Shown here: positions 1-45,015 of the stretch, in pieces | Layout of the letters: the number at the start of each line of letters is the position of its first letter | Position numbering within the stretch: the first letter of the stretch is position 1 | Assembly (NCBI RefSeq): GCF_030682845.1 | Contig: NZ_JAUXNK010000109.1 | Location: forward strand, 1 to 45,015 | Direction: 5' to 3' | Source of the DNA: Methanolobus sp. | GTDB lineage: Archaea; Halobacteriota; Methanosarcinia; Methanosarcinales; Methanosarcinaceae | DNA length: 45,015 bases | Position numbers and translations under genes: made by a program | The notes under the pieces: model-generated | Databases searched by the model: none | Seen by the model: the letters and a program-made list of their open reading frames with translations, nothing else | What the model was told of the DNA's origin: nothing

Positions 1-141
1 GTTTTTTTTGGTGGTCATTTTGGACCTCGGGACCTTTGGGGTCTTTCGATTATATTAGATATGTTGGGGCGCTCAAGCCATACGGCTGACGCTCGGGAGG
101 ACACACGGCGGTAAGTTCTCACGCCCCCGGAATAATGCTTA
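1..141. repeat. Terminal direct repeat, left copy (contig closure)
   Basis: This stretch is identical to the last 141 bases of the window. An exact overlap at both ends shows that the contig closes on itself. The length of 141 equals a k-mer size commonly used by de Bruijn assemblers, so it is more likely an assembly overlap of a circular or circularly permuted genome than a biological terminal repeat. Confidence 0.95.
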
Positions 142-153
142 TCCGCCGTATGT
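101..153 (+). other. Long imperfect hairpin in non-coding junction region
   Basis: ACACACGGCGGTAAG (101-115) pairs with CTTATCCGCCGTATGT (138-153), with one mismatch and one bulge, around a 22-base loop. No gene crosses it. It lies between the small terminase gene and the late promoter, so it would sit in the late mRNA 5' leader on the minus strand, or in a short plus-strand RNA ending at the terminator at 192-223. A packaging or origin signal is also possible. The function is unknown. Confidence 0.5.
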
Positions 154-191
154 CCGCCAAGTAATTTTATACTCAATCCCTTTTTTGCTGC

Positions 192-223
192 GCGCCGCCA
201 TTGTAGGTGCGGCGCATTTTTTT
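192..223 (+). terminator. Intrinsic terminator, plus strand
   Basis: GCGCCGC (192-198) pairs perfectly with GCGGCGC (209-215) and is followed by A and seven T. The T run is on the plus strand only, so it should stop plus-strand transcription entering from the contig junction. No plus-strand gene is visible upstream, so either a small RNA ends here or it insulates the early region. Confidence 0.75.
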
Positions 224-327
224 ATTCGGTTAGGCTGGGGCTTATTCGGCCTGCCCAGCACGATCCGTCCGGCGGGGGCACCGGCATGAAAGAGTTTCGT
301 TCCCTGGAGTTTTGGTTCATGCTTTGC

Positions 328-356
328 TTTATACGTCTATGTTTTAAGAATGTCAA
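328..356 (-). promoter_or_regulatory. Consensus sigma-70 promoter, late operon candidate
   Basis: On the minus strand this reads TTGACA, 17 bases, TATAAA. It points towards base 1 and, through the closed junction, towards the small terminase gene ending at 44776. It is the best housekeeping-type promoter I found and is the likely start of the late transcript, with a leader of roughly 420 bases. The plus-strand terminator at 192-223 has no T run on this strand and should not block it. Confidence 0.7.
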
Positions 357-369
357 GCATTATTTTGGG

Positions 370-408
370 GATTTTCACAGCTTCCCGTGTTTTTTCCACG
401 GTTTTTTG
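370..408. other. DnaA-box-like / A-tract repeats, left control region
   Basis: GATTTTCACAG (370-380) and GTTTTTTCCACGGTTTTTTG (389-408) recur in very similar form, inverted, at 12270-12337. On the complementary strand TTTTCCAC reads GTGGAAAA, close to the bacterial DnaA box TGTGGATAA. Placement between divergent promoters fits an origin or a shared regulator site. Origin function is inference. Confidence 0.4.
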
Positions 409-473
409 TTAGTTTTTTGTTGAGATATATTATATAGTTAGTAGAGTAAAAACATAACGTCTTAATATTGCTA

Positions 474-550
474 CTGTTATTTACCTTAACTGTAAAAATA
501 TAAGTGCTTGATATTATTAGATACGGTTTTTTGGGCATAGAAAATGCACT
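474..550 (+). promoter_or_regulatory. 77-bp early control element, left copy
   Basis: This block aligns without gaps to the reverse complement of 12139-12215, with 61 of 77 positions identical by hand count. The last 28 bases, starting at ACGG, are perfectly conserved and contain a small dyad, GCAT-N5-ATGC. Each copy lies immediately before the first gene of an early operon and points into it. It lacks an obvious sigma-70 -35/-10 pair, so it may be a phage-specific promoter, an operator or an RNA-acting leader. Confidence 0.65.
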
Positions 551-593
551 GTTATTGGCGAGCGCCGGAGATATGGTGCCGTAAAGAACTGGC

Positions 594-667
594 GGGCAAT
601 CCAGGACAATAATAACACCGTCAGGCCCGATGAGAGATCATTGGGATTGCCCCCTGGCGGTTTTTTT
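594..667 (+). terminator. Leader terminator with competing stem (attenuator-like)
   Basis: CCGTCAGG (618-625) pairs with CCTGGCGG (653-660), with one G-U pair, and is followed by seven T (661-667). This is a classic intrinsic terminator 18 bases before the first plus-strand gene. A second perfect 9-bp stem, GGGCAATCC (594-602) with GGATTGCCC (644-652), interleaves with it. The two stems can only alternate or form a pseudoknot. This suggests control of the plus-strand early operon by attenuation or antitermination; the controlling signal is not visible. Confidence 0.6.
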
Positions 668-685
668 ATTGAAGGAGATAAGAAA

Positions 686-1039
686 ATGAGAATCGAGCAC
701 GAAACCAGCAGTTACAATGAGAGGCGATATGGGCGGCCTTGGATTGCCCAAGTGGACTGCACTAAGAAAGCGGGCGGTGAATTTACTTTTGGGCAATGGA
801 TTGGCGACTACCGCAACGGCGGCGAAGGATTGCTTATCCTTGATGGCATCAATCTTGGTGATATATATGCCCGTGGCCAAAAGGATTTTCGCAAACCGCG
901 GAATTCGGCTCCCACTTATCATATATTGGGAGCTGATGGCAAAGGGATTAAGTGTAGTAGTATTGTGGAGGCCCGCAAGGTATCGGCGGCATACGCAGTG
1001 CCCCTAATGCAGGAAGTGGGAGAAGGAGAGGGAATCTAA
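686..1039 (+). CDS. Hypothetical early protein, 117 aa
   Basis: First gene of the plus-strand early operon. The ATG at 686 follows GAAGGAGATAAGAAA, a strong ribosome site, and is preferred over an in-frame ATG at 641 that lies inside the leader hairpins. The protein is soluble, rich in Gly, Arg and Tyr, with no membrane segment or recognised motif. The middle (WIAQVDC, FTFGQWIGDY) looks like beta strands. It is separated from the control element at 474-550 by a terminator-bearing leader, so its expression may depend on readthrough. Small early phage proteins of this kind often take over host processes, but nothing here shows a particular role. Confidence 0.75.
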   Translation: MRIEHETSSYNERRYGRPWIAQVDCTKKAGGEFTFGQWIGDYRNGGEGLLILDGINLGDIYARGQKDFRKPRNSAPTYHILGADGKGIKCSSIVEARKVSAAYAVPLMQEVGEGEGI

Positions 1040-1100
1040 TTTTTACACAGCATAACCTTTGGGGGCCGCGCATCCGACACGCGGAGAAAAAGGAGAAGAA

Positions 1101-1334
1101 ATGGAAAAGCAACCAAGCAGCATTATCATCTACAAAAGGGGTGGCGGATATTATGCCGATGTTACAGGACACTTTGGCGGCGGATACTCTGGTGCCCACG
1201 CCGGAGACACGCCGGAGGAAGCGGCATTGTTTGCCCTCCGAGAAGAAGGGCGATATATCAAAACCAATCCTCTAGGTGGGACAATGCACGCACCAGAAGA
1301 AATCCGCAAAGCCATTGAAACAACGCGGATTTAA
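1101..1334 (+). CDS. Hypothetical early protein, 77 aa
   Basis: Starts at the ATG at 1101, after AAAGGAGAAGAA. An earlier in-frame start at 1059 lacks a ribosome site. The sequence has an N-terminal strand-rich part (SIIIYKRGGGYYADVTGHFGG), then EEAALFALREEGRYI, which looks like one amphipathic helix. This beta-beta-alpha arrangement recalls small HicB-like or double-stranded-RNA-fold domains, but I cannot assign a family. It lies in the same operon as its neighbours, 61 bases after the previous gene. Confidence 0.7.
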   Translation: MEKQPSSIIIYKRGGGYYADVTGHFGGGYSGAHAGDTPEEAALFALREEGRYIKTNPLGGTMHAPEEIRKAIETTRI

Positions 1335-1380
1335 TTTCACAGCCCTGCCGGCGGGGAGATACACCGGCAGAAAGGAGAAA

Positions 1381-1548
1381 ATGATGCAACAAGGATATGG
1401 AAAATGGCATGGCTATGCCACCGACCGAGAAGCGGAGGCCGCCAGGGACAAAGAGGCTAAGCGATTACGAGACCTAGGTTATACGGTTTTGTGCTCAACA
1501 AGAACCACAGATGATGGCACCATGATGTATCTTATTGATGTCAACTAA
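1381..1548 (+). CDS. Hypothetical early protein, 55 aa
   Basis: ATG at 1381 (a second ATG follows at once) after GAAAGGAGAAA. The protein begins with a Gly/Tyr/His segment (YGKWHGYAT), continues as a charged helix full of Ala, Arg, Glu and Lys (residues about 15-33), and ends with strand-like TVLCSTRTTDDGTMMYLIDV. No family is recognised. Its 3' end overlaps the start of the next gene, which suggests coupled translation. Confidence 0.65.
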   Translation: MMQQGYGKWHGYATDREAEAARDKEAKRLRDLGYTVLCSTRTTDDGTMMYLIDVN

Positions 1549-1780
1549 CTTGGAAGAGGAAAAGGAAAAAGCCTGCCTGGAATATAACCAGCAGGTAGAA
1601 GCGGCAGGATACGGGGCAGGGGATAAAGTTTCCTGCTTTGTGGCCTCTTGGACCGGTTGCGGAGGGGAACTTATCACTGGAACAGTCGCAAAGCGGAAAA
1701 AGTATTATGTTGCGCTTGATGTGCCATTTAACGGCAAGAAAAGCGCACACCTGACAAAAGCATGGAGGATTGAGAGATGA
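1538..1780 (+). CDS. Hypothetical early protein, 80 aa
   Basis: Starts at the ATG at 1538 (an alternative TTG lies at 1535) inside the end of the preceding gene and lacks its own clear ribosome site, so it is probably translated by coupling. An acidic N-terminal helix (EEEKEKACLEYNQQVEAAG) is followed by a strand-rich region with VSCFVASWTGCGGELITGTV and KKYYVALDVPF, which looks like a small SH3-like barrel. Two Cys lie close together in the first strand region. The family is not recognised. Confidence 0.6.
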   Translation: MSTNLEEEKEKACLEYNQQVEAAGYGAGDKVSCFVASWTGCGGELITGTVAKRKKYYVALDVPFNGKKSAHLTKAWRIER

Positions 1781-1995
1781 AAACAAAAACAATAAATGGC
1801 GTTACGCTTTTCAGAAGATCAGCATCATCATCGTGTCCTAAGGGCGCTTGGTTTGGGCAAAAACATCATACATCCTGGATACGGGGATACTGGGTGGTAT
1901 TTGAAATTGGGACAAAAGGGATGATAATAGCGGATTGTAGAACAGCTCTTGAAGCACAGCGGTTAATTGCAAAGCTGGAAAAGACGGAGGATTGA
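1777..1995 (+). CDS. Hypothetical early protein, 72 aa
   Basis: The start ATG overlaps the TGA of the previous gene (ATGA) and follows GGAGGATTGAGAG. The protein is mostly beta-like (VTLFRRSASSS, YWVVFEIGTKGMIIAD) with a C-terminal helix (ALEAQRLIAKLEKTED). No known motif is visible. The 12-base ribosome-site segment GGAGGATTGAGA recurs before the next gene, which suggests a local duplication of the initiation region. Confidence 0.65.
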   Translation: MKTKTINGVTLFRRSASSSCPKGAWFGQKHHTSWIRGYWVVFEIGTKGMIIADCRTALEAQRLIAKLEKTED

Positions 1996-1998
1996 GAA

Positions 1999-2226
1999 AT
2001 GACAAGAAAACAAGAGGAGACCGGAAAAGTTAAAGCGGCCTTAAAGTACTTGCCATACCGAATAAAAGTCCGGCATGGCATAGGAACAGGATCGGGATGG
2101 ATTAAAATTTATATCCCGCGCGCGGTTTGGGAGATAGAAAATAGAAGGGTTGAGGTACTTGTTGCTGATGCCGTAGATAGACCGCATACAGAAAATAATC
2201 ATATTTTAGTCACTTGGTATGAATGA
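1999..2226 (+). CDS. Hypothetical early protein, 75 aa
   Basis: ATG at 1999 after GGAGGATTGAGAA, the same initiation segment as the upstream gene. The protein is basic at the N-terminus (KQEETGKVKAALKYLPYRIKVRHG) and strand-like later (WIKIYIPRAVWEI, RVEVLVADAV). Size and charge could fit a nucleic-acid-binding protein, but there is no diagnostic motif. It lies just before the end of the operon. Confidence 0.65.
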   Translation: MTRKQEETGKVKAALKYLPYRIKVRHGIGTGSGWIKIYIPRAVWEIENRRVEVLVADAVDRPHTENNHILVTWYE

Positions 2227-2263
2227 CATACTCGCCGGAGACGGAAGAAAGGAGAAGGGGAAA

Positions 2264-2356
2264 GTGATAATTAACCTTGCAATCTTTTTTTGCGGCTTGG
2301 CACTGGGGTTTATTTGGGGCTGGGGAATCTGCAACACAATAAGAGACAAGGGGTAA
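2264..2356 (+). CDS. 30-aa single-pass membrane microprotein
   Basis: GTG at 2264 follows AAAGGAGAAGGGGAAA, an unusually good ribosome site for such a short frame. The product is almost entirely one hydrophobic helix (IINLAIFFCGLALGFIWGWG) followed by a short polar tail, so it should span the inner membrane once. It is the last gene of the plus-strand early operon. Similar small phage membrane proteins affect host membrane functions or superinfection, but the role here is unknown. Confidence 0.5.
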   Translation: MIINLAIFFCGLALGFIWGWGICNTIRDKG

Positions 2357-2389
2357 TCTTTCCCTTTTCTGGTCCGCCATGACGGAATT

Positions 2390-2409
2390 ATTACTAATAT
2401 GATAGTAAT
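2390..2409. repeat. AT-rich inverted repeat between convergent operons
   Basis: ATTACTA and TAGTAAT form a perfect 7-bp inverted repeat with a 6-base loop. It lies in the 117-base gap where the plus-strand and minus-strand early operons converge. It could be a weak bidirectional terminator or an operator. There is no T run on either strand, so termination is uncertain. Confidence 0.3.
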
Positions 2410-2473
2410 TTACCTGTGGTGCTGAAAAACGGCTCCCCAGGAAGGCCAGGAATCAACGATCTCATCTTAAGCC

Positions 2474-2734
2474 TTATCTTCCCTTCTCGAAAAATCCCCT
2501 TTCCTGCCGACTTCTTTCAGTTGCATCTATGCTGTGATCCTTGCAGTAATTTCTTAATGTGGTAGATATGAAGGTCGTCTCCTGTGACAACCTGCTTTCT
2601 TTCAGCGTCCGCCCTCTTTCTGGTAAATAATCAATGTCGGCGGGTAAATTTCCAGTTCCATTACATATTGGACATGGGATCTTCACTTTTAGCCCGTAAA
2701 CATAACCACAACCTGCGCAATTAGGACATTCCAT
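2474..2734 (-). CDS. DnaJ-type zinc-finger protein, 86 aa
   Basis: The N-terminal 28 residues carry CPNCAGCGY and CPICNGTGN, two CxxCxGxG-like knuckles as in the zinc-binding central domain of DnaJ. Two knuckles should bind one zinc. The remainder is charged and helical with no J-domain, so it is not a co-chaperone by itself. It starts after AAAGGAGGGATAAACA and is the last gene of the early minus operon, four bases after the RuvC-like gene. Small proteins with this knuckle are common in phage early regions; the function is unknown. Confidence 0.7.
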   Translation of the reverse strand: MECPNCAGCGYVYGLKVKIPCPICNGTGNLPADIDYLPERGRTLKESRLSQETTFISTTLRNYCKDHSIDATERSRQERGFFEKGR

Positions 2735-2737
2735 TGT

Positions 2738-3193
2738 TTATCCCTCCTTTTTTATATTCCCTTCTATAAACAGCTTGCCATAATAAACAATTAGCAAAGC
2801 ATCGGCAACATTATGTGTAATCTTGAGATGCGGAAAAAGTTGTTGAGCCTTCTGTTTGCTAATATTCTTATTTCCGCCTGTGAGGCACCCTAACGCCCTT
2901 TGCCATCTTTGAGGTGTAACGTCATGTAATGGATATCTTAACGCGGTAACGACCCCTCTAAGGAAGCCATAGCCCTGCATAAATTTACCAGATGAAGCAA
3001 TTCCTTGCCCTTTCATGGTATGGACTTTTTCTAAGAAGACGAAAGCAATAGTAGATAATGTTGCTTCCCCAGCAGGCCATTCCGCAAGTAAATCGTAAAT
3101 GTCTCGTTCTGTACCTGGCATTTTATATGCCGTAACTTTAGACCCGATAAATGCAATTCCCCCATCTTGACCTGGATCAATACCGATAATCAT
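2738..3193 (-). CDS. RuvC-like Holliday-junction resolvase
   Basis: The N-terminus MIIGIDPGQDGGIAFI is the first RuvC-fold strand pair with the catalytic Asp (GIDPG). A later Glu (FVFLEKVHTM) and a C-terminal segment ending NVADALLIVYYG supply the other acidic residues expected of the family. At about 151 residues it matches phage RuvC-type resolvases. The likely role is cutting four-way junctions and branched DNA left by recombination and replication, so that DNA can be packaged. That fits the ERF and YqaJ genes in the same operon. Several starts are possible (3199, 3196, 3193); 3193 has the best spacing from GGGGGAAG. Confidence 0.85.
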   Translation of the reverse strand: MIIGIDPGQDGGIAFIGSKVTAYKMPGTERDIYDLLAEWPAGEATLSTIAFVFLEKVHTMKGQGIASSGKFMQGYGFLRGVVTALRYPLHDVTPQRWQRALGCLTGGNKNISKQKAQQLFPHLKITHNVADALLIVYYGKLFIEGNIKKEG

Positions 3194-3227
3194 CATCACT
3201 CTTCCCCCAACTAAATTAATTCGGCCA

Positions 3228-3518
3228 TCATCTAAAAAACTCCCCGTACTTTTCTCTCATTTCTTCCTTTATTAGCCTTGCCCGATAGAAATCCTGAACC
3301 GTTAAAGCTTTTTTCCCTTGCCCTCCTTCCTCTCGATCCTCACGATCAAGAGCTTTCTTCCAAATTCTAAACTTGAATGCAGCCAGACCTTGTTTTTTGT
3401 ATCCAAGGTATTCCCGATCTTCTGCAGAACAACACCCCCCACACAATCCACGGCTTCTGATAATTTTTTCGCGAAGGCAATTTTTACACATTCTTGGTTT
3501 TCTCACTTTTTTGTTCAC
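3228..3518 (-). CDS. Putative zinc-binding hypothetical protein, 96 aa
   Basis: Contains CKNC and CGGCC about 16 residues apart, a treble-clef-like Cys4 arrangement. A basic linker and a long charged helix follow (KKALDREDREEGGQGKKA, DFYRARLIKEEMREKYGEFF). I chose the GTG at 3518 because it overlaps the stop of the upstream gene (GTGA). An ATG at 3491 just before CKNC is the alternative, and a longer frame starting at 3572 would overlap the upstream gene more. It may bind DNA or act as a regulator, by analogy only. Confidence 0.6.
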   Translation of the reverse strand: MNKKVRKPRMCKNCLREKIIRSRGLCGGCCSAEDREYLGYKKQGLAAFKFRIWKKALDREDREEGGQGKKALTVQDFYRARLIKEEMREKYGEFFR

Positions 3519-3829
3519 AATCCACCGGTTGTTCTTGTAATTGGTTGCCCCTTTCCTGTATCCGAGCCACAAACGCCAGGCATTATCACAAAACCAATTT
3601 GCGGTTCCTTTCTCCCGTGTTCTATTTCTTCCAAAACGGCCTGTATAATCAAATCCACAAATTTGTCAATTGTGTCGGCGATATAATCTTCCGGCACCCG
3701 TGCAGGAATCCTAAATAAATACATTAGTAATCTCTTTGCTTCTTGTTTTGCGGTTTCACCTTTCTTTGGCCGATCCATTGTTTCACAAACCGCATCCATT
3801 GTTTTGAGCATTGCCTCAATATTGTCCAT
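3515..3829 (-). CDS. Hypothetical early protein, 104 aa
   Basis: Starts at the ATG at 3829 after AAAAGGAGGATAAAATA. A longer frame from 3889 lacks such a site. The protein is predominantly alpha-helical, with Met- and Glu-rich amphipathic helices (NIEAMLKTMDAVCETM, KQEAKRLLMYLFRIP, DKFVDLIIQAVLEEIEHG), then a flexible Gly/Thr tail. It may be a small oligomeric adaptor. No family is recognised. Its stop overlaps the start of the next gene. Confidence 0.65.
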   Translation of the reverse strand: MDNIEAMLKTMDAVCETMDRPKKGETAKQEAKRLLMYLFRIPARVPEDYIADTIDKFVDLIIQAVLEEIEHGRKEPQIGFVIMPGVCGSDTGKGQPITRTTGGL

Positions 3830-3849
3830 TATTTTATCCTCCTTTTCAT

Positions 3850-4107
3850 CTAAACATTCCCCGCAATTGCCTTGCCAAATGCCATACATACATAATTCGG
3901 TTCAAGTCCTATACCACCCAATAAATAAGTTACATGCTTCCGCAGTTCACGTCCAGTGTATTCCTTGGTTCGGGGATCCCACTCACGCAATATAAGCACA
4001 TCGCCAACACGGAATGCTCTATCGTCTTTCCTGAGTTCAAATGTTTTTTCCCCATTCCGGACCGGCTCAAAAAACTCAGCTAAAATTTTCAGTTCATGTG
4101 TTTTCAT
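3850..4107 (-). CDS. DUF3850 (ASCH/PUA-like) protein, 85 aa
   Basis: The sequence MKTHELKILAEFFEPVRNG followed by KTFELRKDDRAFRVGDVLIL is the hallmark of DUF3850, a small PUA/ASCH-like barrel thought to bind RNA or modified nucleic acid. The C-terminal GLEPNYVCMAFG completes the expected domain, and the length is typical. Phages carry this gene widely in early operons; its target is unknown. The start overlaps the previous gene's end (4094-4107), so translation is probably coupled. Confidence 0.85.
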   Translation of the reverse strand: MKTHELKILAEFFEPVRNGEKTFELRKDDRAFRVGDVLILREWDPRTKEYTGRELRKHVTYLLGGIGLEPNYVCMAFGKAIAGNV

Positions 4108-4228
4108 CTTCCATCTCTTCTTCTAATTCCTTTATCCAATCATTATATTCTCTTTCATCCCGTACATCGTCCCATATTTTATCCATCATCCGCTCATAGC
4201 GACGGTTTAATTCGTTAAAGCTTACCAT
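4094..4228 (-). CDS. Small acidic helical protein, 44 aa
   Basis: ATG at 4228 follows CAAAGGAGGGATTTGCC and overlaps the stop of the Gp37/Gp68 gene. The product is one highly charged helix (NRRYERMMDKIWDDVRDERE) with an acidic end (ELEEEMEDENT). A closely related but frameshifted copy lies on the other side of the Gp37/Gp68 gene at 5042-5172. It could be an accessory or DNA-mimic peptide, which is only a guess from charge. Confidence 0.65.
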   Translation of the reverse strand: MVSFNELNRRYERMMDKIWDDVRDEREYNDWIKELEEEMEDENT

Positions 4229-5007
4229 GGCAAATCCCTCCTTTGAAGTTTCTCTGGCCATTCTACTATATCTTTACTTAATTTTCCGTTGATGTGTAAT
4301 TGCTTGACAAATAATGAGACACTTGCCGCCAAGCATTGATCAGCAATACTTTCAGCCCATTCTATTTTCATCGGTCTGCCCGGACGATCACCACATGTTT
4401 CACCGCCGAGGATGACGGCGTCAATCCCCCATTTATTATCCGCAGGGCACCCGATAAGATGCCATTCGATTTTGATAGATGATGGTAAAGGACAATAACA
4501 TTCTCTCTTGAAATCAATTGACCCCAACATTGGCTCAATACTCAAAAACTTCTTTCCTGGCACCTGGAGGAAAATAGGAATTTTCTCATCCGCTTCCTGC
4601 TGGTTACAGATAGTGAGGCCATGCCAGACATTAGGCAATTCCTCTGCCCTCTCACTGGCTATTCCGGCGCGTTTTGTTAAAATCAAAAAGGTATGCTGCT
4701 GACACTTCTCTATTACGTCATATACTTCTCGTCTAAAATTCTGCATAACTTCGGCATGAAAAAAATCATTCCAAACCGCATACACGGTCGGTTTCCGGCG
4801 CGTCAGGATAATATCGAGACGCTTGGGATTAGTGATGATTTCCCCAGTAAAACATGGTTTTCCTTTATCGCAATAGGTTAATCCTTTAACTCCAAACCGG
4901 TTCGTCATCACCGCCGACCAGCAATGGTCACATCCTATACTACAAGGAGTGCAACCATCAATGAGGCCAAGTGGCAAATCCCAAAATCTACCTTCTGATA
5001 TATCCAT
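4222..5007 (-). CDS. Phage Gp37/Gp68 family protein (DUF5131), 261 aa
   Basis: The ATG at 5007 follows TTAAAGGAGGGTAAAATA. The N-terminal region has WDLPLGLIDGCTPCSIGCDH and then CW, containing C-x3-C-x2-C as in radical-SAM-like iron-sulfur proteins. Further family hallmarks follow: an NDFFHAEV segment, HTFLILTKRA, LPNVWHGLTICNQQEAD, FLSIEPMLGSIDF and VILGGETCGDRPGRPM. This order matches the Gp37/Gp68 family, whose enzymatic activity is not established. It is likely a cytosolic iron-sulfur enzyme acting on nucleic acid or nucleotides; that role is inferred. It is flanked by two related micro-ORFs, one of them broken. Confidence 0.85.
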   Translation of the reverse strand: MDISEGRFWDLPLGLIDGCTPCSIGCDHCWSAVMTNRFGVKGLTYCDKGKPCFTGEIITNPKRLDIILTRRKPTVYAVWNDFFHAEVMQNFRREVYDVIEKCQQHTFLILTKRAGIASERAEELPNVWHGLTICNQQEADEKIPIFLQVPGKKFLSIEPMLGSIDFKRECYCPLPSSIKIEWHLIGCPADNKWGIDAVILGGETCGDRPGRPMKIEWAESIADQCLAASVSLFVKQLHINGKLSKDIVEWPEKLQRRDLPW

Positions 5008-5041
5008 TATTTTACCCTCCTTTAATCCCAGCATCAAAACG

Positions 5042-5172
5042 TTAATCTTCTTCCATGTCATCCTCTAACTTCCTAAACCAATCAGAATAATCCTGCTGGT
5101 CCAACCAGTCATCATGTCTTTGTCTTCCATTCTTTCGTGTTCCCGGTTCATGTCCTCAAATGTTTTTTTCAT
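5042..5172 (-). pseudogene. Frameshifted paralogue of the 44-aa acidic protein
   Basis: From the ATG at 5172 (ribosome site AGAGGGAAT) the frame gives FEDMNREHERMEDK, matching FNELNRRYERMMDK of the gene at 4094-4228. It then runs to a stop at 5065-5067. The missing remainder, DDWLDQQDYSDWFRKLEDDM, is in another frame ending at 5042 and matches the rest of the paralogue. One extra base therefore separates the halves. It may be a decayed copy, a sequencing or assembly error, or a -1 frameshift site. Confidence 0.55.
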
Positions 5173-5189
5173 ATTCCCTCTTTTTTTGA

Positions 5190-5270
5190 CTAATCAATAT
5201 ATTCTGCTCTTTTGTCTTTCACAAGTTTATCGGCAATATCAGGATCATAGAGATAAATATGCCCATCCAT
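5190..5270 (-). CDS. Possible 26-aa microprotein
   Basis: ATG at 5270 sits one base after the stop of the replication-initiator-like gene, so it could be translated by reinitiation. The product (DGHIYLYDPDIADKLVKDKR) is strand-helix-like and polar. There is no independent ribosome site, and the frame extends upstream inside the larger gene, so it may be chance. Confidence 0.3.
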   Translation of the reverse strand: MDGHIYLYDPDIADKLVKDKRAEYID

Positions 5271-5271
5271 T

Positions 5272-6045
5272 TCAAGAAGTATCTTTTTCAATTCTTTGCC
5301 GGATCTCCGCGAGTATCTCTTTTCCTCGCTCACGTTCGGCATCGGTTGTAATAGGACGCTCTTCTCTATATTCCGGTATCCTATATCCTCCCAAGCCTTT
5401 TCCTCTTCCATAAACATCACCCTTCTTTCTTTTTTCCCAGGTTACAATAGCGGCTTTCCAGTTTTTCATATTATTCTTACCCACCATCCAGCCATTAGAC
5501 TCATAAAAAGCCATCCATTCTTCAGGGTCTATATTATTCCCCCTTTCTTTACAATATTGCATTATTTCATTAAGAGATGGACACACAAAAACAACATTTT
5601 TTCTTTTATATATTTTCTTTTTATTTGTATCTGAAACTGAAACTGAAACTGAAACGTCTTGTGACGGTTCCGTTATATGTGGTGTTATGTTTGCGTTACG
5701 CTTCTCTTTTATCCTAAATCTTTGTTGTCTTAACCTATTAAATTCCCTTTCTTTCTCATCTTTTATTATACGCCGTGACCATAGCGTTACATAACCGTGA
5801 TAGTCACGCTGTCCACTCGCAATTTTTTCATTTAATAGACAATCAATAATACGATTTGCAGCATCAATATCTGTCCGTAAAATAGTAGCCCAACGCTCTT
5901 GTGTTAATGTCAACCTGCCTCTTTGGGGTGCCCACCAAAGACGGCAACATATTCTAATCCATGCACCTTCAATTTCAAGTGAATGCTCATCCAAATCTCG
6001 TTGCCAATCAGATGGATAAAAAAGGAAGGCCGGGTTTTTTCCCAT
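5272..6045 (-). CDS. Replication-initiator-like protein (DUF1376-like winged helix), 257 aa
   Basis: The N-terminal domain (NPAFLFYPSDWQRDLDEHSL, then EGAWIRICCRLWWAPQRGRL) resembles the DUF1376/DnaD-type winged helix of phage replication proteins. A basic linker follows (EREFNRLRQQRFRIKEKRN), then a short VSVSVSVSD repeat coded by four CTGAAA units. The C-terminal part contains EWMAFYESNGWMVGKNNMKN and WKAAIVTWEKR, typical of DnaD-like or lambda-O-like proteins. It probably binds the origin and recruits the host helicase; no helicase or polymerase gene is present here. It starts after AGAGAAACATATA, overlapping the upstream gene. Confidence 0.75.
   Translation of the reverse strand: MGKNPAFLFYPSDWQRDLDEHSLEIEGAWIRICCRLWWAPQRGRLTLTQERWATILRTDIDAANRIIDCLLNEKIASGQRDYHGYVTLWSRRIIKDEKEREFNRLRQQRFRIKEKRNANITPHITEPSQDVSVSVSVSDTNKKKIYKRKNVVFVCPSLNEIMQYCKERGNNIDPEEWMAFYESNGWMVGKNNMKNWKAAIVTWEKRKKGDVYGRGKGLGGYRIPEYREERPITTDAERERGKEILAEIRQRIEKDTS
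5631..5654. repeat. CTGAAA hexanucleotide repeat, four units
   Basis: Four perfect CTGAAA units code, on the minus strand, for the VSVSVSVS linker of the replication-initiator-like protein. Gain or loss of units keeps the frame and would only change linker length between the DNA-binding domain and the C-terminal domain. Confidence 0.8.
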
Positions 6046-6340
6046 TATATGTTTCTCTTTGCATTTTCCGGTAAGATTTCACCGATTCCCATAGTTCTTT
6101 TGAGTCCTTGCCGCTGGCGATAACGTGCTCCTCAATATAATCAAAATCAATCGGCTTACCGTTTTTCACCCATTGTCCCGGTTTATCGTCCGTTTTCGTG
6201 TTTCGGTTAAAACCGATGATTAGGAAAAGCTGGTTACATGGTGCTAAAATCCGAGCAGTGTTGCAGCCAAGATATTTAATTGCCCGCTTAACAAACTTAT
6301 CCAGCGGACGAGAAATTCCGTCCTGTGATTTTTCATTCAT
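6008..6340 (-). CDS. Hypothetical early protein, 110 aa
   Basis: ATG at 6340 follows GCAGGGAGGACAGAT. The N-terminal half alternates basic and hydrophobic stretches (RPLDKFVKRAIKYLGCN, CNQLFLIIGFNRNTKT). The C-terminal half is helical (DFDYIEEHVIASGKDSKE, LWESVKSYRKMQRETYNG). Its 3' end overlaps the next gene by 38 bases. Its place next to the replication gene suggests a role in DNA metabolism; the family is not recognised. Confidence 0.65.
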   Translation of the reverse strand: MNEKSQDGISRPLDKFVKRAIKYLGCNTARILAPCNQLFLIIGFNRNTKTDDKPGQWVKNGKPIDFDYIEEHVIASGKDSKELWESVKSYRKMQRETYNGKKPGLPFLSI

Positions 6341-6393
6341 ATCTGTCCTCCCTGCAGTTGAACCCGTGCTTGAATGATATATCTCTGAATCAT
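6337..6393 (-). CDS. Possible 18-aa leader microprotein
   Basis: ATG at 6393 follows TATAGGAGATGAAATT, a good ribosome site. The frame encodes IQRYIIQARVQLQGGQI and its stop overlaps the start region of the next gene. It may be a coupling leader that feeds ribosomes into the 110-aa gene rather than a functional peptide. Confidence 0.35.
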   Translation of the reverse strand: MIQRYIIQARVQLQGGQI

Positions 6394-6404
6394 AATTTCA
6401 TCTC

Positions 6405-6584
6405 CTATAAATTCCTTTTCTTGTCCAGGGCAAGGCTCTGTGGATGGGTAAAAACAATATCCCCGCAACTCGGGCACTTTTCGCATTCCAAATCGCCAAT
6501 GGTCTGTTTTCTCTCGTTTATAATGACATCCCTGGAAATGGCAGTCGTCCGATATTCATCTTGGAAGCAGTTTGTACAAAACAT
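6405..6584 (-). CDS. YgiT/MqsA-type zinc-finger protein, 59 aa
   Basis: CTNC near the start and CPSCGDIVF near residue 40 bracket a strand-rich middle (TTAISRDVIINERKQTIGDL). This is the layout of the YgiT-type zinc finger found at the N-terminus of MqsA antitoxins. The DNA-binding helix-turn-helix half of MqsA is absent and no MqsR-like toxin lies next to it, so it is a free-standing zinc domain. It starts at 6584 after ATGGTGAATTT. It could be a regulator or an inhibitor of a host toxin system; that is inference. Confidence 0.65.
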   Translation of the reverse strand: MFCTNCFQDEYRTTAISRDVIINERKQTIGDLECEKCPSCGDIVFTHPQSLALDKKRNL

Positions 6585-6630
6585 AAATTCACCATATCAA
6601 ATATCCAGTCAATCAACCCGCCACTCGTCC

Positions 6631-7002
6631 TCAATTACTGCGTTTCTCCGCCAAAAAGGTTCTTCCCTTCATCCATTCAAATAATTTTTTCACTTTGTTT
6701 TTTGTTTTCCTTTCTCCCTTCCATTCAATAATTACTTTAGTAGATGGAAAAGGATTGTTATGAGTTTGACTTTTATCATGATTTCTCTTTTCCCAATAGG
6801 CATCCTCATAGCTCATTGGATTTGAATGTCCAATATAACCCGATTCTGCTGTTGTCGTTAGGACAACATATTCGCCCTGAATATGTTTTGCTTCCTCTGC
6901 TTGCCGATCGTTTATGATGTTAGAATTTCTTTCACTTGACCATTGAGAATATGATTGATCGTAACGATCATAGTGTGTTCCCCCTTCTCTTTGTCCTACC
7001 AT
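6631..7002 (-). CDS. Hypothetical early protein, 123 aa
   Basis: ATG at 7002 follows TAAGGAGGAGAAAATT. The polar N-terminus is rich in Tyr, Ser, Asp and Arg (GGTHYDRYDQSYSQWSSERN) and probably disordered. A strand-like middle (GEYVVLTTTAESGYIGHS) and a basic C-terminus (WKGERKTKNKVKKLFEWM) follow. The end could bind nucleic acid. No family is recognised. Confidence 0.6.
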   Translation of the reverse strand: MVGQREGGTHYDRYDQSYSQWSSERNSNIINDRQAEEAKHIQGEYVVLTTTAESGYIGHSNPMSYEDAYWEKRNHDKSQTHNNPFPSTKVIIEWKGERKTKNKVKKLFEWMKGRTFLAEKRSN

Positions 7003-7093
7003 AATTTTCTCCTCCTTATAATTATTGATATAACCAATCAATCAATCCGACGCCGGGATCGGGCTATGGTTTCCCGATCACTCTCGGCACGGG

Positions 7094-7480
7094 TTATCTC
7101 TGCTCAACAAAAGCATTCCATGTTTCTTTTTTAGTACCTTCCTCCCTCTCTTTCCACCAACACCAGAGATCTGCCAGAGCGTTGGGAAGGGATTCATCAT
7201 ATATTCCTGGAGTCAGTAATATCCCCAACCCTACCTCAATCATTCCCTTATGTTTTTGTAGCATTGTACCGGCCGGCAACTCCTCCAGCAACTCATCAGT
7301 GAGGGGAGCGGAAAAAATACTCCACCGCTCAGGACGGTTTACCATATCTAACGTTTTCGATCTTAATTCCCACTTGTACTTACGTTTGCTATAAATCCAC
7401 CAGAGTTTAGTCTCCTTCGACCATCCTACGGCAAACAGTTCGTAGCTATGTTTTAAATCGCAAACATACTTTGGGTTCAT
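7094..7480 (-). CDS. Hypothetical early protein, 128 aa
   Basis: Starts at 7480 after AGAAAGGAAGCTAAGT. It is rich in Trp (eight or more) and charged residues, with SYELFAVGWSKETKLWWIYS and LADLWCWWKEREEGTKKETW. There is no membrane segment because the Trp clusters are interrupted by charge. It may be a compact beta/alpha domain. No known motif is visible. It lies between the NinB-like gene and the 123-aa gene in the replication operon. Confidence 0.65.
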   Translation of the reverse strand: MNPKYVCDLKHSYELFAVGWSKETKLWWIYSKRKYKWELRSKTLDMVNRPERWSIFSAPLTDELLEELPAGTMLQKHKGMIEVGLGILLTPGIYDESLPNALADLWCWWKEREEGTKKETWNAFVEQR

Positions 7481-7537
7481 ACTTAGCTTCCTTTCTCACG
7501 TTCGTAACTAATAATTTATCCATTCTCATCTCCCTCT

Positions 7538-7942
7538 CTATAATTCAAACATCGGCGGTTCGCTAGGTGATGGAATATAAACATTAAGAAATTCGGCGGA
7601 CCATTGTTGAATTTGTTCGTAATATTTATTGAATCTCACCGTGTCCATATCCGCCGTACTTTCAATAATTGTTAGCCCTGTTTTATCATCTACCCGGCTG
7701 GCAAATTTCTGTTTCAGGGCGTCGTGCATTTCATCCCGGCTGAATCCGGTATGCTCACAAAGGATATCCACAGCGATACCAAAATAGGCCCGGTTCTGCT
7801 GGATACTTCGCTGGCTTTTCTTCTTCCGTAACAAAACCTCTACGTATTGCCCTTCATACTTTGACAGATGGACCCGGAAGCGATTAGGAGCTTCAAGAAT
7901 CAGTTTTCCCTTTTCAACCTTTCCGCAGAAGAGAGGATTCAT
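7538..7942 (-). CDS. NinB-like recombination accessory protein, 134 aa
   Basis: The segment KKSQRSIQQNRAYFGIAVDI followed by LCEHTGFSRDEMHDALKQKF is the recurrent core of phage NinB-like proteins, which resemble the lambda NinB (Orf) recombination mediator. Lambda Orf helps load the recombinase by displacing single-strand-binding protein; the same role with the ERF annealing protein here is inference. I chose the ATG at 7942, preceded by AGGCAAGG, over the ATG at 7966, which has no ribosome site. Confidence 0.65.
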   Translation of the reverse strand: MNPLFCGKVEKGKLILEAPNRFRVHLSKYEGQYVEVLLRKKKSQRSIQQNRAYFGIAVDILCEHTGFSRDEMHDALKQKFASRVDDKTGLTIIESTADMDTVRFNKYYEQIQQWSAEFLNVYIPSPSEPPMFEL

Positions 7943-7974
7943 AGCCTTGCCTAATGTGTTACGCATATTATGTG

Positions 7975-8139
7975 TTATGTGTTAATTTTTTCATAATTAA
8001 AGCATTCTGTTCGACCAGAGGAATTTATGTCAATTTCAATTTCATCGTTGCCACATTGATGTTGATATGCTTCTCTTTCATCTTCTTTGAAAACATAGTA
8101 AACACAATTCTTTGCTTGACAGAGAACTTTGACTAACAT
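7975..8139 (-). CDS. Small Cys-rich protein, DUF1540-like pattern, 54 aa
   Basis: ATG at 8139 follows TGTGGAGATTATC. Spaced cysteines (LCQAKNCVYYV, QCGNDEIEIDI, TECFNYE) follow the DUF1540-like order of a CxxxxC pair, a later Cys before an I-x-I strand, and a final T-x-C near the end. Four cysteines suggest metal binding. It overlaps the methyltransferase remnant at 8133-8237 by a few bases. Confidence 0.55.
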   Translation of the reverse strand: MLVKVLCQAKNCVYYVFKEDEREAYQHQCGNDEIEIDINSSGRTECFNYEKINT

Positions 8140-8237
8140 GATAATCTCCACACAACAACCGGCTCAAGATACGGCAGAACTTCACGGCAATCACTGTGAT
8201 AGATCAGGATTCCGGCATGATCGTAATAGGGGGTCAT
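8133..8237 (-). pseudogene. N-terminal remnant of a DNA methyltransferase
   Basis: ATG at 8237 overlaps the exonuclease stop (ATGA). The 34 residues (YYDHAGILIYHSDCREVLPY, then LEPV) match the N-terminal strand of phage DNA modification methylases, where this is followed at once by a catalytic (D/N)PPY motif. Here the frame ends at TAG before any such motif, so the protein lacks AdoMet-binding and catalytic parts. It looks like the leftover of a deletion that fused its start to the next gene's ribosome site. A functional 34-aa peptide is less likely. Confidence 0.55.
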
Positions 8238-8848
8238 TTCAAAGCCTCCAGTTTTCGAACCATCAGGATAAGTTCTGCCGCGAAGTCATCAAGGGCTTTT
8301 GCCAGCTTGCTGATAAAGGGTTCATCCCTTTTTATCTCTAAAATTAAAGGTGGTAAACCAGCATAGGAACTCATGAAATAGCAAAGTTCCCGCTCTGTAA
8401 CGTAAAGGGACATCTGGCACTGCCCGAAGTAATCAGACGGGAGCTTTCCATCGAAAAGGTATTTCACATGAGTTTTTAACATCGGATTTTTCAGTTCAAG
8501 TATAGCATTTTCTCCTACAAGGCCATCGGGCGAACAATGGTACAGTTTCCATTCATCCTTGTAAACGATCCCGACCTGCCGTACTTCTACCCCGTAAATC
8601 ATCGTGAAAAGGCTTCTGGAGGTGTTTTCTCGTTCGATGCCATCCAGCATAGCCTGGGACTGAAAAGACTCCTCACAATAGCCTGTGATTGATTCTCCGG
8701 CCAGTTGGTAAAGGTAATCGATCCTCTGCTTGGATATTTCCCCCGAATTTGTGATAATCTTGGAAATAGATGAGGATCCAGGATTGCCGGCCCGGGCCAA
8801 GTACCATTCTTCTGAACGTTGGTTAAAAGAATCAATTATTAAACTCAT
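8234..8848 (-). CDS. YqaJ-type viral recombinase / 5'-3' exonuclease, 204 aa
   Basis: The opening QRSEEWYLARAGNPGSSSIS is the YqaJ signature. It is followed by the nuclease residues: Glu in GIERENTSR, SPDGLVG, ELKNP, and the QCQMSLYVT helix. These match lambda-exonuclease-fold enzymes that digest one strand of duplex ends to leave 3' tails. The start overlaps the ERF stop (ATGA), the usual exonuclease-annealase pairing of phage recombination systems. The length is normal for the family. Confidence 0.9.
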   Translation of the reverse strand: MSLIIDSFNQRSEEWYLARAGNPGSSSISKIITNSGEISKQRIDYLYQLAGESITGYCEESFQSQAMLDGIERENTSRSLFTMIYGVEVRQVGIVYKDEWKLYHCSPDGLVGENAILELKNPMLKTHVKYLFDGKLPSDYFGQCQMSLYVTERELCYFMSSYAGLPPLILEIKRDEPFISKLAKALDDFAAELILMVRKLEALK

Positions 8849-9606
8849 TTGGCACTTGCCTTTTCCTTCTCCTGCTTTTCTTTTGCCTTCAAAGAGGCCA
8901 AAGCCTTATTATAATCTTTGGACTCAATCTTTCCAATGGATTCGCATTCCATATATTTCAGAAACATTTTTTCGCTGGAATTGGGCGTGTTATTAAGATA
9001 GTCAGTAATGGTTGAAATCTGTTGCTCGGTTACATATTCAACCGCTTTCTGTCCATTGTCGTCCATATCGTGTGTGGCGAGTCCTGTCAGCGCGAGGATA
9101 GTATACCGTTCAAGATATGAAAGCGTTGATCCCAGAGCCTGAATTGCGTTTTTTCCCCCCGAAGTGTCGAGAGGGGCAGTAAGCGCGGTTGACTCAGAAT
9201 GCCCCAGGACATGAGTGATTTTACACGTGACGGTTACGCCTTTGTCACTCTGTTCGGTTATCCATGCCGCTGAAAGTCCGTGTTTACTCAAAGCAGAATT
9301 GATCTTTGTTGTCACATTGCCCAAGGTGGCATGGCTATACTCCGTTTTTCCAGTCGTTGTTTTGAATTCAACGTGTCTGTCCTTTTCGATTTCCGGGGGG
9401 TTCTTTTTAAATTTCGCCATGCCGACCGTATAACTCTTCCGTGCTTGAGTGGCCTCATAGCGTTCCTGTAAAATCATAAACTTTTCGAGCTTGTCTAAAT
9501 CCATGCCTTTTGATAAAGCCACGGCCATTAACGAAGCCGGTGAATTGTCTGGCCGTGGCCCCGTTACCATATCATCTGCTTCGTAGCGTTCTATCTCTTC
9601 GGTCAT
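8845..9606 (-). CDS. erf: ERF-family single-strand annealing protein, 253 aa
   Basis: Residues about 60-185 carry the ERF core, including AKFKKNPPEIEKDRHVEF, YSHATLGNVTTKINSALSKH, GLSAAWITEQSDKGVTVTCK and GGKNAIQALGSTLSYLERYT. ERF proteins form rings that anneal single strands during phage recombination and genome circularisation. The C-terminal third is helical and Lys/Glu-rich. It starts after GGGGAGGCAACACA and overlaps the small upstream gene. With the YqaJ exonuclease immediately downstream it forms a two-component recombinase. Confidence 0.9.
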   Translation of the reverse strand: MTEEIERYEADDMVTGPRPDNSPASLMAVALSKGMDLDKLEKFMILQERYEATQARKSYTVGMAKFKKNPPEIEKDRHVEFKTTTGKTEYSHATLGNVTTKINSALSKHGLSAAWITEQSDKGVTVTCKITHVLGHSESTALTAPLDTSGGKNAIQALGSTLSYLERYTILALTGLATHDMDDNGQKAVEYVTEQQISTITDYLNNTPNSSEKMFLKYMECESIGKIESKDYNKALASLKAKEKQEKEKASAK

Positions 9607-9755
9607 TGTGTTGCCTCCCCTAACTGTTCTTTCAAATCATAAACAATCCCATCTAATTCCTCAATTATCTCGTCTTTTTCTTTTATAATCTCACACACCG
9701 GACATTTACGGCTGGTGTAACAAATTTCGTCATGTCCATTGTCGCATAGGTTCAT
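9603..9755 (-). CDS. Small CxxC protein between ERF and coiled-coil genes, 50 aa
   Basis: ATG at 9755 follows GCGGAGGCACT. The N-terminal part has four cysteines (LCDNGHDEICY, KCPVCE) that can bind one zinc. The rest is an acidic coiled helix (KEKDEIIEELDGIVYDLKEQ). Small proteins of this style are common in phage recombination operons. Both ends overlap neighbouring genes, so it is tightly coupled to ERF synthesis and may assist it; the function is inferred only from position. Confidence 0.7.
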   Translation of the reverse strand: MNLCDNGHDEICYTSRKCPVCEIIKEKDEIIEELDGIVYDLKEQLGEATQ

Positions 9756-10786
9756 AGTGCCTCCGCTGCTTTGCGTAATGTTTCAATCAATCCAGTAATT
9801 CCAATTTTAAAGGTTGAAATGATTGCTTTCCCTTCCGCCGTTTTCATATCCGGGAAGAAGTATTCCGTTTTTGCAAAGGTGAGAAGACGTTCTTTATCAG
9901 GGCGCCAGGCTTCTTTTTTTTCCGCCACGATCTTGGCGAGCCGGTCGGCCTCCGCCAATTTCAGGGCATTCTGTCTTGCAAATTCTTCCGCATCTTTCAG
10001 GGCTTTCTCTGCGCCTTCCTTACGGGCTTTCTCAAGTTCTTGGGCGTGTATGGCATCATCAAGGATTTTCTGCCTCGCATCCTCGATTTTCTTTTGTTCG
10101 GCCTTGAGATAGTTGGATTCCTCTTCCTGTTTCCGGGCGACCTCCGCAAGGCGCTGCCGTTCGGCCTCTTGTTCGACGGCTATCTTGGCCAAGCATTCGG
10201 TTTCCTCTTTGCGCTTGACTTCTTCTTCATCTGCAAAGCGCTTTTCTTTGGCAATTATTCTATTAAATAAGAATATTTGCTCTTCAAATTGCGAGTCTGT
10301 CAAAGACCGCACCATGACATCAGGCAATGCCTTAATGCCGGAGTGTGGCATATCACATATCCAGACCTGCCCATTAAACGCAATGCCGAGGGCAGCAAGT
10401 CGATCACGGCGCACCTGGATACGCAATTCCTCTTGCCGTTCCTTTTCCTTTGTAATGGCTTCTAAGGCATCGATAATGGCCTGTTCTTCAGTTACCAGGT
10501 GGTCTTCAATTGGTAAAAGCAGCCCCTTGATCCGGTTTGCCTCCTCATCAATGGCTTGGCCGTAACGTAATGCGTCACCTTTCAGCTCCTTCCGCTTGTT
10601 CTCGACCTTCACCCGCGTCCCTTTGACTACCATTCTGGCATCGTGAACTTTTTTGAATCCGTCTTTGTCTTCAATCCCGTTAATCTTTAATGATAAATAC
10701 TGCTCCGCCATTTGAGCGATGATTGCATCTGTAACCGCAATCGTTTCAAATAATTTGTCATCTATAACCAATAAACTTCTTTCCAT
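9752..10786 (-). CDS. Coiled-coil early protein upstream of ERF, 344 aa
   Basis: Starts at 10786 after GGAGGTATAACG. Residues about 1-130 are a helical domain (TDAIIAQMAEQYLSLKINGI, KKVHDARMVVKGTRVKVENK) resembling the N-terminus of DUF1351-like phage proteins. Residues about 185-285 are a nearly uninterrupted Ala/Glu/Lys/Gln coiled coil. The C-terminal part (KTEYFFPDMKTAEGKAII) is a small folded end. Proteins of this shape often precede annealase genes and are thought to support recombination. It probably oligomerises. Confidence 0.7.
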   Translation of the reverse strand: MERSLLVIDDKLFETIAVTDAIIAQMAEQYLSLKINGIEDKDGFKKVHDARMVVKGTRVKVENKRKELKGDALRYGQAIDEEANRIKGLLLPIEDHLVTEEQAIIDALEAITKEKERQEELRIQVRRDRLAALGIAFNGQVWICDMPHSGIKALPDVMVRSLTDSQFEEQIFLFNRIIAKEKRFADEEEVKRKEETECLAKIAVEQEAERQRLAEVARKQEEESNYLKAEQKKIEDARQKILDDAIHAQELEKARKEGAEKALKDAEEFARQNALKLAEADRLAKIVAEKKEAWRPDKERLLTFAKTEYFFPDMKTAEGKAIISTFKIGITGLIETLRKAAEAL

Positions 10787-10788
10787 CG

Positions 10789-11103
10789 TTATACCTCCCT
10801 TACGTGCGCCCTTACCAAACGGCTGGCAAGTTCAAAGTAATCATACGGCTCGGCCACAGGCGCGTTCATGGCCGGATCGTCCAGATTACATAGATTCATG
10901 TACTGGCTATCGTTTTGATGGAATAGCCTCTTTGTAGTAGGTACATTGCCTCTTGCTATTTGCTTTCTATAACAATTCTCTGCGGAATTCTCATCATCAA
11001 AAAACTCCCAACCTTTCCCAGTGTAAGCATTATTGGGAGATGAGATATTGTAAGTTACTGTCCATATAGGCCAGTGTTTCTTTTTTGTAGATACATCAAT
11101 CAT
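10789..11103 (-). CDS. Hypothetical early protein, 104 aa
   Basis: Begins at 11103, weakly preceded by GGGAAGTTAAGA. The N-terminal half (HWPIWTVTYNISSPNNAYTG, WEFFDDENSAENCYRKQI) resembles a small strand-helix unit that handles amino-acid or sequence input, but no family is certain. The C-terminal part is helical and rich in Asp, Tyr and Arg (AEPYDYFELASRLVRAHV). It is co-transcribed with the coiled-coil gene, three bases away. Confidence 0.6.
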   Translation of the reverse strand: MIDVSTKKKHWPIWTVTYNISSPNNAYTGKGWEFFDDENSAENCYRKQIARGNVPTTKRLFHQNDSQYMNLCNLDDPAMNAPVAEPYDYFELASRLVRAHVREV

Positions 11104-11110
11104 TCGGCTC

Positions 11111-11338
11111 TTAACTTCCCAACCATGCTTTAACCTTTCTCGGCGATCCCCAACACCCAGAAGGAATCTCGTTATAAATATATATTACAATCTCTTTAAG
11201 CGCATCGAGATTCTCCTCGTCCCCTCTCCCAAAAGCTTCAAAGAGATTATTTTCCAGCACCGCCGTCACGAAATGTCTAGGGGGTACTTTGTCTACGACA
11301 TAGCGCCGGATACTATTACGCGTCCTTTCGGGTATCAT
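11111..11338 (-). CDS. Conserved small phage protein, 75 aa
   Basis: Starts at 11338 after AGGAGAACAGG. The pattern IPERTRNSIRRYVVDKVPPR with HFVTAVLENNLFEAFGRGDE and an ending GCWGSPRKVKAWLG is one I recognise from many phage early regions, always as an unassigned protein of this size. It is helical and probably cytosolic. The function is not known. Confidence 0.75.
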   Translation of the reverse strand: MIPERTRNSIRRYVVDKVPPRHFVTAVLENNLFEAFGRGDEENLDALKEIVIYIYNEIPSGCWGSPRKVKAWLGS

Positions 11339-11361
11339 CCTGTTCTCCTTTCCTTCGATTT

Positions 11362-11640
11362 CTATTTTATCTCACACCTTTGGCCATTCAAAAGATAGGT
11401 CATGCGACCATCTGTTTCTATCTCGATGACTTCCAGTCTGATTTTGCGGTCCTGACAGTGTTTTTCTATTTTAACTTTTTGATATTCAGACAGAACACGG
11501 GGCGGACGGTCTTCCGGATCTGTTGTGAAGACCTTGAAAAGCAGCCAACAAATCATCAGCCAGGCAATAAAGAGAACGATTATCGCAAGCCTTTTGCCTA
11601 TCTTTTCTAAGGTTTTTTCATTATATGTTTCGCGCACCAT
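11362..11640 (-). CDS. Single-pass membrane protein, 92 aa
   Basis: A short charged N-terminus (about 18 residues) precedes a strong membrane helix (LAIIVLFIAWLMICWLLFKV, residues about 18-38), then a polar C-terminal domain (PPRVLSEYQKVKIEKHCQDR, IRLEVIEIETDGRMTYLLNG) with two cysteines. Positive charges before the helix favour a cytoplasmic N-terminus and periplasmic domain. The start overlaps the upstream gene. It could modify the envelope early in infection; this is inferred from topology. Confidence 0.65.
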   Translation of the reverse strand: MVRETYNEKTLEKIGKRLAIIVLFIAWLMICWLLFKVFTTDPEDRPPRVLSEYQKVKIEKHCQDRKIRLEVIEIETDGRMTYLLNGQRCEIK

Positions 11641-11885
11641 TCCTTAACTTCTCCTGTGATTTTGTTAAGGGATTTAGTTTTTTCATCTCTCATCTCTTCA
11701 ATCTCTTTTCTCAATGCATCCTCGTGAAGTTTACGTCTCCAATTTGGCATTGTATAACGTTCTTCCGACCCGAGCGGCTCGTCCTGAATGAAGAGCGAGA
11801 CATCGCAGCAGAGAGATTTCATGCCTTTGCCGTTGATTTTTATAACACAGGGTTCAAGGCATTTTTTGCATCTCACGACGCGCAT
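11607..11885 (-). CDS. Putative zinc-ribbon protein, 92 aa
   Basis: ATG at 11885 follows AGGGAGATATAAT. The N-terminus has VVRCKKCLEPC and later SLCCDVSLF, giving a CxxC pair and a later Cys pair as in a zinc ribbon. The C-terminal half is a basic/acidic helix (WRRKLHEDALRKEIEEMRDE) that could form a coiled coil. Possibly a small DNA-binding or adaptor protein. No family is recognised. Confidence 0.6.
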   Translation of the reverse strand: MRVVRCKKCLEPCVIKINGKGMKSLCCDVSLFIQDEPLGSEERYTMPNWRRKLHEDALRKEIEEMRDEKTKSLNKITGEVKEWCAKHIMKKP

Positions 11886-12106
11886 ATTATATCTCCCTTG
11901 AATTTCTCGGTCTTGGCGCGACTTCCTTGAAGTGCTTCTATGCCTTCACGCCAGACAGAATAGTTTAGAGGTTTTTTTGAAGAACTTCGCTTTTGAAATC
12001 CTATCCAGCAGTTAAAACCTTTACCTTTCAAGAAATTAAAATGAGGTAAACAGTCTTCCTCGGAAGGCAACCACTTCGTTACTCTGAAATACGGTTTTTT
12101 TATCAT
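11873..12106 (-). CDS. First gene of the minus-strand early operon, 77 aa
   Basis: ATG at 12106 follows AAAAAAGGTGAAGTT. An earlier in-frame ATG at 12145 lies inside the conserved control element and has no ribosome site. The protein is basic and aromatic (MIKKPYFRVTKWLPSEEDCL, GKGFNCWIGFQKRSSSKKPL). It may bind nucleic acid. Being first after the 77-bp element, it should be the earliest product of this operon. Confidence 0.6.
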   Translation of the reverse strand: MIKKPYFRVTKWLPSEEDCLPHFNFLKGKGFNCWIGFQKRSSSKKPLNYSVWREGIEALQGSRAKTEKFKGDIICAS

Positions 12107-12138
12107 AACTTCACCTTTTTTATCCGTTATCCCAACAT

Positions 12139-12215
12139 AGTGCATTTTCTATGCCCAAAAAACCGTATTCAATAATATTAGCTACTTGCATTTTCGTTTT
12201 TATTGCAAATAACAG
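12139..12215 (-). promoter_or_regulatory. 77-bp early control element, right copy (inverted)
   Basis: This is the inverted counterpart of 474-550: same length, no gaps, 61 of 77 identical by hand, and a perfectly conserved 28-base end containing GCAT-N5-ATGC. It points into the minus-strand early operon. The pair thus frames the whole early region, from about 550 to 12139. Confidence 0.65.
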
Positions 12216-12269
12216 AAGGAAAATCACTTACTTATGATTATTTGACTTTAATGCTGCGAAATTATTGGG

Positions 12270-12337
12270 AAAAAACCGTGGAAAAAACTGGGGAAAAACA
12301 CATATTGCCTGTGATTTTCACCAAAAACTGTGGAAAA
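12270..12337. other. DnaA-box-like / A-tract repeats, right control region
   Basis: Motifs include AAAAAACCGTGGAAAAAAC (12270-12288), ACTGGGGAAAAAC just after it, the dyad GTGATTTTCAC (12311-12321) and CTGTGGAAAA (12328-12337). TGTGGAAAA differs from the DnaA box TGTGGATAA by one base. The same words occur inverted at 370-408. This could be a replication origin or regulator binding site; origin function is inference. Confidence 0.45.
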
Positions 12338-12372
12338 GAGGGCGGCAGAGAAAGGAGGGAGCTGCCGCCCTC
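12334..12372 (-). terminator. Strong intrinsic terminator at end of the late operon
   Basis: GAGGGCGGCAG (12338-12348) and CTGCCGCCCTC (12362-12372) form a perfect 11-bp stem with a 13-base loop. On the minus strand it is followed by TTTTCC. It lies just after the last late gene (stop at 12390) and separates the late operon from the early control region. Confidence 0.8.
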
Positions 12373-12389
12373 CCCAAGCAAGAGAAAAA

Positions 12390-12578
12390 TTACCAGGTTA
12401 CTTCCCCCTTAGTCACAAACCTGACAATAATTCCCAACACTTGTGTCAAAATACCACAATAGAGCGCCCACTGCGCTGAACCCACTATTCCAGTAGCAAT
12501 AAGAATCATCCCGATCAATCCCAATAGTTGTACCCAGATACTTTTTGAAGCCCAAAAATGTTTAGCTACTTCTGCCAT
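12390..12578 (-). CDS. Holin-like two-helix membrane protein, 62 aa
   Basis: ATG at 12578 follows GGGGAGGTGTAAA and is preferred to a longer frame from 12632, which overlaps the 44-aa gene. After a short amphipathic start (AEVAKHFWASKSIW) come two hydrophobic helices (LLGLIGMILIATGIVGSAQW and LYCGILTQVLGIIVRFV) and a short charged tail. Its place at the end of the lysis cassette, near the M15 endolysin, suggests a holin or lysis-timing protein. The role is inferred from context. Confidence 0.65.
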   Translation of the reverse strand: MAEVAKHFWASKSIWVQLLGLIGMILIATGIVGSAQWALYCGILTQVLGIIVRFVTKGEVTW

Positions 12579-12579
12579 T

Positions 12580-12714
12580 TTACACCTCCCCTCCATAAAG
12601 AGCGTTAAGAAACCATCCTGGCCACTTGCCACGTACTAGTCTGACAAATAACGCAACCGGAAAAGTGAGTAGAAACCAAATAATTGCTACAATAACTTCC
12701 AACAATGCTTTCAC
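12580..12714 (-). CDS. Small membrane protein of the lysis cassette, 44 aa
   Basis: GTG at 12714 is preceded by AGGATACGTGAAT. The product is one membrane helix (LLEVIVAIIWFLLTFPVALF) followed by a basic stretch (VRLVRGKWPGW), which suggests a cytoplasmic C-terminus. The gene ends exactly at the ribosome site of the 62-aa membrane protein, so the two are translated together. It may be an antiholin or pinholin-like partner; this is inferred from position. Confidence 0.55.
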   Translation of the reverse strand: MKALLEVIVAIIWFLLTFPVALFVRLVRGKWPGWFLNALYGGEV

Positions 12715-12762
12715 ATTCACGTATCCTATGGATTGAAAATTCTTATCCTGTTTTTTGTTGGC

Positions 12763-13245
12763 TTACAGACTCACGTCATTTAGTCTTGCAAATTCTCCGA
12801 ATAACTCTACCGCTGCATTGTTATATGCCATTGCTGCCAATTCTCTTGATGAATGATAACCTAAGTGTCTCATTCTATAATTATGTTTAATCTGTGCAAT
12901 CCATTTTTTAGCTAATTTATGCCAACAAACTCCTTTGTAACCAGACCTAGACGTTAAGGGAACCTTTCTGTTAAATGCGTTTTGGTGGATGCTGCATATC
13001 CTTAAATTCTTTTTTTGGTTGTTTAATCCATTCCCATCTATGTGGTCTGACATCATATTGCAGGGTGTATTCAATAATTCTTGATGCATGGCTATGGTAG
13101 TTCTATGCCCATTGATTCTAACATGACGAATAGCATAACAAGTTCTGGCGCATTGCCTTGGATGCCATTTGAACTGTGATATGTAATCATAATTTTCATC
13201 ATCAATTAGAACCGTTCTATTCTGTGTTAATTTTATCTCTTTCAT
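12763..13245 (-). CDS. HNH homing endonuclease with AP2-like DNA-binding domain, 160 aa
   Basis: Residues about 40-95 form an HNH nuclease: the His pair and Asp in MMSDHIDGNGLNNQKKNLRI include SDHIDGNGLNN, with the final Asn in QNAFNR. Residues about 100-150 (SGYKGVCWHKLAKKWIAQIK, ELAAMAYNNAAVELFGEFAR) form an AP2-like beta-sheet DNA-binding domain. This pairing is typical of free-standing phage homing endonucleases that cut lacking genomes and spread by repair. It lies between the endolysin and small membrane genes, so its insertion kept the lysis cassette intact. Confidence 0.9.
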   Translation of the reverse strand: MKEIKLTQNRTVLIDDENYDYISQFKWHPRQCARTCYAIRHVRINGHRTTIAMHQELLNTPCNMMSDHIDGNGLNNQKKNLRICSIHQNAFNRKVPLTSRSGYKGVCWHKLAKKWIAQIKHNYRMRHLGYHSSRELAAMAYNNAAVELFGEFARLNDVSL

Positions 13246-13247
13246 TA

Positions 13248-13688
13248 TTATGCCCTGAATAAGTAAATTCTGTTTCGTCCCTTTGGTATCTTACCCATGT
13301 CAATATGCAGCCAAGGGACAGTTGCTTCTATTCGCATAATCTTTATGAGCCGTTCATCGTCTTTGTTTTCCATAATATGGAGTCGCATTTTATCATAATC
13401 TGCGCCCTTAATATGGCAATCAGCAGCATTGCCCATTCTATGCTGGCTAAACTGTGCCCCCACAGTGCATTCAGGAGGTCTATAACCGCAATACTGACGT
13501 GCATAGGTAGAAGTGTTCCCCCACCAGTTATTAACCGAAATAGGGCTTCCCAAGAAGTCTCGCAGGCCATCCAAAGAATAAAGCAGATCGGGCGTGAACA
13601 GTTTCCACGCTTCTTGGATTGTTTCCCTTTCACTGTATTTGTAATAAGTATCCCTATCAATAATCTCGTAAATCTGGAAAAAGCGCAT
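13248..13688 (-). CDS. Peptidase M15A endolysin, 146 aa
   Basis: The zinc site of M15A peptidases is visible: SQHRMGNAADCHI gives the S-x-H-x-x-G-x-A-x-D motif (residues about 80-92), and PWLHIDMG supplies the second His. The enzyme should cut D-Ala-containing peptide cross-links of peptidoglycan. There is no signal peptide, so export needs the neighbouring membrane proteins. Start at 13688 after TAGGAGGTAAAAC. The single-domain length suits a globular endolysin without a cell-wall-binding domain, more usual for Gram-negative hosts. Confidence 0.9.
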   Translation of the reverse strand: MRFFQIYEIIDRDTYYKYSERETIQEAWKLFTPDLLYSLDGLRDFLGSPISVNNWWGNTSTYARQYCGYRPPECTVGAQFSQHRMGNAADCHIKGADYDKMRLHIMENKDDERLIKIMRIEATVPWLHIDMGKIPKGRNRIYLFRA

Positions 13689-13698
13689 GTTTTACCTC

Positions 13699-13881
13699 CT
13701 ACTTAACCACCGTCTCTTTAGGTTGTAGCACAGGAATATGTCCCCAAATTCTTTTATGATAGGGACACCACCAACTTCCTCCTGTATCCCTCTCTGCGAC
13801 TCCACAGCGGCACACAGGAACCCATAAAAAACGTCCATAACCAATTGGAATTGGCACTGTATAGTCAACTGCTGTACTCAT
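13699..13881 (-). CDS. Small Cys/His protein of lysis cassette, 60 aa
   Basis: ATG at 13881 lies 8 bases after AAAGGAGG. The sequence PVCRCGVAERDTGGSWWCPY and the following HKRIWGH give three Cys and two His that could bind one zinc. The N-terminal half (DYTVPIPIGYGRFLWVP) is hydrophobic but too broken by Pro and Gly for a membrane helix. It sits between the endolysin and a tail-anchored coiled-coil protein. The function is unknown. Confidence 0.55.
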   Translation of the reverse strand: MSTAVDYTVPIPIGYGRFLWVPVCRCGVAERDTGGSWWCPYHKRIWGHIPVLQPKETVVK

Positions 13882-13896
13882 TCATTTTTCCTCCTT

Positions 13897-14169
13897 TTAT
13901 CGAAACCACAGACCCACCACACCGGTAGCTATTAAAGCCAAGATCAATCTTATAAACCATTTTCCCCAGTCTCGTTTTTTCTCTTCCTGTTTGCTCTCAG
14001 CACAATTGACAGCTGCTATAACTGCAAATCGCTTTTCGTAATCCGCAAATTTTTCAAGGCATGGCAATTTATGGTTGCCGAAATCCTGGCGCAAATCTTC
14101 AATTTTGTTTCCAAGCCTCTCGAATCCAGCATCCACTTTTTGTGTTAAAACTTCAAATTCATTCGGCAT
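13897..14169 (-). CDS. Coiled-coil protein with C-terminal membrane anchor, 90 aa
   Basis: Residues 1-60 are helical with heptad-like spacing (EFEVLTQKVDAGFERLGNKI, EDLRQDFGNHKLPCLEKFAD). A basic patch (KQEEKKRDWGKW) leads into one C-terminal membrane helix (FIRLILALIATGVVGLWF). This layout resembles phage haemolysin/XhlA-like lysis accessory proteins. In the lysis cassette it may support the holin. Start at 14169 after TAGGAGATAATTTATTT. Confidence 0.65.
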   Translation of the reverse strand: MPNEFEVLTQKVDAGFERLGNKIEDLRQDFGNHKLPCLEKFADYEKRFAVIAAVNCAESKQEEKKRDWGKWFIRLILALIATGVVGLWFR

Positions 14170-14290
14170 AAATAAATTATCTCCTAAAGCTAAAACATTA
14201 GAAAAAACCTGTCCAGATAGTTATAAGCCGTCTGTTTAGCTGACGGAGTATCACTTTTCTAATTTCGCCCGTTCGTCTATCGCCTGAGCT

Positions 14291-14530
14291 TCATAATCCT
14301 TCAGGTATTAGAGAATCAATGACAGTTTGTATTTTATTTTTTTCGGCTTGTTTCTCGTTCGCTTTTGCTTCCTGCTCTCTTAAATATTTTTCAAATGTCA
14401 TTTTTAATTCTTCAAGATTCTCTGTTTGTGATAAAAAATGGAAAATCTTTTCTCCTGTATTTTCACAAATAAAGAACTCTCCCGTTAATGTATCGTGCCC
14501 ATCAACTGCGCCATTAAATACAATTTTCAT
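14291..14530 (-). CDS. Possible tail-fibre assembly partner, 79 aa
   Basis: ATG at 14530 follows GAAGGAGTAGAAAA, which lies in the last codons of the repeat-bearing fibre gene. A strand-rich N-terminus (KIVFNGAVDGHDTLTGEFFI) is followed by a charged helix (LREQEAKANEKQAEKNKIQT). Its position directly behind a fibre gene and tight coupling suggest a chaperone or small partner for that fibre. No family is recognised. Confidence 0.55.
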   Translation of the reverse strand: MKIVFNGAVDGHDTLTGEFFICENTGEKIFHFLSQTENLEELKMTFEKYLREQEAKANEKQAEKNKIQTVIDSLIPEGL

Positions 14531-14534
14531 TTTT

Positions 14535-15605
14535 CTACTCCTTCATTCCTGAAAATAGTGAAGTCATGACTCGATTGCCCGTGCCTGAAATTGCTACCGC
14601 ACAAAACAAAGCTAATCCAGGACTCCAGCAAACTGAAAACCAGCTATTATCTGCCGCTGATGTGCGGATAGTCCACGTAATCCCATCGGGGCTGGTCATT
14701 ACCCTATTGCCCGTGCCTGTATAAGCTACCGCACAAAACAAAGCTAATCCAGGACTCCAGCAAACTGAAAACCAGCTATTATCTGCCGCTGATGTGCGAA
14801 TTGTCCACGTAATGCCATCAGGGCTGGTCATTACCCTATTGCCCGTGCCTGAATTTGCTACCGCACAAAACACAGCTAATCCAGGACTCCAGCAAACTGA
14901 GTACCAGCTATTATCTGCCGCTGATGTGCGGATAGTCCAGTTACTGACGATTAAAGAGGATGTGAATGGACGCACTGATAAGACTACTGAAAATAAAGCT
15001 GTTCCATTGCATTGAATTAACCGAGCCTCGCCTGGATACACAACGGATGTAGTCGCTCCATCTATCGTCTCCGCGGCATTGGGGTCTAATGTGACCTCTC
15101 CCGTTCCTGAGTTTCGATAATAGCAATACCAGCCGGAACCGAGAGTGGCCGCCGCCGTGAACGTCTGCGTAAACGTGCCGCCGGTGATGTCTATAAGGGT
15201 CTTTCTGTCGTCTTTGGTGAGAATAGTATTGGTTGTGCGGGGGGAACGGATTATCTTATGCAACTCCTCCACTACTCCCTCTATCTCCTCCAACACCTCA
15301 GTAAATATGGCGAGAATATATTTATCCCCCTCAACCCATACTTGCTGCGCCCCATCGCCAATAGCATTTCTTGCCTTAATCGTAAGGGTATTGCCAGTGC
15401 GAGACTTAATGTTTATCCCTTCCCTTGCAGAACTCATGTGAGGGGCTACAACGGTTGAAGGAAAAACCACTATTATAAAGTTTGCTGTGGGCAAGACGCC
15501 GCTGGAACCATTGGGGACTATGGCAAAAGTAGTATCCTCTCCCTGTGCAGAGGTTACGCCCCCAGCACCTATTGTACCGAAACAAAAGTTCGAAAGTTTG
15601 AACAT
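14535..15605 (-). CDS. Tail fibre / receptor-binding candidate with three C-terminal repeats, 356 aa
   Basis: Residues 1-115 form a beta-rich adaptor domain (IGAGGVTSAQGEDTTFAI, HMSSAREGINIKSR) that recurs in the protein at 18488-18850. A helix (VLEEIEGVVEELHKIIR) and a strand-rich middle follow. Residues 223-356 are three 44-residue repeats (WTIRTSAADNSW, SVCWSPGL, TGNRVMTSPDGIT) like blades of a phage beta-propeller. The repeats are nearly identical except at a few fixed positions. The likely role is host receptor recognition at the fibre tip, inferred from repeats and position. Start at 15605 after TAAGGAGGAAGT. Confidence 0.75.
   Translation of the reverse strand: MFKLSNFCFGTIGAGGVTSAQGEDTTFAIVPNGSSGVLPTANFIIVVFPSTVVAPHMSSAREGINIKSRTGNTLTIKARNAIGDGAQQVWVEGDKYILAIFTEVLEEIEGVVEELHKIIRSPRTTNTILTKDDRKTLIDITGGTFTQTFTAAATLGSGWYCYYRNSGTGEVTLDPNAAETIDGATTSVVYPGEARLIQCNGTALFSVVLSVRPFTSSLIVSNWTIRTSAADNSWYSVCWSPGLAVFCAVANSGTGNRVMTSPDGITWTIRTSAADNSWFSVCWSPGLALFCAVAYTGTGNRVMTSPDGITWTIRTSAADNSWFSVCWSPGLALFCAVAISGTGNRVMTSLFSGMKE
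14538..14939 (-). repeat. Three tandem 132-bp repeats in fibre gene
   Basis: Units of 44 codons cover residues 223-266, 267-310 and 311-356; the last is cut short and ends differently. Differences cluster: Tyr/Phe/Phe at unit position 13, Val/Leu/Leu at 23, and Asn-Ser / Tyr-Thr / Ile-Ser at 29-30 (AAT, TAT, ATT codons). Most other codons are the same. Confidence 0.9.
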
Positions 15606-16039
15606 ACTTCCTCCTTATTATTTAAAAATTCATAAGCTATTGTATTTATTAGCTCCATATTTATATTTTTCAAAATACTATGATAAATATCATTATGCAA
15701 TGTTTTAGGAACATAGATAACATGTTCTTTATCTATATGATGCCCATGCGCTCCTTCAAAATAATTATTCAAAGGGGTGAATCCAAATTGTTTACGTTTA
15801 GCCTTAGATTTTCTTTTCGTTTCTTTCCCCTTTAAAGATTGGCAGTATATCTTCATTGCTTTGTAGTGTGCTAACCGATGGTTTCTGCCATATATTTTCC
15901 CTTCCTCGCGGTGTGTTAAACGGTAATCTCTTTGATATGCCTTTATTTCTTCAGCGTGCTTTTGATGCTGTATTTTTATTTCTTCAGCGTGTGTTTGATA
16001 ATAAGCCTTATTGTATGCCTTTCTCTTTTCAATATCCAA
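15569..16039 (-). CDS. HNH-like endonuclease with helical N-terminus, 156 aa
   Basis: The C-terminal half carries FTPLNNYFEGAHGHHIDKEH and VIYVPKTLHNDIYHSILKN, a His-His-x-Asp plus later His/Asn pattern of a known HNH-like phage nuclease group. The N-terminal half is basic and repeats HAEEIK / YRLTHREE units, probably DNA-binding helices. It starts at a TTG at 16039 after GGAGGCAATGGGGTT. It overlaps the start of the fibre gene by 37 bases, which suggests an inserted mobile gene that now supplies upstream sequence to the fibre. Confidence 0.65.
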   Translation of the reverse strand: MDIEKRKAYNKAYYQTHAEEIKIQHQKHAEEIKAYQRDYRLTHREEGKIYGRNHRLAHYKAMKIYCQSLKGKETKRKSKAKRKQFGFTPLNNYFEGAHGHHIDKEHVIYVPKTLHNDIYHSILKNINMELINTIAYEFLNNKEEVCSNFRTFVSVQ

Positions 16040-16053
16040 ACCCCATTGCCTCC

Positions 16054-16335
16054 TTACGTGAATATTTCGTAAACGGTTAGCACGATGGTCTCTCCACGAC
16101 CTGTCTCTCCGCCAATAGTTAGTATTGGCTGGATTCGGTACTCTCCTGCCTGCGATAAGTCCCCTTCATTAACAAAATATCTCAAATAATTAGAGCCATA
16201 AATGTCGGGAACCCATTCTGTTAAGGTCTGGTCTGGTTTTCTAACTTTTAAGGCAATATCTGTCGCAGAAGAAATATCTTCTTGCATGTCTATTACAAGT
16301 ATTGTCCACTCGTCGTCTTTATAAACCCGCGGCAC
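16054..16335 (-). CDS. Tail accessory protein, Ig-like beta sandwich, 93 aa
   Basis: GTG at 16335 follows TGAGGACTATAAC. The sequence (PRVYKDDEWTILVIDMQEDI, ALKVRKPDQTLTEWVPDIYG, LRYFVNEGDLSQAGEYRIQP, RGETIVLTVYEIF) is a recurrent phage tail-region protein of about 90-110 residues with alternating strands. Its relatives sit among fibre genes. It is probably a small virion or baseplate-like component; the role is inferred. Confidence 0.65.
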   Translation of the reverse strand: MPRVYKDDEWTILVIDMQEDISSATDIALKVRKPDQTLTEWVPDIYGSNYLRYFVNEGDLSQAGEYRIQPILTIGGETGRGETIVLTVYEIFT

Positions 16336-16345
16336 GTTATAGTCC

Positions 16346-16465
16346 TCATTTTCTCAGTTTAGACTTAAAAAATACCGTAAAGATAAAAGAACTTAACTCT
16401 TTTATCTTCCACCATAAATTAAAACTTCCTGATGATATGCTTCCTATTATATCGTTACCTAACAT
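16346..16465 (-). CDS. Micro-ORF 3 of a tandem duplicated set, 39 aa
   Basis: ATG at 16465. The first 27 codons match micro-ORF 2 almost exactly (LGNDIIGSISSGSFNLWWKI), then the sequence diverges and ends early (TVFFKSKLRK). Its stop lies in the ribosome-site region of the next gene. There is no strong ribosome site of its own, so it probably relies on coupling to the upstream copy. Alternatively it is a decaying copy. Confidence 0.45.
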   Translation of the reverse strand: MLGNDIIGSISSGSFNLWWKIKELSSFIFTVFFKSKLRK

Positions 16466-16470
16466 TTTTT

Positions 16471-16629
16471 TCAAGGTTTCTGTCTAATTATACTGGATTT
16501 TAACTCCACCTGTTTAGTTATTCCTGACTTAAAAAGCATTAAAAAGATAAAGGACGACAACTCCTTTATTTTCCACCATAAATTAAAACTTCCTGATGAT
16601 ATGCTTCCTATTATATCGTTACCTAACAT
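16471..16629 (-). CDS. Micro-ORF 2 of a tandem duplicated set, 52 aa
   Basis: ATG at 16629, six bases after the stop of micro-ORF 1 with only A residues between. The N-terminus is nearly the same as micro-ORF 3. The C-terminus (ITKQVELKSSIIRQKP) is nearly the same as that of micro-ORF 1 (LTKQVELKSSIIKQKL). Ordered Gly-Ser turns (GSISSGSF) recall short phage structural peptides. No family is known to me. Confidence 0.5.
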   Translation of the reverse strand: MLGNDIIGSISSGSFNLWWKIKELSSFIFLMLFKSGITKQVELKSSIIRQKP

Positions 16630-16634
16630 TTTTT

Positions 16635-16808
16635 TCAAAGCTTCTGTTTAATTATGCTGGATTTTAGCTCCACCTGTTTAGTTAGTTCTGACTGTAATCT
16701 AACTATCCTGATTATCCCCGACCGTAAATTGACCAATTCTCCCCTTATCTGCCGATATGGTATAAAGCTTCCCAGCGGAAAGCTTCCCACTATAATCCTG
16801 CCTAACAT
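16635..16808 (-). CDS. Micro-ORF 1 of a tandem duplicated set, 57 aa
   Basis: ATG at 16808 follows GAAGGGGAAGAAATACC. The product begins LGRIIVGSFPLGSFIPY, followed by strand- and helix-like basic segments (VNLRSGIIRIVRLQSELTKQ). This is the most diverged copy and the only one with a clear ribosome site, so it may be the ancestral unit. The GSFPLGSF pattern recalls small Gly-turn proteins found in some phage tail regions. Confidence 0.55.
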   Translation of the reverse strand: MLGRIIVGSFPLGSFIPYRQIRGELVNLRSGIIRIVRLQSELTKQVELKSSIIKQKL

Positions 16809-16824
16809 CGGTATTTCTTCCCCT

Positions 16825-16896
16825 TCAGAATCCCCTTATCCCAAAGACATACATCCCAATTGCAAAGGCAATCGTTATTAGAATGCCATCATACAT
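16825..16896 (-). CDS. 23-aa membrane microprotein
   Basis: ATG at 16896 follows GGGAGCGCGAAAG. It encodes a single hydrophobic stretch (GILITIAFAIGMYVFGIRG). It lies between a tail protein gene and the micro-ORF set. It may be a true membrane peptide, but it is very short, so confidence is low. Confidence 0.4.
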   Translation of the reverse strand: MYDGILITIAFAIGMYVFGIRGF

Positions 16897-16910
16897 TCTT
16901 TCGCGCTCCC

Positions 16911-17624
16911 TTAATCTATCGCCGAGAAGTCCCCGCTAATTTCATAAGTTACCGTCAACTGCGCACCGCTAACCACATCAACGACAGGAGAGAGGACGGA
17001 ACGCTCCATCATAAAATCGCCCGAGCCATTGAACATGTAACCGTACCAATAAAGTCCAATTTCTTTTACGGTGATAAGACCTCCTGAATTATTGTTAAAA
17101 AATCTTCCAAGCGTTCCCTTCCATATTTTTGTTTCTGAATTATAATTTTGTGTTGGTATAGCCATAGCAACATACGAAAAATTTCCGGCGGCAGTTCCAG
17201 CAGGTATGATTACTGCAAGAGCAAATTGGTTAGCGTTGAAGGCTGTATCTACAGTTCCAACTACTATACCATATGTATTGGTTATTCCGTTGTTTGCAAA
17301 ACCGCTGCCTAAAATAAGGCCGCTGAGTGCAATCGGAGTTCTCGTCGTAAGACTCGTAATCGCACCGCTTGTTTTTTTACCCGACATTTTACCTACACCA
17401 AAAGTGCCTGTGCCATCACCTCCGACATTGGACGCAGTGCCTAATAAAAGATTATAGAAATTCCTCGTCCAACTATGCCCCCTCTGGACATCATCAAAAG
17501 TCAGCACTCCATTTTTATCATGCACCTGAAGGTGGATAAAAACTTCGGGTGGCGGTTGGACTTTAAGTTCAAGACATATGTTTTTTAACTCTACAAATCT
17601 TGCTTCTTCGATTGGATTTAGCAT
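16911..17624 (-). CDS. Tail/virion structural protein, 237 aa
   Basis: Starts at 17624 after GGAGGTAAAA. The N-terminal part (FIHLQVHDKNGVLTFDDVQR, GHSWTRNFYNLLLG) is a pattern seen in phage tail-region proteins. The remainder is long, Gly/Asn/Thr-rich beta sequence (ALSGLILGSGFANNGITNTY, GGLITVKEIGLYWYGYMFNG) ending in QLTVTYEISGDF. It resembles collar or baseplate-like structural proteins. The precise role is unknown. Confidence 0.7.
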   Translation of the reverse strand: MLNPIEEARFVELKNICLELKVQPPPEVFIHLQVHDKNGVLTFDDVQRGHSWTRNFYNLLLGTASNVGGDGTGTFGVGKMSGKKTSGAITSLTTRTPIALSGLILGSGFANNGITNTYGIVVGTVDTAFNANQFALAVIIPAGTAAGNFSYVAMAIPTQNYNSETKIWKGTLGRFFNNNSGGLITVKEIGLYWYGYMFNGSGDFMMERSVLSPVVDVVSGAQLTVTYEISGDFSAID

Positions 17625-17633
17625 TTTTACCTC

Positions 17634-18119
17634 CTAATCTTTAGTCCAGAGACTATGCGTTCCTGACTGTGAGCCGGATGTATTTATAGCAGCGCCTCCA
17701 GGGGTTGCTGATACATTATAGGTGTTCTCTAATGGGTCTTTCACATAATAGTGTGTATATCTTACAATCCCCGTCGGCAAGGCACCGGTGGTGTTAAAAA
17801 ATATCTCATGATTCGCGGCCAATCCATGTGCCGCTTTTGTCACCACGCAGGGAGACGCAATGGTCATGGTGCACGTCCCTGCATCCGAAAAAGTAGCGAC
17901 GGCGGTGCTTACAGCAATCGAAGGAACGGCAGGAACTGATAATTCAATTGTTTGAGATACCGGCGCTTCCGCAATTACGGCGGTGCTCACAGAAATCGTT
18001 GGAATAGCAGGAACAGTCAATGTGATAAGAATTTTTCTCATCCACATCCATTCCCTTGCTAAAGAGTGGCCCCATCTCCAGAATCTATTTCTGCGGGCGA
18101 ACAAAAGATAACTATCCAT
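17634..18119 (-). CDS. Virion-associated beta-rich protein, 161 aa
   Basis: Residues about 85-160 form a recurrent phage domain (PCVVTKAAHGLAANHEIFFN, TTGALPTGIVRYTHYYV, SQSGTHSLW). Before it lie repeated VPAIPTISVSTAV / VPAVPSIAVSTAV segments. The start is uncertain: 18119 has a weak ribosome site, while ATGs at 18047 and 18041 follow AAGGGAATGG and would remove a basic, aromatic N-terminus. Probably a fibre or decoration component. Confidence 0.6.
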   Translation of the reverse strand: MDSYLLFARRNRFWRWGHSLAREWMWMRKILITLTVPAIPTISVSTAVIAEAPVSQTIELSVPAVPSIAVSTAVATFSDAGTCTMTIASPCVVTKAAHGLAANHEIFFNTTGALPTGIVRYTHYYVKDPLENTYNVSATPGGAAINTSGSQSGTHSLWTKD

Positions 18120-18124
18120 AATAA

Positions 18125-18478
18125 CTAATCCGTAATAGTATTAACAAAAGCCCTTATTTTTATGACATTAGTTACTTGAGCAAATGCCCTTATTTCTACT
18201 GCATTCTGGAGAATAAAACCTGGTTCAATAGGAATCCAACCAACTTTACATGGAATAGTTACCTTCATTGGTAAACTATCTCCACTACCTTCTTCAATAG
18301 AAAGTTCACCATCGGATGTATGTCCATTGTAAGCCCAGAGCCATATCTCATCAAAAGTCCCAAGTGTTGTTCCTGCAACCGCAGTGTGGATAAGAGTTCC
18401 TGGCGTTGCAGTAGCTGCAACTTTGATTGATTTTCCATCTATGCTGTTTGATGACTTTCTTTTAAGAAAAGATGCCAT
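18125..18478 (-). CDS. Hypothetical virion protein, 117 aa
   Basis: ATG at 18478 follows CATAGGAGGTGCAA. A basic N-terminus (FLKRKSSNSIDGKSIKVAAT) is followed by a beta-rich body (FDEIWLWAYNGHTSDGELSI, VTIPCKVGWIPIEPGFILQN, VTNVIKIRAFVNTI). This resembles small phage head/tail decoration folds. It lies within the fibre gene cluster. Confidence 0.6.
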   Translation of the reverse strand: MASFLKRKSSNSIDGKSIKVAATATPGTLIHTAVAGTTLGTFDEIWLWAYNGHTSDGELSIEEGSGDSLPMKVTIPCKVGWIPIEPGFILQNAVEIRAFAQVTNVIKIRAFVNTITD

Positions 18479-18487
18479 TTGCACCTC

Positions 18488-18850
18488 CTATGAAAAAACT
18501 TGGCAACCAAGAAAATCGAGAAAACTTTCTACATTTTCAGCCGTTATCGAAAGAAGATATTTACTTCCCGCATCCCATGCTTGCTGTCCTCCGCCGCCAG
18601 CGACATTTCTCGTTTTTATGGTAAGAGTATTAACGGAACGAGACTTAATGCGTATTCCCTCTCTTGCAGAGGACATATGCGGGGCATCGCTGGTTGAAAG
18701 ATAAATAATTATTATGAATTCGCCAGTTGCAGGCAAGTAACCACTGGTAGAATCAGGCGTCACCGTAAATGTTGTGTTCTCACCCTGCGCGGAAGTTATG
18801 CCTCCGGCGCCTATAATTCCAAAAGAGAAATTGCTGAATTTTATTGACAT
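18488..18850 (-). CDS. Short adaptor-domain protein paralogous to fibre N-terminus, 120 aa
   Basis: Almost the whole protein (FSNFSFGIIGAGGITSAQGE, APHMSSAREGIRIKSR, TLTIKTRNVAGGGGQQAW) aligns with residues 1-115 of the fibre at 14535-15605. It lacks the repeat-bearing C-terminus. It may be an attachment module without a tip, a partner that competes for the same socket, or the remainder of a split fibre. Start at 18850 after AGAAAGCGAT. Confidence 0.7.
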   Translation of the reverse strand: MSIKFSNFSFGIIGAGGITSAQGENTTFTVTPDSTSGYLPATGEFIIIIYLSTSDAPHMSSAREGIRIKSRSVNTLTIKTRNVAGGGGQQAWDAGSKYLLSITAENVESFLDFLGCQVFS

Positions 18851-18858
18851 ATCGCTTT

Positions 18859-18933
18859 CTACTTTTTATCTGTAGCCTTGAACTTATCTATTGTCCATTC
18901 CGCTTTAAGTCTTAAACTATCTTCTGTTTTCAT
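18859..18933 (-). CDS. 24-aa microprotein
   Basis: ATG at 18933 follows TAGAGGTGAAAAA. It encodes one charged amphipathic helix (KTEDSLRLKAEWTIDKFKAT). Short conserved genes of this kind occur in phage tail regions. Coupled to the adaptor gene downstream. The function is unknown. Confidence 0.45.
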   Translation of the reverse strand: MKTEDSLRLKAEWTIDKFKATDKK

Positions 18934-18966
18934 TTTTTCACCTCTAATATGATTTAATTTCCTTTT

Positions 18967-19323
18967 TTAAAATTCATCCACACACTGAAAAATCTTTTTT
19001 GTTGCTGAAGATTTAATCAAGTCAGCGGCAAAGCCAGTGGTTATATAATCGCCTAGTTCAGCATTTATTATTCGATCCACGATCAACGCTGAATACGATC
19101 CTGTAATTCCATAATTTCCTGTTTCAGAATTTATTGATCGCCCCGCCGAAAGTATCGCATCAATACCAGCAATTGCGTAATTGCCTGGACTTGCGAATAA
19201 AAGTCTATTTGCTAATGTTCCCGCCGCTATGCCCGATATAGAATAAGAGCTTGGTTCAGCATTTATTGAATAAGCTGCTGCTTCTCCCTCAAAATTAAAT
19301 GGAAATGTGTATGGAAAGGGCAT
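18967..19323 (-). CDS. Repeat protein with four YxITG-type units, 118 aa
   Basis: After a Phe/Pro-rich start, four units of about 22-24 residues follow the pattern (I)NAExGxYxITGxxAxLxxxRxI: SSYSISGIAAGTLANRL, GNYAIAGIDAILSAGR, GNYGITGSYSALIVDR, GDYITTGFAADLIKS. I know this repeat from other phage tail-cluster proteins. It probably makes a small beta repeat structure on the virion. Start at 19323, just after the upstream gene's stop. Confidence 0.7.
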   Translation of the reverse strand: MPFPYTFPFNFEGEAAAYSINAEPSSYSISGIAAGTLANRLLFASPGNYAIAGIDAILSAGRSINSETGNYGITGSYSALIVDRIINAELGDYITTGFAADLIKSSATKKIFQCVDEF

Positions 19324-19845
19324 TTAATTCACCCGCTTATACCTCATAACACTTCCCGCCTTGACTGTTACAGCAGTGCCCGACACTTCAGTTTTGAACC
19401 TGAGAATAAATGCCCCTGCATTAGCCCCGTTCTGAACAATTATATCCAGCTTGGAGGGATAGTTCGTGTTGGCAGCGCCTACTGAAACAGAAGGCGTGCC
19501 AGTATCATATGTATTATTGCAAAGCGTGCAACAACTTGCATAGAGTGTAAAAGCAATCGGGATATGAGCCACTATCCCCACTGCTACTGGTGCAGCAGGC
19601 CCACTACAGCCAAAGGCTATTCCTGCCGCAGTACCGGCGCTCTGGAATATCAGCCATGCCTCGATGATATAGGTCTTGTTGGCAAGCATGTTGAAGGATA
19701 ATTCAGTAATACTCGCAAAGACGGCCGCCGATTCGCTTACATCCGCCGTGGTAATAAGAGTTTCCTCTCCACCTATGTGTAAAGTTGCATCCTCAAATTC
19801 TGCTTGTGTTAGTTCTGTCCCAACTGATTGATGTTTTATAGCCAT
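19324..19845 (-). CDS. Jelly-roll-like tail protein, 173 aa
   Basis: The pattern of an N-terminal linker (HQSVGTELTQAEFEDATLHI) followed by strands (ITELSFNMLANKTYIIEAWL, AGTAAGIAFGCSGPA) and a final ILRFKTEVSGTAVTVKAGSV plus MRYKRV is typical of phage tail-end jelly-roll (C1q/TNF-like) domains. Such domains trimerise and often contact receptors. The start overlaps the stop of the 50-aa gene (TAATGG). Confidence 0.7.
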   Translation of the reverse strand: MAIKHQSVGTELTQAEFEDATLHIGGEETLITTADVSESAAVFASITELSFNMLANKTYIIEAWLIFQSAGTAAGIAFGCSGPAAPVAVGIVAHIPIAFTLYASCCTLCNNTYDTGTPSVSVGAANTNYPSKLDIIVQNGANAGAFILRFKTEVSGTAVTVKAGSVMRYKRVN

Positions 19846-19997
19846 TAAATTTTCACTCCTTTAATCCCAAGATTCCCGGGATCGACCGAAAGCTCAAAAT
19901 GCCTACACCCACAAAACTTGCATTTGAAAATTGTAAGATCGGGTTTATCGCTTGGCTGCGGTTCACGGTTCTCTATCTTCTGACAACACTCCTTCAT
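19845..19997 (-). CDS. Small zinc-binding protein in tail cluster, 50 aa
   Basis: ATG at 19997 follows AAGGAGGCGATC. Four to five cysteines (KECCQKIENRE, FKCKFCGCRHF) can form one metal site. The ending (ELSVDPGNLGIKG) is a pattern I associate with small conserved phage proteins near tail genes. It may assist fibre folding. The function is unknown. Confidence 0.65.
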   Translation of the reverse strand: MKECCQKIENREPQPSDKPDLTIFKCKFCGCRHFELSVDPGNLGIKGVKI

Positions 19998-20007
19998 GAT
20001 CGCCTCC

Positions 20008-20493
20008 TTATGCAATGGCAAGAATGGTTCCTACTGTATCCGAATTATTGAATTTACAGCTAAAGGTTTCTCCTACCTGAAGCGTCAATGCTGAGCCATA
20101 ATCCCACCATGCAATAACTGGCCTGGTCGCTGCTGCCCCAGCAGCATCATTATACAGTGCAACATAACGGAAGGGCCCCATCGCTGCTGTGGCACATGTC
20201 CATACAACCTTCGTCCCTGATAATGTCATAGTACCGGCAGAGCGTGTCCCATTATTTGTAACAAGCTCCCCTTTCTTCGTATATCCGTTGCCCGCAGCAA
20301 GCTCAACAGCCATAGATGTCGCCTCAATGGTGCAGGGGGTATCAACAGTATCCACAACGGTATCAGCGACATTTGGGGAGGTGTTTGTCAGAAGGATGCG
20401 CAGGGAATCAGCGCCAGCGCCCGTCCCAAAAATATCATGGAGTTTGTTGGTTAAATCTTCGACAAAAACATTAAATTTGTTATAAGCTGCCAT
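20008..20493 (-). CDS. Conserved virion protein, 161 aa
   Basis: Starts at 20493 after TGGAAGGTAGAAG. The opening YNKFNVFVEDLTNKLHDIFG and the following SLRILLTNTSPNVADTVVDT define a phage structural family seen in many tail clusters. The rest is beta-rich (MTLSGTKVVWTCATAAMGPF, RYVALYNDAAGAAATRPVIA) and ends with TLQVGETFSCKFNNSD. The exact place in the virion is unknown. Confidence 0.75.
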   Translation of the reverse strand: MAAYNKFNVFVEDLTNKLHDIFGTGAGADSLRILLTNTSPNVADTVVDTVDTPCTIEATSMAVELAAGNGYTKKGELVTNNGTRSAGTMTLSGTKVVWTCATAAMGPFRYVALYNDAAGAAATRPVIAWWDYGSALTLQVGETFSCKFNNSDTVGTILAIA

Positions 20494-20506
20494 CTTCTAC
20501 CTTCCA

Positions 20507-20668
20507 TCAACTTTTTATTTGATTTTTACAAAACGACACGCACCTGCTTGTTAAATTCTTGATTTTTCGCCACATAGATTGTTCAACCTGTCCAACCGTT
20601 TCTGTCACTGTTTTGTTGTGCGACTTCTTATCAGAACCGGTAATTCTTATTACAACTTTGCCTTTCAT
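20507..20668 (-). CDS. Basic hypothetical protein, 53 aa
   Basis: ATG at 20668 overlaps the stop of the upstream gene (TAATG) and follows GAGGTGGCATA. The product starts strand-like (KGKVVIRITGSDKKSHNKT) and ends basic with two Cys (KNLTSRCVSFCKNQIKS). Its tight coupling supports it being real. No family is recognised. Confidence 0.55.
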   Translation of the reverse strand: MKGKVVIRITGSDKKSHNKTVTETVGQVEQSMWRKIKNLTSRCVSFCKNQIKS

Positions 20669-21129
20669 TATGCCACCTCATAGGAAACATTCAAAGAAAC
20701 CCCGACAGCGGATGGTAAATTCAATATCAAGTCCTCGCCCAAAGCTCCATATTCAAAATCAGGAAAACAAGAAAGCAATACATATTGCGCCCCCGACAAC
20801 GGATTTCTTACACTGCCAATTTTAGTAGTTCCAACGGATAGATATACCTCTCCCGTAATATCGGCAGAGGAAGATAAAAGGGCCTTATAAACCTTGATGC
20901 GCTGTGCAGCTCCTACATCAACAACAATATTGTTTCCTGCATTTGAAGGAGTAAATCCCCTGTTCAACACTGGTGTTCCTGTGATTTCAATATCGGCAGT
21001 CAAATCAATAAGCGACCTGCCATCCCATTCTTCCCACATATTAGCCCTTAAAACGTGCATAAGCGCCTTTCTTGGCGTTGTAGGGCCTCCTGTATATTTT
21101 TCCACAACTAACCCTTCAAGGCTTGCCAT
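20668..21129 (-). CDS. Hypothetical virion protein, 153 aa
   Basis: Starts at 21129 after TAAAGGTGAATAA. The sequence is beta-rich (LIDLTADIEITGTPVLNRGF, NIVVDVGAAQRIKVYKALLS, DITGEVYLSVGTTKIGSVRN) and ends with LPSAVGVSLNVSYEVA, consistent with a compact sandwich that could decorate the tail. There is no recognised domain name. Confidence 0.65.
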   Translation of the reverse strand: MASLEGLVVEKYTGGPTTPRKALMHVLRANMWEEWDGRSLIDLTADIEITGTPVLNRGFTPSNAGNNIVVDVGAAQRIKVYKALLSSSADITGEVYLSVGTTKIGSVRNPLSGAQYVLLSCFPDFEYGALGEDLILNLPSAVGVSLNVSYEVA

Positions 21130-21172
21130 TTATTCACCTTTAAAATTTAGTTTCTGTTCAGGCGTCCCTTGT

Positions 21173-21274
21173 TCACTTCGCCTCTACCCTTGGAATTACC
21201 TTAATAGTAAAATCATCAGTATCCTTTGCAGGAACCTTGCAAATAGTTATATCTCCGTTTTGTATTATTCTCAT
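21173..21274 (-). CDS. 33-aa microprotein
   Basis: The ATG at 21274 overlaps the stop of the 60-aa gene (TAGATG). The product (RIIQNGDITICKVPAKDTDD, then FTIKVIPRVEAK) looks like three short strands. Coupling argues for translation; the function is unknown. Confidence 0.5.
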   Translation of the reverse strand: MRIIQNGDITICKVPAKDTDDFTIKVIPRVEAK

Positions 21275-21457
21275 CTATCCAGGAAGTGAAAAATAAATTG
21301 CTGCCTTCTCATACTCAAGTCTCCATATTTCTATTTCTTCATCTGTAGGCAATTCAGGATGTTCGGGAATTTCCCATTTCATAATGACTTCGTTTTCCGT
21401 AACAATGCCATTCATTACGGGAAATTTCCATGCTAAAATAGCCGATTTATTTATCAT
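21275..21457 (-). CDS. Hypothetical tail-cluster protein, 60 aa
   Basis: ATG at 21457 follows GAAAGGAGAATTAAAATT. The N-terminal strand region (AILAWKFPVMNGIVTENEVI) is followed by an acidic Pro-containing helix (EHPELPTDEEIEIWRLEYEK). This resembles small phage tail-fibre assembly or tail proteins, but the family is not certain. Confidence 0.6.
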   Translation of the reverse strand: MINKSAILAWKFPVMNGIVTENEVIMKWEIPEHPELPTDEEIEIWRLEYEKAAIYFSLPG

Positions 21458-21478
21458 AATTTTAATTCTCCTTTCACT

Positions 21479-22477
21479 TCATTTCATTAAACGTCTTTCT
21501 AACGCTAAAATACGAGTTTGTAAGTTAGCGATAACTGATAACACTGTATTTCCCTCGTCTTTTGCAACAAAACCATAACCACCTGCTACCAAGTCAGCAA
21601 TAGCATAATCTGGTGTTCCTGGAGCAGTAAACGTGAGAGTTGTTAATGCTGCAGTTAATGTAGATTTATATCCACCATGAGGAGGATTAACCTTTACCAA
21701 GTTTGAACTACAAAGAGGAACTAACCAGACAGACTCTCCGTCAAAAACACCTCCATAAAAAGCACTAGCTCCTTGCCCATGAGCGTATGTGGTCATACCT
21801 CCCGTTGCAGGATTAACCTTTACCAAGTTTGAACTACCATTAGGAACTAACCAGATAGACTCTCCATCAAAGACACCTCCAAAAAAAGCACTAGCTCCTT
21901 GCCCATGGGCATATGTTGTCATGCCTCCTGTTGCAGGATTAACCTTTGCCAAGTTTGAACTACTATAAGGAACTAACCAGATAGACTCTCCATCAAAGAC
22001 ACCTCCAATGAAAGCAGTAACTCCCTGCCCATGGGCATAAGTGGCATAGACAGACTTAAAAGGGCAAGTTTTTACGGCTGTCCCAGTAGCATGGAGTGCT
22101 CCTGTAATCGTGAGAGTAGTCGCATCATTGGCTACAATAGGCAGCCAAATCCCTGAATCGGGAGTTCCAGCAGCATAACTAAAAGCATATTGACCAACAA
22201 GAGCAGACACGGTCCATGTGCCTTCTGTTTGAGTAAAAACGGTAGCACTTGTACGTGTGCCAACAATTTCAGCAGATTGTTGAGGAATATTAAAAGGATT
22301 TATACTCGACCCCACTCCATCACTGTTTTCAATGTATTTACGTCGCTGCGATGTCCCTGAATTTATCATGGGACGAAATGTTGCAACCTTGAGGGTTGTA
22401 AATGCCCCCGCATCTGGAGTTTCAACACCAATAGGCCCAGGCGCCCGCAAGCTAAGGTTACGTTTTACGTATTCCAT
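21479..22477 (-). CDS. Second receptor-binding candidate with three propeller-like repeats, 332 aa
   Basis: The N-terminus (NLSLRAPGPIGVETPDAGAF) is a typical phage fibre start with short beta-helix-like turns. Residues about 146-270 hold three 42-residue repeats (YAHGQG, GGVFDGES, WLVP, SSNLxKVNPATGG) like propeller blades. The C-terminus ends in a helix (LSVIANLQTRILALERRLM) that could trimerise. Differences among repeats fall at fixed sites. The likely role is adsorption, inferred. Start at 22477 after AAAGGAGGTATAAA. Confidence 0.7.
   Translation of the reverse strand: MEYVKRNLSLRAPGPIGVETPDAGAFTTLKVATFRPMINSGTSQRRKYIENSDGVGSSINPFNIPQQSAEIVGTRTSATVFTQTEGTWTVSALVGQYAFSYAAGTPDSGIWLPIVANDATTLTITGALHATGTAVKTCPFKSVYATYAHGQGVTAFIGGVFDGESIWLVPYSSSNLAKVNPATGGMTTYAHGQGASAFFGGVFDGESIWLVPNGSSNLVKVNPATGGMTTYAHGQGASAFYGGVFDGESVWLVPLCSSNLVKVNPPHGGYKSTLTAALTTLTFTAPGTPDYAIADLVAGGYGFVAKDEGNTVLSVIANLQTRILALERRLMK
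21686..22042 (-). repeat. Three tandem 126-bp repeats in second fibre gene
   Basis: Units start at residues 146, 188 and 230. Fixed-position variation: Val-Thr / Ala-Ser / Ala-Ser before AF, then Ile / Phe / Tyr (ATT, TTT, TAT), and Tyr-Ser / Asn-Gly / Leu-Cys after WLVP (TATAGT, AATGGT, CTTTGT). The flanking codons are nearly unchanged. Confidence 0.9.
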
Positions 22478-22489
22478 TTTATACCTCCT

Positions 22490-22813
22490 TTAACTGTAAA
22501 ATTCCATCGTCACGATGCAGGTTGTAGGTGAAATGATTCCTATGGTCGTCAATGCACCAACCGACCGTAACTGTGGGTTGAGAATACTCCCCGAACCATT
22601 AGTAACATCTGTTGCTGGAATTGCCGCCGCCTCTCCAAGCCTCACATAAAAATCCCCTGTAGCAGAGAACAGAACATAATTCGCCCCGGCAGGGATAGTA
22701 TGAACTTCCGCAACGTTTGCTACCAGAACACGGGCATCGACATGATCTGAATAATTAAGCCCTATTGCAGCATTTCCAGTGTTAGGATCTCTTATGGCTA
22801 TCAATCGTTTCAT
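22490..22813 (-). CDS. Conserved virion-associated protein, 107 aa
   Basis: ATG at 22813 follows AAAGGAGGTAATC. The sequence (RDPNTGNAAIGLNYSDHVDA, HTIPAGANYVLFSATGDFYV, RLGEAAAIPATDVTNGSGS) is a small beta-sandwich type common in phage tail clusters. The GDFYVR strand followed by ATDVTNGSGSILNP is characteristic. The role in the particle is unknown. Confidence 0.7.
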   Translation of the reverse strand: MKRLIAIRDPNTGNAAIGLNYSDHVDARVLVANVAEVHTIPAGANYVLFSATGDFYVRLGEAAAIPATDVTNGSGSILNPQLRSVGALTTIGIISPTTCIVTMEFYS

Positions 22814-22970
22814 GATTACCTCCTTTTAGTAATAACATTTGCTTTTTGTTTTGCATTTTCCATTTCCGTTCTCCACTATCGCCATTTTTTAACTCAGACC
22901 ACTTACACTTAATAGATAAAGAACTTTCATACCCTTTAGGAATTGAAACTTCATGTGATATTGTACCCAT
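22782..22970 (-). CDS. Hypothetical small protein, 62 aa
   Basis: ATG at 22970 follows AAAGGAGGTACAATT, an excellent ribosome site; a longer frame from 23036 is less likely. The N-terminal part is strand-like (ISHEVSIPKGYESSLSIKCK); the rest is basic and polar. It overlaps the next gene's start by 32 bases. No family is recognised. Confidence 0.55.
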   Translation of the reverse strand: MGTISHEVSIPKGYESSLSIKCKWSELKNGDSGERKWKMQNKKQMLLLKGGNHETIDSHKRS

Positions 22971-23032
22971 AATTGTACCTCCTTTTAAGTTTTTGTTATT
23001 TTTTACCACCCATGAGACCGCTTGTCCAATAT

Positions 23033-26000
23033 TCACTCCTCTTCATATCTCGGTTCTCTCAGTAGCAATCTTGTCAAATCATTCGTATCGCCATTCTTTA
23101 GGTCGTTATATCCTTGCACAGTTATTAAAGCCTGTCCAGTTGGCAATCCAAATAAATAGCCGCCAGCTTCAAAACCATATCTAAATAGCATATCATAATC
23201 AGGTTCTCCTTTTAACATTTCTGCGACTTCAACGCCTGTTTTTGATATAACTTTACCCGCCCTTGTAGCAGGAGAAAACTGATAATCATAATCCGAAAAA
23301 ACGGGCGATGCCAAGTCTCGGATAACCGGATAGCCAGCTAACCGATACTGGATTATACCAAAAAATAATTCTTTCATAGAGGGCATTCTTCTGTCTCGCA
23401 TAACTCTATCTATTATTACAGGCACCACAAGAATCCACCACCATGCTTTGAAAAGTTCAACAACATTTTTCTCGCCAGTCTTAAATTTAGTATGTATTTC
23501 CGCAAGTTGGCCGTACTGTGCACTGAAAAAAGTATAAAACAATGTTACAAATTTTTTCAGTTCAGGGCCTCTTTGTATTTCTGCTAAGTCTTTCGGCATA
23601 GCCGTTCCCTGGGAAATCCTCACAGACATGTCGGCAAGTTCTTTCGCTTGTTGTACATCTCCCTTAAATTTAACCATCCCCTTATCAAAGCCGCCAGTCC
23701 AGGTAGGATACGCAAGAAGCAAGTCCATGTTGGTAAGAATACTGAAATAACAATCTTTTATAATTTGAGAGTTCCGAAAATATTCTAAGCCCAAGCGACT
23801 ATAAGCGTCTCGTAATTCTCTGTCCCAGTAGTGCATACGAGTCGCCATTTCGGGAGACATTTCTTTTATCTGAGCAATCATATCTAAGGGGTTGCTATAA
23901 AACTCAAGAAGTCCCTTCACAAACCTATCGCCGCCAATTTGCTCAATGGAGTTACCAAAACTTAGCCATTGCGTCAAACCGACAGAAAACTTAAACCCTA
24001 ACCCTACGACAGTTGTGTTTATTCTTAGGGTCTTTAATAAATTTTCCGTAACAGTGTACTGCCCGCGTTCCGGTTTTGCAATATGTTGCAGCCATGGCAT
24101 AAATTGTTGATAAGCAGCTTCACCTCCAACGGGACATGTTTGAATTGCCATTGCAACGCGCGGGTCTCTTAAAATTCTTTGCACGTCCCTGATGGCTAGA
24201 GCATGGCTTGTGTAATGGTTTACATCGGCAAGATGCTTAAATACTACATCAAGAGACAAATCGGGCGGAAAGGGAACGCCGCCCTTCCGGGCAATCGTAA
24301 AACTGCTTTCCAGTTTAAGGCTTGGAAATAAATTAGCAAACAGATCCCTCTGCTCGGCTTCTGCTGCATCCTTTGCCATGAACCACGCAAGTTTTCTATC
24401 AAATTTTATAGGGTGATAGTTGCCTTCTACCTCCTCTAAGGTAAGTCCTGTTGATTCTTTATAAACCTCGGCAAGCGCCGGAAGTTGATTCTTGTACATC
24501 TGCCAGATGTTTTTTACTAATTGCCATTCTTCCGATGTCAGCTTGTCGGTAATGGCCTTAATCTGTTCATCTGTCCATTTCATGCCATAACGAAGAACAT
24601 CCATATTTCCTTCGTTGCCTGTATTAAGAGCAACGCCAAGCATCTTTTCTTTAGGCAGGATTTGAGGGACGCCTTCAATTTTATATTTTTCCTTTAACCA
24701 TTTATGACCAAGCTTTTTATAAGGTTTGAAAGCTTCGTTTAATTTCGTAATCAAGTCAAAAAAGCCTGTTATTTCAACATCCGAGGCTCCTTTTATGGGT
24801 TTATACGTTAAAGTCCATATAGGACCCAAATCTTCCCATTTATCAAGACACCGAAGAATATGCTCAGGCTTCAATAGTTCAGCTTGATACTTATGCTTTA
24901 AATCATCAAGTTTTTCTATGAATGTTGGATCAATAAGCATGGTCTCAATATCGTGAGGAATCGTTTCTGGCCAATTTGTTCTAATGGTTTTCAGGACGAT
25001 CCCTACCGATTCTTCAAATTCTCTCTTGTTTCCCTTGCTGATAAGTTCTTTTTTTAACTTGCCTAAATGAGCAAGCATTGCCGCTTGGTCTCGTATGGTT
25101 CGCAATTCATCAAGTGTCAAATCTTTCCAGTGTATACGGCCATATCTTTCAATTCTATCAAGTAATTTTTGAGGAAAACTAACGTCTTCGCCAGCCGCCT
25201 CCTGACGTGCAAGAAATTCTCTCTGGGATTCTACCCTTCTTTCAGTTTTGGCGCTGCGAGTTTTCAGATCATAGGACGATAACAAGTTATCAATTTGATC
25301 TTGATAATCTTCAGGAATACTTTTAATTTTTAACAAAGTTACAAGTTGATCGTGGATTTTATTTGCTTCTTGTTTTGCTTCTAAACGCGCCCTTAGTCGC
25401 AAGGCAATTTCTTTTGCTCGTTCTTTTTCTTTTAAAACACCCTCGTATTTGCCTTCGCTAAATGCTTTACGGGAAGCTTGTTCCGCTTTCCTCATTGCCG
25501 CCTTCAAAGCATCATATTCTGATACCCATAGCTCTCCAACACGAACCTGACCGGTTTGTTCCCTGATTAACTTTTTAAGACCAGGAGCTTCCTTTGGCGC
25601 AAACTGTTTTAATAATTTCCCTAATATCTTTCCCTCTTCATTCAGAACATCTAAATAATAGTCGTATACTTCGACATCTGAGAGCAAATCAAAATAATGC
25701 CTTTCGATTCTACGCGCTTTTTCCTTGAGTCCTTTCCAATCCATCATGGCACTCATCAAGGCATCGTTGCTCTCCCAAATCCCTGACTCAGCAGCCACTT
25801 CGTCAAGAAATAACCGGCCAGTCTTACTGATTAAACCAGGTCTCATTCTCGACAGATGCGTTATAGTTGCTTTATCGTAAATAGAGCGAAGAGCATCGTA
25901 TTTGAACCCGCCCGCCTTGACCACTTCCGACATTATTATATGAACAGGAAGGTCTCTGGCATCTGCCAAGACAGCATCCCTGATTTGGGCTTTTTCTTTT

Positions 26001-27223
26001 CGTTCCGCAAAGTCGATTTTCTTTTGAACTTTCTCCCAAGCCAGACGCGCAGCTTGACCTCGGATAGCATCATAAGACGGACTCTCGCCAATATCGCCCG
26101 TGCCCAGAGCAGTGTCTTGCGCGCCTGCCATTTCAACAAGGGTGTTTATGTCGTCAAGAGGATTAACCTTTATTTCTTCGATAATTTTCATTTCAGGCCC
26201 CGGTTCCTCTGCAGGTTCAACCTTAACTTCAGGAATCGCCGCCAATGCTTTTTTAGGTGCAACAACAGGAATGGGAACGCCAGGAATTGGTTCTTCAATC
26301 AATCCCGAAATATGCCTTTGAACAACAACGCCTTCTTTTGTAATAATTGTTTCATGATAAGGACTTGCTTTAAAGAAATCTTTAAGCGCAACAACCCAAG
26401 GCTTATCTGCGATTGTAACAATCTTTTCAGCAGGAATTTCGATGTCCCAACCATATTTTAGACCGTCAATATAATCTTGGCGTGGCACATTAAGATCTTT
26501 CAAGATAGCATCTTCTGCCGCCGATATAACGTCTTTGCGTCCCAGCCCGTGAAATTCTCGTATTTTCTCAGGAGAGATATAGACATTACGGGGCATGTTC
26601 CATTTTTCAGTTATGTCTCTCATATATCGTTCAGCAAATTTTTTACCAGATATCTTGCCATAAGAGGTTAAACCAGCGGCAGCTACAGCTTTCCATGCTA
26701 TATCGCCTATCCAGAATATATCTTTTATTGTGTCGGATGTCTGTTCAGGCAATAAACTATCTAATCCCTTACCAGCAAAAGCTTGATATTTGCCCTTTTT
26801 TGAAAACACGTAATTTTCAGCCTCGGCCAAAGTCATAAACACGCCTATGCCCATAGCAGTTGCCAGTGGATGCATCCATAAACCCGCAGTTACGGGGGCC
26901 ATCAACATCTTGCCGATAAACTCACGAGGAGGCGGTTGATCCCGCAATCCTAACTGAGCAGTAATATCATCCATGTTGTCATAAACGAAGGAGGGAGAAA
27001 GACCGATTTGGCCAGATATTACCATTGCGTTGGAAGCCTTGGCTCTATCTGCTGCCTTATCTACGGTAAGATAATCCCAAAAATCAGAAAGGAGACCAGC
27101 AGGTTCCTCGGTTTTGATAATTGTTGGTCCTAACAAACCAGACACAGGTGGATTGTACTCAAGGGCATAATGATCGTCAATGATAGGCTTGCCGGGCGAT
27201 TCTAATATCCAATTTCTTTCCAT
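23033..27223 (-). CDS. Large internal virion / DNA-ejection protein, 1396 aa
   Basis: The largest gene. The ATG at 27223 directly follows the upstream stop (TAAGCATG). The N-terminal third has hydrophobic patches (MLMAPVTAGLWMHPLATAMG) and a segment like large polyvalent-protein domains (YGWDIEIPAEKIVTIADKPW). Residues about 400-800 are long charged coiled coils. The C-terminal third has amphipathic and hydrophobic helices (LFKAWWWILVVPVIIDRVM). This matches podovirus ejection proteins that leave the capsid and form a channel across the cell envelope. No lytic-transglycosylase motif was found. The role is inferred from size, order and composition. Confidence 0.7.
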   Translation of the reverse strand: MERNWILESPGKPIIDDHYALEYNPPVSGLLGPTIIKTEEPAGLLSDFWDYLTVDKAADRAKASNAMVISGQIGLSPSFVYDNMDDITAQLGLRDQPPPREFIGKMLMAPVTAGLWMHPLATAMGIGVFMTLAEAENYVFSKKGKYQAFAGKGLDSLLPEQTSDTIKDIFWIGDIAWKAVAAAGLTSYGKISGKKFAERYMRDITEKWNMPRNVYISPEKIREFHGLGRKDVISAAEDAILKDLNVPRQDYIDGLKYGWDIEIPAEKIVTIADKPWVVALKDFFKASPYHETIITKEGVVVQRHISGLIEEPIPGVPIPVVAPKKALAAIPEVKVEPAEEPGPEMKIIEEIKVNPLDDINTLVEMAGAQDTALGTGDIGESPSYDAIRGQAARLAWEKVQKKIDFAERKEKAQIRDAVLADARDLPVHIIMSEVVKAGGFKYDALRSIYDKATITHLSRMRPGLISKTGRLFLDEVAAESGIWESNDALMSAMMDWKGLKEKARRIERHYFDLLSDVEVYDYYLDVLNEEGKILGKLLKQFAPKEAPGLKKLIREQTGQVRVGELWVSEYDALKAAMRKAEQASRKAFSEGKYEGVLKEKERAKEIALRLRARLEAKQEANKIHDQLVTLLKIKSIPEDYQDQIDNLLSSYDLKTRSAKTERRVESQREFLARQEAAGEDVSFPQKLLDRIERYGRIHWKDLTLDELRTIRDQAAMLAHLGKLKKELISKGNKREFEESVGIVLKTIRTNWPETIPHDIETMLIDPTFIEKLDDLKHKYQAELLKPEHILRCLDKWEDLGPIWTLTYKPIKGASDVEITGFFDLITKLNEAFKPYKKLGHKWLKEKYKIEGVPQILPKEKMLGVALNTGNEGNMDVLRYGMKWTDEQIKAITDKLTSEEWQLVKNIWQMYKNQLPALAEVYKESTGLTLEEVEGNYHPIKFDRKLAWFMAKDAAEAEQRDLFANLFPSLKLESSFTIARKGGVPFPPDLSLDVVFKHLADVNHYTSHALAIRDVQRILRDPRVAMAIQTCPVGGEAAYQQFMPWLQHIAKPERGQYTVTENLLKTLRINTTVVGLGFKFSVGLTQWLSFGNSIEQIGGDRFVKGLLEFYSNPLDMIAQIKEMSPEMATRMHYWDRELRDAYSRLGLEYFRNSQIIKDCYFSILTNMDLLLAYPTWTGGFDKGMVKFKGDVQQAKELADMSVRISQGTAMPKDLAEIQRGPELKKFVTLFYTFFSAQYGQLAEIHTKFKTGEKNVVELFKAWWWILVVPVIIDRVMRDRRMPSMKELFFGIIQYRLAGYPVIRDLASPVFSDYDYQFSPATRAGKVISKTGVEVAEMLKGEPDYDMLFRYGFEAGGYLFGLPTGQALITVQGYNDLKNGDTNDLTRLLLREPRYEEE

Positions 27224-27225
27224 GC

Positions 27226-28989
27226 TTACATCCCTACCCACTTGCCGTTTTTAAATACTTCTCGCTTGCCTGTGCGCAAATCACGCCTGATAGCATCTTC
27301 ATTATAAAGTGGGGGCTGTTTAATTACGGGAACAGTTTTTATCATTGTATCTTCTCCCCAAAATGGCTTGGTTACGAAAGAACTCCAGTCACCCCACAAT
27401 TTTTCCCACATACCCGTGGTCAGATTTTTCTTAATCTCTTCATATTTCTTAAAAACCCTTTCATCATTAGCCTGTAGGTTGTTATCTTTCATGTAAGTAT
27501 TTAGACTTTTCTGAATTTGCAGTAATTTCTCTAATCGCTCTGCTTTTGTGGCACGAGAACGCGGTAGGTTCGCCCATATTTTCCAATCGTCCTCAGCAGC
27601 TTTAAAATAATCAACTTCTCCTCGACGCTTTTCTTCATCTCGGTAAGCGTTTATAGCTTTCTCCATAAATGGGGCGCTCTTGGTCAAGCCCGCTTCTAGT
27701 ACAGCGTTTTGAACTTCACGTTCGGCTTTATACAAACCACGACGAATGTTAATCTCAATATTTGTCATCGCCGTATCCTCAAGTTTTGCTCTTTCAGCCT
27801 TTTCCTGAACAGACATTAACGACATGCTTTGAATATGAGACTCGGCGGTTTTGATAAATTGTAACACTTCTTTAGGATCAGCATCATTTATGTTGAGCTT
27901 TCGCGCTTCTAATATTGCCTTTGGCATATTATCAGTGGCAATATCATAAATTCTATCCATGTTAGCGGACTGCTTATCCTTCTTTATAATTTCTTGAGCT
28001 GATGAAATATTCTTTAAGGTAGTGACGATATTTTGACTATCATCTATGGACAATCCCGGAAAACCTTTAAGGTTTGCAGGTTTAGATATAAAAATGGCGG
28101 CATTAGGTATATCAATCGTGCCATCCGGCTTGGTAAATTTTTCTTGCACAAAAACAGTCGCGGCCTCTACTATTTCATTTTTAGAGGCCTTCTTAGCCTT
28201 ATCACTGAACTCATCTATCTGGTCAGAATTAAATTGAAAATACCTATTATACTTGTCGTTTAAGAAGTCTTTTATAACATCAGGATTACCCTCATTAAAT
28301 TTTTTATCAAGCCAAGCTGTTGCTAATTTTTGCTGATTCTCTAAAAAATGAATTCCCCAATCGCTTTTTGGCCGATTGCTATTTTCGTAAATAGTTTTTA
28401 GTTCCGAAATTGCGGTATCTAAGTCTAATGTTTCTCTAACAAGAGAGTCCTGCAAAATAGTATTTCTGGATTCATCTTTCCTCTGAAAAAAAACGGTTAA
28501 TTCTTGATTAGCCCTATAAAGAGATAAATCTTTGTCAATTTCGTTAAGATATCTATCTCTGTCCAGCGCTACTGACATTAAATCTTCTTTGGTAAATTTC
28601 AAACCCCTATAGATAGGTTTTTTAAAAATGTTGCTATCTATTACGTTGCTTTTTAAGAGTTCCTTCTTTCTTTCCACCCACTCATTATATTTAGCTACGG
28701 CCTCCTCACCTAACGAGCTTTTAATATCTACAATCTTTTGCAAGCCTTCTGCCTTATATTCATTCTTATAATCTTCAGCCGCCAACGCTTTAAGGCGTTC
28801 ATTCCGCTTTTGAACTTGTATGAGAATGAGTTCGCCAATATCGCCAATAGCTTTCCCTATTTGCCCTATTGCTGCAGGAACCGCTGTGATTGCCGGTTGC
28901 GGTCGAAGTCCTGTAGTTGGAACTATACCACCAGAAGGGAAACTAGCCTTTTCTTCAACTTTTCTTTCGTATGGTACGATCCGAGGCAT
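27226..28989 (-). CDS. Coiled-coil internal virion protein, 587 aa
   Basis: Starts at 28989 after AAGGAAGTAAAA. Apart from a short Pro/Gly N-terminus (GIVPTTGLRPQPAITAVPAA) it is helical and highly charged throughout, with several heptad stretches (ILIQVQKRNERLKALAAEDY). The C-terminus has a short basic end. It sits between a small internal protein and the giant ejection protein, the usual order for podovirus internal core proteins. It is likely packed inside the capsid and ejected with DNA. Confidence 0.7.
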   Translation of the reverse strand: MPRIVPYERKVEEKASFPSGGIVPTTGLRPQPAITAVPAAIGQIGKAIGDIGELILIQVQKRNERLKALAAEDYKNEYKAEGLQKIVDIKSSLGEEAVAKYNEWVERKKELLKSNVIDSNIFKKPIYRGLKFTKEDLMSVALDRDRYLNEIDKDLSLYRANQELTVFFQRKDESRNTILQDSLVRETLDLDTAISELKTIYENSNRPKSDWGIHFLENQQKLATAWLDKKFNEGNPDVIKDFLNDKYNRYFQFNSDQIDEFSDKAKKASKNEIVEAATVFVQEKFTKPDGTIDIPNAAIFISKPANLKGFPGLSIDDSQNIVTTLKNISSAQEIIKKDKQSANMDRIYDIATDNMPKAILEARKLNINDADPKEVLQFIKTAESHIQSMSLMSVQEKAERAKLEDTAMTNIEINIRRGLYKAEREVQNAVLEAGLTKSAPFMEKAINAYRDEEKRRGEVDYFKAAEDDWKIWANLPRSRATKAERLEKLLQIQKSLNTYMKDNNLQANDERVFKKYEEIKKNLTTGMWEKLWGDWSSFVTKPFWGEDTMIKTVPVIKQPPLYNEDAIRRDLRTGKREVFKNGKWVGM

Positions 28990-28991
28990 TT

Positions 28992-29561
28992 TTACTTCCT
29001 TCCTTGCGCCGTTGATGCTGCTGGCGCCGTTGATGCTGCTGGCGCCGTTGTTCCTGGTTGAAAGCTAGAGTAATAATAACCCGCCGTTCCTAAACCACTT
29101 AACAATGACGCTCCTGCGCCAAGATATCCCGCAGTTCGCGCCGCCCTCCCGCGCATTCTTGCCATGCGCGCTTCCTGCTCCTGCGCTGACACTTGAGCCT
29201 GTATCTGAGCCTGTTCAACAGTCGAGGCATAACGAATAGCCAGAGCATCAAGTTCAGACTCAGTCATGCTTTCAGCGGCAACCAACAATGGCGTTCCTTC
29301 CATAGTTACCCCTGCTTTAGCCCAGCCAGCCCTTTGTGCGGCTAAGGTTTTTTCGGCTTCCCTTCGATGTCTTGCCTCCACTATTTCCTTTTGTCTTTTG
29401 GCAACATCCATCTGCTGCCTTGCCAGCTCTGCATTCTGTCGGGCTATGAGCGCATTATAAGCCTCCATTCTTGATTGCGCCTGTCCCTGAGCATATGCGC
29501 TATAACCTCCTATTGCTACCGCCGCAACTGTTGCTATTGCTGCTATGGCTAACCATGACAT
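28992..29561 (-). CDS. Small internal virion protein with N-terminal membrane helix, 189 aa
   Basis: An N-terminal hydrophobic helix (WLAIAAIATVAAVAIGGYSA) is followed by a long Ala/Gln/Glu/Arg coiled coil (residues about 28-140), a second hydrophobic patch (TAGYLGAGASLLSGLGTAGY) and a short APAAST repeat. This arrangement resembles T7 gp14-like internal virion proteins that insert in the outer membrane during ejection. Ribosome site AAAAGGAGAAAACATAAT before 29561. Confidence 0.75.
   Translation of the reverse strand: MSWLAIAAIATVAAVAIGGYSAYAQGQAQSRMEAYNALIARQNAELARQQMDVAKRQKEIVEARHRREAEKTLAAQRAGWAKAGVTMEGTPLLVAAESMTESELDALAIRYASTVEQAQIQAQVSAQEQEARMARMRGRAARTAGYLGAGASLLSGLGTAGYYYSSFQPGTTAPAASTAPAASTAQGRK
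29007..29055. repeat. 18-bp tandem repeat coding APAAST units
   Basis: GGCGCCGTTGATGCTGCT repeats about two and a half times near the 3' end of the small internal virion gene, giving APAASTAPAASTA. Unit changes keep the frame. It is probably a flexible, length-variable tail. Confidence 0.75.
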
Positions 29562-29579
29562 ATTATGTTTTCTCCTTTT

Positions 29580-31709
29580 TCACTGGACATCCAACTCTGG
29601 CATGATAGCAACTATAGTTGCCGGTAAAGGCTTGTCTATCATTACGACAACGTAACCTTCTTTGCTAAACCCCAGATTAAAATCAGCCTCCCAATCCCCC
29701 GAAAATAAGTCATCAAAAATCTTTTCCTTAAACACTCCTTCAGGAGAATTTGAATACTTAAATCTTTTAGTCTTGTAAAGCCTGAATACACATTGATTTA
29801 TCCGCTTAATTCTGCCTTGTGCCGTGCCTTTTGTATCGGGTCTTTCTATTCTCATGGTTTGAAGCATTGAATTATAAGACAACCCTGCATGAACTTTTGA
29901 AGCCGAAATAGTCGTTCCGTCAACTTTAAGCCCGATTGCGCCATTCACAACTTTGGTTGTATCAAATACCAAACCATTCGCCAGTCCTGTTACGAGCTTG
30001 CCTTCAAGATGGTCAAGACCGCTGATTGTGCTTGTAGGAACTCCATCATAAGACAAGCCGCTATCTACAAAAAAACAATCGTCAGAGTTTAATATAGTGC
30101 CTTCAAAAGGCTTCTCCATCATCTCTATGTATCTTTTAGTTGTCCCGCCAATTGTCCTGTTTACAACTGCCCATAATTCATCATGGCCTTTGCCGGTTGT
30201 GTTAGGAATGCAGGCAACGTTTTCAAACAAACCATCGGTTTCGTGCTTGTGCCAAGCAGTCATTCCTTCGAGTCTCTGGTATGTGAAACCCAACAAGTTG
30301 CCACTTGCCTTATTCACCCAAACACACGAATTAGGCTCTTCTTGATAAGCCATATTAAGAATGTCACTGTCAAACAAATGCCGTGTAAGCGTCGTCATAT
30401 CAGGAGCCACATAACTGTCGTTTTCAAGATTAAACGCAAATTCCCTGATTTTTCTCCTGTTTTTAGCGATGTATAAAGCAACGTTATCAATGGCAATCGC
30501 TTCGTGGTATGCTGAACCTTTATAAGATACCTCTCTTACTATTCGAACATTTAAAGGCGTTATTGCTTCATCAAGCTGAGAGGCAGAAGCTTTGTAAATA
30601 GCCCCTGCCGTGCCTATGCCCAGGACTTTCCCTGCTGACAACCATTGAATTTTATTTACTTGATTTGAGCCGATTGTATATTGAAGCGCATCGTCATCAT
30701 TGGTGCCAAACGATAGATTAAAAAAATCCCCTGACTTGGAAGCCCACAATGTCTGTAAATATGCGAGCCAGAGTCTTTCCTCGAAAAAAGTTATACATGC
30801 TGGATATTTGCCTGTGACCCATTCAGAAGGCTTGCCTGCCACATAAAATTCAATTTCCATGACATTGCCGCCTGTCTGAGCGGCATTAGTTTTGAGCAAC
30901 CGCCATCGCTGTTTTGCACCCACTGAAGCCCATCCAATCTCAACCCAACCCAAACCCTTGCCTGACAGGTTCCAGCCCGTATAAACCTTGACCCATGCTG
31001 TCCCTGTATAGTATTCAACATCAAAGACTGCATTAAGTTCTGCATCATTGATGTAAAGGACAATTTTTACCATCTCTACTGCGTTGCCGGTCCCTGCGTT
31101 AAGTTCCAACCATTCATTCGCAGGATCTGTGTTGTTGTCCCATCCTTTTGTGGAAACATTATCATCCACGCAATTGGCGGCATTAAAATTATCGAAACCC
31201 GCAACCCCGCCCGTAGTAAGTAAAGCGCTCGAAGGATGGTATCGTTTGATGAACGGAATGTCTGTTAAAGTCCAGCTTGTGTGCCCTGTGCGAGAAAGTT
31301 TGGCAGGCGCATGATTAGGATGAACTATAAAGAGTATGTCTGCTGATTGTGTAAATTCAAGTTTGGGTAATTCAGCTTCGGTATAAGTGGTGGCTATTTC
31401 ATAAGGCGCGCCGCCGGATTGTATCTGCCCCTGGTTCATGTAAAAACGGCAATAAAGGTCTCCAAATTCAATGATATATGTTTGTTCTGTAGAAAACTCG
31501 AAGGAAACTAACCGGCATTTCTTGTTGTGATATTTAGCGGGGACTATATAACGAAAACCAGGACGATTAAAGACAGGGCCCTGGATTGTCGGTATAAAAT
31601 TCGTAAGCGTCTTGCAAGCTTGATAATACTTGTCGAAGGAAATTTGTCCATCCAGTTGTGGGCTTAGTTCTCCGGCACGAAATCCCTCAAAGATCACGTG
31701 GCTTTTCAC
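29580..31709 (-). CDS. Tail tubular protein B-like / tail stabilisation protein, 709 aa
   Basis: The N-terminus (FRAGELSPQLDGQISFDKYY, FIPTIQGPVFNRPGFRYIVP) and segments such as LVSFEFSTEQTYIIEFGDLY are recognisable from podovirus tail-tube B / stabilisation proteins. The protein is beta-rich, with a WASKSGDFFNLSFG segment and IQWLSAGKVLGIGTAGAIYK later, as in the propeller region of that family. It forms the nozzle below the portal. GTG start at 31709 after AGGAACTTAAA overlaps the stop of the HNH gene. Confidence 0.8.
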   Translation of the reverse strand: MKSHVIFEGFRAGELSPQLDGQISFDKYYQACKTLTNFIPTIQGPVFNRPGFRYIVPAKYHNKKCRLVSFEFSTEQTYIIEFGDLYCRFYMNQGQIQSGGAPYEIATTYTEAELPKLEFTQSADILFIVHPNHAPAKLSRTGHTSWTLTDIPFIKRYHPSSALLTTGGVAGFDNFNAANCVDDNVSTKGWDNNTDPANEWLELNAGTGNAVEMVKIVLYINDAELNAVFDVEYYTGTAWVKVYTGWNLSGKGLGWVEIGWASVGAKQRWRLLKTNAAQTGGNVMEIEFYVAGKPSEWVTGKYPACITFFEERLWLAYLQTLWASKSGDFFNLSFGTNDDDALQYTIGSNQVNKIQWLSAGKVLGIGTAGAIYKASASQLDEAITPLNVRIVREVSYKGSAYHEAIAIDNVALYIAKNRRKIREFAFNLENDSYVAPDMTTLTRHLFDSDILNMAYQEEPNSCVWVNKASGNLLGFTYQRLEGMTAWHKHETDGLFENVACIPNTTGKGHDELWAVVNRTIGGTTKRYIEMMEKPFEGTILNSDDCFFVDSGLSYDGVPTSTISGLDHLEGKLVTGLANGLVFDTTKVVNGAIGLKVDGTTISASKVHAGLSYNSMLQTMRIERPDTKGTAQGRIKRINQCVFRLYKTKRFKYSNSPEGVFKEKIFDDLFSGDWEADFNLGFSKEGYVVVMIDKPLPATIVAIMPELDVQ

Positions 31710-31710
31710 T

Positions 31711-32379
31711 TTAAGTTCCTGCTATTTTTAATGATGGCTGAAATGGTTTAGTAATCTTTGCCCCTTTGCTAAGATTTTCTTCTTTTGTTAACGGCTGAAG
31801 GTTCTTTAATCTCCAGCACAACTTAAAGTCAAAATCTTCTGGTTTTTCAAAATTGAAAATTGATACTGGAATGACATGATCTATGTGCCAATATTTGCCC
31901 TGGTTTTCCCACGTCATTCCTGGTTTAAATAATTTTTCGAGATGCTCCATTAATTGTTTTAGAGTATATCCAACAAGTTCCTCCCAATGACGGCCCGCTT
32001 TTGCTCCCTTAAGAGAAGAACGGATACCGTTACTAACTCCGTCGCTCAGCCTGATTTTAGGGTTATCTTTTCTTCTCTCCCTCGAAAAATCTGCCTGATA
32101 GCCTTTTGTCTTACTAATTCCCCCTTTCCAGTTATAATGGTTCTCACCTTTAAGCTTCTCGCTCCTTTTTCTTTTGCTTTCGTCTGAATGCCTTCGCCCC
32201 ATATTGGCTGCGCCTATTTTTCTTTTAGTTTCCTCCGATTGTGGTTTACCGAATTGGGGATGGTTCTCACCTTTAAATATCTCACTCAATTTTCTTTTAG
32301 TTTCTTCTGAAAGCTTTCGTCCAATGTTGGCCGCGCTCAATTTTCTTTTAGTTTCTTCCGAGTGTGGTTTATTATGCAC
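31711..32379 (-). CDS. HNH endonuclease with NUMOD3 repeats, 222 aa
   Basis: Residues 1-85 contain four repeats of the [17 protein letters not shown] / [17 protein letters not shown] type, the NUMOD3 DNA-binding motif of homing endonucleases. The C-terminal half holds the nuclease: [15 protein letters not shown] and [16 protein letters not shown] provide the His, Asp and Asn pattern. The same C-terminal half occurs in the gene at 34608-35336 with a different N-terminus. It is inserted between tail genes; its GTG start overlaps the upstream stop region and its stop precedes the next start by one base. Confidence 0.85.
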
Positions 32380-32584
32380 TCTTCTCTTTCTTAGCCATAG
32401 AAGGGAACATTTTGTCCATCTTTGATAACATCGCGACTTCCTGTTTTATAAAATCCTCAACATCTTTCATTCTTCCAAGGTCTTTCTTAACTTCTTCTGC
32501 TTCTCTGAGGCTTTTTACATCACTTTCTATCCGCCATTTTCTTTCCTGTTCCTTTTGTTCGGCTGTTTGCCTGATTTCATTCAT
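32372..32584 (-). CDS. Hypothetical coiled-coil protein, 70 aa
   Basis: Entirely helical and charged ([40 protein letters not shown]). The end [14 protein letters not shown] resembles the DEMFPSM segment at the N-terminus of the upstream gene and the DQMFPSMK end of the scaffold protein. Its start overlaps the upstream stop. It may be a small virion or assembly factor. Confidence 0.6.
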
Positions 32585-32874
32585 CTTCCCGACTCCTCCT
32601 TTTTCACCGAGAAATATCTATTTCCTCTTTTGATTATTTTATAACCAAGTTTTTCTTCTTCCTCTACTGTCTTATCCCATGTTGGATGCTCCCGTCCCTT
32701 TAAAAGCAATCCCGTTTCAGGAATGCGACTTGGATAATGTCCAGTATCATTAGGCTTTATTCCGTATTTCTTTGCTGTTTCATAATCATAACCAATACCT
32801 TCAGGGTCAAATTCTTCAATCATTGAAGGGAACATTTCATCTAAATAATTTTTTCCTTTCGTCTTGTCTGCCAC
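32581..32874 (-). CDS. Conserved podovirus protein of the tail-tube region, 97 aa
   Basis: The core (YDYETAKKYGIKPNDTGHYP, then SRIPETGLLLKGREHPTWDK) is a conserved motif of small proteins encoded next to podovirus tail-tube genes. The family length is close to this one. GTG start at 32874 after AGGAAGATGAAAA. It may be a minor virion protein; no biochemical function is known to me. Confidence 0.75.
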   Translation of the reverse strand: MADKTKGKNYLDEMFPSMIEEFDPEGIGYDYETAKKYGIKPNDTGHYPSRIPETGLLLKGREHPTWDKTVEEEEKLGYKIIKRGNRYFSVKKEESGR

Positions 32875-32877
32875 TTT

Positions 32878-33696
32878 TCATCTTCCTGCTTGCTGCCAAC
32901 TCGTATCGGCAAAGCTTTCATCTGGATTGCCTCTATGTATGTTTGTCGAAAATGACTCTAACATCATAATATTAAATTCATTCAAAAGGTCGTCATGCAG
33001 CGATTTGTCTCTGGCAATAGCGATAGCTAACTCTGCGGCAAGTTTTAGGACAAGACATGATATGAAAAGGCTTGAAAAAAGCGCTGCATCCCTGATTTGT
33101 TTTATATACTGAACAAATATCTGGCCATTGCCATCAATCTCGTTCGTAACGATAAATTTCCCTTCTGAATCCCATGTGGATTGTTTGTATATCGTCGTTT
33201 CGTTTACTGCGACGACTGAAAGGCAATCCGACGGCATAGCATACTTAAAATTGTATATATAGGCCGGACGGGCATATAATTTAAGCTTTGCATTGTTTAC
33301 CAACGTTTCAGCAACAACTTCTTCATGTTCCTCAAGAGTAAGGGCGCCAGCGGCAACGGATTTAATGTCGTAACTATTGTTATTGCTTTTCGAATCTTGA
33401 ACCACCACTATATCGCCCGATTCAAAGCCCGCTGTTACAAAACCATTACCGCTGTCCGTTATTGTATCGGGATTGGCATTATTGAAGGTTATGGTTCTAT
33501 CTGAACAGTTAAGCAATCCTGCGGCTTTAAGCCTCGTTCTCTTCAAGGCAAATTTCCAGGGGTGAAGAACTAAAAGTTCATCCCGAACCTGCTCGTATAA
33601 AACAGGAAGATTGACATCCTCTTTCTCCGCAATGTTTTCGACCCTTGCTGACCCGATTCTAGATAACGATAAGTTACAAATGTCCACAACTGTCAT
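32878..33696 (-). CDS. Tail tubular protein A-like protein, 272 aa
   Basis: The start TVVDICNLSLSRIGSARVEN is the hallmark opening of podovirus tail-tube A (gp11-like) proteins. The helix VLYEQVRDELLVLHPWKFAL and the later strand/helix core with VQYIKQIRDAALFSSLFISC and LKLAAELAIAIARDKSLHDD agree. It attaches to the portal and forms the adaptor ring. An extra beta insertion (about 70-140) with DTITDSGNGFVTAGFESGDI is present. The palindrome array lies directly upstream. Confidence 0.8.
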   Translation of the reverse strand: MTVVDICNLSLSRIGSARVENIAEKEDVNLPVLYEQVRDELLVLHPWKFALKRTRLKAAGLLNCSDRTITFNNANPDTITDSGNGFVTAGFESGDIVVVQDSKSNNNSYDIKSVAAGALTLEEHEEVVAETLVNNAKLKLYARPAYIYNFKYAMPSDCLSVVAVNETTIYKQSTWDSEGKFIVTNEIDGNGQIFVQYIKQIRDAALFSSLFISCLVLKLAAELAIAIARDKSLHDDLLNEFNIMMLESFSTNIHRGNPDESFADTSWQQAGR

Positions 33697-33743
33697 GCGC
33701 TGTCTCTCTTGTGTTACTTTTTCCTAATTCGTGTTAAACTCAA

Positions 33744-33872
33744 CTACCGTTTTCGGTAGCGTCGACACACCCCTTTTCGGTAGCGTCGAATGGTTAAAAT
33801 CAAATTTAATGCTACCGTTTTCGGTAGTTGTTTGCCCTTTTTTTCGTCTTTTAATGCTACCGTTTTCGGTAG
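33744..33872. repeat. Array of CTACCG-TTTT-CGGTAG palindromes
   Basis: Perfect 16-bp inverted repeats lie at 33744-33759, 33812-33827 and 33857-33872. The last extends to 18 bp with outer G and C. A half-site TTTTCGGTAGC lies at 33774-33784. TTTTCGGTAGCGTCGA occurs twice (33750-33765 and 33774-33789). Copies three and four share the preceding TTTAATG or TTTTAATG context. The array fills the 196-base gap between the winged-helix gene and the tail-tube A gene. Confidence 0.9.
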
Positions 33873-33892
33873 CCCTTATATATATGCCATAT

Positions 33893-34210
33893 CTATCGTC
33901 TTTTATAAAGTTTCCAATTCTCTATGAGAGAGTAAATATTAGTTCTTCTATAAAGACCACCCTGTTGTTCTTTTTCTATAAAACCTAATTCCATCAATTG
34001 TCTGATCGCACACGAAAAAGTATTCGTTTTCATATATTCTCTTGCCTGCGAATACGGAAATTTCACGGTCGCTTGTTCTGATTTACAAGTCTGTGCTCTC
34101 AACAGCAAATAAGCTATTCTCGAAGCGTTAGTAAGTTTCTTAAAAGCGTCACTTCTTAACATCTCCTTTGTAATAAAAACAAAAGGTGGAAGCCTATTTC
34201 TTTTCTTCAT
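33893..34210 (-). CDS. Stand-alone winged-helix DNA-binding protein, 105 aa
   Basis: After a basic start, residues 12-60 give FVFITKEMLRSDAFKKLTNA and SRIAYLLLRAQTC. A wing-helix core follows (YSQAREYMKTNTFSCAIRQL, MELGFIEKEQQGGLYRRTNI), much like RepA/DnaD-type replication initiator winged helices. Start at 34210 after GAAGGAGGTAAAG. Its 3' end abuts an array of perfect palindromes that are plausible binding sites. It is an unusual cargo in a late operon and could be a repressor, an initiator or a mobile regulatory gene. Confidence 0.75.
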   Translation of the reverse strand: MKKRNRLPPFVFITKEMLRSDAFKKLTNASRIAYLLLRAQTCKSEQATVKFPYSQAREYMKTNTFSCAIRQLMELGFIEKEQQGGLYRRTNIYSLIENWKLYKRR

Positions 34211-34308
34211 CTTTACCTCCTTCTCAGGTAATTTAGATGAAAGGGGGGTTAATTGAGAAGGAATTAACCGATTACAGGGTGCGACCCCAACCCTTTCACC
34301 ACATAAGT

Positions 34309-34584
34309 TTATGTGCTATCTCTTCTTGCCAACTGGAGGGTATTCATTAACTTAGATTTTCCCCATCTTCTGTCAAATCCTTTTCCCATCGCCTCTAACT
34401 CCATTTGTAATTTTTCTATTTCGTTGGCCTCATTAACAGGTTCTACCTTGGAAATTTCAGCCATGTCTTTGAAGAATGGCCGGACTGAGAAGGGGATTTC
34501 TTCAATATCATCAACCGTAATTATTTGTCCTTCCTCGACAAGGCTCTCCCAGAAACACTTGTGGGTACATAACCAATTTTGCAT
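34309..34584 (-). CDS. Hypothetical protein, 91 aa
   Basis: ATG at 34584 follows AGAGGAGACAGGAAACT. It has an N-terminal Trp/Cys region (NWLCTHKCFWESLVEEGQII), a Pro-containing acidic middle (EEIPFSVRPFFKDMAEISKV) and a basic C-terminus (GKGFDRRWGKSKLMNTLQLA). No family is recognised. It lies between an HNH endonuclease gene and the winged-helix gene, so it may belong to the inserted cassette. Confidence 0.55.
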   Translation of the reverse strand: MQNWLCTHKCFWESLVEEGQIITVDDIEEIPFSVRPFFKDMAEISKVEPVNEANEIEKLQMELEAMGKGFDRRWGKSKLMNTLQLARRDST

Positions 34585-34607
34585 AGTTTCCTGTCTCCTC
34601 TCTTGCT

Positions 34608-35336
34608 TTAAATCGTCAATGAAGGTTGAAAGGGCTTCTCAAGTTTTTCGCCTTTCTTTGCATTCTCTTTAGGCCCCAACGGTTGTAAATTGTTCAATGA
34701 CCAACATATCCTGAAATCAATGTCATCTGGCCTCTCAAAATTAAAAGCTGCGATTGGAATTTTGTGATCTATTACCCAAACCGTTCCATAATTATCCCAG
34801 GTCATGCCTGGCTTAAACCTCTTTTCAAGATGCTTCTTCAATTGCTCGATTGTATATCCTACAAGTTCTTCCCAGTGTCGATTGTTCTTTGAAACTTTGA
34901 GAGAATTTCTGATATTACTTCTTATTGCATCGTTCAATCTGCCCCTAGGTGTACCTCTTCTTTTTAGAGATGCCCTTTTCCCTAATTCTTTTGCTCTCTC
35001 AGGATGATTTTTCCGCCATTGTTTTCCGACCTCTGTGCATCTTACCCGATGGATCTTATGCCATTCTCTGTTTTTTTCAGATAACCTCGCCCTTCCTTCG
35101 GGAGTGCTCTTTCTCTTTTCAATTGACCTTTTATAAGATTCTCGTGCTTTATCAGGATTTTTTCTTTTCCACTGTCTGACAATTTCTGCATGTTTTTTTG
35201 GATGATCCTTGCTCCATTTTTTGCTTCTTTCAATTTCGCATAATTTGCAAGTATTCCAATGACCATCTTTCTCGCGCTTATCTTTATAAAAGGCAATCAG
35301 TTCTTTTAATTCACCACACTTAGAACATTTTTTCAC
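34608..35336 (-). CDS. HNH endonuclease with zinc-finger and basic repeat N-terminus, 242 aa
   Basis: The N-terminus has CSKCGELKELIAFYKDK and CKLCEIERS, a Cys4 zinc finger, then repeated basic segments (WSKDHPKKHAEIVRQWKRKN, WRKNHPERAKELGKRASLKR). The C-terminal 100 residues (WVIDHKIPIAAFNFERPDD, LCW-like ICWSLNNLQPLGPKENA) match the nuclease of the gene at 31711-32379. Probably a free-standing homing endonuclease. GTG start at 35336, with a distant AAGGAATTAAG site. Confidence 0.85.
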   Translation of the reverse strand: MKKCSKCGELKELIAFYKDKREKDGHWNTCKLCEIERSKKWSKDHPKKHAEIVRQWKRKNPDKARESYKRSIEKRKSTPEGRARLSEKNREWHKIHRVRCTEVGKQWRKNHPERAKELGKRASLKRRGTPRGRLNDAIRSNIRNSLKVSKNNRHWEELVGYTIEQLKKHLEKRFKPGMTWDNYGTVWVIDHKIPIAAFNFERPDDIDFRICWSLNNLQPLGPKENAKKGEKLEKPFQPSLTI

Positions 35337-35344
35337 GACTAATC

Positions 35345-35950
35345 TTAATTCCTTATGGCAATTACTGCATACACCTCAGAAGCTGCATCAATAGCGCCAG
35401 CGGTAAAATTTCCAAAAGTGATGGCAACAGTATTCGCCGCAGACGCTCTCACATTCACTATGCCCAATCCTGCTGTATTGGTAGGTTTGTTGATAATCAA
35501 CTTATCGGTAGTCGCTAAACCAGTTACGGTAAATGTCTGTTCTGCTGTTGTATTTGCTGCCACAGAAGCAGGGTCAATAGTAGACGCATAAACAACGATT
35601 TTAGTAATCACGGTTCCCTCACCAAGAGCCAGAGACGTTCCGGTGGCTACACCTAATGCCGGTGTTGTCAAAATCGGACTGGTAAGTGTTTTATTAGTAA
35701 GGGTTTGAGAAGCCACTAAACCAACAAAGGTATCTGAAACATTTAGAATTGTCCATGTTCTATCTGCCGTTGGATCGGTTATCGCCAGGAAGGTCTGATG
35801 AGCATCATAGGTTGCCCCTTCAAATTCGATAGGTATGGCACCCCGAAAAACGGTTTTCTTTGTAAATGTCGTCACGTCATACATAACAGCTGCATATACA
35901 GCCGTAGTAAAGGCAATCAATATTACCATTGTTAGAAATATCTTTTTCAT
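35345..35950 (-). CDS. Fibre-like protein with signal peptide, 201 aa
   Basis: Residues 1-20 are a textbook secretion signal: two Lys, a hydrophobic core (IFLTMVILIAFTTAV) and a YA-A cleavage site. The mature part resembles phage fibre shafts (ASQTLTNKTLTSPILTTPAL, GVATGTSLALGEGTVITKIV) with a beta-rich end (ANTVAITFGNFTAGAIDAAS). A secreted virion-like protein is unusual, because tail proteins assemble in the cytosol. It may act in the periplasm or on the cell surface. Start at 35950 after AAAAGGAGAATAGAAA; it follows the cement protein after a terminator. Confidence 0.7.
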   Translation of the reverse strand: MKKIFLTMVILIAFTTAVYAAVMYDVTTFTKKTVFRGAIPIEFEGATYDAHQTFLAITDPTADRTWTILNVSDTFVGLVASQTLTNKTLTSPILTTPALGVATGTSLALGEGTVITKIVVYASTIDPASVAANTTAEQTFTVTGLATTDKLIINKPTNTAGLGIVNVRASAANTVAITFGNFTAGAIDAASEVYAVIAIRN

Positions 35951-35969
35951 TTTCTATTCTCCTTTTTTG

Positions 35970-35997
35970 TTAAAAAGGCGGGTTTTTATGCCCGCCT
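35970..35997 (-). terminator. Intrinsic terminator after the cement protein gene
   Basis: AGGCGGG (35976-35982 on the plus strand) pairs with CCCGCCT (35991-35997). On the minus strand the stem is followed by TTTTTA. It lies between the capsid cement gene and the signal-peptide protein gene, within the late region. Confidence 0.75.
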
Positions 35998-36004
35998 CTC
36001 TAAA

Positions 36005-36457
36005 TTACGCTCTATAAGGCGTTACGTCTTCGCTCATAGCACCGAAAACAAGCCCTGCATTGATTTTCCCTGCCGAACCTGTGTGATTGCCTGTGGTTGT
36101 GTAAACAATCCGCAGAACTCTCATGACATCAGGTTTAAGCGCGACATTTAACATGGTATAGCCCACAACCAGCGTCGCATTAGGAATAGCTGCCGCAACG
36201 CCTATCCCGGTCGGCTTGAAAGTTCCGCCGTCCGTAGCGCAATCGTGCAAAGCAACCGCAATGCCTGTTCCTGCCGTTGGTTGATCCGCTACTGAAACGA
36301 CAAGGTTAATCTTCCCACTTTCCGGCCCGAATTGCTTCAAGGCAACTCCTCTGTCGTCTGTCAACGCGCCCAGATCAATGTCGTTCTCTGAATTGACAGT
36401 TGTCGCATTGGCAACTATGCTTTGAGCATCCGAAAATACTAATTTCTTATCAATCAT
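36005..36457 (-). CDS. Bbp16-like capsid cement protein, 150 aa
   Basis: Starts at 36457 after AAAGGAGGTAAATAAC. The start MIDKKLVFSDAQSI, the segments DDRGVALKQFGPESGKINLV and ALHDCATDGGTFKPTGIGVA, and the late MRVLRIVYTTTGNHTGSAGK match the Bbp16 family of Bordetella phage BPP-1. In that phage it is the cement protein on the outer capsid surface. It directly follows the major capsid gene, the same order as in BPP-1. Confidence 0.85.
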   Translation of the reverse strand: MIDKKLVFSDAQSIVANATTVNSENDIDLGALTDDRGVALKQFGPESGKINLVVSVADQPTAGTGIAVALHDCATDGGTFKPTGIGVAAAIPNATLVVGYTMLNVALKPDVMRVLRIVYTTTGNHTGSAGKINAGLVFGAMSEDVTPYRA

Positions 36458-36474
36458 GTTATTTACCTCCTTTT

Positions 36475-37494
36475 TTATACGACAACGACTTCAGCGTTCA
36501 GAAGAATCGAACTATCCACCTTTCTTATGGGGATTTCGTCAAAAAACATAACAGGCGCGCCAAAAAGCCCGGCGCCCTTGCCAGGACCCCAATGAACATT
36601 GTTTTTGTCCTTCATCCTGATTCTGCAAGCAGACATTATAGTCTCGTTCATATAGATGACTGTGCCTGCCGCTATTGCGCCTTCTTTCGTTTGGCCTGAC
36701 TGGACAATTCTCATCCTGTCGATAAGGGTAATCAGGTTATTCTCAAAGGCTACTGCATCGGCAGTTCCGGAAGGAACATTCGCCACTCTGCCTAAATACC
36801 GTGGGTCTCTGACAACAAAACCCCCTTTGATTTTGAAGTTATCCTCATAAACCCTCAGTTTGTTACCGTCTGAATTAACATCCACCCTCTCGCCTAAGTC
36901 CGTGTGTATTATCGGATAGCCGTTTGCACTGCCCGGGGCTTCACTGTTTTTAGGATATACAGCAAAAACACCCATCTTGTCCCAACCTACAACATAGATG
37001 GAAGTAAGGGCTGCTGCGCCTCCAGCATCAACAACGTATCTACTGAGAGCGTTTAGTCTTGGGGCAATGCCATGAGGTTTCTTAGGTGATGTCTTGTTGT
37101 TTGAATAAAGAAAAGCCGAGCACAATTCTTGCGCTAAGCCTTCGATGAAGGCAGTAGCTTCGTCCAGTCTCGCTTGTTTAGGATCGGGCATATTGTTTAT
37201 ATATTCAATATCATAGGCTGCAAACACTTCACAGATGCTTACAACGTCCAGTATCTCGTCAACCTGTGACTTTTTGCCTGATACATATTCATTAAGCCCT
37301 CTCCAGGTTCCGGATGGCAGGTTAGCTCTCCTTACTGATTTATGACTCCAGATGTCGTTCGATGGGAAAAACGGCATATCCATCAACAAACTCATCTCTT
37401 TAGCCATAATCTCAGCAATTATAGCCTGCCTACCTTCAGGGTCTATTCGTTTTGCTTGTTCAAGCAATGTATAATCTGCTGCTAATGTTGCCAT
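36475..37494 (-). CDS. Major capsid protein (BPP-1 Bbp17-like), 339 aa
   Basis: The N-terminus (LLEQAKRIDPEGRQAIIAEI), FFPSNDIWSHKSVRRANLP, and the later FIEGLAQELCSAFLYSNN and APRLNALSRYVVDAGGAAA are typical of the podovirus capsid family that includes BPP-1 Bbp17, with an HK97-type fold. The length of 339 is normal. Strong ribosome site AAGGAGGTAAAAGAC. It sits between scaffold and cement genes, as expected. Confidence 0.9.
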   Translation of the reverse strand: MATLAADYTLLEQAKRIDPEGRQAIIAEIMAKEMSLLMDMPFFPSNDIWSHKSVRRANLPSGTWRGLNEYVSGKKSQVDEILDVVSICEVFAAYDIEYINNMPDPKQARLDEATAFIEGLAQELCSAFLYSNNKTSPKKPHGIAPRLNALSRYVVDAGGAAALTSIYVVGWDKMGVFAVYPKNSEAPGSANGYPIIHTDLGERVDVNSDGNKLRVYEDNFKIKGGFVVRDPRYLGRVANVPSGTADAVAFENNLITLIDRMRIVQSGQTKEGAIAAGTVIYMNETIMSACRIRMKDKNNVHWGPGKGAGLFGAPVMFFDEIPIRKVDSSILLNAEVVVV

Positions 37495-37510
37495 GTCTTT
37501 TACCTCCTTG

Positions 37511-38254
37511 TTATTTCATGCTTGGAAACATTTGATCGAGGACGTCCCCGGTACCGCCAGCGGGAGCGCCTTTGATAAATTTATCGTCTCCTATAAGGTC
37601 AAAAAGCTTGCTGAAAGTCCAGATCATCACGGGATCGTCGCCGAAACCGTTTTTTTCCACCCAGTCTTTTACACCTTCCGCGCCGCCAAGCGTTTCAGGT
37701 GGACTGGAAGTTTCAAGAAATTTATGGAAAGTGCGAATCGCTTTTTCCGTGTTTTCCTTGTAAGCATCGCCCTTCCATATATCCTTAAGGGTATTGACTG
37801 CTTTGTTCCTGTTTTCTTTTACGAATTCGGAAACCTCGTCATGCAGTTTTAGCTCTCGGTTGAGATAAAAGTTATAAAGCGACGCCACCTGTTTAGGAGG
37901 AATATGCTCTGCAAAGGCTAATTCCCTGAATTCTTTTTCAAGAACTTCATCATAAACAAACCCCTCTGGAAATTTATCTGGTCTCTCAATCTTGTAACCA
38001 TCGGGGCTTTCCGGCGCTCCAATGGCTTTTCTAAACTCCGCCACTTCTTCTGGTGTAGATTTTTCTCCCAATGGCTTAATGTAGCTTTTTGACTTCTCAG
38101 TAAGATCAAGATGGCCTTTCCCCAAATCAGAAATAGTTTTAAATTGGGTCAAAACCTCATTGCTCTTAAGGTCGTCACTAAGTTGCCCCATCCAAGCAGG
38201 TCGTCCATCGTCACCATCTTTTTGACTTCCATCAATATTCAGGTCGTCGTCCAT
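37511..38254 (-). CDS. Head scaffold protein, 247 aa
   Basis: Acidic and mostly helical, with the phage scaffold pattern (LTEKSKSYIKPLGEKSTPEE, GAPESPDGYKIERPDKFPEG, FRELAFAEHIPPKQVASLYN). The C-terminus ends with DVLDQMFPSMK. It probably lines the prohead interior and leaves before DNA packaging. Start at 38254 after TTTAGGAGGATTTT. It directly precedes the major capsid gene. Confidence 0.85.
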   Translation of the reverse strand: MDDDLNIDGSQKDGDDGRPAWMGQLSDDLKSNEVLTQFKTISDLGKGHLDLTEKSKSYIKPLGEKSTPEEVAEFRKAIGAPESPDGYKIERPDKFPEGFVYDEVLEKEFRELAFAEHIPPKQVASLYNFYLNRELKLHDEVSEFVKENRNKAVNTLKDIWKGDAYKENTEKAIRTFHKFLETSSPPETLGGAEGVKDWVEKNGFGDDPVMIWTFSKLFDLIGDDKFIKGAPAGGTGDVLDQMFPSMK

Positions 38255-38261
38255 AAAATCC

Positions 38262-38317
38262 TCCTAAAATAAAAAAGCCCGACTTAAGATTGGCATCTTG
38301 CCAACCAAGTCGGGCTT
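38262..38317 (-). terminator. Intrinsic terminator upstream of the scaffold gene
   Basis: AAGCCCGACTT and AAGTCGGGCTT form a perfect 11-bp stem, capped by a second stem TTGGCA-AGA-TGCCAA. On the minus strand it is followed by TTTTTTATTTT. It would stop transcripts between the 46-aa gene and the scaffold gene unless readthrough occurs, so capsid genes may need their own promoter or antitermination. Confidence 0.85.
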
Positions 38318-38364
38318 GATTTATGCCCTGAATGCAGGGGTATTTCAGAATCCGATTTCTACTT

Positions 38365-38505
38365 TTATTTTATTTTTATTTCTATGTATCCGTCTCTTAT
38401 GCCTCCGTCATTTAAAATCAAAGTAACCTTGCCTGTCAAGTTTTCAAACTCCTTTTTAACAGCATCCTTAAACTCTTGCGACAATTCTATCCGTATCTTA
38501 TCCAT
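38365..38505 (-). CDS. Hypothetical small protein, 46 aa
   Basis: ATG at 38505; a GAGGAAG site lies about 20 bases upstream, so initiation may rely on coupling to the Bbp19-like gene. The product is a charged helix (KIRIELSQEFKDAVKKEFEN) followed by strands (VTLILNDGGIRDGYIEIKIK). It fits a small beta-alpha domain of unknown function. Confidence 0.5.
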   Translation of the reverse strand: MDKIRIELSQEFKDAVKKEFENLTGKVTLILNDGGIRDGYIEIKIK

Positions 38506-38516
38506 TTGTCAAGATT

Positions 38517-38819
38517 TTATTCTTCCTCTGTTTCTTCCTTGCTTATCATAGGCAACTTCAAGCAGGCATCAAGTATAGCGTCTGCCACTGCGTCAGAAGT
38601 CAATTCTGGATCATCCGAACATCCTAAACGTTCTATAATGGTTTTAAAATAATTGTTTTTGCTTACGGCAATAGGATCTTCCGGCGAAAGGTCGTCATTA
38701 TAAAAATAACACTCCTTTGCGATACGCCCGAAAACAATCTTTCCTCCCGGAGAACTAAAAACATTTCGCCATGCTTGCCGCTCATCAATGATTTTATCAC
38801 GTTCTTCTTTGCTAAGCAA
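38517..38819 (-). CDS. Bbp19-like protein between portal and scaffold, 100 aa
   Basis: TTG at 38819 follows GGAGGGCGCGG. The body (AWRNVFSSPGGKIVFGRIAK, then ECYFYNDDLSPEDPIAVSKN) fits the Bbp19-type domain found next to portal genes of BPP-1-like phages: a short helical protein with a conserved segment near the start. The acidic end (ISKEETEEE) is typical of head-assembly partners. The start lies 18 bases from the 129-bp repeat. Function is inferred from position. Confidence 0.65.
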   Translation of the reverse strand: MLSKEERDKIIDERQAWRNVFSSPGGKIVFGRIAKECYFYNDDLSPEDPIAVSKNNYFKTIIERLGCSDDPELTSDAVADAILDACLKLPMISKEETEEE

Positions 38820-38836
38820 CCGCGCCCTCCAGGCTT

Positions 38837-38965
38837 CCCCATCAAATTAAACCCCCGCGAAGTAAAAAAAGTCACGGGGGTATTTTATTTTCTAAGCCGC
38901 ACCACCACTGAACAAAAAACCCCCGTCATCGTAAACAAACGTTTCTTGAATCCACGGGGGTATTG
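38837..38965. repeat. 129-bp twin-hairpin element, copy 1
   Basis: Identical over 129 bases to 43761-43889. It contains two hairpins. One (38914-38961) on the minus strand is ACCCCCGT...ACGGGGGT then TTTTTT, an intrinsic terminator. The other (38850-38890) is CCCCCG...CGGGGG, followed on the plus strand by TATTTTATTTT. It lies between the portal and the Bbp19-like gene. Confidence 0.95.
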
Positions 38966-39000
38966 TGTTCCTCGGTCCTTTCGTAAATTCCTTTTGGCGC

Positions 39001-40677
39001 TTAACCTAATTCTGCGCCTCCCAATAATTCTTGAAGCTTTTCTATACCTCCAACCATCTTGACCGCCATCGCCAGCTTCTTTAGCACATCCGCTTGTAGG
39101 TCAGACTGCATTGACCTAGCCTGTTCTGCCTGCGCCTCAGCTCTCGCCTGCCGCAAGGCCATCATAGTTTCCGGCATGTTTAGACATGACTGCGGGAATC
39201 CGCTGGACATAAAAATTTCTTTTACCGTTTCGTCAACATTAACAGCATCCAAAGAATCCGGTGATAGTGTAAATAAAGGCGCTGCAAGCTCAAGCCCTGC
39301 TCTAATGCCCTGTGTCTCAAATAATCTTTTTTGAGCTTGGGCAAGCGGCCCCATATAAACCGTATCAATGGTTTTTATTCCAGCCATAGCATAAGACATT
39401 AAAACATCGGGCAAAGGAGGCATTCTGCCCGCCTCTGTTTCAATCATATCAACATAATCAATAATTCTATCCAGGACAACAGTCAAGTCCCCGATACTCG
39501 CGCTTAAAACAGATGCCTTTTCCCCCATCCGCTCCATGACTTCTCTTGCAGTCATTTCTCTTTCAGCCCTCTCAAGCATCAAAAAAATTTCTACATGAAA
39601 ATGCTTCTCTATAATTTCTCTCTTCTTTTCCTCCCTGTCAAGGGCTATCGGATACGTGATGCCGGTAGTTACGGGAGTTATTTTTCTGTTATAGTCAGAA
39701 CCATAATAATTCATGCCGTGGGGAACAAGGCGGACTTTACCCATCATTTCAGCAGGAATGTTGTAAGCGGGATCAACGGACATTTCTCCTGCCTTTAACA
39801 ATGATTTTGCAATGACATTTAGCCCCTTAATTTCAACCAGGGCAAAAGACGCCGGGGAACGGCCATAAAGTTCGTTGCTGTTTTTGGCATATCTCCAGAC
39901 CATATAGGGAAACATATTGTAGCCACTTTCTCTTAAAATATTGTCCCCGTTAGACTCAATCCAAATTGAAGCGAATCTTTTATTGATTGAAGATATTTTT
40001 CTATCGTCAAAATTCGTCCTCGGAAAAACAAAATGCTGAAATGTAAATTCAGTATAGGGGTTATTTGTTAAAGCATTCTTAATTTTATCCGAAATTATAT
40101 CTTTTCCAAAGTCTTGTTCCGCCTGCCTCGCCGTCTTCTTAACTTTTCTAAAGAATGTATCAACATTGCCATATTTATCTTCCGCAATATATCCTTCCTT
40201 TGGGTGTAAACAGGTAAATACCAATTTCCCACTCGCAAAGTCTTCTTCCACACAAAGAGAAGCCGTTCCAATGCTGCCGCCATCTCTAAAATAAGTCCTC
40301 ATTTCGGAATAAAAATTGGAATCCTGCAAAGCACTGTAAGTAACGCTTTGCCTATCCTCAAGCCACTGCCTTACTTCAGGATTATCCTCTAAGTGTCTCA
40401 AGTGTCTCGGCAGCCTACGGACAAACCATAGCGATGAAGGATTGATCATATAACCATGCAACCCGTCTGCAAACAGATTCAGTGCGTAAACCGCAGTTCC
40501 ATCATAAATTTTAGTTCCTTGAAGTTTACCTTCCCTGTCCGTTTCCCTTAAATCCTCTCTAATGGGAGCTACATAGTCGGCAATCTCCTGCCATAACGCT
40601 TCCCAGGGTTTCCTTTTTGTCTCAAGATACGAAAATCGTCGTCGCAGTTCATGGATTCTTTCTTTTTCGTTAGGCAT
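39001..40677 (-). CDS. Portal (head-tail connector) protein, 558 aa
   Basis: The start ([33 protein letters not shown]) followed by [20 protein letters not shown] is diagnostic for podovirus head-to-tail connectors. The middle contains [20 protein letters not shown]-like segments ([18 protein letters not shown]) and the wing/stem helices; the end is Ala/Gln-rich ([20 protein letters not shown]). It forms the 12-mer ring through which DNA is packaged. Length is typical. Start at 40677 after ACAGGAGCTAT. Confidence 0.9.
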
Positions 40678-41020
40678 ATAGCTCCTGTTTTCCCAGTGAA
40701 GGAAGTCCCAGACTTCCGAAGTCGGTCAAAATCGTGGCTTTTCTCCCTGTTCTTCTGCGTGTCAGCAATCGTTCTAACACTTCCCTTTCCATAACTTTCT
40801 TACCTTTTTCTTTTGCCTCCAGTTCTGCAAGCTGCTCTTTCTGGAACTCGAACATTTCTTTTTGCAACGCATAAGAACGCTCTGCTGCCCTGGTGGCACC
40901 TTTACTACCACCTTTACACAATGCTATTTTGCCTGCATATTCCTCGCATTCAAGAGAAACCCCTTTGTATCTCTGATTTTTTTCATTCCATTCAAATTCT
41001 ATGCGATAATAAATTCTCAA
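40670..41020 (-). CDS. Hypothetical protein upstream of portal, 116 aa
   Basis: TTG at 41020 follows GGAGGTAGGTAATT. The N-terminal part is beta-like with two Cys ([20 protein letters not shown]). After [10 protein letters not shown] the middle is a coiled helix ([20 protein letters not shown]), a pattern common in phage proteins near the portal. The C-terminus is basic. It overlaps the portal start and may be a minor head protein. Confidence 0.65.
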
Positions 41021-41040
41021 AATTACCTACCTCCGGTTCC

Positions 41041-41529
41041 TTAATGATTGCCAATTTTCTCTCTTATAATGCCACCAAGTATACAATCCATGAACTTTCC
41101 TTCAACTTTTTCAGATTCCTTTAATGTCTGAAATCCTGAAAAACCAAGCCTTTTCATTAGCCGGATAGCCGCCCTATTGCTTGCTCTCGTAACCCCGTAA
41201 AGCATCTTAAGGCTATGTTTCTGAAAATAATACGAAACCACGGACTGAGAAACGTCAATTATATCCGTAGGTAAAAGAGCTTCCCTCCTGGTAAAAACGG
41301 CCACTGAACCCATGTTGTCAGACACATGTTCTAGATAGCAACAGCCTACAATTTCTTCTTTGCCATTTACACCAACGAGCACGTCTTTTGCTTCCATTGT
41401 AAGGTATTTTTTAAACTTGTCAAATGTTTTTATTTCCATGTCGTCCGCAAAATAATTCGGATAGTCTTGTAAAATATCCCACAATGCTGGAATATGACAA
41501 TCCTTCAGGGGAACAATCGTTAAAAACAT
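41041..41529 (-). CDS. GNAT-family acetyltransferase-like protein, 162 aa
   Basis: The layout is GNAT-like: N-terminal helix (HIPALWDILQDYPNYFADD), strands with EEIVGCCYLEHVSDNMGSVA, a central motif region, and the C-terminal SLKMLYGVTRASNRAAIRLM with KRLGFSGF, the usual GNAT acetyl-CoA-site ending. GNAT proteins next to portal genes are common in this phage group; the substrate is unknown. The ribosome site before 41529 is poor, so coupling or another start is possible. Confidence 0.75.
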   Translation of the reverse strand: MFLTIVPLKDCHIPALWDILQDYPNYFADDMEIKTFDKFKKYLTMEAKDVLVGVNGKEEIVGCCYLEHVSDNMGSVAVFTRREALLPTDIIDVSQSVVSYYFQKHSLKMLYGVTRASNRAAIRLMKRLGFSGFQTLKESEKVEGKFMDCILGGIIREKIGNH

Positions 41530-41550
41530 AATAAAACGCTATAGCTGCCC

Positions 41551-41730
41551 TTATATCAGCAATAAAATGATTAAATATAAACTTAAAAATGCCAGAAGTG
41601 CTGTTGGTGTATCTACAAAACTTTTTTCCAATAATTTGTTTTGTTTTTTTGCTGTTAAATATTCTTGGTATTGCATACCCAGCAAGACACAAACAAGCAT
41701 AAGAAAAAATAGATAGATAAATAAAAACAT
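41551..41730 (-). CDS. Two-helix membrane protein, 59 aa
   Basis: ATG at 41730 follows TTGGAGTGATTTGTT. Residues about 1-20 and 41-59 are hydrophobic helices (FLFIYLFFLMLVCVLLG; ALLAFLSLYLIILLLI), joined by a polar loop with several Lys and Gln. An overlapping frame on the same strand (to 41740) is less protein-like. It lies far from the lysis cassette, between the terminase and GNAT genes. It may be a holin-like or membrane-modifying protein. Confidence 0.55.
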   Translation of the reverse strand: MFLFIYLFFLMLVCVLLGMQYQEYLTAKKQNKLLEKSFVDTPTALLAFLSLYLIILLLI

Positions 41731-41783
41731 AACAAATCACTCCAACGGACAGGCAAAAGCGCCTGCCACTGACCTTGTCGTTA

Positions 41784-41942
41784 TCACTTTTTTTCTTTCC
41801 TCTTGTGGATTTCCCCCATAAACACTGCTTTGTTCAGCACGCACAAATAACGGTATTCGTCCTCTTTGCATCCAAATTTCTTGCCCTTTACTGTGCGAAC
41901 CCTGCCGCCTTCACGGAGGCATTTAAGAAAATTAGACGGCAT
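41784..41942 (-). CDS. Small basic protein after the terminase, 52 aa
   Basis: ATG at 41942 follows AGAAGGAGAGTTT, a very strong site. The product is basic, with three Cys (FLKCLREGGRVRTVKGKKFG, then CKEDEYRYLCVLNKAVFMGE). The VRTVKGKKFGCK core seems conserved-looking, but I know no function. It immediately follows the large terminase gene. Confidence 0.6.
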   Translation of the reverse strand: MPSNFLKCLREGGRVRTVKGKKFGCKEDEYRYLCVLNKAVFMGEIHKRKEKK

Positions 41943-42008
41943 AAACTCTCCTTCTTATAAATACTATAAAACGGAAAAGCTCATCTGTCAAGTTACTTTT
42001 CTCATCTT

Positions 42009-43679
42009 TCATGTGGACAGGTAAAGAAACGGATCGTATGAACCTGCCTTCTCGTCTGCCAAATAATCTTCCATATAGCCTTTTTGACTATCAGCAACCA
42101 CCCGAACATCACCGCAAGCTATTATAAAATAATTCGTGGCATGATAGTAGTGGTCATCGCCTAACTTTTTATAAACGTAACGCCTTGATCCAGTCAATTC
42201 ATCTTCCTGTAATATCTTTGCAGTATTTGTCATTTCAAGCGCATACTGTTCAATTTCGGCATTTCTACGAGGAAACTCGACCTTGCCTGAAATAATTAAA
42301 TTATGCACGGCATCCATCGTTTCAGTCCTTCGGACAGTTACAAGACCATCCTTTTCGTCCGTTCTTCTCGAAGTCTTCAACCTTTCCTGGTAATCGCAAA
42401 GGTAAACTCCATAAGGTTCCGATTTCCTGAAGTCCCTTGCCTTCCGGGTCTCGGGCTCCATATCAACCACTGCACACTTGACATTAAACCGCTTTGCAAC
42501 ATCATGAACATCTTCAAAAGAATCTACCCTGTTGAGATACACAATCCTATACCTGCCATCGCCCCTTGGATGGCCAACCACTACATGAAGCTTTGCCCCA
42601 ACATCAACCCCCATAGCGCAAGTGTTATGAGACCCCAAAGAAAACACTTCATTTCCACAGCAGGCAAATATATCGCTTTTCTTTAACTGGTCTTCCACTG
42701 AAATATACGCCATGCCAAGCTTAGAGTTATAAATCTCCGCAATGTTCCCATCAGGAGGATTTTTAAATAATTCAAGAATCGTTCTGGGATTAACGTATTT
42801 GGAATTGAGCTGGCTAATCCACCAACCAACAAGGTCATTAGATTTTGAAGGACTTTGAGCGACCCATTGGCCATCACGGGGATATATTTCGTTCTTGCAC
42901 TTTCTGCAAATCCTTATAACTTTCCCATTTATTGTTTCAAGCAGACATTCTGGAAATTCCAGCTCAAGGCATGTAAGCTCGTTGCACTTGCCACATTTAA
43001 TCATCCACACTCTTTTGTCTGAGTTGTCGTAATTTTTGTCGATTCCGTAGTCAGGAATAGAAGGAGTCGAGAGACTAACCTCCTCTTGCAACTCCGAATG
43101 TGAAAACCTCTCTAATGCAAGCTGTATCATAAAAGGGGACATCTCATCTTTCTCGTCGAAAACAATAGAGTCAACAGGAATACTCTTGAGCGCAGACGAC
43201 GTTTCCTTGATGCCTTCTATCTTCTGCGAAGCCCTTGCGCCCCTCAAATACAAAGTGGAATTGCCTATTCTCTTGATGTTCGCCGCATCCGTATCACCCA
43301 CGAAACGCCCTATCTGATGAGGATTGTTAGCTAATATCGGCTGAAACCTGTCCTTTGAAAAATCCGTCACATCATCCCTTGTCGGAAATAAATACAATAC
43401 ACCTTGCTTATATTTTCCGTAAATCAAACCATGTAATCGTTTCAATACTACAGAAGTTGTTACCGCCATCTGGGCCGCTTTCTTAAATACTTGCTTCGGA
43501 AAATTGCAGTGAAACCAATCAACTTGATACTGATGACCCTCTAACTCATAATCACCACTTGCCAACTTGATCTTTTCATGCACAAGCCAATACCAAACAT
43601 CTACCTGCCTGAGCAATTTCTTTTCCCGATCCATTTCTATGGATTGATTGTCCTGCTTTTGAATCCTGGAGCTTACCAC
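42009..43679 (-). CDS. terL: Terminase large subunit, GpA type, 556 aa
   Basis: The GTG at 43679 follows ACGGGGAGTAAAA. A longer frame from 43799 would start inside the duplicated hairpin element and is rejected. ATPase: a degenerate Walker A region around residues 67-80 (KAAQMAVTTSVVLK) and Walker B SIVFDEKDEM (Asp/Glu about 175-176). A zinc-finger pair CGKC and CRKC follows (about 229-261). The nuclease domain begins with CAMGVDVGAKLHVVVG (Asp about 359), as in GpA-family terminases. It packages DNA through the portal. Confidence 0.9.
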   Translation of the reverse strand: MVSSRIQKQDNQSIEMDREKKLLRQVDVWYWLVHEKIKLASGDYELEGHQYQVDWFHCNFPKQVFKKAAQMAVTTSVVLKRLHGLIYGKYKQGVLYLFPTRDDVTDFSKDRFQPILANNPHQIGRFVGDTDAANIKRIGNSTLYLRGARASQKIEGIKETSSALKSIPVDSIVFDEKDEMSPFMIQLALERFSHSELQEEVSLSTPSIPDYGIDKNYDNSDKRVWMIKCGKCNELTCLELEFPECLLETINGKVIRICRKCKNEIYPRDGQWVAQSPSKSNDLVGWWISQLNSKYVNPRTILELFKNPPDGNIAEIYNSKLGMAYISVEDQLKKSDIFACCGNEVFSLGSHNTCAMGVDVGAKLHVVVGHPRGDGRYRIVYLNRVDSFEDVHDVAKRFNVKCAVVDMEPETRKARDFRKSEPYGVYLCDYQERLKTSRRTDEKDGLVTVRRTETMDAVHNLIISGKVEFPRRNAEIEQYALEMTNTAKILQEDELTGSRRYVYKKLGDDHYYHATNYFIIACGDVRVVADSQKGYMEDYLADEKAGSYDPFLYLST

Positions 43680-43760
43680 TTTTACTCCCCGTAAAAAGAA
43701 CCGTCCCTTAAAATTTGAGGGACATATTAAATTCAGGGGACATGAGACTACCACCTCTTC

Positions 43761-43889
43761 CCCCATCAAATTAAACCCCCGCGAAGTAAAAAAAGTCACG
43801 GGGGTATTTTATTTTCTAAGCCGCACCACCACTGAACAAAAAACCCCCGTCATCGTAAACAAACGTTTCTTGAATCCACGGGGGTATTG
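43761..43889. repeat. 129-bp twin-hairpin element, copy 2
   Basis: Identical to 38837-38965, offset 4924 bases. On the minus strand its intrinsic terminator (43838-43885) lies between the 62-aa Cys-rich gene and the large terminase gene. It therefore separates the small-terminase end of the transcript from the large terminase. The second hairpin lies at 43776-43804. Confidence 0.95.
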
Positions 43890-43898
43890 ATAGGAACG

Positions 43899-44087
43899 CT
43901 ATCTAATCCAACCCTCTTCCTTCCCTTGTAAGTACACCCCCCAATCCTTCCGACTGGTGCATAACGTAGGAAATGATGGCCGCACTGTCTCGTATGGCGT
44001 CTTCCCGTCTCTCCCATGACACCAACACCAATCCATTTCATTGTATGTAGATAAATAAGCATTGCATATTGTACATCTTCTCTCCAT
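43899..44087 (-). CDS. Small Cys/Trp-rich protein between terminase subunits, 62 aa
   Basis: ATG at 44087 follows AAAGGGGTAAAAGAG. The first 26 residues (RRCTICNAYLSTYNEMDWCW, then CHG) hold CxxC and CxC-H spacing that could bind zinc. The rest is polar (KTPYETVRPSFPTLCTSRKD). A frame shifted by one base over the same DNA lacks a ribosome site. It may be a packaging accessory by position only. Confidence 0.55.
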   Translation of the reverse strand: MERRCTICNAYLSTYNEMDWCWCHGRDGKTPYETVRPSFPTLCTSRKDWGVYLQGKEEGWIR

Positions 44088-44172
44088 CTCTTTTACCCCT
44101 TTCTACAAAAGCCCTTTAATGTGGTTATGTGCTGAAGTGAAGATATAAATTTCTTCATCACCCCCACCGCAA

Positions 44173-44182
44173 CCCCCCCCCC
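44173..44182. repeat. C10 homopolymer in a G-rich (minus strand) tract
   Basis: Ten consecutive C lie within a wider tract that reads on the minus strand as GGTGGGGGGGGGGTTGCGGTGGGGG. It lies in the 179-base gap after the small terminase gene. The gap otherwise holds only very short frames. The tract could form a G-quadruplex or slip in length. Confidence 0.8.
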
Positions 44183-44266
44183 ACCTCTCTAGAAAAAAGA
44201 ATGCTTATTGGCTGCGTAACACACCTTACTATATTATGTAAACTTGCGTGCATTCTCTTGATATTA

Positions 44267-44776
44267 TTAACTATTCTCCCCGTCCCTGATAGGTGCTGGC
44301 AGCTCCTGCATTGCCCGCCTGCTCATCGCAACGGCAATGTCCTGAATGCGAGCCTCCTCATCCGTGGAGATATGTATCAGCACATCAGGGGTCCGCTTAC
44401 CCTCTAGGTCTTGTCGTGCCTCCCATAACTGCCGGAAAGCATAGGCTAAATTATTAAGAGAAGCCTTGTCCCTTTTGCCCTCTTTCATCATATCAAATAA
44501 TAGGGTTTTTTCCGCTGATGTTAGAAACGGCACCCTATTATCTGCATATGCTTTAACTTCTTCGGGGTTTTTAAATAATTGCTCATACGGCTCAAGCGCT
44601 ATTTGTACGGCCTGGGCGGTACATCCTTCATCCATTTGATCCGCTATGAGGTGATAGGGTAGGGCATGTCGGAATCTGAGTTCTACTGCTTTGGATAGGT
44701 CAATTTTTCTCGATAGCGACAGACTGCGGTCTAGTTTTATCGGTTTAGTAATTGGGCATCTGGTTACTTTGGGCAT
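44267..44776 (-). CDS. terS: Terminase small subunit, 169 aa
   Basis: The N-terminal helix-turn-helix-like region (SRKIDLSKAVELRFRHALPY, HLIADQMDEGCTAQAVQIAL) is followed by a helical oligomerisation region (VPFLTSAEKTLLFDMMKEGK, SLNNLAYAFRQLWEARQDLE) and a variable tail. This is the usual three-part layout of phage small terminases that recognise the packaging site. It is the first gene after the non-coding region and lies upstream of the large terminase. Start at 44776 after ATGAGGAAAA. Confidence 0.8.
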   Translation of the reverse strand: MPKVTRCPITKPIKLDRSLSLSRKIDLSKAVELRFRHALPYHLIADQMDEGCTAQAVQIALEPYEQLFKNPEEVKAYADNRVPFLTSAEKTLLFDMMKEGKRDKASLNNLAYAFRQLWEARQDLEGKRTPDVLIHISTDEEARIQDIAVAMSRRAMQELPAPIRDGENS

Positions 44777-44874
44777 TTTTCCTCATTTCGGAATTTTGGG
44801 AGGCCCAGCCTAGAAATCGGCTTACTCAGAGGCTGCAGGAGGGGTGATCGTGATGTGGCCTTTATGATTGTATG

Positions 44875-45015
44875 GTTTTTTTTGGTGGTCATTTTGGACC
44901 TCGGGACCTTTGGGGTCTTTCGATTATATTAGATATGTTGGGGCGCTCAAGCCATACGGCTGACGCTCGGGAGGACACACGGCGGTAAGTTCTCACGCCC
45001 CCGGAATAATGCTTA
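44875..45015. repeat. Terminal direct repeat, right copy (contig closure)
   Basis: Exact copy of bases 1-141. Joining the two gives a closed molecule of about 44,874 bp. The stretch 44777-44874 before it has no gene and continues the non-coding control region that runs to base 685. Confidence 0.95.

Follow-up and report, generated by a model that had tools for sequence, protein, structure and literature searches.

A small winged-helix (wH) protein and the array of palindromic sites beside its gene appear to form a stand-alone RepA_N-like initiator domain with a cognate iteron origin, carried as an accessory module by the phage analysed here. We give this reading a probability of slightly under 60%, judging from sequence comparison, a predicted protein structure and analogy with known initiators. 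Coordinates refer to the window, that is, the entire 45,015-nucleotide stretch of DNA under study.

Results

The wH protein (P0001, 105 amino acids) is encoded by a stand-alone gene on the minus strand (33893–34210), with a ribosome binding site (GGAGG) just 5′ of it. The array lies 3′ of this gene and directly 5′ of a tail tubular gene (32878–33696), all on the minus strand. Its first site (33857–33872), 20 bases from the wH stop codon, reads CTACCG-AAAA-CGGTAG on the minus strand; the second (33812–33827) follows at 45 bp, the third (33774–33783) at 44 bp from the second, and the fourth (33744–33759) at 24 bp from the third. Sites one, two and four are perfect palindromes (CTACCGTTTTCGGTAG on the plus strand), and site three is a degenerate half-site (TTTTCGGTAG on the plus strand) in which CTACCGAAAA alone is retained. 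With up to two mismatches allowed, the window contains 4 matches against 0.49 expected (sd 0.69), and 0 of 100 shuffles of the window reached this number. In the whole 2.87-Mb assembly (G000), the sequence CTACCGN4CGGTAG occurs just at the three places in the array. These data confirm an earlier note on this DNA, which had described three perfect palindromes and a half-site next to a 105-residue wH gene. The same note placed the array close to the wH stop codon, which is correct, and saw nothing else in the gap, which is not: an A+T-rich box, TTATATATATGCCATA (33876–33891, plus strand), adjoins site one at the 45-bp end of the array and almost fills this gap.

The AlphaFold2 model of P0001, computed together with six family members, consists of helices and a wing (pLDDT 84.5) and presents a winged-helix fold of the RepA_N/DnaD type. 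A Foldseek comparison with the PDB returned 5kbj, 4pql, 4pt7 and 4pta as the best matches (E ~1e-3, TM ~0.65); the best eight are N-terminal domains of RepA_N initiators, including one Rep–DNA complex, and DnaD follows next. A profile search of PDB sequences aligned RepA (4pql/5kbj) over almost the entire domain (E 0.015). The earlier assignment of a RepA/DnaD-like winged helix is thus borne out by model and structure search. The match of P0001 to the Pfam family RepA_N (PF06970; 15.1 bits, E 0.023) falls below the gathering cut-off of 30. P0001 contains no C-terminal domain; like most short members of its family, it amounts to the DNA-binding domain alone.

The contig carries a 141-bp direct terminal overlap (1–141 and 44875–45015), which marks it as a circular and completely assembled phage of 44,874 bp; it is probably not an integrated prophage. 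Its structural genes are podovirus-like, of the BPP-1 type: a GP7/phrog_212 capsid protein, Bbp16, a head-tail adaptor (phrog_332), a tail tubular protein (phrog_394) and a terminase (phrog_675). The phage may be a podovirus of a methanogen; alternatively, the bin may include a contig from a bacterial phage. Two other contigs of the assembly (L236, contig C1, and L237, contig C2) look archaeal and methanogen-like, with genes for an MCM helicase, HdrDE-like proteins and F420-type enzymes, and the phage itself has an endolysin-like gene (13248–13688; phrog_894/Peptidase_M15).

On the minus strand of the window, a structural gene (35345–35950) is followed by an HNH gene (34608–35336), a 91-residue gene (34309–34584), the wH gene, the array (33744–33872) and the tail tubular gene. 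Related phage contigs, with major capsid proteins 73%, 64% and 46–49% identical to that of the window phage, show the order structural gene, 91-residue-type gene, tail tubular gene, with the last two 9–25 bp apart. The wH gene and array are absent from these relatives (L110–L113, L235) at the matching junction, and the HNH gene is absent from the same relatives at a separate junction. A counterpart of the 91-residue gene, 34–43% identical and syntenic, is present in L110–L112 and L235, while a 96-residue gene occupies its place in L113; the full 48-kb record that contains L113 has no match to P0001. The earlier note had regarded the 91-residue gene as odd and the region 33697–35344 as a single inserted cassette. 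Neither view survives, since related phages conserve this gene in a syntenic position and keep it without the wH gene and array on one side and without the HNH gene on the other. The comparison points to two separate inserts that flank one conserved gene, and to the wH module as an accessory element acquired through an insertion of roughly 0.6 kb between this gene and the tail tubular gene.

The wH leader (34211–34308, minus strand), as read from the sequence, probably belongs to this insert because relatives show just 9–25 bp between the two conserved genes. It carries GGTTAATT..AATTAACC at 34247–34269 and an 8-bp repeat, CCTTCTCA/TGAGAAGG, at 34219–34226 and 34254–34261, which overlaps the wH Shine–Dalgarno sequence. 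Across 34215–34269, CCTTCTCA/TGAGAAGG pairing competes with the GGTTAATT/AATTAACC hairpin. The repeat could possibly mask the Shine–Dalgarno sequence and so control translation of the wH gene.

Several other features of these phages deserve mention. The window contains three genes for HNH or homing-type endonucleases (34608–35336, 31711–32379 and 12763–13245). L235 (G054:C115), which lies in a genome that belongs to the same order, is another phage of this structural type, with a capsid protein 46–49% identical and a lysozyme-like gene (11823–12314) that resembles GH108 by eye. In L110, a second tail-tubular-like gene (6767–8341) has its middle swapped for tandem NPKNISLRAIVWNGSVFCAVG-type repeats, possibly a beta-propeller insert.

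No usable match came from single-sequence searches with P0001, which covered phages, plasmids, viral contigs, the PDB and 393 genomes of its phylum; the single weak match from that phylum carries internal stops. We entered the family with a DNA pattern for GFI[DE]-x4-GG and then with a broader pattern, modelled in part on a protein family whose own sequence had no match among phages and plasmids. The first pattern led to L243, a homologue 59% identical to P0001 that lies beside a terminase gene and has four copies of GTGCCATTATCGACAC directly after its stop codon. Siblings from the broader pattern (L246, L248, L264) have still other arrays. A profile search identified members in 9 of 378 genomes of the Methylomonas phylum and in 20 of 395 genomes (about 5%) of the phylum of G450, which we take to be Desulfobacterota, judging from gene content; 10 of 46 and 8 of 85 genomes in two classes contain members.

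These homologues reside in unrelated viral contigs, in bacterial genomes and in a Pseudomonas phage, vB_Pae_U1. The vB_Pae_U1 protein, which a search with a sister sequence detected at E 6e-4, is annotated "replication protein O"; its gene precedes a DNA primase gene and carries at the 3′ end four GGTACAGAAACTGTACC-type sites. Of six members, one matches the O-like phrog_345 at 3.6e-4; members also match phrog_8102 ("replication initiation protein") or the DnaD-like phrog_186. Neighbouring genes are mixed (helicases, integrases, ParB, terminase, HNH) and not uniformly replication genes. L245, L268, L281, L284, L303 and L317 are distant or show no clear array.

Searching viral contigs with the site sequence of the window revealed no matching arrays. 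The matches listed from genomes were for the most part an intergenic repeat, present in acidobacterial MAGs and unrelated to the array, and were discarded. TACCGN4CGGTA palindromes in pairs that span about 60 bp are very frequent in some acidobacterial MAGs (MNJR, QHXQ, JAKEER) and also occur in Nocardioides iriomotensis and a Planctomycetaceae MAG; the loci in question (L116, L124, L149, L160 and others) are unrelated to the wH family.

The association between gene and array was assessed by a neutral count of repeats in 300-nt windows along 38 homologue loci. At least four repeats were present in 19 of 37 windows centred on the wH stop codon (−150 to +150), the peak of the distribution, compared with 10 of 35 directly after the stop (0 to +300), 4 of 37 directly before it (−300 to 0) and 0–2 of about 34 in most other windows. 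Against shuffles of their own region, 17 of the 38 loci reached p 0.05 or less; by manual sorting, 16 of these 17 fall among the shorter ORFs, no longer than about 175 residues. Some longer members have the repeats inside the 3′ part of the coding sequence. The earlier note had proposed to look for such sites near homologues: most carry an array at the stop codon, each with its own site sequences, in unrelated contexts. This observation supports the idea, also put forward there, that protein and array are a matched pair. Similarity between proteins correlates weakly with similarity between sites (Mantel r=0.21, p=0.004).

Although the sites differ in sequence from locus to locus, they are semi-palindromes around an A-rich core, similar to that of the window at many loci, and their geometry recurs. 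Spacings of 22–25, 32–35, 42–46, 53–54, 91–95 and 102–106 bp are repeatedly found. The commonest plan consists of four helically phased sites about 24, 44 and 44 bp apart; examples include the window (45, 44, 24), L286 (46, 44, 24), L243 (24, 43, 46), L246 (25, 43, 44), L277 (22, 43, 44) and L278 (22, 44, 44). The phase concentration at a period of about 10 bp (R=0.55) was reached in 0 of 5000 smeared nulls; like the statistics given here in general, this test and those of the box were devised after the pattern had been seen, and related loci are not independent.

The A+T box is conserved along with the array. Its family consensus, about TTCTATAnnTnRCCA, ends in CCA and lies about 20 bp from the array end in the commonest plan. 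Owing to variable spacing inside the box, a fixed-width consensus missed it at many loci; a motif sampler (9.8 bits of information against 6.7–7.1 in shuffles) and a strict gapped pattern (17 of 26 array ends against 2.1% of random windows) performed better. Among held-out loci, 9 of 10 have array and box; five of these arrays were found with the algorithm already used, the others by inspection of the printed sequence by eye, and L317 shows none. In six loci, the window included, the whole plan of array and box is mirrored relative to the wH gene, so that the box of the window faces back into this gene. The literature searched, with few subscription journals, gave no description of the four-site spacing combined with an A+T box.

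GC skew is uniform across 33.8 kb and shows no strand-bias switch at the array, a weak test because nearly all genes of the window lie on one strand. The sole switch in the contig falls within 1–4500, where the skew changes sign near 1–3 kb; this is a candidate for the main origin or terminus region.

Discussion

In RepA_N replicons, the iterons are semi-palindromic and run together at a poly-A tract (PMC7145576); PLE satellites show co-variation between their origin and the RepA_N domain (PMC8263062). The window array, with its three sites and half-site near the gene, has the form of such iterons, and as a set of phased repeats beside A+T-rich DNA it also resembles iteron origins at large. 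Since the same logic applies, we read the module as an initiator domain with its iteron origin, in support of one of the options raised by the earlier note. With RepA_N initiators (RepA of pSK41 and pTZ2162, RepA of the Vibrio cholerae PLE), the wH family shares the DNA-binding fold, semi-palindromic iterons at an A-tract, domain–site pairs that diverge together, and small arrays at or beside the gene. In contrast to these initiators, the window module lacks the C-terminal domain, scores below the Pfam cut-off and has its sites at the 3′ end of the gene or after its stop; the family furthermore shows conserved helical spacing and an A+T box, and occurs in phages and Gram-negative bacteria. The mechanism of initiation by RepA_N proteins has been stated as unknown, and Gram-negative members have been reported as very rare (PMC7145576).

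Other known systems offer partial parallels. The rep-oriV region of SGI1 has four 17-bp iterons and A+T-rich DNA directly downstream of the initiator gene, with a reported DnaA box (PMC7433901). The wH module likewise combines four iterons and A+T-rich DNA beside a putative initiator gene, but differs in initiator family and in the iterons themselves. The presence of a putative wH initiator, about four palindromic iterons and adjacent A+T-rich DNA is also reminiscent of lambda O-type initiators, as are the annotation of one homologue as "replication protein O" and the match of another to phrog_345. The iterons of lambda lie inside the O gene, and the C-terminal domain of O binds P. Most short wH members differ from O in that they are the DNA-binding domain alone.

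How might such a module work? Dimers of the wH protein would bind the semi-palindromic 16-bp sites (putative P0001 target CTACCGAAAACGGTAG). Helical phasing of the sites, at intervals of about 24, 44 and 44 bp, would let bound dimers stack on one face of the DNA and together distort the A+T box, about two turns past the outermost site. The conserved box is the expected place of opening or loading: it may be opened, or it may be marked for loading of a replisome, which phage or host would have to supply since the wH protein lacks a C-terminal recruitment domain. Each of these steps, from DNA binding through strand opening to a possible role in replication, is inferred. In the window phage, the module would probably act as an extra origin or as a determinant of copy number or incompatibility. 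It is probably not the sole origin of this phage, given that it is accessory, sits among late genes and coincides with no switch in GC skew. Its location among late tail genes, its absence from related phages and the uniform skew count against the origin reading as a whole, as do the Pfam score below cut-off, the missing C-terminal domain and the mixed neighbours of homologues.

The main rival explanation is a transcriptional regulator with its operator array, in which the A+T box would be a TATAAT-like −10 element for control of the regulator's own or neighbouring genes. The box does resemble a −10 element, lies at an almost constant distance from the last site and by our reading points downstream in most loci, and small wH proteins such as MarR/SlyA match the profile weakly. 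Nevertheless, we regard this explanation as unlikely because the six mirrored loci, the window among them, would read back into the wH gene and because neighbouring genes vary widely between loci. Furthermore, no sigma-70 promoter was found at 33600–34350, and the array lies 3′ of the wH gene, outside its promoter. Control of the tail-tube genes, the other option of the earlier note, is for similar reasons the less likely one: homologues adjoin many different genes, and the box faces into the wH gene.

An accessory insert with rapidly diverging sites and a domain that lacks a replisome-recruiting part could also serve against satellites or superinfecting phages, with the RepA_N-type domain and decoy iterons, derived from a satellite or plasmid, occupying or titrating the origin or initiator of the competitor. 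The precedent is Odn, the origin-directed nuclease of ICP1, in which a RepA_N domain is fused to a nuclease (PMC8263062). Like the wH protein, Odn is a phage-borne RepA_N-type domain outside a complete initiator; in contrast to Odn, a fusion with a T5orf172 nuclease that comes without its own origin, the wH protein is unfused and accompanied by cognate sites. A joint Odn-like action of the HNH and wH proteins was rejected, as they are encoded by separate genes with a conserved gene in between. A simple decoy would require neither a conserved box nor a four-site geometry, our searches turned up neither a satellite or plasmid that shares these sites nor such arrays in viral contigs, and P0001 is unmatched in the phage and plasmid collections. 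We consider an anti-satellite role improbable.

Even less probable is a partition complex, in which a TubR-like small wH protein on centromere-like repeats would segregate DNA. TubR appears at Foldseek rank 39 and two homologues neighbour ParB-like genes, but RepA_N and DnaD clearly outrank TubR, no tubulin-like or ParM-like partner was found among the flanking and early window genes scanned, and the A+T box would be left unexplained. Finally, terminator hairpins or chance repeats beside an unrelated gene can be dismissed together with an Rfam-type RNA, for although two palindromes score as terminator-like (2 found, 0.6 expected), on the sense strand the palindromes are not followed by a long run of T, Rfam gave no match, and the sites recur at the same position with fixed spacing, differing sequence and often imperfect symmetry.

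Conclusions

Beyond the window, there may be, though we think it less likely than not, a widespread and so far undescribed class of minimal origin modules, each made of a bare DNA-binding domain that lacks a replisome-recruiting part and a fixed composite site in which four phased, fast-diverging iterons would join an invariant A+T-CCA box. If this is true, a conserved factor of host or phage would recognise the box, and the modules would pass between phages, satellites and islands as exchangeable cassettes for replication or incompatibility. If the wH family holds up as described, site recognition would be separable from replisome recruitment. Its many natural domain–site pairs of constant geometry would make the recognition code readable, and the computable signature of a wH gene, an array at its stop codon and a CTATA..CCA box could lead to origins and incompatibility loci in phages and satellites.
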